Below the pieces are notes generated by a model, which was given only the letters and a program-made list of their open reading frames with translations, had not been told where the DNA came from and did no database searches. Made by a program: the position numbers and the translations under genes. Shown here piece after piece: positions 1 through 64,000 of a stretch of DNA of 64,000 nt (the first letter of the stretch is position 1; each line of letters opens with the position of its first letter). This stretch comes from Bryopsis sp. KO-2023 (taxonomy: Eukaryota; Chlorophyta; Ulvophyceae; Bryopsidales; Bryopsidaceae). The stretch covers positions 3,720,001 through 3,784,000 of the forward strand of contig BSYQ01000011.1 in assembly GCA_030272585.1 (NCBI GenBank), given 5' to 3'.

Positions 1-2313
1 CAAGCACTGGCGACTAATAATTACATAATGGTGACATTCGCAAATTACAATTTCTTGGACTTTGCCGAAAACTGGGTCTCTCACATCCAAGGTCTGGGAA
101 TAACCGCGTATGTAGTCATGGCAATGGACGATGCCATTCTGAAAGCATTGGTGCCCCAAGGCATAAACGCCTTCACCACCGGAACGCACTTGAACAAGGG
201 GAATGTTGGTTGGTTCACCCCAGGCTTTCACGAGTTACAAGTCGGGAAAACTGATCTGCTGATGGAATTGTCGAAACTGGGGCTTGACATCATTTTGTCT
301 GATGTGGACACGGTGTGGCTGAGAAATCCCATCGACTACTGTGAAAGGTATCGTAGGGCAGACATTCTGGCAGGTGCCAACCAACTATGGAATTCCACGA
401 ACGATGGGGGCCTCGAAGACTGGACAAGGTGAAAACTCACAGCCCTTGTGACGGGCCGTTTTTGGTTTGCTCTTGACCAGAGTGGAGGTATCCACCTCTC
501 ACATGAAAAGGTATATGATGGATTTCGTGGCCTTTGGGTTGCTCTTTTCCCCCTGTACAGACCCCTCATTTGCACCGATGGACTCACCCACAGTTCGACG
601 GTGAGCCCTGGTAATTGTGTTGGCATCATAACTTGGAGAACTGGCCTTGATAACAACCAGGCATTATTTCGATGGATATGTGAAACGGACCAGAACTGGA
701 AAAAGGAAATGATGCTCTGTAGGTCTGGCTCCACCATGTTAAACATCGGCATCCTGTTGCTACGAGGCAGGAAAATTGTTGCTGAGTTTCTTAAGGAATA
801 TCATCAAAGAGTGGTAAAAAACGAGAGCTCCTGGGACCAGCAAGTTTTCAATGACTTGCTGAACAATGGGTTGGATGATTCCAAGAAAGACCCTGACCGA
901 CTGGTGGCAGCCTACAACGGCCAACTCCAACTTGGTGTTTTCCCCATCGCTTTGTTCACCTCGGGTCACCCCTTTTTTATACAAAGACTACATGAGAGGC
1001 TCGGATTGCAGCCGTATGTTGCCCATGCGATATATACTTTGGGTAAATTTGCGAAGAGGCATCGGTTGAGGAACCGGCTGCTTTGGCATGACAAGCCGAG
1101 TTATTTCAACCCCAGCAATGGTTTCGTTTCTTTTGATTTCGACATGCCGGAGGAAATGTTGAGAAATGCCAAACCGGTGGACGATCGAATCGACATCTCA
1201 CTGTTGGCAGGTCACTTCGATCTGGTTCACCATCAGCTTCTACAGGTATGTTTCGACATTGCAGTTTTGTTCCATCCTCTTCCTCGATGCAACACATTCG
1301 AAGCAAAAAAGACTAAATTAAAAAACAAAAAAACAGAACATCAACATGTCTATGACTTTTTCTGCATGAGCCCAGCTGCGAAATGCCTTCGCCATCGCCC
1401 AAACTTTGAATCGGACGCTCATCATCCCTCAGACATGGTGTGGGGTGGATCAATCATGGGGTCTGCCTCATTCTGGCTGTTGGCCAGGAACTCAATTTGA
1501 GCTGCCCTTCCCTTGTCCATTAGACCACCTTCTTTTACTCGACCCCATTGTTGGAGGCTTCGATGAGGCGGGGGTCTTGGATGAGGCTGAATTTGGTCCT
1601 CCTGTGGATATTAGAGAGGCCTCCTTCCTATACAACCCAAGGTAATGCTCCTTCTTTGGGTGGATTGCCCTACACAACTTTTAATCCATGTTTCATTGTT
1701 TCTTTCTTTTTTCTGGGGGGAAGGGGCTCCGGTTAATGTTGTTGAAAGAGTGAAAGAACCTAACAGTGACGCTGTGTCAGGGTTTTTGGGGCGACATTCA
1801 CAATTGGATGGCAAACTGGATCCTAATTAATGATTGATTGATTGATTGATTGAAACCGAAATATGTGCGTTACAACCAGCTCCCAGCACAGGTGCGACCT
1901 CACCTCGAATCTAACTTTTGGAGTGATCGTGTAGGTTACCCGCGGCGGTGAATGCATCTCGGCTCCTGGTTGAGGTCAGCGATTCGGGGTGTGATGGTGT
2001 CACCACGCTGGGGCCGACTATGAGGCCCCATCTTGACGACCAGCAAGTCAAAGCCTTGTTTACCAACGCTACGACCTACAAGATCATTCACTTTTCATCG
2101 ATGCTTGGAGCGTTCGGAAATTTCTCAGACGCCGCAGATTCCGGGAAATTCGAAAGGCGAATGAAGCGATCCACGGGGTTCTTTTGTTGCACTGAGGTGG
2201 ATGGCGTAACCGGTAAGGTGAATTATGATGCTTGGTTCGACAGGATGCCCCACCTTGACAAGTCTGGAAGAGTGTGGAATGCAACCTGGAAACCGATGCT
2301 GATTCCAAACTGA
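1..2313 (+). CDS. GT77-like nucleotide-diphospho-sugar transferase, 5' truncated by the window
   Basis: Exons I read: 1–428, 723–1245, 1376–1641, 1935–2313. All junctions are GT–AG and the phases match, giving 531 visible residues ending in TGA. The protein resembles the nucleotide-diphospho-sugar transferase family (PF03407, GT77; plant RRA/XEG113-like arabinosyltransferases). It has the acidic DxD-type motif DVDTVWLRNP near visible residue 101, then SGSTMLNIGILLLRG directly after the first splice, a WDQQVFNDLL block, and the later LRNAFAIAQTLNRTLIIPQ and FPCPLDHLLLLDP blocks typical of the longer XEG113-type proteins. Expected role: transfer of a sugar, often arabinose, onto a glycoprotein in the secretory pathway; the donor and acceptor here are unknown. 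Intron 1 (429–722) is 294 bases, a multiple of three, but contains an in-frame TGA at its start. The start codon and any signal anchor lie upstream of the window. Confidence 0.86.
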
Positions 2314-2566
2314 TTGCACACTTTGTTCTGGTTGAGGGGGAGGGGGGGGGGGCGTTATTTCCTGTGATTTTGGCTTTTTTTTTGTTGTTCCCGAGAGGGG
2401 GTTGATTCGGGTGAAGCAGAAAGGGGTTTTCCTGGATGTTCAAGGCTTGAGGATGATTTTTTTAAAGATGGAAATGCAGCAGGGTCAGTAGGTTACAGGA
2501 TTCTGAATTGAAAGGGAGTTTGGTCGGCTGTTTTCTTGGTTTTTAAACGTTTTTTCTTATGCAAAG
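2314..2566. other. 3' flank of the glycosyltransferase gene
   Basis: Probable 3' UTR and intergenic DNA. It holds a G-rich run around 2335–2352 and T runs, with no coding signal I can support. The last bases, AAAG at 2563–2566, are one half of the target duplication of the outer mobile element. Confidence 0.6.
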
Positions 2567-2709
2567 TGTTGGAACGACCCAATCGAAGTGAGGCTTTATA
2601 GTACAGATCTGGGTTTGTAGTACAGATCTGTCCACCAGTTTTAGGATATAGGGTGAACACTCGGTTGTCTGTTTGTCTTTTGTAACCTTCTCGTTTCCCC
2701 AAAGTAACA
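2567..2709 (+). repeat. 5' LTR of the outer TRIM-like element
   Basis: 143 bp, bounded by TGTT and AACA. It contains a short internal duplication TAGTACAGATCTG (about 2599 and 2618). I saw no differences from the copy at 23519–23661, indicating a young insertion. Confidence 0.85.
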
Positions 2710-2722
2710 TGGTTTCGGAGCC
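2710..2722 (+). promoter_or_regulatory. Candidate primer binding site of the outer LTR element
   Basis: TGGTTTCGGAGCC abuts the LTR end. TGG complements a tRNA CCA end, and the following bases would pair with an acceptor stem. The first twelve bases recur just downstream of the LTRs of the inner 9-kb element, so both may use the same primer tRNA. The isotype was not identified. Confidence 0.6.
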
Positions 2723-2796
2723 AGATTCGCTCTGGGAAAGTGCGCTCTAGGGAGGGCGCAAGCTGTGGAGTAAGTCGCACAAAGAGTGCGCAGTAA

Positions 2797-2915
2797 GTCA
2801 CATCGCAAAACCCAGGCGATGCCCAGACCTTCACGGAGATGACAGTGCCGGATGCACTGGCCTTTTTGCGATCAAGGAAGTCACATCGCAAATCCCAGAC
2901 GATCCCCAGACCTTC
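2797..2915 (+). repeat. Direct repeat inside the outer element, period 83
   Basis: GTCACATCGCAAA begins at 2797 and again at 2880. Each is followed by a related block that includes CCCAGACCTTC. Two diverged units of roughly 36 bases are separated by unique sequence. It lies in the non-coding interior of the TRIM-like element. Confidence 0.7.
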
Positions 2916-3012
2916 CCGTAGCGGAAGTTCGAAGCAAGTCACATCACAAGGTCTGGCCTTTTGCGCCCAAGGACCACGAGCGTACGTCAAGTGCGACTGG
3001 CAAGGGACGAGA

Positions 3013-3174
3013 AGACCTCGCGAAGGGTGGGTGGTTATGGGCAGCACCATCCGACGCAAGCGCTAAGGAGAAGGAGCGCGCCAAGCAGCATGTGCTCATG
3101 ACTGCCACGTATCTTTCCCTGAAAAGACCTCGCGAAGGGTGGGTGGTTATGGGCAGCACCATCCGACGCAGGCG
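3013..3174 (+). repeat. Direct repeat inside the outer element, period 112
   Basis: A block of about 50 bases starting AGACCTCGCGAAGGGTGGG at 3013 recurs at 3125 with one visible difference near its end (AAGCG versus AGGCG). The period is 112 bases. No protein family was recognised in any frame across it. Confidence 0.75.
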
Positions 3175-3308
3175 CGGAAAAGACAGGAGCAGGCTCGGCA
3201 CCATGTGTCTATGGCGGACAAGCGCTATTCTCGGAAGCTCGAAGACCCGTCGTAGGGGCCACGACGTAAAGCACATTGGCACCCTTCTCTCACAGCACGC
3301 ATTCGGTG

Positions 3309-3316
3309 GTGACGAC
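3309..3316 (+). repeat. Left 8-bp target site duplication of the hAT-like element
   Basis: GTGACGAC, identical to 23124–23131 immediately outside the inverted right terminus. Confidence 0.85.
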
Positions 3317-3873
3317 CAGACCTGGGCCCGACCGGACCGGCAGCGAAAAACCGGTCCGGTCCGGTCCAACCTGTCCATGGACCGGCTGACCTGTCCGGTC
3401 CTGTCCGGTCCAGCGAAAAAACGCCGGTCCTTGCAAGACCGGACAGGTTGTGACCTGTCCGGTCCTGTCCACTCCGGTCCAGTCAACCTCGGAAATCTGC
3501 AGAAATCTGGACCGGTTTTCTGACAGATTTTCCGTTTTTAGACAGGTCACACCCACATTTCGCCTTTATTAGACCGGCGATGTGACCTGTCTAAAACCGG
3601 AACGACCCTGTCTTGACAGGGTTGTTCTCCTGTTTTAGACCGGCTCCAGGTCGGTCTGGACAGGTGGGCTGCCGGTCCAGACCGACCTGGAGCCTGTCTA
3701 GAACAGGTCGCACAATTAAGCACTTTTAACGTGCTAATTGTGTATCAATCGACTGAGAACTGATTCAATTGATTAAAGAACGAAGTATTATTTATTATTT
3801 GCATTTTTAATGCATGAATGACGTGAGCCAAGCCCACCAGCCACCGACTAGAGGGAGTCGGTCGACTCAAGGA

Positions 3874-3928
3874 GGATTCGAACCCGGGTTGGCTAAGCCC
3901 GAGTCGAAGACACTATCACTAGTGGACC
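3874..3928 (-). promoter_or_regulatory. tRNA-like Pol III promoter remnant, left arm
   Basis: Mirror copy of the right-arm unit. GGATTCGAACC at 3874–3884 is a B box read on the minus strand. The two tRNA-like units therefore point away from each other from the palindrome centre. Confidence 0.55.
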
Positions 3929-4040
3929 CCACCACAGGGACGCTCAAAAGGGGGCCGTTACTTTTAAGTACCCGTTTAATTTTGGAAAATTAAACGGGTA
4001 CTTAAAAGTAACGGCCCCCTTTTGAGCGTCCCTGTGGTGG

Positions 4041-4095
4041 GGTCCACTAGTGATAGTGTCTTCGACTCGGGCTTAGCCAACCCGGGTTCGAATCC
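4041..4095 (+). promoter_or_regulatory. tRNA-like Pol III promoter remnant, right arm
   Basis: GGTTCGAATCC at 4085–4095 matches the B-box consensus. About 30–40 bases upstream, CCACTAGTGATAG (around 4044–4056) is A-box-like at best. The arrangement recalls a tRNA or tRNA-derived SINE head, but I could not fold a convincing acceptor stem or read an anticodon, so I do not call a tRNA gene. Confidence 0.55.
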
Positions 4096-4566
4096 TCCTT
4101 GAGTCGACCGACTCCCTCTAGTCGGTGGCTGGTGGGCTTGGCTCACGTCATTCATGCATTAAAAATGCAAATAATAAATAATACTTCGTTCTTTAATCAA
4201 TTGAATCAGTTCTCAGTCGGTTAACACATTAAAAAGTGCTTAATTGTGTGACCTGTTCTAGACAGGTGCCAGGTCGGTCTGGACAGGCGGCCCACCTGTC
4301 CAGACCGACTTGGAGTCGGTCTAAAACAGGTCACATTGGGCGTCACATCGGTCTAAAACAGGGTCACACCGGTCTAAAACAGGTCACACGAGTATGACCG
4401 TACTAGACAGGCGACAACCTGTCTGGAAAGGTCAAATCCGGTCTAGAAAGGTCAAATCCGGTCTAGAAAAGGTGGCCTTTACTAGACCGGAGTTGACCTT
4501 TCCAGACCGGAGTTGACCTGTCTAAGAAAGGTCAAATCCGGTCCAGAAAGTGGTTGCCGGTCCGGT

Positions 4567-4571
4567 CCGGT
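4567..4571 (+). repeat. Left target duplication of the 9-kb array
   Basis: CCGGT precedes LTR 1 and the same five bases follow LTR 3 at 23090–23094. The target is itself made of CCGGT repeats, so the exact length of the duplication (5 or more) is ambiguous. Confidence 0.7.
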
Positions 4572-4801
4572 TGATACGAGGTGACGAGGTTAGTGTCTAG
4601 ATGTCCCATCGGTGAGTGGGTGTGTCACTGTAGAGTAAGGGGTTAGTGTGTTGTGGACGGTACTTAAAGGGTTGTATTTTTGACATTGTGTAACCTTTGG
4701 GGCTAGGTTTGCTATTGTGTTGTGTTCCCACGTTCTACCCTCCTCCACTTGGAGGAGGGCCCCTATCTACCCTTCCCCCTCTGGGGGAAGGGCCCCTATC
4801 A
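4572..4801 (+). repeat. LTR 1 of the 9-kb element array
   Basis: 230 bp bounded by TGATA and TATCA. Near its 3' end it contains paired palindromic blocks (CCTCCACTTGGAGG and CCCCCTCTGGGGG) that could form two RNA hairpins, possibly linked to 3'-end formation. Confidence 0.88.
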
Positions 4802-4804
4802 TTT

Positions 4805-4816
4805 TGGTTTCGGAGC
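4805..4816 (+). promoter_or_regulatory. Candidate primer binding site, copy A
   Basis: TGGTTTCGGAGC starts three bases after LTR 1 and equals the candidate site of the outer TRIM-like element, although the two LTR sequences are otherwise unrelated. The same site follows LTR 2 at 13949. Confidence 0.6.
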
Positions 4817-7800
4817 TTGGGCGTCCCTAAACGACGAGGACGGACGACCCTGTAGGAGGAGCCACCTGACGACGAAAAGTCAGTGGCTAGGTTAAGTGCC
4901 TATCAAGAGGGGATGGGCAAGGAGTGATGGCACCAAAGGGGGTGGTGCTAGGTGGGATCGAAGGAGCGCGAGTGCGAGCGACGAGTTCGTAAGCACTGGA
5001 AAGGTCGGGGTAGAGGCGAGGAGAAGGAAACGAAAAGGAACCCGTCGCAGGAAGAGATCTAAGGGTCAGATCTACAGAAATCTGCAGGTGACCTTGTGAC
5101 TGTTAACCTAAAGGACAGCACAGTGGTCGAAAAGAGTTCGAAACAGGTCGAAAGAGGTCGAAAAGCAGTGGAAAGGAAAGCTGAGAGCTTAAGTTTCCCT
5201 AAGACAGAGTTTCGACAGAACCTGTAAATTTCTGGAAGAAGATCTACAGCAGATCTGCAAAGATCTCCTATAAACGAACCACCTATGGACGAACCAAGTT
5301 CGAGTCAACGTTTGTGAGGGAAGTTTGACACACGGACGGCCAACGCTTGGTGGCGGATAGTTGCTGCGCAAGAAGTCGACGACTGCGCCTGTGACAGCTG
5401 CCAGAAATTCCGTTGTCGGACATACAGTCATGTCACACTATGTTGCAGCGGAATTTGGCAGAGCGGAATCCGCGGAGCGGAAGTGTTACATCGGAAGCCG
5501 CAGAGCGGAAATGGCGAGCCGGAAGTGCAGCGGACGAGCCAAAGTCAGACAGCGAATGGAAAAGGCCAGAGTCTGACAGCGGACAAAATGGCGCAGCGGA
5601 CAAAATAGGTGGCGGAAAAAGGGAGCGGACAGAACTCCGAGGTAGTTCGCCAGAGCCGGAAAAACGAAGTCCACCAAAGCGGTTAAACAGAAACGGCGGA
5701 GAGTGAGAGCGGACAGAGGCAGAAGGCGGGCAAAGTGGCCCAGTGACCCGCTGCCCTTACACTCTGCTGGGCGGACAATGATATTCCAACGAGAAGGAAG
5801 AATAGGCGGTGTTGTTGTGAGCTGAAGCGGTTGAGCTTGGAGGAGCACCAGCGGACACACAACACGGAATATCAGCGGACTATCGAGGCTAGAACTACGG
5901 TAGTTTCACGATCGCGTTGGAGGCGGATTTTAATACATCAAGAGTTGGAGGCGGTCATGAAACAGAAGCTGGAGGTTGTGTTACACGGCAGGAGCAGAAA
6001 CGAGTCTGTATCAACGCACAAACCGCCTGGGCTGATCACCCAGCGGATTAGCAACCGCAAAAGAGCGGATTTTCAGTGCGAAGAGAAGAAGACGAAGATC
6101 TTAAGACTTTATACTGCCAAGAGTTGGACCATAGCGGAAGAATGTAAGCACAACTAGCGACAAGAAGACAAAGAGAGAAAAGAAGTCGCCAGGCTAATAG
6201 AGAGCGGAAGAGCGGCCTGCCAGTTACCTACAAACCGAGTTCAAGCGATAGTGGAGTTCAACGCACCCAAGAGGGAGATTAAACCGCCTGCAAAGCTGCT
6301 AAGTACGCAGGGCGGAAGAGAAGGAATCATCTGCTAAGCTATTAAGTATGCAGAATGATTTGTTGCAGAAGGAGCTGTTGGAGAGTATAGTTCGTTTGGA
6401 ATGGACTTTCAATAGGCCAAGACCTCACACAAGCGGATATAAGACGAGCGGATTAAATGTAGCTTGCCGCGAGCTATCGAGCATTCTCGAGAGCTTGAAT
6501 CTGATTAAGGAGCACGCAATAGCAGTGCCACATTGGATGTTTGTGACTTAATGTTATGAACGGGCAAGTGAAGCATTGTTGAAGCTCTGAGCGGATATCT
6601 TGTGGGTAAACTTTGAGGTCTAATGGATGTGGTAGCGGATTGTGATATTCCGGGCTGAGTGAAGAAGAAGAATTAGAGGTTAATGCCGTGGAAGTGTATG
6701 GTGGTATTCTTTGGAACTAATCGAGTTACCATGGAACCAACCGAGGATCACGAGCGGAAAAATTCATTCTCTTTTCAACAGCGGAATAGCAGAGGCGGAC
6801 TAAATGAGGTCGTCAAGGCGGACTAAATTATACCGTCAGGCGGATTAAATTAGACCGTCAAGAACCTGAGCCAGAGCGGAAATAAAAGAGTCAACCTGGA
6901 TGATCAGGTCCAAGGACTATTGGCTGAAAGACTAAGCGGAATCGTACGTCTGGTCAGGGCGGACACTACCACAAACCATTGAGCGGATATGGCTCACAAT
7001 ACTAGCCATACATGGAAGTCTAGCGCCAAGAACAACACCCAAAAGTCTAAGGAGTATTCATCGACCAAATTACAGCCGTCAGACTATTGCACTAAGCGGA
7101 CTAAAAGCTAAGGCAAAGGCGGACTGTCAGCGCGGACTGCTGAGGCAGAATGCAAAGGCGATGAGGGTGTGTGTCTTGAGCGGAAATTCCAATGCAGCAA
7201 AGGTGCAAGCGGACTAAGTGACAGACAATACAGGCATTCAAAGAGCGGAGTAAATGTGCTTATATGGAGACAGTAGAACTGCCAAGCGGAAATCAACAAA
7301 GCCAGAGCGGATGGTGAAGCTGCTACTGGGATTATATGTGATTGCTTGAGCGGAAAGTTCAACTGCTCATGAAGAGTAAATGCCATAAGCTGAAGCGGAA
7401 ATGGATGAAGATTCCAAGCTAATGTTGTGGCGGACATTAATCACACTCTGTGGCCGCAGAAGCGGAAATTGGTGCTTGCAAAGTCAAGTGGCGAAGGCCA
7501 TAAAATGGCGGATTGTCTATAGTCATCTACCTCCATACAAGACCCAACCTGGAGCGGGTAGAAGCCAAGTTTTCATATATTGGCGCTTATATATATATCA
7601 TATGGAGCATTCAAATATGATCACCGACAAGCGTGTTCTGTCAAAGCTTGAACAGCATGGAGCGCGAGCAAAGAGTCAGCGGATTTTTGTCAGAAGCAAG
7701 AGAACAAGCGGATTATCAAGTGGATTGGAAGTAAGGGCGGATTATACTCGTATTAGCCAGTGTAAGGCATTGAGTTAACCGAACCTGAAGAGCGGAAAAA

Positions 7801-10800
7801 GCTACCAAACGGATAAGGAGTGCTACTGACAAAATAATTTAAAGGAAAAGCGCAAACTCAAGGATCAGCGGAAAAAGCTATGTGTCTGGGAGAGTTGAGC
7901 GCTGAAGAATGGATTCTACTGCTGACGAGCGGACAAAATTATGGAAGATCCTGCAAATGACAAAGCATGCGGAAAAAGATGCATAAGAGCATGTCGGAGT
8001 GGAGGAAACTTGTCAGAGAAGCGGATTATTTAGTGCCAGGGAGATGAGTCCTACCACAGAAGACACATTTGGATGAAGGAGCGGAATTGCATCATTACCA
8101 AGACTTCAAGAGTTGCTGGAGGCGGAATACTACTGTCAGTTGGGGATTAAAGCGGAAATTTTGAACAAGTAGGCCGACCTAAGAAGGGCGCCACTAAATA
8201 GAGATTTCCAGGAGCTTAATCCAAAGCTTGAAGGACCAGCAAGCGAAAGATTGACTGGAATTGGAATTGGAAAGAAGCTAACGACAGATATCCACGACAT
8301 GAGCGGATATTGCTTCAGATGGCGGAACACTAAAGTGTATAGGCGGATTACTAGCTTGAGCAGCCTATGGCGCCAGCAGATTCGACCTAAACCGGACAAT
8401 ACTGAAGCAGGCATGGAATGGATGGATCCAGCAATGATGATGGGGAGAATGGACTCCAAAGCTGACTCCAAAGCGGACTATAAGGTTCCAAACTATCCTA
8501 GACACCGAGAAGCGAGTAAATGGAAGTTTTGAAGCTTTGTGGTCGGGACAAGGAGTGCTTTGCTTCCGTATACTGAAGAAGTTGTCCAACATTGAGAGGG
8601 TGGAAGAACCACGATCAAAGAAGCGGAATACAGCTCTTATTTGAAGCTTAAAGCGGATAAATCTTGACTGAGCATTGCTCAAGAGCGGATTCCAGCGAAT
8701 AGTGGTCACCAAGAGCGGAAATACTATGTCTTGGTAACAAGCCTGGAAGGATGAATTAGACTACAAGACAGGCGGCTAGTGCCTGATCAATGGAGGGCAA
8801 GTGGCGGAATTTAAGTGCCACTACACTTTGTGTGATATATAGTTTCCTGGGCAGATAAGAAATGCTTGAGAAATAAGAGACCATTACCAGAAAAACCCAA
8901 AACGCGGACAAAGGAAGCAGCGAATCAATCGGACAATCGCAAGGAAGCGGGTCTGATAACGCCCACCTCAAAGAGAGTTGGGGCGGATTTCCTGAGCGGA
9001 TATTTTAAAAGAGATTTGGCTGGCTACTTGTCAAGCGGAAACAGGGGATGGGGACTTCCTGGAATGGCGAAAAGCATAGCTGAACGCGGATTGGCTGGAG
9101 AGGAGGCAGATAAAGATTGAGCGTGGAAGCGGCGGTTATGCGTGGAGCATAATCAACAAAGAGGCGGAAATCCAGGTGTGCACGATGGATGGATGCCAGA
9201 AGGCCGGACAAATCCCAAAGACCAGGGATGGCGCAATCCATGCCGAGGCCTAACTTTGTGGAGCAACCAGAGCAGCCTAAAACGCCATACCAAGCAATGA
9301 GCACCACGTGGACAAAAAGGCTTGGGAGACTATTGAGGTGCGGTAGTTTCAACCAGTCTGGCAAGACTGTTATGGTGTATACTGAGAGACCCAAGCTAGG
9401 AGAGCTTGAACCAGGCGAAGCAATCTGGTTGAAGGTTGACAAACAAACAAATCGCGCTAGAGGTCCAAACTAGCGACCGCGGAGCATCCACTGACAGGTG
9501 GTCAGGGCGGAAAACAGAGTTTCCTTGGATGCTACACTTAAAGGCGAGTGAGCGGGCAGATTTGTTGAAGTGGAGAAATATACCAGTCGAGAGAGAAGTG
9601 GTGAACCTCTTCAAAAGGCGGACTAAGAGGGAAACCAAGTACCTTGGAGCTAAGAACGAAGCGTTGGAACGCACACCAGAACTCCTTAGAGTCATCTGAG
9701 TGTGGCGGATTGTTGAAGATGTTAATAAGTTCGACAAAAAGAAGATGCTTCAAGCTCTGTCAGCGGACTGCAAATATGTGTGGAGGAAGAATTTAATTCG
9801 AGTATTGTGCATTGACAGCCCATTCAGTGAAATGTGCAGAACCGGGTAATCCGTCGGCACCCTTGTCCATAGGGAGAACGGTCTATTCCTGGTTGTTGTG
9901 AACGCCTGTGTTAAGGTGTGTGCCTTTACTCGACATTAAACGTCCGAAGGATTCCTTATAGCAGCAAAGTTCAACTTGGACAAGGAGGAACACGATAATT
10001 TGAAGTAGTCCAAGACCGCAACCTTGAGGAAGGCGGACCTGAGAAGCGGACCTGGAGGGCGGACTAAAGAGGACTAAGCCCTTAGGCGGATTAAACACCT
10101 GGAGGGCGGACTAAAAGTTTAGCCTTCGGGCGGATTAAAGCTTCATCAGGCGGACTATGAAGGGCTCAAGGGCGGACTTCAAAACAAATTCCAAAGGCGG
10201 ATGAAATCAGACAGCCAGAGCGGGTTAAATACGACTGCTAGAGCCGGATTTTGAAGGTGAACTTGCGTGAAACTACAAGTAGGAACGACTATGCTGATTT
10301 GGAAGGCAGATTACAAGGCTTTCGTTCAATACAAGACCAAGGGCGGAAGTGCCACATATTGTGCAGAAACCAGCGGACAGAAGAGGATATGAAGAGCTCA
10401 AGACTTCGGGCGAAGTACCAACAGTTGAGAGGGGACTGTTTGGGCGACAAAGCGGGAACTCTGACGGGGATGTCTTGCAGCAGGAAAACGGGGGCAAGCT
10501 CCTCAACTAGTGTTCTGGACAGCCGTGGTACGAACACTGGCCCGCTAGTCGGTTGAGCTGGAGATTATCGTTCAGGGTACTGAAGAGAAGACGAAGGTCT
10601 TCCTCCAGAGGCAAGTCAAGCGTGAAGAAAAAGGAGGAGGACTTCCGACACTTGATGAGGCTCAAGCCGGAGCCAAAATCAAGATGTGCTAACCCGCTAA
10701 GCGGATTAGTTACGTCGGGAAGTCGCTTGTCAAGGGGCGAGCAGGGATGCACAGTTCCCCTCAGGCGGAACTGCTGTTCGAACAAGGGGTAACCCAACGG

Positions 10801-11949
10801 GGGTTACCTGGATACTTTCTTCTCGGGAAGGCGTGCATTGACTTCCAGCAAACTAAACCTCGCTGAAAATAGGATCAAGAGCGGATTTGCCAAGCCACAA
10901 GCGCGCAGAAGGAGGACCAAGGGGATTATCCAAAGGCGATTTAACTTTGGACGTGCAAGGTAAAAGAGAGACAAAAACTATCGGGGAAGGTGAACACTGC
11001 CAAGTGGTACCCGAGTTATTTGTCTGAGGAGCGGAAGTCGACGGACTGACATTCCTTTAACTCTTTCTTGCGGAACTTTCTATTTAGTGGTATCTAAATG
11101 GATAGTGCGGACAAGACCGTCTTGTTGCTGGCGGACTATTTCCAAGGTTCTTTGGAAGGCGGGGGTTAAAAGGTAATCTCTGTGGCGGAAGGTATATGGA
11201 GTGTATTTCGCGTGGAAGTCAACAAGTTTGAAGTGGCGGAACTTGGGGACTAACCGAGCATTGATGAGAGCGGACTATCTGCGGTGAAAAGAATCGACTC
11301 GTGTTTGGATCTAGACAGTATCGAAGAGATAGCGGGCTCGAAAAATGAGCACACATTGCGATTCTATAGGGATGGAGTAAGCGGAAATACTCAGTTGGTG
11401 ATTTACTACCTATAGACGCAACCGTGAAACTTTGGGAAGTTTACATACAAAGCGATGCCGTGAGAAGGATCCAAAGACGACGGAGGTGGCGGCTCATGCA
11501 ATGGAAAACAAAAGAAGGAATGTGCGGACATTCAAAAATTACTCTTCTCCAACGAAGGAAACTCGAGCGGACGTGGAACTGACCGAAGGGCGGATTATCA
11601 CAGAAGCCGAGCAAAGAAAGAAACCGAAATAAATCCTGAACTATGACCCGTGCAGACGGAAGACACATACAGCTGAGTGACTGAATTCGTTCGGGCGGAT
11701 TAATTGTACATCAGTTGGCGGAAACAGCAACTGAAGCGGATAATGCACTTGTCAGGAAAAAAAGCAACTTCGACTACGGCGGAAGAAGCGAAGTTCTGAA
11801 GAGAACTTGAAGGGTATTCGACTGGCGGATTGTGACCAGCGGATTAAGCCTGTTGGGATATGACTCGCGGGTTAATCTTGGCGGAATCACATTGCTAGCG
11901 AATACGAAGACAAGAAGCATTTGGGCGGACAAAATCCAGTACTTAAGGC

Positions 11950-12036
11950 GGATATCGTGCCTGCAGAAGCGGAAATTGTGCTGCAGAAGCGGAATTGTGC
12001 CTGTGGAAGCGGATATTGTGCCTGAAGAAGCGACAC
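11950..12036 (+). repeat. Short degenerate tandem repeat, about 21 bp
   Basis: Four degenerate units of the form GTGCCTGCAGAAGCGGAAATT, with small indels. In one frame they read V-P-A-E-A-E-I-like, but a one-base shift interrupts the second unit. An identical block lies 9144 bases downstream. Confidence 0.65.
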
Positions 12037-12556
12037 AATTCCAGTGAGCGGAATATGAAGGCGGAATTGATGATCTCAAAGAGCCAAAGCGGGAAAAAAT
12101 CAGTCAAGGCGGAAAATATCAGCCACGGCGGAATTTGAGGATCACGGTCGCACGTACAATTAGGAACGAATGAAAGGGCGTCAAAGCGAACGTTGGAGCG
12201 ACCTAGCGGACAACACTAAGCGGAAGTTCTGATCAACAACCGACTTGGAGGCGTGAGGGTAGCTATGCAACGATTGACTCAGTCACGAGCGGATTATGGA
12301 TGTTCTGAAGCTGAGGATGTATTGGAGACTTATGGGGGTTTACCAAAGCATCAGAGGATTGGCCGAAGACAACAAAGAATCGCCAGGGTGGATTAAATTG
12401 GACCACCAGGGCGGATTAATTCAAACCGCCGAAGAAGGAGCGGACATTATTTGAAGACCCAAACTCGGAAAAACATTGGAGCGGACCACTGAAGACAATA
12501 GCACTGGAGCAGAAAGGACGAAGAGGTCAGGGAATGGCCGGACGCTCTGCTGCATA

Positions 12557-12890
12557 TACTGGCTCTCGCTGCTACGTAGGGACTCTAGTAGCCAACCAGC
12601 GGATTGTGATTCGATGAGATCCTGGGGGAAATGTAGGCCTCAGACAAATCTCTATAGCAGTGGCCATACATGTTATGGATATGCTCGAGCGGCTATTGTT
12701 CTGAGGTGTTGCGGCGGAGAAACTCATGGGAGATTCGTAGGGACGTTGAAGAGAGAAGAAGCTGAGAGATCAGCCGGACTTCTCATCGGTGTACTGGCTC
12801 TCGCTGCTAAGTGGGGACTCTAGCAGTCAACCAGCTTAGTGAGATCCTGGGGGTATCCGCATAGGATTTGGCCTCGGACAAATCTCTACA
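12557..12890 (+). repeat. Diverged internal duplication in copy A
   Basis: TACTGGCTCTCGCTGCT begins at 12557 and again at 12792. Each is followed by related AACCAGC, GATCCTGGGGG and ACAAATCTCTA blocks. Two units of about 100 bases are separated by about 130 bases. It is mirrored in copy B at +9144. Confidence 0.7.
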
Positions 12891-13695
12891 CTGATGACCG
12901 CTTATATACTAGCGGATAAACGTAACGAATGGAGTGTTGTGCCTAAGTGATATCCGACCAAGCGTTTTACCGAGCGAAGAACGAAGATGTACCGTGGAAG
13001 GAAGGAAAAATATCAGTTGTAAATGAAGAAAACGGAAGTGGAAATCTGACCAAGGAATTGCAGCGGCATTGGAATTGACCAAAACTGCAATGGATGAAAA
13101 GCCGCAGCGGATATCAACAGCAGCGGACTACAGGAGAGTGTCTGACAAGAGCGAAGCTTATGGTTTCCGACTAAGTGAAACTGCGAAGCGAGGTAGCGAG
13201 CGGAAGTTATAATCTAAGCTTGCGCGGACTTGGAGTCTTGAACGGATAAAGCATAGCGGGCATTTCTTCATGTTCGTGTGCTGAATCACGAGCAAGAAGA
13301 CATTGCAAGCAATGCTTATGCCATGTTTAACCTTCTCCTTGGCGGTACTCGTGGGCGGAATCCACATCCGCACCATAGAACCACGAGTTAGGAGAGGCTT
13401 GAGCGGGCTATTACTAAATGCCCTGATGAAGCAAGCAGACGAAGAAGCGGGCATCCGTCCAAGCAAGAGACACAAGGTTTTTGGATTTCACAGAGTATGG
13501 GATCTGTTATGCCGTTTGAAAATCATCTTGTTTGCATGATTGTGAGGTTTGTTTTCTATTTTTCTATTTTTCTTCGTGTTTTGTTCAGTGGATGGCCCTG
13601 TTTCTCTTTTTAGCGGCCAATCAAACTACTTATTCTTTATTTCTTTCGGGTTTTTCTTTCGCGATTAACTTTCTTGAGTGCTGAGGACACCACTC

Positions 13696-13715
13696 GGGGG
13701 GGGGGGGGGAGTAGT
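13696..13715 (+). promoter_or_regulatory. Polypurine tract of copy A
   Basis: A run of 14 G (13696–13709) followed by AGTAGT directly precedes LTR 2. It is the expected site of plus-strand priming, and a T-rich stretch lies upstream (about 13540–13680). Confidence 0.7.
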
Positions 13716-13945
13716 TGATACGAGGTGACGAGGTTAGTGTCTAGATGTCCCATCGGTGAGTGGGTGTGTCACTGTAGAGTAAGGGGTTAGTGTGTTGTGG
13801 ACGGTACTTAAAGGGTTGTATTTTTGACATTGTGTAACCTTTGGGGCTAGGTTTGCTATTGTGTTGTGTTCCCACGTTCTACCCTCCTCCACTTGGAGGA
13901 GGGCCCCTATCTACCCTTCCCCCTCTGGGGGAAGGGCCCCTATCA
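13716..13945 (+). repeat. LTR 2, shared by copies A and B
   Basis: 230 bp with no difference I could see from LTR 1. It serves as the 3' LTR of copy A and the 5' LTR of copy B. Confidence 0.88.
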
Positions 13946-13948
13946 TTT

Positions 13949-13960
13949 TGGTTTCGGAGC
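13949..13960 (+). promoter_or_regulatory. Candidate primer binding site, copy B
   Basis: Identical to the site at 4805–4816, three bases after the end of LTR 2. Confidence 0.6.
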
Positions 13961-14495
13961 TTGGGCGTCCCTAAACGACGAGGACGGACGACCCTGTAGG
14001 AGGAGCCACCTGACGACGAAAAGTCAGTGGCTAGGTTAAGTGCCTATCAAGAGGGGATGGGCAAGGAGTGATGGCACCAAAGGGGGTGGTGCTAGGTGGG
14101 ATCGAAGGAGCGCGAGTGCGAGCGACGAGTTCGTAAGCACTGGAAAGGTCGGGGTAGAGGCGAGGAGAAGGAAACGAAAAGGAACCCGTCGCAGGAAGAG
14201 ATCTAAGGGTCAGATCTACAGAAATCTGCAGGTGACCTTGTGACTGTTAACCTAAAGGACAGCACAGTGGTCGAAAAGAGTTCGAAACAGGTCGAAAGAG
14301 GTCGAAAAGCAGTGGAAAGGAAAGCTGAGAGCTTAAGTTTCCCTAAGACAGAGTTTCGACAGAACCTGTAAATTTCTGGAAGAAGATCTACAGCAGATCT
14401 GCAAAGATCTCCTATAAACGAACCACCTATGGACGAACCAAGTTCGAGTCAACGTTTGTGAGGGAAGTTTGACACACGGACGGCCAACGCTTGGT

Positions 14496-17400
14496 GGCGG
14501 ATAGTTGCTGCGCAAGAAGTCGACGACTGCGCCTGTGACAGCTGCCAGAAATTCCGTTGTCGGACATACAGTCATGTCACACTATGTTGCAGCGGAATTT
14601 GGCAGAGCGGAATCCGCGGAGCGGAAGTGTTACATCGGAAGCCGCAGAGCGGAAATGGCGAGCCGGAAGTGCAGCGGACGAGCCAAAGTCAGACAGCGAA
14701 TGGAAAAGGCCAGAGTCTGACAGCGGACAAAATGGCGCAGCGGACAAAATAGGTGGCGGAAAAAGGGAGCGGACAGAACTCCGAGGTAGTTCGCCAGAGC
14801 CGGAAAAACGAAGTCCACCAAAGCGGTTAAACAGAAACGGCGGAGAGTGAGAGCGGACAGAGGCAGAAGGCGGGCAAAGTGGCCCAGTGACCCGCTGCCC
14901 TTACACTCTGCTGGGCGGACAATGATATTCCAACGAGAAGGAAGAATAGGCGGTGTTGTTGTGAGCTGAAGCGGTTGAGCTTGGAGGAGCACCAGCGGAC
15001 ACACAACACGGAATATCAGCGGACTATCGAGGCTAGAACTACGGTAGTTTCACGATCGCGTTGGAGGCGGATTTTAATACATCAAGAGTTGGAGGCGGTC
15101 ATGAAACAGAAGCTGGAGGTTGTGTTACACGGCAGGAGCAGAAACGAGTCTGTATCAACGCACAAACCGCCTGGGCTGATCACCCAGCGGATTAGCAACC
15201 GCAAAAGAGCGGATTTTCAGTGCGAAGAGAAGAAGACGAAGATCTTAAGACTTTATACTGCCAAGAGTTGGACCATAGCGGAAGAATGTAAGCACAACTA
15301 GCGACAAGAAGACAAAGAGAGAAAAGAAGTCGCCAGGCTAATAGAGAGCGGAAGAGCGGCCTGCCAGTTACCTACAAACCGAGTTCAAGCGATAGTGGAG
15401 TTCAACGCACCCAAGAGGGAGATTAAACCGCCTGCAAAGCTGCTAAGTACGCAGGGCGGAAGAGAAGGAATCATCTGCTAAGCTATTAAGTATGCAGAAT
15501 GATTTGTTGCAGAAGGAGCTGTTGGAGAGTATAGTTCGTTTGGAATGGACTTTCAATAGGCCAAGACCTCACACAAGCGGATATAAGACGAGCGGATTAA
15601 ATGTAGCTTGCCGCGAGCTATCGAGCATTCTCGAGAGCTTGAATCTGATTAAGGAGCACGCAATAGCAGTGCCACATTGGATGTTTGTGACTTAATGTTA
15701 TGAACGGGCAAGTGAAGCATTGTTGAAGCTCTGAGCGGATATCTTGTGGGTAAACTTTGAGGTCTAATGGATGTGGTAGCGGATTGTGATATTCCGGGCT
15801 GAGTGAAGAAGAAGAATTAGAGGTTAATGCCGTGGAAGTGTATGGTGGTATTCTTTGGAACTAATCGAGTTACCATGGAACCAACCGAGGATCACGAGCG
15901 GAAAAATTCATTCTCTTTTCAACAGCGGAATAGCAGAGGCGGACTAAATGAGGTCGTCAAGGCGGACTAAATTATACCGTCAGGCGGATTAAATTAGACC
16001 GTCAAGAACCTGAGCCAGAGCGGAAATAAAAGAGTCAACCTGGATGATCAGGTCCAAGGACTATTGGCTGAAAGACTAAGCGGAATCGTACGTCTGGTCA
16101 GGGCGGACACTACCACAAACCATTGAGCGGATATGGCTCACAATACTAGCCATACATGGAAGTCTAGCGCCAAGAACAACACCCAAAAGTCTAAGGAGTA
16201 TTCATCGACCAAATTACAGCCGTCAGACTATTGCACTAAGCGGACTAAAAGCTAAGGCAAAGGCGGACTGTCAGCGCGGACTGCTGAGGCAGAATGCAAA
16301 GGCGATGAGGGTGTGTGTCTTGAGCGGAAATTCCAATGCAGCAAAGGTGCAAGCGGACTAAGTGACAGACAATACAGGCATTCAAAGAGCGGAGTAAATG
16401 TGCTTATATGGAGACAGTAGAACTGCCAAGCGGAAATCAACAAAGCCAGAGCGGATGGTGAAGCTGCTACTGGGATTATATGTGATTGCTTGAGCGGAAA
16501 GTTCAACTGCTCATGAAGAGTAAATGCCATAAGCTGAAGCGGAAATGGATGAAGATTCCAAGCTAATGTTGTGGCGGACATTAATCACACTCTGTGGCCG
16601 CAGAAGCGGAAATTGGTGCTTGCAAAGTCAAGTGGCGAAGGCCATAAAATGGCGGATTGTCTATAGTCATCTACCTCCATACAAGACCCAACCTGGAGCG
16701 GGTAGAAGCCAAGTTTTCATATATTGGCGCTTATATATATATCATATGGAGCATTCAAATATGATCACCGACAAGCGTGTTCTGTCAAAGCTTGAACAGC
16801 ATGGAGCGCGAGCAAAGAGTCAGCGGATTTTTGTCAGAAGCAAGAGAACAAGCGGATTATCAAGTGGATTGGAAGTAAGGGCGGATTATACTCGTATTAG
16901 CCAGTGTAAGGCATTGAGTTAACCGAACCTGAAGAGCGGAAAAAGCTACCAAACGGATAAGGAGTGCTACTGACAAAATAATTTAAAGGAAAAGCGCAAA
17001 CTCAAGGATCAGCGGAAAAAGCTATGTGTCTGGGAGAGTTGAGCGCTGAAGAATGGATTCTACTGCTGACGAGCGGACAAAATTATGGAAGATCCTGCAA
17101 ATGACAAAGCATGCGGAAAAAGATGCATAAGAGCATGTCGGAGTGGAGGAAACTTGTCAGAGAAGCGGATTATTTAGTGCCAGGGAGATGAGTCCTACCA
17201 CAGAAGACACATTTGGATGAAGGAGCGGAATTGCATCATTACCAAGACTTCAAGAGTTGCTGGAGGCGGAATACTACTGTCAGTTGGGGATTAAAGCGGA
17301 AATTTTGAACAAGTAGGCCGACCTAAGAAGGGCGCCACTAAATAGAGATTTCCAGGAGCTTAATCCAAAGCTTGAAGGACCAGCAAGCGAAAGATTGACT

Positions 17401-20400
17401 GGAATTGGAATTGGAAAGAAGCTAACGACAGATATCCACGACATGAGCGGATATTGCTTCAGATGGCGGAACACTAAAGTGTATAGGCGGATTACTAGCT
17501 TGAGCAGCCTATGGCGCCAGCAGATTCGACCTAAACCGGACAATACTGAAGCAGGCATGGAATGGATGGATCCAGCAATGATGATGGGGAGAATGGACTC
17601 CAAAGCTGACTCCAAAGCGGACTATAAGGTTCCAAACTATCCTAGACACCGAGAAGCGAGTAAATGGAAGTTTTGAAGCTTTGTGGTCGGGACAAGGAGT
17701 GCTTTGCTTCCGTATACTGAAGAAGTTGTCCAACATTGAGAGGGTGGAAGAACCACGATCAAAGAAGCGGAATACAGCTCTTATTTGAAGCTTAAAGCGG
17801 ATAAATCTTGACTGAGCATTGCTCAAGAGCGGATTCCAGCGAATAGTGGTCACCAAGAGCGGAAATACTATGTCTTGGTAACAAGCCTGGAAGGATGAAT
17901 TAGACTACAAGACAGGCGGCTAGTGCCTGATCAATGGAGGGCAAGTGGCGGAATTTAAGTGCCACTACACTTTGTGTGATATATAGTTTCCTGGGCAGAT
18001 AAGAAATGCTTGAGAAATAAGAGACCATTACCAGAAAAACCCAAAACGCGGACAAAGGAAGCAGCGAATCAATCGGACAATCGCAAGGAAGCGGGTCTGA
18101 TAACGCCCACCTCAAAGAGAGTTGGGGCGGATTTCCTGAGCGGATATTTTAAAAGAGATTTGGCTGGCTACTTGTCAAGCGGAAACAGGGGATGGGGACT
18201 TCCTGGAATGGCGAAAAGCATAGCTGAACGCGGATTGGCTGGAGAGGAGGCAGATAAAGATTGAGCGTGGAAGCGGCGGTTATGCGTGGAGCATAATCAA
18301 CAAAGAGGCGGAAATCCAGGTGTGCACGATGGATGGATGCCAGAAGGCCGGACAAATCCCAAAGACCAGGGATGGCGCAATCCATGCCGAGGCCTAACTT
18401 TGTGGAGCAACCAGAGCAGCCTAAAACGCCATACCAAGCAATGAGCACCACGTGGACAAAAAGGCTTGGGAGACTATTGAGGTGCGGTAGTTTCAACCAG
18501 TCTGGCAAGACTGTTATGGTGTATACTGAGAGACCCAAGCTAGGAGAGCTTGAACCAGGCGAAGCAATCTGGTTGAAGGTTGACAAACAAACAAATCGCG
18601 CTAGAGGTCCAAACTAGCGACCGCGGAGCATCCACTGACAGGTGGTCAGGGCGGAAAACAGAGTTTCCTTGGATGCTACACTTAAAGGCGAGTGAGCGGG
18701 CAGATTTGTTGAAGTGGAGAAATATACCAGTCGAGAGAGAAGTGGTGAACCTCTTCAAAAGGCGGACTAAGAGGGAAACCAAGTACCTTGGAGCTAAGAA
18801 CGAAGCGTTGGAACGCACACCAGAACTCCTTAGAGTCATCTGAGTGTGGCGGATTGTTGAAGATGTTAATAAGTTCGACAAAAAGAAGATGCTTCAAGCT
18901 CTGTCAGCGGACTGCAAATATGTGTGGAGGAAGAATTTAATTCGAGTATTGTGCATTGACAGCCCATTCAGTGAAATGTGCAGAACCGGGTAATCCGTCG
19001 GCACCCTTGTCCATAGGGAGAACGGTCTATTCCTGGTTGTTGTGAACGCCTGTGTTAAGGTGTGTGCCTTTACTCGACATTAAACGTCCGAAGGATTCCT
19101 TATAGCAGCAAAGTTCAACTTGGACAAGGAGGAACACGATAATTTGAAGTAGTCCAAGACCGCAACCTTGAGGAAGGCGGACCTGAGAAGCGGACCTGGA
19201 GGGCGGACTAAAGAGGACTAAGCCCTTAGGCGGATTAAACACCTGGAGGGCGGACTAAAAGTTTAGCCTTCGGGCGGATTAAAGCTTCATCAGGCGGACT
19301 ATGAAGGGCTCAAGGGCGGACTTCAAAACAAATTCCAAAGGCGGATGAAATCAGACAGCCAGAGCGGGTTAAATACGACTGCTAGAGCCGGATTTTGAAG
19401 GTGAACTTGCGTGAAACTACAAGTAGGAACGACTATGCTGATTTGGAAGGCAGATTACAAGGCTTTCGTTCAATACAAGACCAAGGGCGGAAGTGCCACA
19501 TATTGTGCAGAAACCAGCGGACAGAAGAGGATATGAAGAGCTCAAGACTTCGGGCGAAGTACCAACAGTTGAGAGGGGACTGTTTGGGCGACAAAGCGGG
19601 AACTCTGACGGGGATGTCTTGCAGCAGGAAAACGGGGGCAAGCTCCTCAACTAGTGTTCTGGACAGCCGTGGTACGAACACTGGCCCGCTAGTCGGTTGA
19701 GCTGGAGATTATCGTTCAGGGTACTGAAGAGAAGACGAAGGTCTTCCTCCAGAGGCAAGTCAAGCGTGAAGAAAAAGGAGGAGGACTTCCGACACTTGAT
19801 GAGGCTCAAGCCGGAGCCAAAATCAAGATGTGCTAACCCGCTAAGCGGATTAGTTACGTCGGGAAGTCGCTTGTCAAGGGGCGAGCAGGGATGCACAGTT
19901 CCCCTCAGGCGGAACTGCTGTTCGAACAAGGGGTAACCCAACGGGGGTTACCTGGATACTTTCTTCTCGGGAAGGCGTGCATTGACTTCCAGCAAACTAA
20001 ACCTCGCTGAAAATAGGATCAAGAGCGGATTTGCCAAGCCACAAGCGCGCAGAAGGAGGACCAAGGGGATTATCCAAAGGCGATTTAACTTTGGACGTGC
20101 AAGGTAAAAGAGAGACAAAAACTATCGGGGAAGGTGAACACTGCCAAGTGGTACCCGAGTTATTTGTCTGAGGAGCGGAAGTCGACGGACTGACATTCCT
20201 TTAACTCTTTCTTGCGGAACTTTCTATTTAGTGGTATCTAAATGGATAGTGCGGACAAGACCGTCTTGTTGCTGGCGGACTATTTCCAAGGTTCTTTGGA
20301 AGGCGGGGGTTAAAAGGTAATCTCTGTGGCGGAAGGTATATGGAGTGTATTTCGCGTGGAAGTCAACAAGTTTGAAGTGGCGGAACTTGGGGACTAACCG

Positions 20401-22503
20401 AGCATTGATGAGAGCGGACTATCTGCGGTGAAAAGAATCGACTCGTGTTTGGATCTAGACAGTATCGAAGAGATAGCGGGCTCGAAAAATGAGCACACAT
20501 TGCGATTCTATAGGGATGGAGTAAGCGGAAATACTCAGTTGGTGATTTACTACCTATAGACGCAACCGTGAAACTTTGGGAAGTTTACATACAAAGCGAT
20601 GCCGTGAGAAGGATCCAAAGACGACGGAGGTGGCGGCTCATGCAATGGAAAACAAAAGAAGGAATGTGCGGACATTCAAAAATTACTCTTCTCCAACGAA
20701 GGAAACTCGAGCGGACGTGGAACTGACCGAAGGGCGGATTATCACAGAAGCCGAGCAAAGAAAGAAACCGAAATAAATCCTGAACTATGACCCGTGCAGA
20801 CGGAAGACACATACAGCTGAGTGACTGAATTCGTTCGGGCGGATTAATTGTACATCAGTTGGCGGAAACAGCAACTGAAGCGGATAATGCACTTGTCAGG
20901 AAAAAAAGCAACTTCGACTACGGCGGAAGAAGCGAAGTTCTGAAGAGAACTTGAAGGGTATTCGACTGGCGGATTGTGACCAGCGGATTAAGCCTGTTGG
21001 GATATGACTCGCGGGTTAATCTTGGCGGAATCACATTGCTAGCGAATACGAAGACAAGAAGCATTTGGGCGGACAAAATCCAGTACTTAAGGCGGATATC
21101 GTGCCTGCAGAAGCGGAAATTGTGCTGCAGAAGCGGAATTGTGCCTGTGGAAGCGGATATTGTGCCTGAAGAAGCGACACAATTCCAGTGAGCGGAATAT
21201 GAAGGCGGAATTGATGATCTCAAAGAGCCAAAGCGGGAAAAAATCAGTCAAGGCGGAAAATATCAGCCACGGCGGAATTTGAGGATCACGGTCGCACGTA
21301 CAATTAGGAACGAATGAAAGGGCGTCAAAGCGAACGTTGGAGCGACCTAGCGGACAACACTAAGCGGAAGTTCTGATCAACAACCGACTTGGAGGCGTGA
21401 GGGTAGCTATGCAACGATTGACTCAGTCACGAGCGGATTATGGATGTTCTGAAGCTGAGGATGTATTGGAGACTTATGGGGGTTTACCAAAGCATCAGAG
21501 GATTGGCCGAAGACAACAAAGAATCGCCAGGGTGGATTAAATTGGACCACCAGGGCGGATTAATTCAAACCGCCGAAGAAGGAGCGGACATTATTTGAAG
21601 ACCCAAACTCGGAAAAACATTGGAGCGGACCACTGAAGACAATAGCACTGGAGCAGAAAGGACGAAGAGGTCAGGGAATGGCCGGACGCTCTGCTGCATA
21701 TACTGGCTCTCGCTGCTACGTAGGGACTCTAGTAGCCAACCAGCGGATTGTGATTCGATGAGATCCTGGGGGAAATGTAGGCCTCAGACAAATCTCTATA
21801 GCAGTGGCCATACATGTTATGGATATGCTCGAGCGGCTATTGTTCTGAGGTGTTGCGGCGGAGAAACTCATGGGAGATTCGTAGGGACGTTGAAGAGAGA
21901 AGAAGCTGAGAGATCAGCCGGACTTCTCATCGGTGTACTGGCTCTCGCTGCTAAGTGGGGACTCTAGCAGTCAACCAGCTTAGTGAGATCCTGGGGGTAT
22001 CCGCATAGGATTTGGCCTCGGACAAATCTCTACACTGATGACCGCTTATATACTAGCGGATAAACGTAACGAATGGAGTGTTGTGCCTAAGTGATATCCG
22101 ACCAAGCGTTTTACCGAGCGAAGAACGAAGATGTACCGTGGAAGGAAGGAAAAATATCAGTTGTAAATGAAGAAAACGGAAGTGGAAATCTGACCAAGGA
22201 ATTGCAGCGGCATTGGAATTGACCAAAACTGCAATGGATGAAAAGCCGCAGCGGATATCAACAGCAGCGGACTACAGGAGAGTGTCTGACAAGAGCGAAG
22301 CTTATGGTTTCCGACTAAGTGAAACTGCGAAGCGAGGTAGCGAGCGGAAGTTATAATCTAAGCTTGCGCGGACTTGGAGTCTTGAACGGATAAAGCATAG
22401 CGGGCATTTCTTCATGTTCGTGTGCTGAATCACGAGCAAGAAGACATTGCAAGCAATGCTTATGCCATGTTTAACCTTCTCCTTGGCGGTACTCGTGGGC
22501 GGA
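14496..22503 (+). repeat. GCGGA-rich non-coding interior, copy B
   Basis: Second copy of the GCGGA-dense tract, offset by 9144 bases and identical wherever compared. It shows the same strand asymmetry and the same lack of coding signal. Confidence 0.85.
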
Positions 22504-22839
22504 ATCCACATCCGCACCATAGAACCACGAGTTAGGAGAGGCTTGAGCGGGCTATTACTAAATGCCCTGATGAAGCAAGCAGACGAAGAAGCGGGCATCC
22601 GTCCAAGCAAGAGACACAAGGTTTTTGGATTTCACAGAGTATGGGATCTGTTATGCCGTTTGAAAATCATCTTGTTTGCATGATTGTGAGGTTTGTTTTC
22701 TATTTTTCTATTTTTCTTCGTGTTTTGTTCAGTGGATGGCCCTGTTTCTCTTTTTAGCGGCCAATCAAACTACTTATTCTTTATTTCTTTCGGGTTTTTC
22801 TTTCGCGATTAACTTTCTTGAGTGCTGAGGACACCACTC

Positions 22840-22859
22840 GGGGGGGGGGGGGGAGTAGT
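22840..22859 (+). promoter_or_regulatory. Polypurine tract of copy B
   Basis: A 14-G run at 22840–22853 followed by AGTAGT, directly before LTR 3. The homopolymer length equals that of copy A, which is notable because G runs drift quickly. Confidence 0.7.
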
Positions 22860-23089
22860 TGATACGAGGTGACGAGGTTAGTGTCTAGATGTCCCATCGG
22901 TGAGTGGGTGTGTCACTGTAGAGTAAGGGGTTAGTGTGTTGTGGACGGTACTTAAAGGGTTGTATTTTTGACATTGTGTAACCTTTGGGGCTAGGTTTGC
23001 TATTGTGTTGTGTTCCCACGTTCTACCCTCCTCCACTTGGAGGAGGGCCCCTATCTACCCTTCCCCCTCTGGGGGAAGGGCCCCTATCA
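22860..23089 (+). repeat. LTR 3 of the array
   Basis: 230 bp, third copy of the TGATA…TATCA repeat. It is followed by CCGGT and the right end of the hAT-like element. Confidence 0.88.
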
Positions 23090-23094
23090 CCGGT
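23090..23094 (+). repeat. Right target duplication of the 9-kb array
   Basis: CCGGT directly after LTR 3. It pairs with 4567–4571, after which the right end of the hAT-like element resumes. Confidence 0.7.
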
Positions 23095-23123
23095 CCGGTC
23101 CAACGGGTCGGCGCCCAGGTCTG

Positions 23124-23131
23124 GTGACGAC
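23124..23131 (+). repeat. Right 8-bp target site duplication of the hAT-like element
   Basis: GTGACGAC follows the right terminus, matching 3309–3316 and marking the far side of the insertion about 19.8 kb away. Confidence 0.85.
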
Positions 23132-23192
23132 ACATCTCGTGATTTCCTCGGTACCCTCGAGACTGATGATCTACTGGATCCCTCTTCGCACA

Positions 23193-23296
23193 GATTCCAC
23201 TACTCTCCAACTCAGGATATGTAGCCACAGTGAAGAATCACTGGGATTCCACTACTCTCCAACCCAGGATATGTAGCCACAGTGAAGAATCACTGG
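23193..23296 (+). repeat. Two-unit tandem repeat, period 52
   Basis: GATTCCACTACTCTCCAAC begins at 23193 and 23245. The 52-base units differ at one visible position (CTCAGG versus CCCAGG). It lies in the right interior portion of the outer TRIM-like element. Confidence 0.8.
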
Positions 23297-23518
23297 ATCT
23301 CCCTTAGAGCCAAGTCAGAAGACAGTCAGTGTGTACAGGGAAATGGTTTTCATGCTGTTTTTGTTCCGCTTATTTGTTTGCGCTTATGAGGAAAATAAGG
23401 TTTTGATTGAGGATGAGTATCATCCTGTCAGAAAAAAAATATATGGGCCCACCACGCATTTCATTGTGGGGAAACTTGAACAGAGTTCAAGGGTCGGAGT
23501 TTTATGCGCCGTGAAGCG

Positions 23519-23661
23519 TGTTGGAACGACCCAATCGAAGTGAGGCTTTATAGTACAGATCTGGGTTTGTAGTACAGATCTGTCCACCAGTTTTAGGATA
23601 TAGGGTGAACACTCGGTTGTCTGTTTGTCTTTTGTAACCTTCTCGTTTCCCCAAAGTAACA
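23519..23661 (+). repeat. 3' LTR of the outer TRIM-like element
   Basis: Second 143-bp copy of the TGTTGG…GTAACA repeat, followed by the AAAG target duplication at 23662–23665. Confidence 0.85.
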
Positions 23662-24452
23662 AAAGCCAAAATTGGATTGGGTGCTTGGTGTTACTGTGAA
23701 GAGTCTGATCCATATTGCTCACCTACTACTTGCACCTTGGCAGGCCTCACCGGTTATCCACAGCTGTTTGGAAAAAAAATCATGATGCAGGTCAATGATA
23801 AAAAATCTATTTTCCTTTAGGTTTTACTGCACACAAGATGCATGTCTGACCGCAGCTTCTCCTCGTTTCATTTTTTTTGGGCTCTTTTTTCGTTAAAAGA
23901 AGAGAAAGAACCCCGTGCAAAGAAAACGAATACTTATATCTGCTTTCTTTGCTTACCTAGTCTGCATGCTTGGTTTCTATTTTAAGACGCCTGGCATGAA
24001 AAAAAGGTGCTCCCTCGCTCTGAGTTTACATCGCCTCCCTTCTAATCAACTTGCAAAAATACAAACTCCCCAAAGTCCAGAACTTACAAAAAAAGCAAAA
24101 AAAAAAAAGTACATGGATCTTAAGACATAGACTTCCTCCCAAAGTCTCTCTAACATGTGACTCGAAGATAGAAAGAAAAAAAAAACAAAATCGCAACAGC
24201 AATTCAATCGCTGGCCCATCAACCCCCCCTCTTTCATCCTTATTTTCTTTCTGTTCAAATACAAATTACGCAAGCCACTTGAAAATAAAATAACAGAAAA
24301 CCCCACTTTAAAAAAGCAACTTTCATAAACATTCCAACCGCAAAACAAGATCAGCTTCCCCCACTTTTTTTTTGTTTTGCCGTCCTATCTCCACAAGCAA
24401 AACTTAACTTCAAAAACACCAACAGAACAACAAAACAAGCCAACCCACCCCA
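23662..24452. other. Intergenic and 3' flank of the demethylase gene
   Basis: A/T-rich DNA between the mobile nest and the stop codon of the minus-strand KDM5-like gene. It probably contains that gene's 3' UTR. No reading frame with recognisable features was found. Confidence 0.6.
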
Positions 24453-27400
24453 TCAGCCCCTACCACCACATGCTTTCCTCAACCGATGAGCCTCATCCTT
24501 GACTTTCTCCTCCAATCTAGTCAAAGCCCGAAGCTGGTCATCCGAAGAAAGCACCCCCCATTGAACTGCCAAGGCTGCCAGGTAAGTCCCCATGTCAGAC
24601 TCCACCTGAGATCGTGAACTAGACACTTGCGACGAGCCCAACACCCCCACCCGGGAAGCATCTGTCCTCTCTTCGTTTTCCTCCACACTCTCCCCTGGTT
24701 TCACATGATCAAACGCTTCCAAACAAGGCCGACCAGCATCCCCAAACACAGTCTGGGCACCATATTTCTTTGCCAGATCGACAGCATACCTCTGAGGAAC
24801 GGAGTAAGGGTAAGCTTTGCCTTCGGCAGCACAACAATGGGGGCATTTATACCCTGGGGGAGGGGAAAGATCGGTGTTCAAACCCACACATTCATAATGG
24901 TACCACAACACCGGACATTTCTCCTCCTCCTCGCATGCTAACATGGGTCGATCGACTTCATTGGTCTGTTTGCACAGGCAATACGGGGTGCTCTGGTTGA
25001 CCAGGTACTCCAAAATCTCAGGGTCCACCCGAATCGGGATGTGCTGAGCCTGTTTGATGTGATTGCTTGTCCTCTCGAGAAGATCAGCAGGAACTTGATG
25101 GATGGGCTCCCCAGCATGGGCACCCAACAGGGATTCAATGACACGACCTTCAGCTGCCCATTGCTGGCAAGAGGAAATAGCACCATGCGCCGCCACCAGC
25201 ATCGAATCCCTGGTATGGTCTATCCTCAGTCCGGCCGAATCCACTATCAAATCCTGCATGTGTTCGATCGTGGGTTTCATGTCATTCCTTCTCACTGGCA
25301 CATCCTCCCGTCGGCATTTGGGGATTCTAGTTTTGGTTCTTTCCCCCAGAAGCATCAGATGTTGCACCCTGCTCCTCCAGAACTCAGATTTCCTGTGGTC
25401 GAGAACCCTCTCATGCAAAGCCGTCGAATCCACCCCGACCATCACGGTCTGTTTCACCATGCTATGGATCACAGCTTCAGGCAACAGCCCATCTGGGTCT
25501 CCTCCCACCAATCGACTCGCGTCGTGCCCATCAAGCAAAGCCGTCACATGCGAATGCCATTGCTGGTAGTGCTTGACGATCGCATTGAGTTGACCCTCTT
25601 CTGGAACTCTCACTCGCAGCTGCCGTGCAGCTTCCAGCAGCACCCTCAGCTCAGCATGGGTCGGCCTGTTGATCTCGCACATGGGAACGCACATCGGACA
25701 TAAGAATTTCCTGGATGCTTTCGCATACACCGGCAAGCACTCCAGATGAATCCATTCTTTGCATCCTACGCAAGTCAAGGCGGGACTGTCTGGAGTCACA
25801 CAACCACAGTAGCATGCTTTCAATGGTCCCTGGCCGTCTTGGTTGTGGATGGCAGAGAGCACCCTCTGAACGCTGGCGAAAATCTCTTGGAGAGGCAAGG
25901 AAATAGCGTGGCATAGGCTGATGTTAAAATTCTCGACGAGATCCTGGATGGTTTTCAACTGATTTTTCAAGTTGCCGCCATCGATCAAGCATCCCTTCAT
26001 CATATACGTCAGTTCCTTCACCTCGGCTGCGCCTTTTCGCAAGGATTGGCTCGCCCCGAAAAGCTGCACACAAAACACTTTTCAAGTTGGGAATACGGGA
26101 GGACAAGATACCTGTCAATGCTTCCGAGGCATTTTTTCGTTTTCCGACTCCTTAGCCAAAACAAAAAAAGCGATTCTGAATTCGTCGTCGGATTTTTTTT
26201 GTCCGTCTTTTTTAATGGCAGGAAATGCTATCCAATTGTTACTAATTGTGTGGTGTTGTTGTCCTACCCTCAATAATAACAGGATTTCTTCGTACCACCA
26301 ACACCACTCTTTTCACCTCACCTCTTTCACCCTCCGCTCCCATTCTTTGTACTTGTCCAGCATTCTTTTCAGATTTTCCACGCCTTCCAAGCGAAATGGA
26401 ATTCGATCGGCTGCCTCCATCCATGAGGAAGCTTCCCTCACCTCCAAAATCCTGCCCCCGTAGCAAGCCTCTTCAAATCGATCCCTCCATTCCCTGCCTC
26501 TACCCAACTCGCTCGAAAGCTTTCCTCTGAGTCCTTCATCCACCCCCACTTGACATGCGATTTGCAACAACAGCTCGCCCCCCCTGAGTGAAGGCTTTTC
26601 CCTGATATCCGCTACGGAAGCTGGGGCATCCACCTCTTTCGGGGGTTGCTGGATGGCCTGAGAAAAGTGGGGTTTCAGCAGCTCCAGGGGGGAATGGGCT
26701 GTCACATCCAACGGGAGGCAATCGTTCGAAGGCACAGCCATCGTCGAGCCAGGATTTGCAAGGATGCATTGCGAAAGCCAAGTCGCTCTCGTCCTCGAGT
26801 CCAGCATCCATAACTCTTCAATTTCCTGGGTAACGAACCCATGCTCCTTTTTGAACCGATTTCCTTCAACCAGCAATTCTTTCAGCTGCTCGAGATTGAC
26901 CACGCCTTCGCTCGATCCCTCGCCCCCATCTAAAACACCTCTCGCTTTTCCAGCAAACTCCTTACCCAATGCCACTTTCCGTTCCAGCTCAGAGGTACCG
27001 TCGAACTCAACCCCAACTTCCCCAACACATTGGAGGAGAGTTTCGACATCGTTCAGATCAAGAGGGTGGCCGTTGACCAACCTTCCGGAAATAAGCTTGA
27101 GTTGGGAATGGATCTGGGCACATTTGACGTGGAGCTTGGTGGCTTGCTGGAGTTCATCGAACCGAACGTGCAGGGCAGTCCCTTGGCCGACCAATCCAGC
27201 TAGGGTTTCCATGTCGATTGCGCTTCTTCCTCCCTGCAGGTTCGAAAAGCAAAACAAACAAAGAAATCGCAGAAAATCAGGCCATGACTGCTTGTCAGAC
27301 TCAATCAAGGGTGCGTTCAGTCCCTACTTAACGCACAGGTGGCTGATGAATGAAAATCGGTTCTGTTTCAACCTTCGATTCCTCCAGAGCGTCAAGCATG

Positions 27401-30400
27401 CTCCTCAGCTTGGCTTTCAATGCAAGGGCGTTTTCTTTCCGTTGCTGGAGTCTGACGAAAATTTCCATATCTTGAGCCCCACATGTGAATCCTTCAGAAA
27501 TGCACTCTTCCAAGGCTGAGATCGATATTTGCTTTCCAGCTAAACTTCGACGTGCGTTCGCTTCCCATTCTCTTTGACGAACCGCACGACGAAATTCCTC
27601 CACCTGGGGTAATTTTAACCAGACAACAAAGATTTAAAAAACACACGCACACACTTTTTTTTTCAAACTTTCACTTACAAAAAAAGTAAAAATTGTCGAT
27701 TCTGGAACAAGGAAATGAATGAGAAAACCATAGTGAAAAAAAACTCCAATCCATGTTCCATTGGGGGTACAATATTATACATCGGGGAATGTTAAGAGGT
27801 GAAAAATGAAGCAAAAATTCGCGGCATTACGTGTTATTTTTTGACCTTTTTTTAATCTTCAACACAGTTCTTCCCATGCAAGAAAACCCACCGACCTCGG
27901 GCACTTCCACATTGAGTCTCTCTCCAGCATGCAAATGCTCCCTCATTTTCTTTAGAGAGTCCCTCTGTTGCACAGCACTTGTAGCTTTCAGTTTCCAATT
28001 CTCCACGAGTCTGACCAACGCTTTCATGGCATCGATTTCAGGGACGTAAGCTGGAATTTCCGTGACTTGCTCCAACAGTTCTTGCAATCTGGGCAGCTTC
28101 GATTTCAGCCCCAAGCACTCCCTCGCTTTCTCTTGCCACGACTCGATTCCTTTGATCGTTCCCCGGAGTTTTTCCAACTCTGGCAGCGTCACTCTGGCTT
28201 GAGCGGCCCTTTGTTGTAGCCTCCGCAAGTCCCCTGATCCAAAACCCCGTCTGTCATCATGCTCTTGGTTGAACACACACTCCAGCCCCTGTCTGATTTC
28301 TAACCCGACGTGCAATCTGGCTTGCAGCACAGCGACATCCGGCAGGCTGACATGAAGTTTCAACCCAGCGGACACCAAGCTCTCCAGCACCAAGACATCA
28401 ACAGGCGAATTGGAGCTCAAAACATCGTTCGCCTGGGCTTTCCACTCAGACGCAGCTTTTCGGACGCCTCGAAGTCGACTCAAGCCGGGTATGTTCACGG
28501 GAGGGGGATGCCAGCCAAACACCACATCCAATTCTTCCATGGATACTTTGATTTGACCAGCTTTCTTCACCAAACCGATCCATTCCTCTGCCTCCACCAC
28601 CTTGTCATACAATTTTCTCAATTCATCCACCTCTTGACCTGCCCACAGAAACTGTTGAGCTTCAAGCTTCAAGGAGGCGATCTCCGCCGTCCTCGAGCCA
28701 CCAATGCTCACCATCTTTTTGGCCCTCTGTTTCCAGGCGACCAAAAACTCGTCAAACAAGCTGGAGAAATCGAGTTCATTCGGTGTCACATCACGGCTTC
28801 GTTTCATCCCTTGCTGGTCCCCTTGAGAATTCACTCGCCGAGTCAAAGCAGTGGTCCCAGCATTGAGATCGGCCTCAGGGATGGACTCCTCTCGCTCAGA
28901 TGTCGCCACCGGCGAAACGTAAGCATCTGTCAAGTTTTTCTCATCTTGACCCGCCAATTCTCCACCTCTGTTCGAAATCCCCCCCCCTCCCCTTTCCTCC
29001 ACCTCGACCTCCATTTTCTCATCGGTACAAGTTGGGGTTTTTGTGCTTTTGCACATGGCTGTCAATTCCCCTATAGAGTATCTGTACATCAATTTCTTGG
29101 AAGACAGGGGGCAGTCACATTGATGGTGGATGTCTTGGAAGCAGACGATCCGGTCGGAGCATGAACACGACACAGCTGACAAATGGAGGAACCTCCGGCA
29201 TATTGCACATTGCCTATCCTCCATTTCGTTATTCTCTGGGGTGGTTTTTTGTGGCATTCGTTCAGACAGCTTCACACCTGGTAGCCCAGTTTACACACAA
29301 ATTTCTTATTCTTTCCATATATTTATCTGCAGAAATATGTGTTTCGACTGAAGATCAGAAATAAGAAAGCAGATCAGAGTGAATCTCCCAATTTTTTTTT
29401 TTGAGAAAAACCACAGGATGCACAACACCCATCAATGGATAGTTCCGTTCCTAAAGAGTTGACTCAGCTTCAGAAACAAAAACAATATTGCTAATATTTC
29501 TCCATGCATTTCTATTGTTGGAAACCCTACATACCTTTCCCCCAAATTTTCAAACGGGCTGCACTCTCCTTTGCAATGACTCTGTCCAGCTCAGCCCATA
29601 AAACATCCAAATTTCCAGCCCCATCCCTACAGCTCTTTGCAGCTGATAGCAAGAGCTCATCAGTAGAGAGCACCTGTACCCCCCCCCAAAAAAAAAAATT
29701 AAAAATTAAAACTCAATAAATAAATAAATAAGCAAAAAAACTTACATATCTTTGAAGAAAAGACAAAAAGATCAAAAGATTATTCTATTTTTATTTTTAT
29801 TCTTTTGACAGCACAAGACTTTGTAATATATTTGAAAGGGTTAAAAAAGACAAGGTTGCAGACGGTCTCCATACATCGCTTCCATTCACTTGGCATTTTC
29901 TCACTCACCGGGGATTTCCTGTGCAAAGCATATCGCTGATCAGCAAGTTCAGCAAACCTCAACCAATCATAGGGTGCGAAATTCACGGCCTCGGCCACAT
30001 TCAACCCCGTGTTGAACCCAGCATGGTAAGCTCTCGGAAAAGTAACCACAAATTCACCCTCCTCTTGCAGGGTTTCGCACAAATCCAGGCCCCTGTCCAT
30101 CAGCTTCTCAGGGGAGACGATCGTGGTCAAATGGCACAGCAAATCTGGCTGCTTTTCAAATTGGTCTTTCAGCAAATCGTTCCTCAAAATGGACTCGAAC
30201 TGGTCGGCTTCGAACGATGACACCCCATACCATTTTTTGCCTGCACCTTTGTGAAGGTAATTCACGGAGTAGAACAGATGGTCTTCCACATGCCAGCAGA
30301 AGGTCGAGAATCGCATCCCCACATACAACCAAGGTACCAGCACTCCAGGGACATTATCAGGAATGAGTCTGAGGAGCGAGGATGGGGCACGAGGCAAATT

Positions 30401-32282
30401 GTTCAAATTCCATAGACTGTGGGCAAAATCACCACGGCTAGAAAATCCTGACCCAGTGGTCCCCGTTTCGATGTCAGCCCCATACAACACCTCCACCACC
30501 TCCTCTTTTTCATCTATTATTTTCCAGAAATCTGCCTCCAGATCATCGATCGTTACCTGTTGCAAAAACATACCCCTGTTAGGATCGAATCGGAAGAGAT
30601 GTCTGCTTTTGTTTTGGCTTCTCATTGTGAATGACTAAATTGCAGCCATTTAGTCCGTCCCCAACACACAAACACAGAACAAGTTTATGACGTCCCAAAA
30701 CACCATTGAGACGTCCTAACGTAACGCCGTCATGCATTACATACCATATCAGGGGTTGACGAGGTTCCGTAGTATTTCTGATCGAAATCATCAGCAAATC
30801 GAGCGAACTGTGCATAGCTCAGGCGCGGTCCATTTCCGAAACACTGCTTTCCGTGAAGCTTGTCGCTGCACTCAGCGCAGTACCAGTTTCCCTCTGGTAT
30901 CTTTTCCAGAGGGGGACTGCAGCAAAAGAGGTGGTACCCCTTCGTGTTGTCAAGAGGGCAGTTGTCACAAAGCACTATGCTCGCCTCGTGTTGCCCACCA
31001 CCGCAGTGCTCACACATCAAAACCTCTAAGTTCCCTGGCGCGGGCTGGAAAGGCTGAAGCGGGATGCCAGTGGGTTCCTGCCGTTGTGTTTGCTCCGCAA
31101 ACTGTGGACGAAATTCGTTCCAAATAGGTGGACCACGGGGAGAGAGAGAGAGAGACAAAATGGGGAAGGAAAACAAAAAACGTCAATGCAAGTTGCAAGC
31201 AAAAAAACAATGCGCACGTTTTCGCTTCCCCCTCAACCCTACCGAAAACTCGACGCACCACGCTGCAGGAGGGACCCTCGTCCGTCTTCAGACGCTTCGC
31301 ACGGTCCAGAATCTCCCCGTCGCCTTCCGCACTCTGACTAGAGTCCTTCTCGCGTTTCATGTCCGCCAGCAAGTCAAGAACGTCCTCATCGTAGCCCGAC
31401 ATGCTCGTCCTCCGTGAGCTGTTTTTGCTGCTTCCCTTTTTCGCCTCGTACTCCTCTCTATTTTTCACAGCCTTTGCGACGTCGCAGAGCCAGTCCCCCG
31501 CTTTCGGAATGTGCCCCTGCTCCGCGCGCGAACGCTGGCCCGCTAGAAAAGGTGGTGGTCGAGGGAACCCATCCCTGTGCTCCTCACTGAACCGCTTGAG
31601 ATATTTTTCATACACCTTTCTCAAACTGTAAGTTGTGTTTCCGTTGTTGAGGTGGACCTATGCAAATCCACAGAAAACACAGTTTGCGACGTCCTTGCAC
31701 TTCCCCCAATTCCTGAACCCCTCTACAGAACCCATCCCCTCCTCGTTTCGACAAGAGGAGGACCGCGATCCTTCCGCGAAGAAACAAAGGAAACTTACGG
31801 GTCAGCAGAATTCCCACCTGTACAAGCTCCGCTACCTCCCCCCATTTCTTAGTTTCACCGCATTTTTGGTAACCCCCATGTTGCTCCACTGCGGTGTAAA
31901 GTTGAAACAGGTCCACCACTTTTCCACCCAGAGTTGGGTTTTTGGGGCCCTTCCTCGATTTCCCTTCACGGCTCCAAAACGTCTTGTACCCATCCCACCA
32001 AAAATCCTGCTTGCCTTCTGAGCGACGGTGCAACTTATCTATTCTCTGTACCCTGGTTTTGAACTCTAGCTCCGCCAAGTCCAAGGCAAACTCAACACCC
32101 CAACTTGCTTTCGGAGGAATAATTCTAGCCAGCCCGAATTTTTCTGCCTCTGGGCGAATAGACGCGATGTAGCCCAAAACGTCCTTGAACTCTTCAACGG
32201 TGGGACGATAAACGGGGGCTTGCCTTCTTTCTCCCCGTTTCACCCCAACAAATGGAGGGGTCCCTCCATTTCCCTCAGACAT
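24453..32282 (-). CDS. KDM5/JARID1-type JmjC histone H3K4 demethylase
   Basis: Nine exons in transcript order: 32282–31818, 31657–31259, 31101–30745, 30556–29909, 29673–29535, 29235–27896, 27603–27337, 27233–26322, 26063–24453. They join in frame to 2045 residues. Domain order is that of KDM5: JmjN (about 22–57, APVYRPTVEEF), ARID (about 75–185), first PHD finger (about 318–366), JmjC (exon 4), C5HC2 zinc finger (about 675–735, CAICRRF onward), a long helical PLU-1-like region, and two further PHD fingers in the last exon. The Fe(II) ligands are visible as H496 and E498 (WHVED) and H585 (PRAYHAGFN). The family removes methyl groups from H3K4 using 2-oxoglutarate and oxygen in the nucleus. The exon 2 donor (GTGCGT) was chosen over a stronger-looking GTAGGG because only it keeps phase. 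Confidence 0.94.
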
Positions 32283-33551
32283 GTCCCCAAAAATGAACAG
32301 CAACAAGCAAGGAGAAAAAAAAAATAGAAAAAGAGAGTTGTTTCGTTGCGCTTCTGTTTCACAACTCGAGCCGTGCTTTTACGTTGGAACCACAATAAAG
32401 CAGTGTTGTCTTGTGGGTTCGTCTTTTCTTCTGGGAAAAAAAAAAAGATTTGGAATTTAATCGTTTTCGGTTTCTTTTTGTGAAGTGTGCAGAGTAAAAA
32501 TTGAAATTGGGGGCGTGTTTTTTCTTGTCAGGACGCGCGACGGATGCATACAGTTTCCCTCGGAGGTGTGCAGTGCCGAGGCGTTCCGAGTCTGAGTCCT
32601 GCACAGATTCACAGATTCAAACCACCACCCCTGGCACAAACTGTCGACTGTGAGAAACACTCAGAACACCAGGGGAGCTGGCAAAAAAATCGAATCCACA
32701 CGAAGAGAACTTGCATGTTTAGACAAGCAGTTGTCGGATCTAATGCGAGTCGGAGAAACAAGGTCGGAGAAATGCAAGTTCCGAATGTTACGTGCAAAAC
32801 ACTCTCTCCCTCCACTCCACTCCACAATCTGCGATCGACCCAACAGAATCCACCAGAAATCAAAGGCCACATGGACGACGGGAAGACATATCTTTCTTTT
32901 TACTGAAGTGATACATATCACCCCGATATGACGGCAAGAGCCGCAACTTGCAACTCTGCACGCACCAATTGGATTGACAAAATCCTCACACGTATGAGTT
33001 CAACTTCAGCAAGTTCCAAAAAAACTAGACGCTGGTGCGTGTGCACGGACACAAATTGGCGTTTCCGATCAATCGGGACGCCCTTGCGCAGTGTAAAGCA
33101 AAAAAAGTGCCAAAACGCTCAGCTGGTTTGACGATTTCGGCGTCGAGGCCAATCTCCTTTTTTTTGCTCGTGACTAGAACTCTGAAGGTCCATAAGCGAT
33201 ACTTGTCCCCGACTGCGCCTCAACGTTGAGGTAATTCTTGATATCGGGAACGATTGTGCAGTGAATGCTTTCTACGCAAGTCCTGGAAAAGTACACAGCA
33301 ACATTCGTCTTCTGATCTCTTGTGTTCTTCACTACCCAATAACCTTTCGACCGACCTGTTCGGGGCCATGGTTCCAAAAACATCAGAAACAACAGAACCT
33401 TCCTTGACGATTTCTGATTAATTCTACGACCCAACCTAGTACACAAGTCCGTATTTATTTCCACTTTCTGTTCTTGTTGTGCGCAGTACAGATTTTAGTC
33501 TTGCTTGGCTTGGAACTTGGAACATCCCAACAAAAAGGGGAAGCGTCGAAA
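32283..33551. promoter_or_regulatory. Divergent upstream region between the KDM5-like and GT64-like genes
   Basis: About 1.27 kb separates two start codons pointing away from each other. It must hold both promoters and 5' UTRs. I see no clear TATA box, motif array or third gene. An in-frame ATG at 33474 upstream of the chosen GT64 start could extend that protein by 26 residues. Confidence 0.5.
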
Positions 33552-36500
33552 ATGGATCGCGTAATTTCTTTAGACGAAGCTTTCTCTTCGTCCAACAACA
33601 AGGCCCCCGCCGTTTTCAACCGCTTTTTCGGTCGGGCCCTGGCCCAAGTCTCACGCGGCGTCCCTCCCTTTCGTGGCATGCGCCTTTGGAAAGGCAAGCG
33701 ACGAGTTTTCACTTCGTCGTTGCTCAACAAAATCCGAACCGCGTGCAAAAAAGCTTATTCGCTGAGGAAGGGAGGGGGGATGGTTTCGTCGTCCAGTAGA
33801 ATTCTTCAAGTTCTACTTGCTCTGTCGTTTTTCGTTTTGATGTTCGGATTCTGGCAATCGCGGGGAGCGTTCTTGGGAGGGGTGTGTCCAGTGGGACCGA
33901 GACTGGAACATGTCCCTGAGGAGATTTTGCCGAAATACCCGGGGCCTGATGGTGTGTGTGTGTGTTTCGGCCTGGAATCGTTGCTTTGGAACGAACGTTT
34001 GCTGTTCGACTCCGTTTCACCCTGCTCTTTACGTGACAGATTTGTGCTGTTCAAAAATTTCCAGTTCAATGAACTAGTTCATGTCAAGATTTTGTGCCAA
34101 CGAAGTCCGACCAGTAAAGTTAGACAGTTTTTTATGAAACAAAAAAAGATATGGAGAATAGATAGATGTCAGGTACTATGGTTCTTTTTGTGTTTCTAAA
34201 TTTTTTTATTCAACTTTTTTTCAAACCAGGTCTTTTGGAAACCCTATTGAAGCCTACTGATGTACATATACTTTTTTTCTCTTTTCAATTTTCAGATGAG
34301 GTCAAAAATGTAATCGTTGAGTTCACAACATAAATACGTTTTATTGAAAGTCGAAAATGGACTAATATGATGTAAAAGATGTGTATCAAATATTCATGAA
34401 ATGTGAATGTTAAAATAAAACAAAATATTATCATCTCTTCTAGAACTGACTATATTGAGCTCGATTTTTACCAAGGGCAAAAATACTTTTTTTCGTTGGG
34501 CAAGTTTGCCTAATGTAAATTAAACACTCATTCATTCACATCATAAGATCTGCTTCCATGTTTTTTTTTTCTTTCCCTGCAGTCGAATCACCAGATCGCT
34601 TCACTCTGATCTTAAATTCCTTTCATAGACAAGATTTGATGAGAAAAGCAATCAAGCATTATGCGATATGTCCCATCATCGAGGAAATAAGGGTGGTGAG
34701 TCTTTTTTTTCCTTTTTTTTCCATCCCCCTTTCCCCCCCCCCATCATTGTTGATCCTACCAACCAGGAAAATATAACATGACAAAAACGCTCATTGTTTT
34801 CTTATGTGTGAAAGCATTGTTTTTTGGAGTCGTGGAGAAAAATAAAATTAAGTTGAACCAGACAATCAAATTACGAAATTGTGAATTAAATAAGTAAATA
34901 TGTTTAAAAGAACTTAAAAAAACCTCTGAAACTGTCGACTTTTTGAATTGTATATACACACATATACATATATTGATTTATCTTATTGTTTCAGTTTCAA
35001 TTCTGCCTTGCAGTGCTTTTTTTTAATAAATTTTTTTAATTTTTATAGATTTGGTGTGAGGATGGGGTGCCTCCCACAAAGGATTCCGATTCTAGATACT
35101 ACAGTTCAGAGAAAACTGTGATTTACGATGTAATGGATGACACAAGCTTGAACAACAGGTTCAAACCCATCAAAGGTGTGTGTCCCCATCAAAATACAAA
35201 TACTTTTAAAAAATTTTTGCAAGGTTTTTTCATGGCCGGTTGCGTGCTATCTGTGTGTGTGTGTTTTCGGCATGAAAATCGCTTCACAGAATCATCGAAA
35301 TAAGGTACTGTCTGCCAAAACGACAATCGGCCGAAAGACATATTTGCAAGGTTTACCTATAGATTTCGCTACAGGGTTGATTTCATCCCCCCACCCCACC
35401 CCCTCTCTGAAAAACCATAGTTCCAGCTGTCGCTCTTTCGTATTTTTTTTTTTCCTTGTGCTTTGATATTTTTCAGTACTTGTGTGCATCAAATAAGATT
35501 CTTTCCTTTTTTTCAACTTCTGGAAAAGAACACACATATTGGTAACTTAACTTTCTTTTTGTTTTTCTCTAGTCCTCTTTTTTTTTTTTTTTTAAGTGGA
35601 GAGCTTTGGATTTGTATCTCCAAACTTTATTTATTTATTTTTTACAAATGTGGAATTAAAAGTGATTTTTGTCTGCATAATTATGTCATCATTTTTTTTG
35701 TCTTTAATGGGAGTGTAGGTTTCTTTTAGGTTTACGAACGGAGGCGGTGATGAGCATTGATGATGATATTTACGTTCCTTGTTCAGACCTCGACAAAGCC
35801 TTTCAGGTACCGTAGATAGGCTAATTTTTGCGAGCATTAATTATTATTTATTTTTTTCATTATTATTATTTATTTTTTTTGCACCAATATATAAGGCCGG
35901 TAGATACGAACACCAAAGCCGTTCAATCAGGGCTCACACCCCGTTCCTGAAATCGATGTATATATATATATATATATATGTGATGCATTTCCACGAAAAC
36001 TACCCGTTCCATTGGGAAAACCGGTTACATGTTCGCTTGAACATTGAAGAAGGTCTCCACCCCTCACAACAGCCCCAACCCTTTCAACTAGCCAAAGCTG
36101 TCGATCCATGTCAGTCCAATTTCATAACGCCAGAAAAGTAGCCTCTTTGTTTGCGTTGGTAGAATTTCTGGGTGTGCTCATTGTTTACGGTGCCTTAATT
36201 TCTGCGACAGTAATTTTTGCGATCGGAGAAATGTTAGTCCAACGCAAGAATTAGCCTAGCTACGGTATTTTCAAAAATAATGAAAAAAAAATCGAAATGC
36301 TTGTTTAAATGCGGTGAATAATTTGAAGATTTACTGTGAGGGAAATTTGAACAAGCCTTTTTACAATTTTCAGGCGTGGAAAATTCGAAAGAGGCAATTG
36401 GTGGGATTTTTTCCAAGGGTTCACACCATGAATGCTGAATGCAAGTGGGTACAGAAATCTGAAGTTGCATTACTTCCATTACTCAATGGCATTGACTTTT

Positions 36501-39352
36501 TTTATTTATTTTTTTCTTCCAGTCTTTGTCTTGTGATTGCCGCACAATGTCCCGTTCCCGTTCCTTTTTTCTTTTCTTTTTTTTAAATTGTATGAGCAAA
36601 TGCATGTGTTGTGAGTGTGTGATTTGATGGGGGAGTCTGAAGGGTTATATCAGCAACAGAAAATAACCATTTCCATCGGGTTTTTAAATAGCAATACACA
36701 CATCTGTAGGCATGTATTTCTTTCTTTCTTTCTTTTTTTTTTTTTGGGGGGGGGGAGGGAATTATTTTTGAAAGAAATATTCAAAATGTGATAGATTTTT
36801 GCTTGCTAGAAAATGTGTCGGAGAAAAGTGCTGGAGGAAGACAATTTTTCTTGTTTTTTTTATTGACGTAGTTTTTTTTTCAAATGTGTTACATCGAGGC
36901 AAACCGCCCCATGTAGCCCGTCCACTATACAAATGAGTGATATGGGCCCTCCACTCTAATAATAATTGTCTGTACTACCCCTGGCCCGAATTTACTCCCA
37001 AAAAACAACCTGCTAGAATAAAAATCACCCTTCTTCCGATTCAGCGCGTAAATTGTACATACGAATACAAAATTCCACTAGTACCCGTAACCCAATTTCC
37101 GAAGCAAACATCCCCTCCTGCCAAATCAGGGGTTCCGATGAATATTGACGTAGTTCTTTGTATTATTATTCCTGTGCAAACGAAAAAATAGGTACGAGTA
37201 TTCCCTGGGGACCAGCACTTTCATCCAAGGAGATTACAGCATTGTATTGTCCAAGGCTGCCATCTTGCACAGAGGTATGCCAAAAAAAAAATGCAAATTC
37301 ACTATTTTTATCTTCCTATCTTATTTTTCTGCAAGTAATAGGCATAGAAGAAAAGGATGGGGAATAGAAGATATGTGTGTGTGTGTGTGCATTCTGGCCT
37401 TTTCCTTGATTGATTTATTTAGTTTATGTTACTTCTTTTCTGTGTGTGTGTGTGTTTTATTGACTGCATTAATTCAATGCAGAATCGTTTTTTCAGTTTT
37501 TTGATTTTGAGTGTGTTTGTGTGTGTGGTTTTCTTTGGCTGTTGGTAGATTATTTGGAGCTGTATTCTAATCATATGCCACAAAATATGAGGGACTATGT
37601 CGACACCCACAGGTGTGGAAAAAAAAAATTATATAATCCTTTTTTTTTTGTTTTTCATCTTCTTTTCCTTTTTTTTTTCTTGTTTTCTCATTTTTTTTTA
37701 TGGATTGAACAAAATTACATCCCTTCTTAAATGTCTGTGCAAAAAAAAAACAAAAACAGAAATGGCGTCCCTTTTAATGGTGCGATAAACTTTAAGAAAA
37801 AGTGTTTGTTCAGCTGTAAGGATTTTACGTTAATATACAAAATGAAAACATTGCAATGCCTCCATTCGTTGAGAAGCAAAGGTTCAATAACAAAAGAGAC
37901 AGCATTATTCTTCTGGCAAAATATATTTTTTAAAATTCTGTGTCAATGATAGATCATGGATGTTGTTACAATTTCTCTTCTTTTTCCACTGAAAACAAAT
38001 TGAGCAAGAAACAAACAATATTCCATCATCGTTTTTCAAATCCAGAGGATTTCATATCGAGCGTTTTTTTTCTGTTTCTGCCAGGCGTATTGGATACTAA
38101 AATTTCCAACATTTCTTTTTCAACAGCTTTCATTGGCATGAAAGGTCGATGTGCGTTCAGCAATTGCTCTGACTGTTGAAGAGAAAAACAAGAAAGCTAG
38201 TTTTGAAATCTTGCTTTGAAATGTAGGAATTGTGAGGATATCACTATTCAATTTCTGGTTGCTAATGTTACGCATGAGCCCCCTGAATTCGTCAATAGTC
38301 TTTGGTGAGTTGTAATGGTTTTTTCCCCATCAAGATACGTTTTGATTTGGATGTATATATCCAAATATCCCTTTTAGCCCTTTATTATTTTTTTTCCCGT
38401 TATTTTTTTGTATATATCCCTTATATATATCCCTTTTCTTATCTTCAAAAATATTAGATTTTTTTCAATATGTTTTAAGATATAATACTATCCTTCGATA
38501 AGAAAAGTGTTAAGTGCGTTAAATCTAAAATTCATTTTATTTTATGGGTTCTGGTGTAACGTTATGCCAAAAATTCACCATGCAACAAATTCTTTCCCCA
38601 GTTCATAAAAAATAAATCAAATCTTATCAACATTGAACCGTCAGAGAGGTGTTTTCCTTTTTCAGCGAGTTTGTCATTGGGATTTTTTTTTTTTGACAAA
38701 GGGCCATTTGTATGTGAAATATACCCGTCTATATATTTTTAATAATAATAAATTAACGGAGGGTGGAAATATTGTCACCAGATGCTTGTTCAAGAGACGC
38801 GTCAATTTTTAGTCTATTTAATTAATTGATTTTTCATTTCCTTACTGTACATATCTTATATTCTTTTATATTTTTTTCCGTAAAGGCATAGATTTATTGA
38901 GTTCATTTTGTGATCAGAATGTAGCATTTGCCAGCCATACTGTATAACCACAATTTTTTTTATTTTTTATTTTCTTATTTTTAGGATCACGGACAAAGGT
39001 AAAGGCCCTTTGAAGGTTCAGGGGATCAGCAGTGGGGGAAATCATCTGGAGGTAAGAAATTGTTTTTTCGTGACAATGCCGTATTTAATTTTAATTTTAA
39101 TTCGATGGGCAGTACGTAAATAGAAAGAAACAATTCCTGGGACTGCATATGCACTCACCTTTTTTTTTCACTTCTGTTTTGTTTTTTTTTTCTTTTCCAC
39201 AGACAAGGACTACCTGTTTGAATGATTTGACTGCACTCTATGGGGGAATCATGCCTTTGAAAACTCGACCCCTGTCTGACCACGGCGCTCTGTGGTGGAT
39301 TCGTTCGACACCCATTGTCGGTGCTATTGTGGGGCTTTTCTATTCGATTTAG
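33552..39352 (+). CDS. GT64 exostosin-type glycosyltransferase, type II membrane protein
   Basis: Ten exons: 33552–33951, 34583–34695, 35049–35175, 35730–35806, 36374–36444, 37192–37274, 37549–37612, 38227–38304, 38985–39051, 39203–39352. They join to 409 residues ending TAG. A basic N-terminus precedes one signal-anchor helix (ILQVLLALSFFVLMFGFW, about residues 87–104). The rest matches the glycosyltransferase 64 domain of EXT/EXTL and plant GT64 proteins: FTLILNSFHRQ, the SLNNRFKP block, the catalytic SIDDDIYVPC with its DDD motif, VGFFPRVH, GDYSIVLSKAAILHRDYLELY, and NCEDITIQFLVANVTHEPP. Expected to act in the Golgi lumen on glycans or glycolipids; the sugar donor cannot be told from sequence. 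Introns are T-rich, 238–933 bases long, and far exceed exon length. The start at 33552 is preferred over 33474 without strong evidence. Confidence 0.91.
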
Positions 39353-42230
39353 GAAAAGAAGAAAAAAAATTACAGGAAATTCATAATACGACATATTTTG
39401 GGAGGGGAGGGGGGAAATGACAAAAACGAAAGAGGTTGATTTTGTTGAAGGAATCGTGAGGATTGCACTTTTCATGCATGGGGCATCCTTGGAGAGAAAA
39501 ATCAGGAGAGAACGGGCAGACTATTCGGGGAACTTCTTTTCTTTTCTTTTCTGTGTTTTCAAAAGACCCTTGAAAGGGGGGGATTGGAGGTAGGGAGGGT
39601 TTTTTTTCCGTGAAATGGTGGAAGGGTCTATTTTTTAGGTAGGGAGGGGCAGTCTTTAAATTGCACCGATGTTAAAAGCAACCAACAGGGAATGGAATGG
39701 GCTGAAGGAAATTACGACAAGCTCTGTTTGAATTTCCCTTTCGATTTTCTGACAAATGTTCATTTAGTCCCCACCTGATTTCGCCCCCCCCCCCCCTTGG
39801 TATTGATTATCTTTCTTGCTTGGGTCTGATTATTTTGAGACTGTGAGAGAATATTACGATTCAGAAATGGCAAATAAAATAAAATAAGATTCATTCTGTG
39901 GCATTTTTGGGTCGTTCTATTGGAACGAATCCCGCTGTTTCTCAGCTGAAGCAAAGCTGATCGATCAACCGCGAACCAACTTCTTCATGGGCCAATCCAA
40001 CAGCCAATTGAGCGATTGTGTGTCTGGGGAGTTTGCCCAAACATGAGGAAAAAAGCTGCAGCAAGTTTTTGCAAGCATCAAAATTAAGTTATGGGTTTTT
40101 TATGAGTCGGCTTGGCAAACTGTATTGATACATCTCCAAAAAATCCTCACCCCAACGGGCATCAAGGCATGACATAGCTACTCCCATCCGCCGTCACCTC
40201 TCAGGTTTGCATAGACAGGATGGTTTCCGGAAAGAAATTTTGAAGATGGAATTGGAGGGAATCGATGGAGCTCAAGAGGGTGGCTTGTCTGCGGGCCATA
40301 CCTCTATACTCAAAATGGAGAAGTCCAGTGCATGGATTGTCAAAGTCGAGTGAATGCTGTGGTCCAATGAACAATTGAGAGGAGAGAATATTCCCTTAAC
40401 AAACTCTGGGATCCAGAGTGCAGTCTGAAACTGGTGGTGGGGCTCTGTTAAACTCGCAAAAAAATTGTTGATGCAGGGAACTCGAGGTCTAAAGCATTTG
40501 AAACAAGAGTATTTTTTGCTGGCGGTGTCCAGGAAACTGTTCATTCTGGGAGCGGCTCTCAGAGCATTCTGGATATGGAAGAAAGGATTCTCTGGTCAGC
40601 GCAAAAGTTCTGGGCAGATGCAAATGGCAGCCGGAAATCTATGGTGCACAAGCGTAAACAGAATCATACAAAAAGTGATGCTCAATTTGGGGAGGAGGGG
40701 AGGAAAAAAAAAGAACAGTAGTAAGAAAAATCGACCCAATCAGGTCCAAAGGGAAAGGGAGGGAGGGAGGGAACAAACAGCAAATTTCAATTTGTTTGTT
40801 TATTCGAGCTCTCCGATAGAATGAATTTGGGGCACCTGGTGATGGGAAAATGTCGGATAAGGGAAAGCACAGGGAAAGCAAAGGGAAAGCACAGGGAAAG
40901 CAAAGGGAAAGCACAGGGTATCCAGTGAAGGGGGTTGGTGGGGGGTCTGAAGTCTGCAATCATTAGATGATGGGGGTAGAGCATTGACCTGGGTGGATTC
41001 TGGAACATATCTTTCCATAAATTTGGTTCCCCCAAGGTCAAAACATGCAGCAATGAGGGAGTGTCAAAAAGTGATGGGTTTGGGGGGTCCTTGATCCCTC
41101 CAGAAAGCATACCAGAAAACGTTATGAGTGGAAACGACCCAAATGACCTCTTTCTTGCAACTTGGTGTCCCGAAAATCGGCGATACTTGTGGGAAAAACA
41201 AACAGAGGATTAAAAAAAAAAGAGGACAATGGAAAATGGAAAAGAAATAAAAAATTGGAAGGCTTGAAAAATGCATGCAACAAACACACAAAACAAATCT
41301 GTGCGGCTTGGGTCGAAAAGGTGGACCACTGTTTTTGGAAATTATGCAAATGTAGTGGATATTGCTGTTTTCATGCCGCGTTTTAAATTTCTTGAAACAG
41401 ATTTATGTTTCATCGTTTAACAGAATATTGCACCTAAAGTAAAATACTGTTGGACCTTCTTTGTTCACAAAGGACGATGAGATCCATCTTCTTTGCTTTT
41501 ACACTCAGAATTTTCTCCATGGAAAAATAAATCAAAACAGAAAAAGAAATGACGACAGGAGGGGGGGGGGGGGGCAGCCCATGGATTGCTCAGACAATAG
41601 CTGACTGAAAATACTTAGGACAGGGTGTCCTCGATCAAAAAAAGCCGCAGGAGGGGTTTCGGGAGAATCCCATAAATTCGTTGTTGGACGTCGAATTCAA
41701 GAGATGTCTTGTTTTTTTTTGGAGGACTTGCGCCGCAGGACATCAGATTTCCCACGAAATCACTCGTCTGGCACGAAAATTGAACGATAGGTGTGGTAAA
41801 ATAAGTGTGGTACATCTGTGTTTCACTCCCAACTGTTGCTCCCCACGCTAACGTTGACAACTCGATGTTCCACAGAAGAAGGATGTTACAAGGATAATTT
41901 CACGGCATTTATCCTATCTCTGTAACTGTCACCACATGCCTCCCCCACAGGTTTGCATTCCACTACGCAAAATAACAAAGTCCTTCCCAGTGTCCCTTCC
42001 CAAAAGGTAGAATACACATTACATTTACAAAAACGAATCAGAGCTCAAACAGGCGGGAGGGGGGGGGGGGGGGACTCACAAAAATGCACTACCCAAACAA
42101 CAAAAATCGAGAAAAAAAATCATGACGAAGAAGTTAACTTGATTTTCTGGGGGGGGTTTCCGCCCCCCCCCCCCAAAAAAAAAAAAAAAAAATTGTATTG
42201 CATGGAGGCTGAGAACTTCGTGCTGCCTGT
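39353..42230. other. Long intergenic region, no gene supported
   Basis: About 2.9 kb between the ends of two convergent genes. It contains many A, T, G and C homopolymers (for example the G and C runs near 39785, 41562, 42060 and 42163) and one small tandem repeat. Open frames around 40270–40960 have no recognisable family, low-complexity translations and no consistent splice context, so I do not call them. Confidence 0.6.
40860..40919 (+). repeat. Minisatellite, about 22-bp unit
   Basis: GGGAAAGCACAGGGAAAGCAAA is repeated about two and a half times as alternating 11-base half-units (GGGAAAGCACA and GGGAAAGCAAA). Confidence 0.85.
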
Positions 42231-45200
42231 TCAATGAGGAAATTCATCCACAGCCTTGCTGATGGCTTGAAGTTTTTGCAGGGCATCGACTCTGAAATTT
42301 TGCAATTTTCCCAAAACCTCCTCTGTGACTCCCACCAGATGACCCTCTGCTAAATCCAATCGATTCCAGAGGGAATCCAGACTCACGTTTTTACCAGGCC
42401 CAACCTAAAGTAAAATAAAAATAATAAAAATAAAAATCATGTGATCACATGCATATGCTTTCCCAATCTATGATGAACTGAAAAAAAAAAACAAAAAAAA
42501 CACACTGTGGAGTGAAGTCAGCAGAATTCATCCATCATCTCTGCTGGTTTTTTTCTTATTTTTGAACAAAACCAGACACAAATGATCCAACATATTAACA
42601 AAGGCCTTGTTGGGGGGCTTCATCAAATGTATAAAAAACACAGGAAAAAAAAAAAGATGCCCACCTTCAAAATCTGGACGTAGCTGGGATTCCACCTTTT
42701 TGTGATGAATTTTGGCAGAGTGGTCTCCAGTTCGTCGATGATTTGAGCTTTGCTGCACAAAATCCACAGTTGCTCATCTTCCATCACCTGATTCAGGAAA
42801 ATGGGAAAAAAAAAAGAAAAAGATTAGGGTTAAGAGAGGGAATCCAGAAAAATCGGCCAAGATGGGTGCTAAATAACGACAGCCATGATTTGAAAGAAAA
42901 AAAAAAGCTGAAAACACTATTAGAGCACTCTTGAAACACAGGATCATTATTCTTGGCAAAAAAAAAAATGGTAATCAAGAAATCGTGATTATTGTTTCTG
43001 GAGCAATTCCGTGTTGATTTTTTTTTGGGAAAAAAAAAAGGAAATTGGAGCCAAAAGTGAAAACAACAACATGAAAGCGATTGATGAACTCCAGACATGT
43101 ACAAATAAGTTAAACATCTCAATTAGAAATTCGACAAAAAACTAACCCCTGGATGTTGCATCTTTTTCTTGATACAAAACATTTCCATTCTTTTTTTTTT
43201 TTCCCCGAAAGAAGACGAGTTTTATATTTTTATATTTTTGATTAAAAAAAATCGTGTTTGTTGGATCCATACCTTTGAATAGGAGTCAGTCATGATGGCG
43301 ATCAAAAGGTTCAAAAGCATCACAGCCATCACAGATTCGAACAGCAAGAAAAAAGACACTGACACCAATTCATTGGAGCCCATGTAAAAGAGTTTCACGT
43401 CGAAACCGCCCAGCATGAAGCAATACATCGAAACCAACGATGTCCAGAGATTCTTGAATGCCTTTCATTACAACACACAAAAAAAAAAAAAGAAGTAAGA
43501 ACGGTTGAGATGAAAAAAGAAAAAGAAAAAAAAAACAACGAAAGGAGAAAAAATGGATCAAAATGCTGAACATCGATTTCGACACATTGGGAGCGCTAAA
43601 AACAATGGACAGAACAATCATATATTACGTTTTTCTTAATTTGGTCAAAGGCAAGTTTTTGCTTCCAGTTTGTACATGCTTTTTTTAATTAATTTCTGGA
43701 GAAGAAAAAAAAAAAAGAATTAAAATTTTTGCCCACTGACAAGGAGCCGTGAGAAATCACATCTTGTATTGAACAATTTTCTATGCAGGGGGGGGAGGGG
43801 GCATTTCAAAATCCGACTTCTGAACAAACATTTTACGGTTTTGTTTTGCATTTCCCAGAAAACTTTTATTTTCGTGAGGGGCGTTCAGCTTACTGGATCC
43901 AGGGAAAATTTTTGCGGATCTTCTTCGGCCAATTTTTTGTCGTGTCGATAAATGATGGAGAAGGACATCCCGAAGGCAATCATTGTCAAAAACATGAACA
44001 TAAGAAACCATCGAACGTCTGCAATCACCACCATCAAGAAATCGCCGAAAGAGCCCTTGGATGTAGCAAACACCCTAACAAACAAAAACCAAAATAATCA
44101 GTCTCATTATGAACCAAACTCTGCCAAACAAAAAAACACCAAAAATACCATAAAACAAGGAATTTTTTGTTCTCACTTTTGTCCACCTTCTAAGTTTCGA
44201 TTTGTTCGCAGCATTTTTCCTCAGTGTTTTCAACAAAAAAAATCAATCGACCAATTTGTAATGGAATTTCTGATGTTCAACGAAAAAAATACCACCTCTG
44301 GAGTTTTCTTCGACATGACAAGAATCCAGTGAACTTCGTTTTTTGTTTTTTGTTTTTTGTTTTTCTTTATTCTTTAATTCTGAGTATGGAAATATCCACA
44401 CACACACACATTTGGCTGCATTACCTTGAGAAATATTGAATTTTAGCAACCATCAAAATACATTGGATTCCGAGGAGGATGGAAAACCAAACATCGCAAA
44501 CGCCCCAGCTCATCAAATAAACCACCAGCGCAACCAGTGTCAATGCATAAGTTCCTGTGGAAATAAATTGCCTTACAGAATGTGAAGAAATCAAGTTTTG
44601 CCTCGCTAAAAGAAAGAAAACCAAAAAGTAACCACTCAGCATATGCGTTGATGGCATGTGTGTTTTCCATATCCACGAAAGATATTTCTAGCGAAAGCAA
44701 GAAATCGAAAAAACGATTGACATTTCGCTCGGGAGAACGAAAATTGAAAAACTCATGGGAAAAAATCGGACGGATAGCATCACAGGAGCACCAAAAGGGC
44801 GACAATTTCTAAGCCATCCTTCTAGTGGTTTCCACCAGCAATTAAAAAAAAAGAAAAAAAAAATCGCATCGCATCACTGTTCTTTTTTTTTTGGGGGGGG
44901 GGGGGAAATCGTTTAGACCCCCCCTTTTCATTGGTGTTTTTTTTTTTTTTTTTTAACCGTCCCTTTATCAAATAATCACAAAAAAACACAATAAAAAAGA
45001 GTCGTGAAAGAAATACCCATGTCGATGAGATTCCAAAATTGCGTCAGCCAACTCAGGCGGTAGCTGTAGAGAGTGTTGAGTTCCACTATCAAAAAGGGCG
45101 ACATGAAAGCCACCGCACAAAGCAGGGAAATGGTGGGAAGCCGACCCACATCATGAAGTTCACTGGAATCGATGTGCTCCCTCCAATGGGGGCACGTCGA

Positions 45201-47088
45201 CGACAAATCCTCATACTGAAAATCAACACAATCGCTGCTTTTATATAAATAAATATATACAATTTTTTTTTACAGTTTTTTTTTCTTTTTTTACACTTTC
45301 TGTGTTTTTTGTGCGTGTTTTTTGGAGGGTGCTTCCTTCGTGTTCTTTGATACGATAGATTCTTGCTGCCCAATTTTTTATTCATCATTATTACAGTTTT
45401 TATATATAATTTTTTTTTTCCCACAAATCTGTTGTTGTTTCATTTTTATTTTCTATAATCAGTACTATCACAGTTTTTAGATATAATTCTTATTTTCCAC
45501 AAATTTATTATTTTATTAAAACTTTTTTTTTAATGATTTGGTATTCGTAGATTCTGACCAGATTCCCTGGACTGCAACGCACCCGAAAGGACATCAGAAA
45601 TGTCAAGTAGGAGCCCAACCAGCACAAAAACAGAATGAACTCCGCTAGGAGGGCTTTCTTGGCCCAGCGTTCCCATTTGTAGTTGATAATTGCATGCACA
45701 GCTGGCAATCCAAACACCGAGATGGGGGTCTTTCCGTGTTGCCATCTGACCAACACTGGCTGAAGAATTCCAGTGCCTGGGGGACCTGCCCCCCGTTTGA
45801 TTCGCATCACATGGGCTTCGACCGTAATGATTTCGTTCCAGCCTGAATGTATGTTTGGATGGTTTTTCCGATTCAAAATAAAATAAAATAAAATAATATA
45901 ATAATATAATATAATATAATGGCCAGAGTTCTCGGTGAAGGGGCTCCCAGAAAGATTGTTTAAAAAAAAAAAAACGAAAAAAAAATCACCAATAATTTGG
46001 CAAGAGGGGTTTTTCCACAATATTGTGGCACTTGAAATTTGAGAGTCAGCCTGTAACATATTTCTGGTGAGAGGGGCTTGACCCGGTAAACCTTTATAAA
46101 AAAAAAACATTTCGATATCGCTACGTGAATGTATGTATACATGCACAGGAAAAAAGCAATTCCTGAGGTGTCATTTGCCCACCAGCTTCGGCTGCACTCT
46201 TGGATGAATTCAATCGAATCTTATCCAGGTGATCAGTCCAATAACTTGCCCAGTCCAACTCCTCCCCTTTTTCACATCCCACAGTCAGCATCGAATTTCC
46301 ATCGAAAGCCTTTCTCACTATATGGTCCTAAGCGAACAAAATCCAGAAGAAAACAACAAAAACAAAAAACTGATGAGATAAGGAAAAAAATTCTCTTGCG
46401 GGGGTATCAAACGGCTAAAATGAAAACCACTTTGACCACCACTTTGAAAAAATAGATAAAAGGGGGAAAACGAGAAAATTGTACAAAAAAAACCGACCAA
46501 TGTCTTTTCGTTTTATTAAAACGCAATGGAGACGTTCAGCAGGGGTAAGATTGCCTTATTCTATGAAGAAATTTAAAACACACCCACACCCCTAAAAAAA
46601 ACTTGCTGAATTTCACTTTTGACGTTGAAACAGGGCAAAAAAACAACAACACGAAGTGAGCGATAGCTTTTTCATTTAATTTCCATTTTCTCCCTTTTAA
46701 AAATGCAACTCCAACCAGCCCTGTTGCGATGCTGCATACCAAAAACCAAGATAGCTTTTTTTTTTCTTTTCAACTCCGTCTTCGTACATGGATTTTCATT
46801 TCACCCAATTTGACAACACCGAAGGCCTCTATGATAGCAACTATTTCCTCAGGGTCGCCTATTATGGCTTCGCTTTCCATTCCGAATGCAAACCACCCCT
46901 CGTTTCCTCCGTCTGTCGAGAATCAACAGTATCCATTATTATTCATTTAATTAATTTAAATAATTATTTATTTGCTTTGCGTTTGAAAGGTAAGACACCC
47001 AAGCAATGAAAAACCGTGAAGCCCCACCTGGGGTTTCAGGAAGTCCCCTCTGATCCACCATTTGGGGCGCCAAGTCTTCCTCCTCCAT
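42231..47088 (-). CDS. Compact TRP-like six-helix cation channel
   Basis: Exons in transcript order: 47088–47028 (candidate first exon), 46317–46183, 45842–45583, 45215–45017, 44554–44425, 44074–43894, 43461–43273, 42787–42665, 42404–42231. All phases close, giving 483 residues and TGA. A pre-S1 segment YKWERWAKKALLAE leads into S1 (FILFLCWLGSYLTFLMSF), followed by S2 (TISLLCAVAFMSPFLIVEL), two helices in the 44554–44425 exon, S5 (ADVRWFLMFMFLTMIAFGM), a pore loop SLVSMYCFMLGGFD and S6 ending AVMLLNLLIAIMTDSYSKV. These are hallmarks of TRP channels, closest in style to TRPA/TRPV. No ankyrin repeats are visible before S1, unlike those families. The C-terminus is helical. Exon 1 rests only on an ATG, a fitting phase-1 donor and frame; missing upstream exons are possible. 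Confidence 0.84.
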
Positions 47089-47832
47089 TCTTGAATCTAT
47101 TAACAACATATTAACATATTAACCAGCAGGAAAAAAAAATCCTGAACATATTGATGTTCTGATGGATCATTTTGATGTTGTGGTTTCTAGCAATTCAATT
47201 GTGCCGGCCTCTGTATGAAAAAAAAGCATGCTAATCCAATGCATTTCTGATGATGTGCTGGAGGGAAAGAATTTTCCCCTCAAGAATCTTTCTGTCTCTG
47301 CAACATTTTTTTTTCTTCAAGAATCTGTTCTCTCTGCAAAAGAATTTTTTTCTCTGCAATTTTTCCATTCCTTCATTCATGCGACCGTTTTTTTTTTTTC
47401 CGTTCGGGTTTTGCTTTATCCTCCACCATGCTTCAGGCAAAAAATAATCACTCCGATAATAGATAACAGCTGCCCCATGGCTCTCTTTTTTTTTTTGCTT
47501 TTATCATTCCTCTCATTTTTTTTTCTTCGAATTCACAGCCTGCACCTGCTCAATTCCAACCGCGGAGGGTCGAATCGAACGCTCCAAATTTAAGAACGAC
47601 GTCGACCAAGCGGGGTTGGGGAAACTAAGCCCCTCCTCTGGAACTTATTTTGAACAAGAGAAGCGAAAGATCAATGTGCGTTCGAGCCCTTGCTCTGAAC
47701 TCAAGACCTTTTCAGTCACACTGATCGCGTGGAGCGGAGCCTTTCTGATGGAAGGATGTGTACGGCGTTCGTTTTCCACGCACTTCACCAAACGGATTCA
47801 TCAGCAGGTAGGGTTCTCCTCACCCGCACGCC
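47089..47832. promoter_or_regulatory. Upstream region between the TRP-like gene and the small membrane-protein gene
   Basis: About 0.74 kb between divergent starts. The part at 47616–47806 has exon-like composition and ends in a donor-like CAG/GTAGGG at 47804–47812, but its frame does not join the downstream gene, so it may be 5' UTR or an unrelated exon. Confidence 0.4.
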
Positions 47833-48339
47833 ATGGGTTTTTCAGGGGTGTCTTTGCCCTATAGTAGTTCCAGATGGGTGGCGTCCCGTGGCGTCCAACG
47901 GCGTTTGCGAAACACGGTCGTGGCGTCGAGCGGGAAGGAAACATCAACGGTTAAGAGCGACGACGGCGACGCCTTCGCTGAGCAATTTCGCACTGTTTAC
48001 CGTCCAGATCAAGGCCAAAAGATTGTGTATGGCGTTTTCAAGCGTCCCGTGGATTTGCCCAAGGCGAAAGATGGGACAACGATGTCGTTGGAGGAGTATT
48101 TCGATTCGTCCGCGGAAGAGCGAGCCGAGCTCCGTCGACAGGCCGCAAAAGACCTCGTTGTGATAGATAAAGAGGAAAGGGAGCGTAGGATGCTCGTCGG
48201 TCAGGTATTCCTGGCGATCACGCTTGCGATTGACGCTGTTTTGGTGTTTTCGCACGCCGGTTTTTTCCCCCGGCTGGCCACTTACTTCCCGTTCACAGCG
48301 GGGGCGGCAATGTATGCCTCCGGGAAGACGGGTCTATGA
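47833..48339 (+). CDS. Small membrane protein with possible targeting peptide; in-frame TGA may not be its real end
   Basis: Family not recognised. From ATG 47833 a single exon encodes 168 residues. The N-terminus (about 1–40) is rich in Ser, Arg and Val, poor in acidic residues and could be an organelle transit peptide. It is followed by an acidic soluble part and two probable membrane helices (MLVGQVFLAITLAIDAVLVF and a segment around FPRLATYFPFTAGAAMY). A TGA stop lies at 48337–48339, but the same frame stays open for 54 more codons to TGA 48502–48504. That extension starts NIAQGGVWDVDGTG and ends in a third hydrophobic segment (TGIVTTLVTLAFASIPL). TGA ends several other genes here, so it is not reassigned. 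A plastid or mitochondrial membrane role is only a guess. Confidence 0.65.
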   Translation: MGFSGVSLPYSSSRWVASRGVQRRLRNTVVASSGKETSTVKSDDGDAFAEQFRTVYRPDQGQKIVYGVFKRPVDLPKAKDGTTMSLEEYFDSSAEERAELRRQAAKDLVVIDKEERERRMLVGQVFLAITLAIDAVLVFSHAGFFPRLATYFPFTAGAAMYASGKTGL

Positions 48340-48504
48340 AACATAGCCCAGGGAGGCGTTTGGGACGTCGATGGCACGGGAATCCGTTCTATCGATGACG
48401 AAGACGTCGCTCTGAAGCTCCGCCAGAAAGTCAACGACTTCAACTTGAAAACTGGGATCGTTACAACGCTGGTCACACTGGCGTTCGCGTCGATACCGTT
48501 ATGA
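48340..48504 (+). other. In-frame extension downstream of the TGA
   Basis: 54 sense codons without a stop, in the same frame as the upstream gene, with protein-like composition (acidic loop IDDEDVALKLRQKV, then a hydrophobic end). Explanations: stop-codon readthrough, a sequencing error or recent nonsense mutation, or removal of GTCTATGAAACATAG (48332–48346), a 15-base GT…AG segment whose loss would keep frame. I consider a 15-base spliceosomal intron unlikely, because all other introns here exceed 40 bases. Confidence 0.5.
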
Positions 48505-49579
48505 TTTTTGTTTTGTTTCCTGAGACTTTCGACGTCTCTTGGACGTCGAGCAGGGTGTCGATCGCTGCCTTGGTGTGTGTTTCTTCGTTCATATGACTGC
48601 CTTTTTCGGAAAATTTTGATATGAAAAACGCATGATGGCATCGCACGGGGGAATCGCTGGGGGGCCGATTGATATGATTTGTTGTTTTTTTCTCATTTCA
48701 TTATTCATAGCTATTTTGTATTTTTTAAGGGGGGATGCTTTGTGAAGGGAGCTGGATTTTCTGAGGAATTCTGCGGCTCTGTTTTTGCAGACACCCCTCA
48801 CATTGAGGGGGTGGTTGAGTTCGTTGCTCTGATTGTTTGTTTGAGGTTTGTGCTGGGGACTCTTGGCGCCCCTGGTCGGGAAAATTGGGCAGTATTTACT
48901 GAATATTTGTCAGGCTTGGTTTAGTATATTTGGTTCATTTCATGATTGCTTTGTTGCTGTTCTTTTGTAGTTCATTCCCTCCCCGTACAGGTTTTTCGGA
49001 GGAATTCCGCAACCTCTGCCGAAGACATAAAGCAACATTGATCAATCAATCAAACAATGGTCCGACCCTCTACACCTTGAAAAACTAAGAAATATCCGGA
49101 TAAATTCTCAGGATCAGTGTCTTTGTCTCAATCTCCGTTTTGGGTGGATCCGAGCAGCATCTGAGCAACCAATCACTTCAGGACTTGGTTCAGAACCTTC
49201 ATTTTCTGGCTCAACATGTGCAACTGGACATTCTGTAGCATGTATGGTGGCTGACCCTATTTCTGGATGGCTTACTTTAAAGTCAGATTTATGTGGTTGA
49301 ATTCATGTCTTGAGTGTGTTGTGCGCCGGGGTCGTCAAAGTAGAGCTTGTGATAACAAAGTCACAGTAAATTTTGAGCCACTCCGCAAAAACATGCCTCC
49401 CGCAGCATTAACCAACCTCACCACTCTAAGACAGAAGCATCTGATATGTGTGTCCAAGAAACACCAACCCCCCCTCCCCCCCCCCAAAAAAAAGAAACCA
49501 CCAGAATTGGGGGGAAAAAGAGCCCAAGATGGTAATAAGAACCTACCCGAATCCTTTATTGTTTTTTCCCATTTTCTTT
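48505..49579. other. Intergenic region
   Basis: About 1.1 kb separating two convergent genes. It contains short T runs and a C/A homopolymer block near 49470–49495. No coding exon, RNA gene or repeat family recognised. Confidence 0.55.
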
Positions 49580-52500
49580 CTACAGATCCGAAACCTGCTG
49601 TTGTTCAGCTTGGGTGATTTCCACCCCCTCCTCCTCCATTTTCCGCAAGCTAGCCAGAACGAATTCGTTTTCTCTCTCCGACATCTTTTCTCGCCGCTCC
49701 TTTCTGGTGGCCTCCCTGAACAAAGCATTCAACAAACCCCTTTCGAATACCTTCATTCTTTGGAGCCCAAACACCACCCCGCAAAAACCCTGCGGAGTCA
49801 ATTCCGCCAGAATTTTGCCCTTGCTCAAATGCTTGATCAGCCAATAGGAGATCCTCTCGTCATCAAAACCCAAGGTCCCCAGGCCGTACACCAGGTTGGC
49901 CAAATCTTTGGGGGTGAAGTTTCCATGGCCAAGAATCTTGAAGAGGGGTTTCGTCAAAACGGACATCAGCTGGGCATCGTAATATTTCAGTCTGGCGAAA
50001 GAAACTATGATGCTTGCGAAGTGGGTTTCTTTCATTTTTGAGATCTTTTGTCGATTCATCAAAGCTTTGCACAGCTGCTCCATCAAGTCGCCGTTGAAGT
50101 ACTTCAGCCTAGGAGGACATCCGCCAAAAAAGGACATCAGCCAAAAAAACAAAAAGAGAGGGGCGGGGGGGGGGCAGCAAAACGGTTCACTGATTGATAT
50201 GCATACATTTTTTTGCTTTGGAAAAAAATCACGGAGTATTAATTCGTAGAGATGCAGTCAGCATTGCAAACCACCACCACCGCTTATCATAAGCTAACCA
50301 ACATTTTTTGCATAAATTATGTAAATATGATCGAACACAACTCGTCGAACAAAGCTTCCCCTCCCCCCCCCCCCCCCTAAAAAAAATAAAAAAAATGACC
50401 CCACCCCACACAATAAACTTCCTCCAAAAAAGAATGGGGAGCTCTAATTATTTTTCCCAGCCCCTTTCAAAACACAGAAAAAGAAAGGGAAGACAAAGAG
50501 AGAGAGAGACAGGAGGTTCTGCTTGTGTTTTTTTATATAATTTCTTTCTTTCTTTCTTTCTTTCTTTATTTATTTTCTTGTCTATTTTCTTTATTTTCAC
50601 CTCGCGCAAGCGTTTATTATTGCAGCCAGGCCTTGCACGGGAAATTCGAAAGCGTTTCTTTCGATGGCGCCCTTGCTGAGGGCATCCAGCACTTCTTTGT
50701 CTGCATGCTTCAGTTTTCCCAAACTGTGAAAAATATTTGACAGCTCCTGCTCTTTGTAGCGACCCACTCGCAATGATTTCGAGGCCTCCCCTGCCAACAT
50801 CTGATCGATTCGGAGATTAAAACTTTTTGAAACATTCTTTTCTCAAGATTTAGACCTGCTTTATATTTCAAGGTCAAGCCTTGATATCTATTTTAATAAT
50901 CCCTAGAGTTCGAGCAAAAAAAAGGAGAGGGGGGGGGGAATTTATTGAAAAAACAGTGAACAGCATTGGAGACAAGGAATCAGCTCAAACACACACACAG
51001 AAAAACAAACTAATGGACACCACCTTCAATCAGACTTCAGAAACCCCCAAAACAAATGCTGAATATTTGCCAATACATCCACCACACAATAACCAGACTC
51101 AAAAACACACACGCACACACACACCTTGATTGTGGGCTCATCGTGGTGGTTGAGCAATGCAAATGCGTACAATATGTTGGCCAAATCCATTTCCCGATAA
51201 TGCATCATGTGGGTGGGGTGCCCGATCTCCACACTAAGCCGACCCACCACGTTTTTCTTCCTGTAGCCAAGCAACCCAAACCCATACATGATGTTTGCCA
51301 AGGATTTCTCGTCGACATCTTTCAGAACTTTTACGATTTCCCTCCCTAGGCTGTCCAAAACCCCCTCGTGATAACACCCCACTTTCCCGAGGCCCCACAC
51401 GATGTTGGATATGCATTGGGCATCCAGAGAATCGTCATTTTGCTGGGCTTTTTGGCATTTCCATTTGTTGATACCATCTGAGCGAACGGGGGTGACCCCT
51501 TTGAATTCCCTGTCCGCGCGATTCAAGATTTGGACGAGGGTGGGTTCGTCGGTGTGCTCCATGCAGCCCAGGCCGAAACACACGTTGGATAAATCCAGTG
51601 GGGAGCAATGTTCGAAGACTCGCTCTGTCGCAAGCAATCGAAGGGCGATGTCGACTGCATGCACCGCCGGCTGTGTGAATCAAAAACAAAAACAATATGT
51701 AGCATGCACCAATAAGAAGAAAATTTCCATATCCACAGCGAAAAAAGAAACGCGGCTTTCGTCTCGTTTTTGTTACAAACATGACGAGATAAAACAAAAA
51801 TAACAATAATTAACGAGACGGATTCACAAGAAACTTGAATATAATAATATGGTGGTGGTGGTGGCAAGAAATCAGGTCAATGGGATGGAATGGAGTCTGT
51901 ATTTAGTGGAAAAGAAAAACTTTTTTTTTTTGCTCGGAAGGGGTGGGGGGAAGCATCCACAAGATGCTTTCCTGGTGCTTATCCAGGGAGTAAATATATA
52001 TATATATATATATGTTGCATACATATGCATTGTTTTTCTCTGTTATCTCGTGACAGTGGCAACTCAGTTTCTTGTCCAGAAATCTTAAGGATGGATTAGT
52101 TTTGGTGGGTGTGTGCTGCTTCCTTGTGAAATAAATACAGTCATTCACCTTGTCCAGTGGCTTCCCTTCTTTCTTGTGAAACCATAGGCCGATTCCATGG
52201 ATAATGTCTGCCACCCCCCTGGCATCGAGGTCCAGTTCGCCGGTGGAATCCCTCCTGATGAATTCCCTCAGCAAATCCACAATAAATTCTTTGCACCCCA
52301 AGAAAAACGATCTGTTTACTGGTTTTTCTATGGCATCTGGGAATTTGTCCAGCCTGGCTTTGTTCAGCATTCTTTCCCTGTGGGCAAGCATCCCTATTGA
52401 CACAAAAAATTGAAAAGAGGCGAAAAAAATAATAATAATAAATAATAATAATGCTTTGATACATTCTTCAATTGAGTCAAGGGGACCTGTCCCTTTCCCC

Positions 52501-53331
52501 TCTACCCCCACCCCCACCCCCCCCCAAAAAAAGAGAAAACATGAATTTTTTTGAAATGTATATGAGAAAATATGATTCAAATAAACAAACAAAAAAAGAC
52601 GAAAAGAAAACACGATTTCAAAAACAAAATTAGTAAAACGAAACAAGTTTTTTGATATTTTTAGCATGCGAATCTGGAAAAAGTAAAAAAAAAACAAAGA
52701 GCATAAAAAAAAGGGAACCTCGTCCATAAAATATTTGATATATATATGTATATATATATATATTCTTCCAATCAACATTAATAATTGCATGTGTTTACAC
52801 TCGCCCACACGTTACCTATTGATTGAATCGTCATGGTGATTTCGATGGTGGAAAATCCTTGGATCATGGTGTCCCCGTACATTTTCACCCATTGGATCAT
52901 CAATTCGAACAACCCCTTGTGACTGAAATTCCCTCGCTTGCAACAGTTGAATATGTTGGCAATGGAATAAGGGGTCAGTTGACTGACTGATCTCATGGCT
53001 TCCACCGCAACATCCCCTTTCTCGATTTCTGACGCTCTCTTTGCCACGATGGTTTTGAATTTTTCCACCACGATATCCTCTTCGGACATTCCCCTAGGAT
53101 CCACCCGGAACCCTCGTTTTCCCTGCATACATTCCAGCAGGATATCTCTTTTAAGAAAAATAGCCAGTTAATCTGTAATCTGTATATATACACATTCACA
53201 AACAAACAGGAAAGGGAGGATATACTGCCCTTTCACCAGAAACGACCCAAAATCGGAACATAGTTTTTTCTTCTAATCATTTTTGGAGAAGCAACAGCTG
53301 CAGAGATTCACCTGTGGCTCAATACCACCAT
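49580..53331 (-). CDS. OPR-repeat organelle RNA-binding protein
   Basis: Exons in transcript order: 53331–53312, 53147–52816, 52393–52149, 51670–51125, 50800–50601, 50108–49580. They join in frame to 623 residues and TAG. The protein is a series of degenerate helical repeats with the OPR-like core DLANLVYGLGTLGF, seen also as SLANIMYGFGLLGY, DLANILYAFALLNH, CISNIVWGLGKVGC and DLSNVCFGLGCMEH. OPR (octotricopeptide) proteins bind RNA in chloroplasts and mitochondria and control maturation or translation of single organelle transcripts; the related FASTK/RAP families look similar. No RAP domain is seen at the C-terminus. The 20-base first exon (starting MVVLSH) was chosen because its phase joins the second exon. 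A longer N-terminus with a transit peptide may exist upstream and would be expected for an organelle protein. Confidence 0.8.
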
Positions 53332-54203
53332 GGGAAGCTTCCACTAGAGAGAAGCAGGTAGTCCTCATCAAGGGATCCGCCAAGGAGGCAGCCCCATGGA
53401 ACTCACATCCAGCTAATTCCCAGATTTGCAACATTCTGAAAAGATTCCCACTGGATGTACATCGCCACAGTTGATGTGCGGGGGGACGTAACCACAACAT
53501 CAAGTCTCACTCAATTTTTTTTTTTTTTTGGGGGGGGGGGGAGGAGTGAGAGGAGTGGATAATGGAGGGTGTGTAAGAAGAGATGCTCAGCGAAAGGCGA
53601 CCTGCGCAGGAAAACATTTGAAAAAAAACTTTGGGTTTATGGTTTTGCACAGTATCGTAATAAATTCAGCAATGGAAGGATGCATTGGATTGTAGTGATG
53701 GAGTGAAAGGCTGTGGCAAACCAGATTATGAGAACTTTTTTTTCGGGCTTGTTTTTTCCCGCCAGATGGCGGCGTCTTTTCTTACCAGAAACACCACTTG
53801 ATGGGTAGCTCCAGCGTTGCTTCGCTCGGGTGCAGCAGGCCCCCGCGAAATACGCTGAGTATGATGTGACTGCACCCGTGTTCATTTTTTTATTCAGATT
53901 TCGGGAAGGTTGGTCATTTGTGCAGTCTAATCGGTTTTCTGTCACCAGAGAGAGACCGAAAAAAAAAAACAAAAAAAAAACGAACTCTGTACGTTGGAAG
54001 CGAAAAGGAAGCGCACTGCTCCACGCCGATACGTCCCACTGTATCGACTGGCGAAGATATTTTTATCTGTAGTTTTCTTTCGGAACCCCCCCCGCCCCCC
54101 AAGGCAGATTTGGTTTCGAGACGCAGCGCAAGGCGAAAGGATCCGCGAAGGGCTTCCTGTGTTTCTCTTTTTCTTCTCGCTGTTGTTTTGGAGGGCTGAC
54201 GGC
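53332..54203. promoter_or_regulatory. Divergent upstream region between the OPR and Rmd5-like genes
   Basis: About 0.87 kb between starts on opposite strands. The part at 53340–53500 on the minus strand reads as an open frame that also ends at the donor used by the OPR gene, so it may be 5' UTR or an alternative N-terminus. A T/G homopolymer block lies at 53517–53542. Confidence 0.45.
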
Positions 54204-57200
54204 ATGAGCGCCCAATCTTCAGCGAACGGGGAATTGGCCAGCGCCCAAGAAGACGTCGGGCGGGTGGTCAAAAAGCAGAAAATATGCTCCCGGAACGCGA
54301 GGGAAGTGCTGGACAGAGCGATCAAGCAGGTGGAAAGGACGCGTGAGGCGTTGGAGCGTTGCGAAGAGAGCGACCCCGCGAAAGCGGTCGCAGATCTGCA
54401 GCAAGAAATTGAAAGGCAGGAGTTGGTCAAAGGCCTGCTGAAGGAAACGAGAGAGATGCACTCTGCTATTGGGAAACTCGGAAAGGTGGCGAAGAAGTTG
54501 AACGTTTTTCTTGTTGAATATACAACCCATTTGAATTATTTTAAAAAAAACTTTGAGGGGTTTCTTTTCACAAGAATTTACGTCAAGGAAATAACTCTCT
54601 TTTATTTTCAAGTTGTTTGTAATGTTCTGATTTTTTTGTTGTAAATTTTTTTGTGGGTTTTTAAATTATTTTGTTATGGGTGTTTCACAAACTTCCATAA
54701 TTTTTGAGAGCAAATTCTGAAAAACGAAAAACAAAAAGTGCCGGAGCCAACGACTGAAAATATGTTTCGAAAATATGTTTTATCCCTGTGAAGGGTAAAT
54801 AGAAATATAGATATATATAAAAAAAAGCTTGTGCTCTTATCCTCTGTTTGTTGGCCTTTTTATTATTATTATTTTTGTTTTTCCCCTGATCTCTGTTCGC
54901 TTGTCTCTATGCTGTGTCCAGACGACTGACAAATATTTTGTAAAAGACATATGCCGGGCGACTCGGGATGTCAAGATGGACCACACTGCTCTGAATCAGG
55001 TGCTAAGAAAAGATGGATTGTTTTGGGCAGGGGAGGGGGAGGGACCAATAGAATTAAAGAAAGAAAGAAAAAAACAAGAAAAAGTACATATATTTTAACT
55101 TTTGCAGGTGAAAGTATTATTATTTTTTGTATTTTCTTTACTGTTTTCATAATATACAGAATCTAGGATTTTAAAAAAATACAAAAAAGATCCTCCCCCT
55201 GTTAACAACTTGTTTTTTCTTCAACCATGTTCTGTTTTAGAAAAATCGATTGAAGGGTGATGGACACAGTCTGCGTTTCATGAAACTCGTAGTTTAAAAA
55301 AACATACGACTTTTCACGCTCAATAAAAAGCATTTTTCTTACGATTTTTCTTTCAAAAAGGTGATCGCAGAGCATTTGCTGAAAGAGGGCAGATTTGAAG
55401 TCGGTGAAAAGTTTGTGAAAGAGACGGGTATTGAAGAGCCGGTGGAAGTCAAGGAGCTGTTCAAATCTGTCCATAAAGTGCTCAGTGAGGTGAACAAAAC
55501 TGAAAAAGTATTAGTCAAAACAAGAGAAGAAAGCAATCAATAACGAATTTTCCTTTTTTGTTGTGTGCTGTGATTGTTTCATAAGCTGTCTTGAACTTCA
55601 CAAGAAATTACCATGAAGAAAGGGGAGGCGGGGGGGGGAACTGCCAGCACTATCTGGCTCCTCTTTATTGGATCAGATTCAATGCTTCAGAAGTCAGATT
55701 TGTGGTGTTGTTGTTTTTTTTGTGTGTGTGTTTTTTACCCTGTTGTGACCTCATTGAAACATAGATTCGTGCGAAGAATTTGGATCCAGTGCTTCGGTGG
55801 GCGGAAGAACACAGAAGCAAGTTATCAAAGGATGGAGAGCCGTCGCCTTTCGAGTTCCAACTCCATCGGCTGCGATTCTTGCACATTTTGGAGGAAGAGG
55901 GTGAGTGAGTGCGTTATTGTCACTTAGATTTCAGATTTTAATCAGGGTGCGTTTACGAAGATCCTAAAATATACGTCGGGAAAACACTGGGCTGTCAGAA
56001 GTCCAGGGCCTGTTCTCCTCTCTTTGTGTTTCGTTTTTTTGGGGGAGGGGTGTATAATTTCTTCAGAGTCAGAATATATTACTGGGCAGTAAAAGCATGG
56101 TTGAGCACAGTGCTGTGCTTTTTTTGGCACCGCATTTGCAATATGTTTATCATACAGTTTTCGTGAGCTTTCGAGAAGACGATCTCTGGAAAAGTATGAG
56201 CGGAAATCTGTGAGTGGTGTGGAAAGACCAGGTCAAGAAGCAGCCCTTCGATATGCTCGTGGCACCTTTCAGAATTTCACCAAAAACCACATGCATGAAA
56301 TCGAAAAACTGATGGGGCTGCTGGTGTTCAACAAGCACCCCAGGGATAGATCCCCTTATTCCAGCACGGAAGGGACGCAGTGGGATAGGGTGGCATCTGA
56401 ATTTATGAAACAAGCTTGTGGTTTGATGGGACAGGTGAGAAACACCTTTAAATTTGTGTTGCGGAAAATATACATTTGTATAAATATACATGAAGTTCTT
56501 GAATCTTTTTCTTCTTGGTTTACCTTTGGGTTAGACAGCTAGATATCGACATTGTGATGATATGGTATTTTTTTTTCCAAGTCAGGCCTATAACTCGTTT
56601 CTGTGAACGGGCTACACTCAGCCTTTTAACCGAATGCGAAATATTTTCGATTTCACAGATATTTACATTTCGTTATATTTGTTTTCTCCTGGTATTTCAA
56701 TTTTATTTTTTTTAAATGTAAAGTTGTGATCGTCAGCTGGTGGGGGGGGGGTGTTTTTTTAATGTGCTTTGTTTTATTTTTGCCCTGTTTCAGCCGCATC
56801 GGAGTCCATTGCTGATGTGTGTCGCTGCTGGGTCTGTGGTGCTTCCAGAAATTTTGAAACTGGCAGAAGTCATGGAAATGAGTGGGCAGGTAAGAAGCAC
56901 CGACCCACATATATGTATATTTGTGTACATATATATGTATACAGAAAGCATATTCTAAAATACATAAAAGAAAGAAAAAAAGAAAATGAATGTGCGGGCC
57001 AATGTCACTCATTTTTGGAAGGCTCCACCACGAAGGTTTCAGTCTCAATGTATGTTTCGTTTCGAAACCATAAAAAAAAAAAAACATCAGTGCAACAATC
57101 ATTGCCTGCGTTCGACACTCGATGCAAAAGTTTTTTTCTGTTTTCGCCCTAACTTGTGAGTAAAATTGACTGAATTAGGCATTTAGAATATAATTCAACC

Positions 57201-57537
57201 CGTTTCGTTGGATATCTGTCATTCTTGTTTTATTCTTGATTTCCATGTTTTTTGGGGGGGGTGACAGGACATCAAGCAATGTGCCCAGCTGCCCCTGGAG
57301 CTCAGTTTGGGCCAGGAATTTCAATTCCATTCGATTTTCGCATGCCCCGTCTCCAAAGATCAATCCACCACAGAGAACCCCCCCATGCTGATGCCATGCG
57401 GCCATATCCTCTGCGAGCAATCGATTCTGAAAATCTCCAAGCAAAAGTCTCGACCCAAATTCAAGTGCCCTTATTGTCCAGCGGAAGCAGTCTCCGGAAA
57501 TTGCCGAAAACTGATTTTCCCAGATTTTATCGAATGA
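54204..57537 (+). CDS. Rmd5/GID2-type subunit of the CTLH (GID) E3 ubiquitin ligase
   Basis: Seven exons: 54204–54503, 54922–54999, 55361–55489, 55765–55900, 56232–56434, 56794–56889, 57268–57537. They join in frame to 403 residues, close to the usual length of about 390. An N-terminal coiled coil is followed by a LisH/CTLH region (IAEHLLKEGRFEVGEKFV; IRAKNLDPVLRWAEEHRSKL; LHRLRFLHILEE), a CRA-like part (EAALRYARGTFQNF, HMHEIEKLMGLLVF) and the degenerate RING of Rmd5: FACPVSKDQS, PPMLMPCGHILCEQSILKI, FKCPYCPAEA. In yeast and animals this subunit pairs with the Gid9/MAEA RING protein to ubiquitinate targets such as gluconeogenic enzymes. The first donor is GTTTTT, weaker than the others, so the end of exon 1 is the least certain boundary. 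Exon 5 begins at GTCAAG after a plain GACCAG acceptor and fits both phase and homology. Confidence 0.93.
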
Positions 57538-58889
57538 GCTTGGCCTCGAATGAATGTTGATGGACATTACCCCTTGTTGTGTGTTTCTTTCTCTTTTCCG
57601 TAACCATTTGCAGTATGTGCCTTTTGTTTGACCAGCTGCGAAGAGGCGATGTTTTTTGAATGCTGATTTTTGTGGGCGGGACGGAATGCAGGTTCTGATA
57701 TGCACTGACTTGATTTGAGAAAGAAAAAGCAGCGAAGAGTGGAAAAAAAAAGCCTCCATGACTGACGTGATGGGGAGGTGAGCATGAATGAGGAGAGATT
57801 TAGCTTTTTTTTTGCCACCGAAAAAAAAAGCAAACGTGGCTGGGAAAGGAACAAAAAATGTTGTTTCTTTGTGTTTGAAGTTTAGAGAGACAAGGGGGTA
57901 ATAGGAAATGTCCATTTCTCCAGGATAGGTTTCGAAAAGGGGAAAAAAGAAAAAAGGAAATGGGGAATTAACGGTGAAACTGTAGGGTGATGTGCTATGA
58001 TGGATGGAGAAGGAGATGTACATTATGATTTTTTTTTTTTTTGATCGGTGGAAATTCTGAGTTTACTGCCCGGAAATTATTCACCTCTTTTTGAAAGTTG
58101 AAAAGAAAAGAAAGGACAACGGTTCGTTCGAGATGTACCTCCGAGCAAGCACCCAGCATCGTAGATGAGTTTTTCCACTTGTGGAAGGGTGGTGAGCCAT
58201 ATGGCAAGTACAGACAAATCAAGCTACAGGATAATTCCTTCTGAACGGACATCATGCCGGGGTTTTTTGCCTACCTGGACAAAGCGCCGTTTTTCTCTCC
58301 AAGGCTTCTTCCAACCCAAGCTAGTTCGTTGACAATCCTCTCTCATTCTCAACTCCAAATTCGCACCGGCGATTCTGGACTGAGGTTGAGAACAAGGCAA
58401 TTTAGAAAATCGAAAGGTTGAATGAGCCTGTTCTTGAGGGAAAGAGAGAGTGTGCTCCATCCAAGAAAGCTTGATATTGCATTCCAGATAAGCAGAACAC
58501 GCTTCTCAGCTTACAGGCACACTTGAGAATTTTCTTCAACGGAGGAGATTTGTGCATAAACGATGGAGTCTCTTCATTTAAACATGTGTACCAAAGTGTG
58601 AGCTTACATCCTCGAGGATGCATGGCCTGGAGCCATCCATGGCTACGTCTGGAACTTCGCGAAGATCGATCACCGTGGCAAGTGATCCCAAGAGATATAG
58701 CTGTTAGAAGGGATTACACTCGGGAACTCGGACCTTTTCTCGCTTCAATAACGAAGAGGATGTCGAATTGAGCCCCGAAACTACAAGATCTAAGCAGAGG
58801 AGCCTGAAACCCCACCTGGCCCTGTTGTGAACTCTTGTTCTGGAGATGCTCAGCATCATAAGCTTTGCACTCACAAGGCAATCTGTACG
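57538..58889. other. Intergenic region between two convergent genes
   Basis: About 1.35 kb. Short open frames on both strands near 57990–58770 show no recognisable motif and no matching splice sites. Apart from A and T runs I see nothing to annotate. Confidence 0.55.
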
Positions 58890-59499
58890 TCATGATAACA
58901 TATTTTGCTTCTCTTGGAACATCAGGAATTCCTTGATGTCGATTTCGCCATTTCCATCTATATCTGCACACCTCTCAAATTCGACCTGGATGAGCACCAG
59001 GATGCCATTACAGAAGTTATCCTTGTACCCCATGGCTTGGATGTACCTATCCTCAACCTTGTCAAAGAACTTGAGCACCTTACCCTCACCTCCTCGGTTT
59101 CTTGCCCAAATACACAATAACGTAGTTGAGCAATTCCACGCACGTGACCTCCTTGAACTTTTCCGCCGCCACGTCGAAGATAGGGAGGGCCTTGTCGCAG
59201 TGGGCAGAAACATCCAGGGCTTTCTGGCACTTTTCGACACTCGCCCTACCCCCCCGCTCTTGCTCTCCCAGCGCCCCGCTCGTACCTCCGCCAACGTCTT
59301 TTTCGTGGCACCGTGCTTCGGCTTTCTCGAATATCCTCCTCGAGGTGCTAGCAGCGCTGCAAACGTTGGCCTCTCCACACGGGTCAGAGCACTCTAAATC
59401 GGAGGCAGTTACGACGTCGAAGGAAGGCTGTGTGATCTTGAGACATAAACGCCGAGTCAAAAACAACACAGCTGCAAGCCACAAAAGCAACAGTGGCAT
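58890..59499 (-). CDS. Predicted secreted cysteine-containing protein with EF-hand-like C-terminus
   Basis: Not a family I recognise. From ATG 59499 the N-terminus MPLLLLWLAAVLFL is a strong signal peptide. It is followed by about 120 residues with spaced cysteines (LECSDPCGEANVC, EARC, EKC, AHC, VTC) that could form disulphides outside the cytosol. The downstream frame ends in DIDGNGEIDIKEFLMF, a good EF-hand loop with Asp, Asp, Asn, Glu, Asp and Glu at ligand positions. The two frames differ. I join them as exons 59499–59090 and 59046–58890 across a 43-base GT…AG intron, giving 188 residues; a one-base frameshift is the alternative, and the skipped 43 bases also look protein-like (KVLKFFDKVEDR). 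The EF-hand loop is a single one in this model, whereas EF-hands usually pair. Calcium binding is likely but unproven. Confidence 0.5.
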
Positions 59500-59655
59500 G
59501 CCAATTCATTACGCAAGCGTAATCAAAATCGATGCTTGCGCGCAACCGTTTGCGAACGTAGTGCAAGCATGCGCTTGCAGTTCAATCGCGGTACAAGCGA
59601 TATGCAAGCATGTTTGCGCCAGCCCTTGCGCCAGCCCTTGCACGCAAGCGGCGGC
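59500..59655. repeat. Cluster of GCAAGC/GCTTGC words upstream of the EF-hand-like gene
   Basis: Within about 155 bases the word GCAAGC, its complement GCTTGC or the near variants TTGCG and ACAAGC occur more than ten times, including the nearly self-complementary GCAAGCATGCGCTTGC at 59563–59578 and two tandem CCAGCCCTTGCG units near 59617–59640. The location directly upstream of a start codon suggests a regulatory cluster (inference). Confidence 0.65.
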
Positions 59656-61714
59656 AACAAATATCTGACGTTGTGGGGTATTTTTTGTTGATCTCCCAGG
59701 GAGAATTATGATTGGTTCATTGAATGTTTTTTTTTCTGCGGTGTTGATCTGTGTTGCTTTGTTAAGGTGGCCCGATCAGATTTCTTTTTTTTTTTGGGGG
59801 GGGGGGGGGGTCATTCGATGCTCTGTAAGGAAGCTGCTCAAGTAGGGAGGTCTATGGAAGGATATATGTTAAGGGAAATGGAAGGAACAGAAATGGAAGG
59901 ACCAGAGATGAAAGTTAAGAAGGATGAATGTCGCAGTTTTTTGAAAAGAAGTGAGGGGTAAAAACTTGGAGTTGCTTTGCAACACGTTTTTATTCTACCC
60001 CAGTCCTCGTTTTATTCGGTCACATGCCAGTCGTTGGTCGACCTGAACTGAAGTCACTCAAACGCCTTGGCCCTGTTTTGCACAACATCGTGGTGTCTTT
60101 CCTTGGAAGTAAAAGTAAGTGAAAGAAAGGGATTCTTTCAATGCAAACCTGCGTGGCGAGCTGAGGTTCGACTCCCCAACAGGTATATTCCAGTTCTGAC
60201 GAAAATATCACACCAGACGTCGAGTCTGGGGTGGTGGTGGGCGCCTGCGATGCGCCAGCAAGAAAAATCACAAACAGAAAAGGTGATTTGTTCTGCAAAC
60301 TGGGAAAATCACTGCGTGATGGAACAATTAACGGGGTAGATGGATAATGAAAGGAAGGTGGATTCATAATTGGACCCCAAGACACCGCGTTTCGCGAGAG
60401 CCGTCACGCACCACCTCTGGCGGCTGAAGACCTTCCACTCGTCATAGCTTCCATGAATGGAAAACCTCTGAAACTTCTACTCGCACGCGGAGGCGCTCCG
60501 CTCTGCCGACGGCTTCTAAAGACGTATCGAAAAGTTGGCCCCAAAAGTCGAGGTTTCGAGACTGGTAGTGCCTGTGTTTCCTGAATGTATGTGACCCAAT
60601 TCTGGTCTGTCGGCTGTCATGTGTCATTCCAATCAAGCCACTGGGTGCGCGTGGAAGCTTGTGAGGTAATCAGTCCCTTTGTCAGACGGCGGCCGACGTC
60701 ATTGTTGGTTATAGGCGGATGTCCAACCAACCTTGGGTGCTGCGCTTCCCGCTTTCCTTCTTGAATGACTTGCAGAAGTATTTTTTTGTTATCTTTCCGC
60801 TGCTGCTGATTGTGAGTAACAAGAAAGGTCGCTGCCGCAGTCCGCTGCGTTTCGAACGCTAAGCGGTCATTCGGTATACTCGGCTTTCTGACACAGTTTC
60901 CTGGACTAGTTCAGGTTGGTGGGGGAGTTCCCTTGCTGGTGGGGATTCCTGTCGACCAGTTTGCACTTTCGATTGTGGTGGGGAAAAACTGTGCGCGTTC
61001 GTTTCCGCATTTGCTGGATTTCGCGACACGCGTTAACTTGTCCTGCAGGTTCCCCAGGACGTGTTTCTTGCAGAGTTCTGCAAATAGCTTTTAGCTTCGG
61101 TGTTGTCAATTGACTTTAGGGTATTCCGTTCTCTTCTCTGATCAGTCGAAGCGAGGAAAGTACAATGTTCGCGCATCGCTCCTTGCGTTTCCCGCGTCGT
61201 GGGGTGTCAGGTCATTCGTTGCACCTTTTCGTGGACGGCCTCTTTTACTTTCTAACCGTTTTCGTTGCTTCTCTAACCGTTTTGTGTGTTTGGGATTACG
61301 TCAATTTTGACGTAACTAGGTCAGGTTTGGTGGAAGTGAAGGAAAGGAAGAAAGGAAAAAGAAGAGAGAAAGAGAGGGAGAGAGAAAGAGAGAAAGCAGT
61401 AGCGGGTGTGAACGTTATACTCAGGATAACGTCAGCAACACACTAAACGGGACGGAAAGAACCAAAACCGTACCAAGACGGGTTGGGAAAAAAACAGAGC
61501 AGTGGGGCGAAAGAGCCGTACACCTCAGTTCGACTTGGAATCGATTCAAAAGGAACAAGTAAAAAAGGAAAGAAGTATATCAAGTTAAGGCGTTTCGTTG
61601 GCGCTGGAGAAAGAAAGGAAAAAAAAAAGAAGCGGAAGAATTGTATAGAAACAGCGTCATACTTTGAGTATATTATTACATTCTTATCGAAGAAGCAAGA
61701 AAAAAAGAGGAAAG
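59500..61714. promoter_or_regulatory. Divergent intergenic region with GCAAGC-rich segment
   Basis: About 2.2 kb between the starts of the EF-hand-like gene and the next plus-strand gene. The first 160 bases (about 59500–59655) are dense in GCAAGC and its complement GCTTGC. A homopolymer block lies at 59785–59810. A purine-rich tract of GAGA and AAAG words is at 61340–61400 and again around 61550–61640, probably in the 5' UTR of the downstream gene. No additional gene is supported; open frames near 60020–60640 and 61110–61446 have no recognisable content. Confidence 0.45.
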
Positions 61715-64000
61715 ATGGTGTTCCCGACGAGGCGGAGAAACGGGTTGGTTTTGAAACCCAAGAAGTCCTCTTTCGACACCTTGGGAGGAAACCTGAGCGG
61801 CAGGCGTTCGCTCTCATTTAACCTGGAAGTGGTCGGCCGGAACGGACCAATCAGCGCTCCGAAGGTCGTGGAGGATGTTGTCCCTCCACGCAACTCTGCG
61901 AATATATCGCAGAGCCGTGAGTTGAACCGCAACAGGTAAGCATGCGTGTTTCGACGACCCGCGTCGGGGTTTTTCCCCCTGCCGTGTTCCCTGACACTCT
62001 CTCTTCTTTCTGTTTTTCTTTTTTTGGCTTCTGTGGGATGATCGATTCTAAAAATAGCCCGCCAGATGCATCCTCCGGTTAAATTGCATGTGCAATCTGG
62101 GCCTCAGTGTCGAAACACTGTGCAAAGGCTGATGAGGGGAACTCTGTTTTTATGGGGGCAACCTGACTGAATCAAAGGGCTGGGACTGATTGTTTGCAGG
62201 GAAAGAGAAAATGGGAGGGAAACTGAGAGAGAAATTGGGAGGGAAAATATTCTATCCAAAGTCTTTCAAGTGCTTACCAACATATTACCGCTCAGGTACT
62301 CATCCTTGGGGCCGAAGCGGTCCCAGGGAAACCCCAACTGTTTACTGATTATCATTACCAATAATAAAATAAATTCGTGTCGAGTATCGGCTTGGTGTGC
62401 GATTGGATTTTGATGAAAATACTGTTGGGATGACATCGCTAAAAATACCTATCAAAGTAATGCATCGCTCTGGGCATTTGCACTAAATAGTTCTTCTTGC
62501 CTTTTCTTTTTCTTTTTATCCCCTGAGGTACTGAATTCTGTGAACAATGCTGATTTTCAAAATGCATGCGGAATGATGACCAAATCTGAACACTTCACAA
62601 GCATCATTTTTTTTTATTATTTTTTTGTTGGGAGGGTGGGTGTTTTTTTTTGTTTTTTCTTTGGGGGGGGTGGAGGGGGTGAAAAAAAAAAGTGTGAGAG
62701 AAGATGGAATACCTCACGAAAAAATGAAACTGGCGAAATGATAAAAGAGGTGACCGGGGTCCGTTGCACTGTTTCTGGGAAAACAGGTTCAGGTTTCCGC
62801 ATTTGCCAAAATTGAGATTACCATTCCTCAACAGAGGCAAAAAGTCCAATCCTGAGGGTTCCCTTGCCTCCCACAGCGACACCGAAATGGGCTATCCCAG
62901 CACACCCAGCAGCCCATTCAACCCCGATTTGCATGACAGCAGCTACTCCGTCCAGGTGGAGGACTGCATTGGGTTCACCCAGGAATCCTACACTGTCGTG
63001 GATGTGCAACAAACCGAGGTTGCCCTTGCTGACATGGCCAGGAGCCTGGCACATCAAACAGCAAATCATCCTCCAGCGGATGGCAATATCAGCCCCGAAT
63101 GGTCAGGTAATGCGTGTTGATGTTGGGAAGGGTGTGCATTGGATTGTGCACCACTTTAGACAAGATGTGTTTTTTTTTTGTGCCTTAGTAGGGTGCTTGG
63201 GTAATTTTTTTTCTGGTGGGGATCTACTTTTGACAGAAAAGCGCCATCAAGAGTGTCTGATGCTCAGCAGCGATGTTTTAGTTTCTCACCAAGATTTGAT
63301 TGAGCGGTTTGGGAGTGCTTGTTAATGCTCGACTTGATCTGGACTGGGGAAACTGGGACTGATTTTAGGAAAATGTTTGGCCCATCCAGGCAGCAGCTGG
63401 GGTTTCAATAATATCCTTCCTGAGGTCAAGGATGATGGCGGCATGCGATCGTCCGCATCCAGCTATGTCAGGGACCGCGAATGGGTTTCCAGCCCAGATC
63501 AAGAAATTGAGAACACTTGGAAGCTCTCAGAAGAAGAAGAACAGTCGAGAAGGCGACCTTCGAGTGCTTACGGCTACGTAGAGCGCCCTCCCCCCAGGAG
63601 GACCGGTCTCGATGGTGGCTCCCGTCCACCCCCAGTGAAATCGGAACTCCCGGTTTCATTTTCTGCGATCGGGAGTCCTGCATCGGACGGTTCTGGTCAG
63701 GGCAGCTCGGTGGGGCAAATCCCACCAGTACCGAAGCTCTCGCTCGATGGCTTGGTGAGGTGTAACCGCATCTCTCAGAGCGACCGTCCTGGCCACCGAG
63801 GCTCATGCAACGAGGGAAATGGATTTGGGTCCGAGATTCCCTTGCTGGATGACGCCGCCTCGGTGGATCTGGCTCCCGAGCCAGCGAGGGGGTCTTCATC
63901 GTCCTCTTCGTGCAAGGTGCCTTTGTTCTTCACGCAACCCCTGTCGCTGGCGACCAGCCCTTTCGCGGAGGATGATCGCATCAATGACCTCAATCTGGAC
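61715..64000 (+). CDS. Ser/Pro-rich protein of unknown function, 3' part beyond the window
   Basis: Not recognised. Exons 61715–61935, 62787–63106 and 63369 to the window edge join in frame to 391 visible residues. The start MVFPTRRRNGLVLKPKKSS is basic. The protein then becomes rich in Ser, Pro, Gly, Asp and Glu (PSTPSSPFNPD, WKLSEEEEQSRRRPSSAYG, SGQGSSVGQIPPVPK, ARGSSSSSSC) with no predicted membrane helix and no globular motif, as in disordered regulatory proteins with many phosphorylation sites. An upstream in-frame ATG at 61664 is possible. The open frame in exon 3 runs for more than 630 bases without a stop, which argues that it is truly coding. A donor-like GTGAGG near 63751 could end the exon there instead. 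Function, and whether a domain follows beyond the window, cannot be judged. Confidence 0.66.

Follow-up and report, generated by a model that had tools for sequence, protein, structure and literature searches.

Positions 5352-13359 of the window, the 64,000-nt stretch of Bryopsis sp. KO-2023 contig BSYQ01000011.1 analysed here, form the internal region of a non-autonomous LTR retrotransposon, probably of the Ty3/Gypsy type, and one strand of this interior is carpeted with the pentamer GCGGA. The 9-kb element is young. Most likely, an RNA-binding protein that aids the element's own copying docks at these motifs, and we assign a probability of roughly 0.65 to the carpet being an RNA-level protein-binding array, with Gag and host binders taken together. 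Long gene-free LTR elements raise the question of what retains a long non-coding interior, and the interior signal described here is countable, strand-specific, concentrated in one family, sharply bounded and matched in the leader of an autonomous family. Should Gag prove to be the binder, the element would provide a direct test case for helper-particle capture by non-autonomous elements and for dispersed packaging signals beyond viruses; should a host protein bind, the carpet would expose an RNA-handling code of this organism.

Structure of the element and the tandem pair

Self-BLAST revealed two identical tandem copies of the element in the window, with a tandem period of 9144 bp. A single element, including both LTRs, is 9.37 kb long. 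The features are as follows.

4567..4571 (left) and 23090-23094 (right), no strand: target-site duplication CCGGT, by sequence inspection
4572..4801, + strand: first LTR, 230 bp, TGATA...TATCA, by self-BLAST and sequence
4802..5351, + strand: leader, free of GCGGA, with five AGATCT palindromes, resembling the leaders of the autonomous Gypsy loci L071/L073-L075
4805..4816, + strand: primer binding site sequence TGGTTTCGGAGC, from sequence, common to autonomous Ty3/Gypsy families here
5352..13359, + strand: carpet, 134 GCGGA against 2 on the other strand, extended motif RGCGGAHW, by counts and Pfam scan
13696..13715, + strand: G-run and AGTAGT preceding the 3' LTR, a probable polypurine tract with a function predicted from sequence
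13716..13945, + strand: second LTR, common to both tandem copies, by self-BLAST
13946..22859, + strand: second leader and carpet, identical to the first, by self-BLAST
22860..23089, + strand: third LTR, by self-BLAST

The three LTRs are identical 230-bp direct repeats with inverted ends, the 5-bp CCGGT flanks the tandem pair on which the duplication was tested, and TGGTTTCGGAGC begins 3 nt past the 5' LTR as a sequence match to autonomous Gypsy families. LTRs, target duplication and primer-site sequence thus bear out the original prediction that the region is the interior of an LTR element. The left CCGGT itself sits within a short CCGGT-rich stretch. A pol of the element's own (RT, RNase H, integrase) gave no Pfam match in the three forward frames, and the putative Ty3/Gypsy link is drawn solely from the primer binding site, the LTR ends and the leader.

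A coding interior was considered and rejected. The longest + strand ORF in the carpet (ATG, GTG or TTG start) is 125 aa, stops number 123, 111 and 107 in the forward frames of about 2669 codons each, and a Pfam scan of the X-masked three forward frames of the interior returned no family at E up to 5. The ORFs of the autonomous Gypsy locus L062 gave nothing convincing against the element in tblastn (best E 0.91). A known RNA family was likewise rejected: Rfam gave five matches at E up to 1 in window positions 1-24500, all below the gathering score and none inside a carpet. ARAGORN found no tRNA within the window, and 4 kb of leader and carpet matched nothing in a phage collection.

Counts, context and edges of the GCGGA carpet

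GCGGA occurs 134 times in the 8008 nt of the carpet (16.7 per kb, or one per 60 nt) against an expectation of 13.7 (SD 3.4, maximum 23) in 300 dinucleotide-preserving shuffles, in which the commonest pentamer of any kind reached a maximum count of 55. The complement, TCCGC, was found twice against 3.1 expected; it is therefore not depleted, and the imbalance between the strands comes from enrichment of GCGGA on one of them. Depletion of the wobble partner was not seen in the carpet either (UYYGY 31 against 34.8 expected). The predicted one-strand excess is thus upheld and the complement is indeed rare, if no rarer than expected; the density is at the low end of the one to two per 60 nt that had been stated, at about one, and the chance expectation, given as about one per kb, is 1.7 per kb from dinucleotides. 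Related pentamers are not equally enriched: the next commonest, AGCGG (88) and GGCGG (58), overlap GCGGA, and its single-substitution variants occur 0-21 times each.

The sites fall evenly into the three frames (46/45/43 modulo 3), as predicted, and this frame independence, with the lack of a Pfam match in the forward frames, agrees with the view that the motif is not a coding repeat. Its reported frequent proximity to stop codons can follow from an A/T-rich 3' flank, the second base 3' of the motif being A or T at 111 of 134 sites. The flanks are specified more generally. The context RGCGGAHW (R before; H and W after) is present at 100 of 133 carpet sites versus 23 of 92 control sites pooled from 13 sequence sets (P 6e-14).

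The edges are sharp. The first GCGGA lies at 5353, right past the leader, and the last ends at 13359, about 350 bp ahead of the 3' LTR, with none in the 5' LTR and leader (4571-5351) or in 13360-13713, for which the chance at carpet density is about 6e-9. Between these edges placement is nearly random, with few spacings below 13 nt (2 of 133) and none of 10-12 nt. Simulations gave an expectation of 10.0 spacings below 13 nt with a 9-nt exclusion (P 0.002), 7.7 with a 10-nt exclusion (P 0.014) and 5.3 with an 11-nt exclusion (P 0.10). The scarcity of short spacings is as for a protein footprint. Presentation of the motif in unpaired RNA was rejected as a candidate, the mean unpaired probability of 0.071 versus 0.066 in block shuffles (SD 0.008) being no effect.

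Distribution among family copies and autonomous Gypsy leaders

The family has about 43 copies genome-wide, and each of the 28 further copies that were read at their 5' part has the carpet. The description of the motif as dispersed and strand-specific is upheld, and its arrangement is mostly non-tandem. Clusters of three RGCGGAHW number 533+478 in the genome versus 48+35 for the reversed pattern. Copies of this family account for 89 of the 100 such clusters listed on contig C1, and L062-type leader sequence for 4 of the remaining 11; the possibility that other families carry the motif is thus realised in L062-type leaders, while most of the clusters listed belong to the one family. Looser GCGGA triples are common outside it, in coding-like repeats. 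Two other candidates were discarded. An apparently diverged copy at C1:5105390 (79% in its first match) turned out to be a 97% copy (L065) that has lost an internal segment, and a second carpet with another motif, suggested by a leader that repeats GACGCA (L069, 7:0), was not found among the 11 GACGCA triples genome-wide (reversed pattern, 4).

Across close copies, 17 of 155 motif sites are variable versus 149 of 1337 elsewhere. The ratio of shared to singleton variants is 7/11 in the motif versus 93/58 outside (P 0.078), and 8/12 versus 83/46 with majority-defined motifs. For the latter, shared variants alone show no difference (8/160 versus 83/1222, P 0.50), and motif sites have an excess of singletons (12/160 versus 46/1222, P 0.035). 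In the columns common to four copies, 10 of 360 motif sites are variable versus 193 of 3741 others (P 0.055). The direction of the tests is that of motif constraint in active lineages and none is decisive, so that selection on the transcript, as originally proposed, is suggested, not proven.

The same flanked motif occurs in the untranslated leader of L062, an autonomous Ty3/Gypsy element: 7 GCGGA and 0 TCCGC, with 7/7 fitting RGCGGAHW, at P 1.4e-4 against the pooled controls, a value favoured because L062 was chosen for its motif cluster. Three further leaders of the L062 family have GCGGA at 5:0, 7:0 and 7:0, with 5, 6 and 7 sites fitting the extended motif, and in L077, a relative with about 80% identity, the leader has GCGGA at 5:0; 5/5 sites fit, and some of them lie at other places. 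In nine other Gypsy loci that have a primer site, the leaders contain 0-2 GCGGA each and one fitting site in total; at a tenth (L070), where the primer site was not found, the leader region contains zero. Packaging signals of LTR retroelements are expected in the leader, and the presence of the motif in L062-type untranslated leaders, with the same flanks, therefore fits an RNA-level, Gag-like reading. The L062 Gag, as read from its translation, has a single CCHC knuckle and a stretch rich in RGG. The coding region of L062 contains GCGGA 28 times versus 14.7 in synonymous shuffles (0/300 as high), with the extended context at 6 of 28 sites, a share like that of the controls; these sites are therefore not clearly the same signal.

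The Gag-like reading thus gains from the L062-type leaders, but the element's own features point to another helper. The ends of its LTRs, the palindromes in its leader and the best alignment of that leader (with L073, score 35 versus a shuffle maximum of 22) indicate the L071/L073-L075 Gypsy group, whose leaders have 0-2 GCGGA. The motif is shared with L062-type leaders, whereas the likeness in LTR ends and leader is to L073-type elements without it. The natural helper may therefore not be L062, which weakens the Gag reading. Further points against it are that motif sites are no more accessible than controls, that close copies are as variable within motif sites as elsewhere, with singletons even in excess there, and that looser GCGGA triples abound outside the family.

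Candidate binders, alternatives and known systems

As an RNA-level array, the carpet would be the cargo of a non-autonomous Ty3/Gypsy-type retrotransposon whose 9-kb RNA, as the probable active molecule, would offer about 134 RGCGGAHW sites, solely on the strand presumed to be transcribed, to an RNA-binding protein with sequence specificity. As binder, the Gag/nucleocapsid of the L062-type autonomous Gypsy family would be the most economical choice, and the element would then be a defective parasite whose entire length, beyond the leader, serves as a multivalent packaging and assembly signal. That the L062-type Gag is the binder, with sites acting in packaging, is a tentative proposal to which we give somewhat less than even odds. 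The more demanding form, in which a coding-free retrotransposon has converted its whole 8-kb interior into over 100 sites for the Gag of another family, and gains packaging and assembly by multivalency instead of by a structured signal at one place, appears doubtful.

A host protein would be the other candidate binder. An SR-like protein or export adaptor could keep the 9-kb non-coding RNA stable, unspliced and exported, with the L062 leader using the same factor; dispersed sites serve these ends in some intronless RNAs. This is rather unlikely in our estimate but a serious alternative, and it accounts for the motif in two families with different LTR ends and suits a one-stranded, frame-independent motif with a GGA core. 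GGA-containing pentamers remain enriched once the motif is masked, the residual pentamers including TTGGA (25 versus 9.4), ATGGA (25 versus 10.3) and TGGAG (26 versus 11.8). The sense strand has few strong 5' splice-site words (GTRAGT 0 versus 3.1, GTAAG 4 versus 8.3 and GTGAG 7 versus 12.3 expected), but this depletion is slight, and counts on the antisense strand are lower still (0, 1 and 2, respectively). A general signal should, moreover, be more widespread, yet in neither the one host gene covered (KDM5-like exons, 5.7 kb) nor 11 coding stretches of other Gypsy elements did GCGGA significantly exceed its count in synonymous shuffles (lowest P 0.097 across all of these). A splicing or export signal, as put forward in the original prediction, is not supported as a general host code by these counts or by the sites, which are not more accessible than controls.

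Rather than being bound at all, the motif could have spread without function, with GCGGA seeding slippage, template switching or conversion. TRF identified six short tandem arrays in the carpet (units 12-23 nt), and there are 24 direct-repeat families of at least 18 nt, the motif being in most of the 20 shown and certain families having copies kilobases apart. One of four deletion junctions inspected (L063) lies within two AGCGGAAT copies, and clear motif constraint among close copies is lacking. Such an origin is nevertheless improbable. A simple tandem unit fails to explain most sites, as 124 of 133 motif spacings lie outside the TRF arrays; the majority of spacers have no detectable relation to each other, similarity among motif flanks is slight (0.0030 versus 0.0020, SD 0.0006), and the flanking bases are specified. 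Pentamers one step away from GCGGA are no commoner than usual, which gives no sign of a mutational funnel toward it. The carpet edges, moreover, match the leader and 3' end, and RGCGGAHW is also present in the leader of a separate Gypsy element.

Binding could also take place on integrated DNA, where a TE-encoded or host protein might, for example, lift silencing in a VANC21-like manner. The carpet is non-coding, dense and concentrated in one family, as VANC arrays are. The orientation of those arrays, however, comes from tandem growth, and with 124 of 133 spacings non-tandem and little flank similarity, an orientation of 134:2 is harder to explain for double-stranded DNA; we regard this possibility, too, as improbable, slightly more so than spread without function, though it is still a serious alternative. 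A host protein sponge, a role NORAD is said to have, another lncRNA-like regulatory use or a hidden code with an unusual reading is very improbable. One site repeated many times in a single long non-coding RNA would suit a sponge, but no use by the host need be invoked for a family that is mobile, has about 43 copies and keeps its cis ends free of the motif, and the X-masked forward frames gave no Pfam match.

Among known systems, the protein-binding array proposed here belongs to an element that resembles a LARD in its interior. LARDs are non-autonomous LTR retrotransposons with a long non-coding interior, the first described having kilobase-long LTRs, and TRIMs are short elements well under 2 kb. 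The Bryopsis element shares with LARDs its LTRs, primer-site sequence, an interior of several kb in which no coding is recognised, a large number of similar copies and, presumably, mobilisation in trans. It differs in its short, 230-bp LTRs and its one-strand pentamer carpet, and from TRIMs in its length of 9.37 kb. In the available portions of the literature surveyed on LARDs, GCGGA in RNA binding and in retrotransposons, intronless export, VANC21 and dispersed packaging signals, a GCGGA carpet is not described, in keeping with the claim that no such retroelement is known; VANC-target arrays are nonetheless a described DNA-level analogue.

In the available text on Arabidopsis VANDAL21, the VANC21 targets are same-orientation short motifs in non-coding TE sequence that act at the DNA level, bound as double-stranded DNA by the element's own VANC21 and expanded by tandem growth (PMC5735166). 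The carpet resembles these arrays, as there described, in its short, dense, same-orientation motif in non-coding sequence of one TE family, but its spacers are mostly unique rather than tandemly built, and VANDAL21 encodes its binder whereas the Bryopsis element has no recognised protein. NORAD is an example among intronless long non-coding transcripts with export elements (PMC9186391). NORAD and the carpet would share repeated protein sites, putative in the carpet, in a long intronless non-coding RNA, and differ in that the Bryopsis element is mobile, has more than 100 sites and has no known host factor. RNA viruses, in the text available, have multiple dispersed packaging signals with a common coat-protein recognition motif, these being sequence-structure motifs such as the stem-loops of MS2 (PMC6281560). 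Whereas the carpet has no preference for an unpaired motif, it would share with such signals, as described, the arrangement of numerous short sites, here putatively bound, along one RNA.

Motif enrichment and spacing

The enrichment claimed in the original prediction is borne out: the GCGGA-rich carpet (5352-13359, + strand) holds 134 GCGGA against 2 TCCGC, whereas 300 dinucleotide-preserving shuffles gave 13.7 GCGGA (SD 3.4, maximum 23) and no pentamer in any shuffle exceeded 55. The excess is specific, since the next commonest pentamers overlap GCGGA and its single-substitution variants occur only 0-21 times each. The complement, said to be rare, is not depleted (2 TCCGC versus 3.1 expected in shuffles), and the strand asymmetry is thus a gain of GCGGA on one strand with no loss of TCCGC. 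The flanks are also specified. The preceding base is A or G in 124/134, the following base is not G in 129/134, and the second following base is A or T in 111/134. Summarised as RGCGGAHW, these preferences are matched by 100 of 133 carpet sites, compared with 23 of the 92 GCGGA found across 13 sets of control sequences (P 6e-14).

The first motif lies at 5353 and the last ends at 13359, with zero GCGGA in the 5' LTR plus leader and in the last 350 bp (chance 6e-9). Motif spacing (median 41, mean 60) resembles random placement. Spacings below 13 nt number 2 of 133 overall and 0 of 124 outside TRF arrays; 10.0 are expected at a 9-nt motif exclusion (P 0.002) and 7.7 at 10 nt (P 0.014), and the deficit is not significant at 11 nt (P 0.10). 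Predicted accessibility of the motif sites is ordinary.

Expansion of a tandem unit explains the carpet only in part. There are 24 direct-repeat families of at least 18 nt, and the motif is present in most of the 20 listed, but the spacers are barely related: similarity between the spacers of different motifs is at most slightly raised (0.0030 versus 0.0020 at random sites, SD 0.0006). Local duplications together with near-random spacer similarity indicate that some motifs were copied from others and most not detectably so. One duplicate pair in the carpet (12557-12610 and 12792-12845, 85%) has GCGGATTGT in one copy only, a visible motif gain or loss.

The element, its copies and their variation

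The carpet belongs to a non-autonomous LTR retrotransposon whose long interior is non-coding, an already known kind of element. Self-comparison gave a tandem period of 9144 bp (LTR, interior, LTR, interior, LTR); X-masked forward frames of the interior matched no Pfam family at E up to 5.

Features of the element and its neighbourhood
4572-4801, 13716-13945 and 22860-23089: LTR, 230 bp, TGATA...TATCA (self-comparison)
4567-4571 and 23090-23094: CCGGT bounding the tandem pair (sequence)
starting 3 nt past the LTR: primer-site sequence TGGTTTCGGAGC (sequence)
ahead of the 3' LTR: G-run (sequence)
24453-32378, - strand: KDM5-like gene of several exons, with JmjN, ARID, JmjC, C5HC2, PLU-1 and PHD domains

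Both units are letter-identical, as are the outer LTRs; the pair with its common middle LTR (4572-23089) is either of very recent origin or an assembly effect. An identical 144-bp direct repeat (2566-2709 and 23518-23661) flanks the insertion, and a short way to the left of the insertion is a long MITE-like hairpin (3629-4330), some 700 bp matching their own reverse complement at 94.7%. For one KDM5-like exon there are two relatives (61 and 59% identical), each carrying the source tag lgn.

Across the 91.1 Mb searched (28 contigs) there are 42 exact LTR-end/primer junctions, plus a single-mismatch one at a site assigned to the family. LTR plus leader gave at least 41 matches (94-100% identity, some of them partial), with 40 of 98 candidates scored. 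(The chlorophyll a/b-binding family has 107 matches in this genome, which marks its owner as photosynthetic, probably an alga.) The carpet is present in all 28 other copies read at the 5' end; the next 1.5 kb holds 28-32 GCGGA in 27 copies, while the remaining one, L006, whose match ends early, has 19. Internal deletions distinguish the copies. The segments missing from L063, L064 and L065 are partly different, and the stretches read still hold 112, 99 and 118 motifs, that of L065 ending before the element's 3' end. In L063 a deletion junction (~2478) falls within a pair of AGCGGAAT copies, a pattern that template switching at the motif would produce; none of the three L064 junctions examined shows it.

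Close copies are nearly neutral at motifs (variable sites 17/155 versus 149/1337 outside). Variants shared by several copies were taken to have arisen in active lineages, in contrast to singletons; shared/singleton numbers are 7/11 in motifs versus 93/58 outside (P 0.078). Across four copies, 10/360 motif sites vary versus 193/3741 others (P 0.055). Another shared/singleton analysis drew its contrast mainly from singletons (12/160 in motifs versus 46/1222 outside, P 0.035), an excess that could come from CpG mutability; shared variants alone did not differ there (P 0.50). Constraint on the motif is therefore no more than suggested.

The motif elsewhere and among Gypsy leaders

The genome has 533 forward and 478 reverse short-distance RGCGGAHW triples; the reversed pattern yields 48 and 35. 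The 100 clusters listed, taken in sequence along contig C1, comprise 89 within copies of the carpet family and 11 outside it. Four of the latter (C1:3393013, 3393028, 9016589 and 9016604) are leader sequence of the type of L062, an autonomous Ty3/Gypsy locus; judging by sequence, the remaining seven resemble short tandem or coding repeats. Without its flanks, GCGGA is less confined to the family: its triples number 2000 and 1810 versus 441 and 572 for the reversed pattern, and at 42 per full unit the ~43 copies explain at most about half. Most of those listed up to C1:5.1 Mb fall in other, coding-like repeats.

L062 carries gag and pol ORFs, LTRs of ~230 bp and a 604-nt leader with 7 GCGGA, all fitting RGCGGAHW, and 0 TCCGC. 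Three further leaders of its family have GCGGA:TCCGC of 5:0, 7:0 and 7:0 (5, 6 and 7 fitting). The leader of L077, an ~80% identical relative, has 5:0 with 5/5 fitting, including some where the L062 sequence is different. L062 coding sequence also carries excess GCGGA (28 versus 14.7 in synonymous shuffles, reached in 0/300), with only 6/28 fitting RGCGGAHW; no significant excess was found in one host gene or in another 11 Gypsy coding stretches, of which two measure 0.7-0.8 kb.

We compared ten other Gypsy loci, sorted into about six groups. The leaders of nine (L066-L069 and L071-L075; 147-2248 nt) hold 0-2 GCGGA each and one RGCGGAHW in total; that of L070, which yielded no primer site, is free of GCGGA. 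Other hexamers stand out: GACGCA in the L069 leader (893-1588; 7:0) and CGGAAA in that of L071 (6:2), both above all 200 shuffles, and TCTTAG at L070 (6:0, P 0.015); none is significant in those of L066, L067 and L072. The one-strand GACGCA suggests that certain Gypsy leaders bear short family-specific motifs. No second carpet, of GACGCA, was found in the genome. The L069 gag is 57% identical to that of L062. Dense CTGTGCAG/GCACAG repeats occur at L073 (~2600-3000) and L069 (~230-640), and L068 has a long GATC-rich stretch (~900-2400; 34 GATCG and 33 TGATC in the 2.2 kb from primer site to ORF) that may be a nested insertion.

The primer-site sequence is common to the element, those nine loci and three L062-family leaders; in L062 itself the end of the site is different. 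Judged by LTR ends, palindromes and leader alignment, the element's closest autonomous relatives are probably the L071/L073-L075 group. TGATA/TATCA ends are shared, most clearly by L071 and L073; AGATCT occurs five times in the window's leader and four times in each of theirs; and alignment scores reach 35 for L073 (shuffle maximum 22) and 28.5, 26 and 24 for L075, L074 and L071 (maxima 16.5-17.5), versus 15.0-19.5 for the other seven, mostly within 1-3 of their own maxima. This group lacks the carpet, so the element's recognition ends resemble one Gypsy group and its motif the leader of another; this mismatch is the chief difficulty for the best explanation.

Candidate readers of the motif

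We favour a reader of single strands, that is, of RNA, because the sites, all in one orientation and for the most part without sign of having been copied from one another, have specified flanks, keep a footprint-like minimum distance and are confined to cargo between motif-free ends. The motif being common to the carpet and a Gypsy leader, the leading candidate is Gag/NC, whose predicted binding would serve packaging and assembly. A host RNA-binding protein would account equally well for the motif in both families, with L062 not needed as helper.

We are not aware of a described carpet like this one, and titles and abstract openings in the literature searched yielded none comparable. A described analogue acts at the DNA level: the target arrays of VANC proteins, such as VANC21 of Arabidopsis VANDAL21 elements, are bound as DNA, according to PMC5735166, so a same-orientation array is compatible with a DNA reader and orientation alone does not exclude one here. 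By that account VANC arrays are tandem repeats, which the carpet mostly is not; the two are alike in their same-orientation, dense, non-coding, family-specific motifs.
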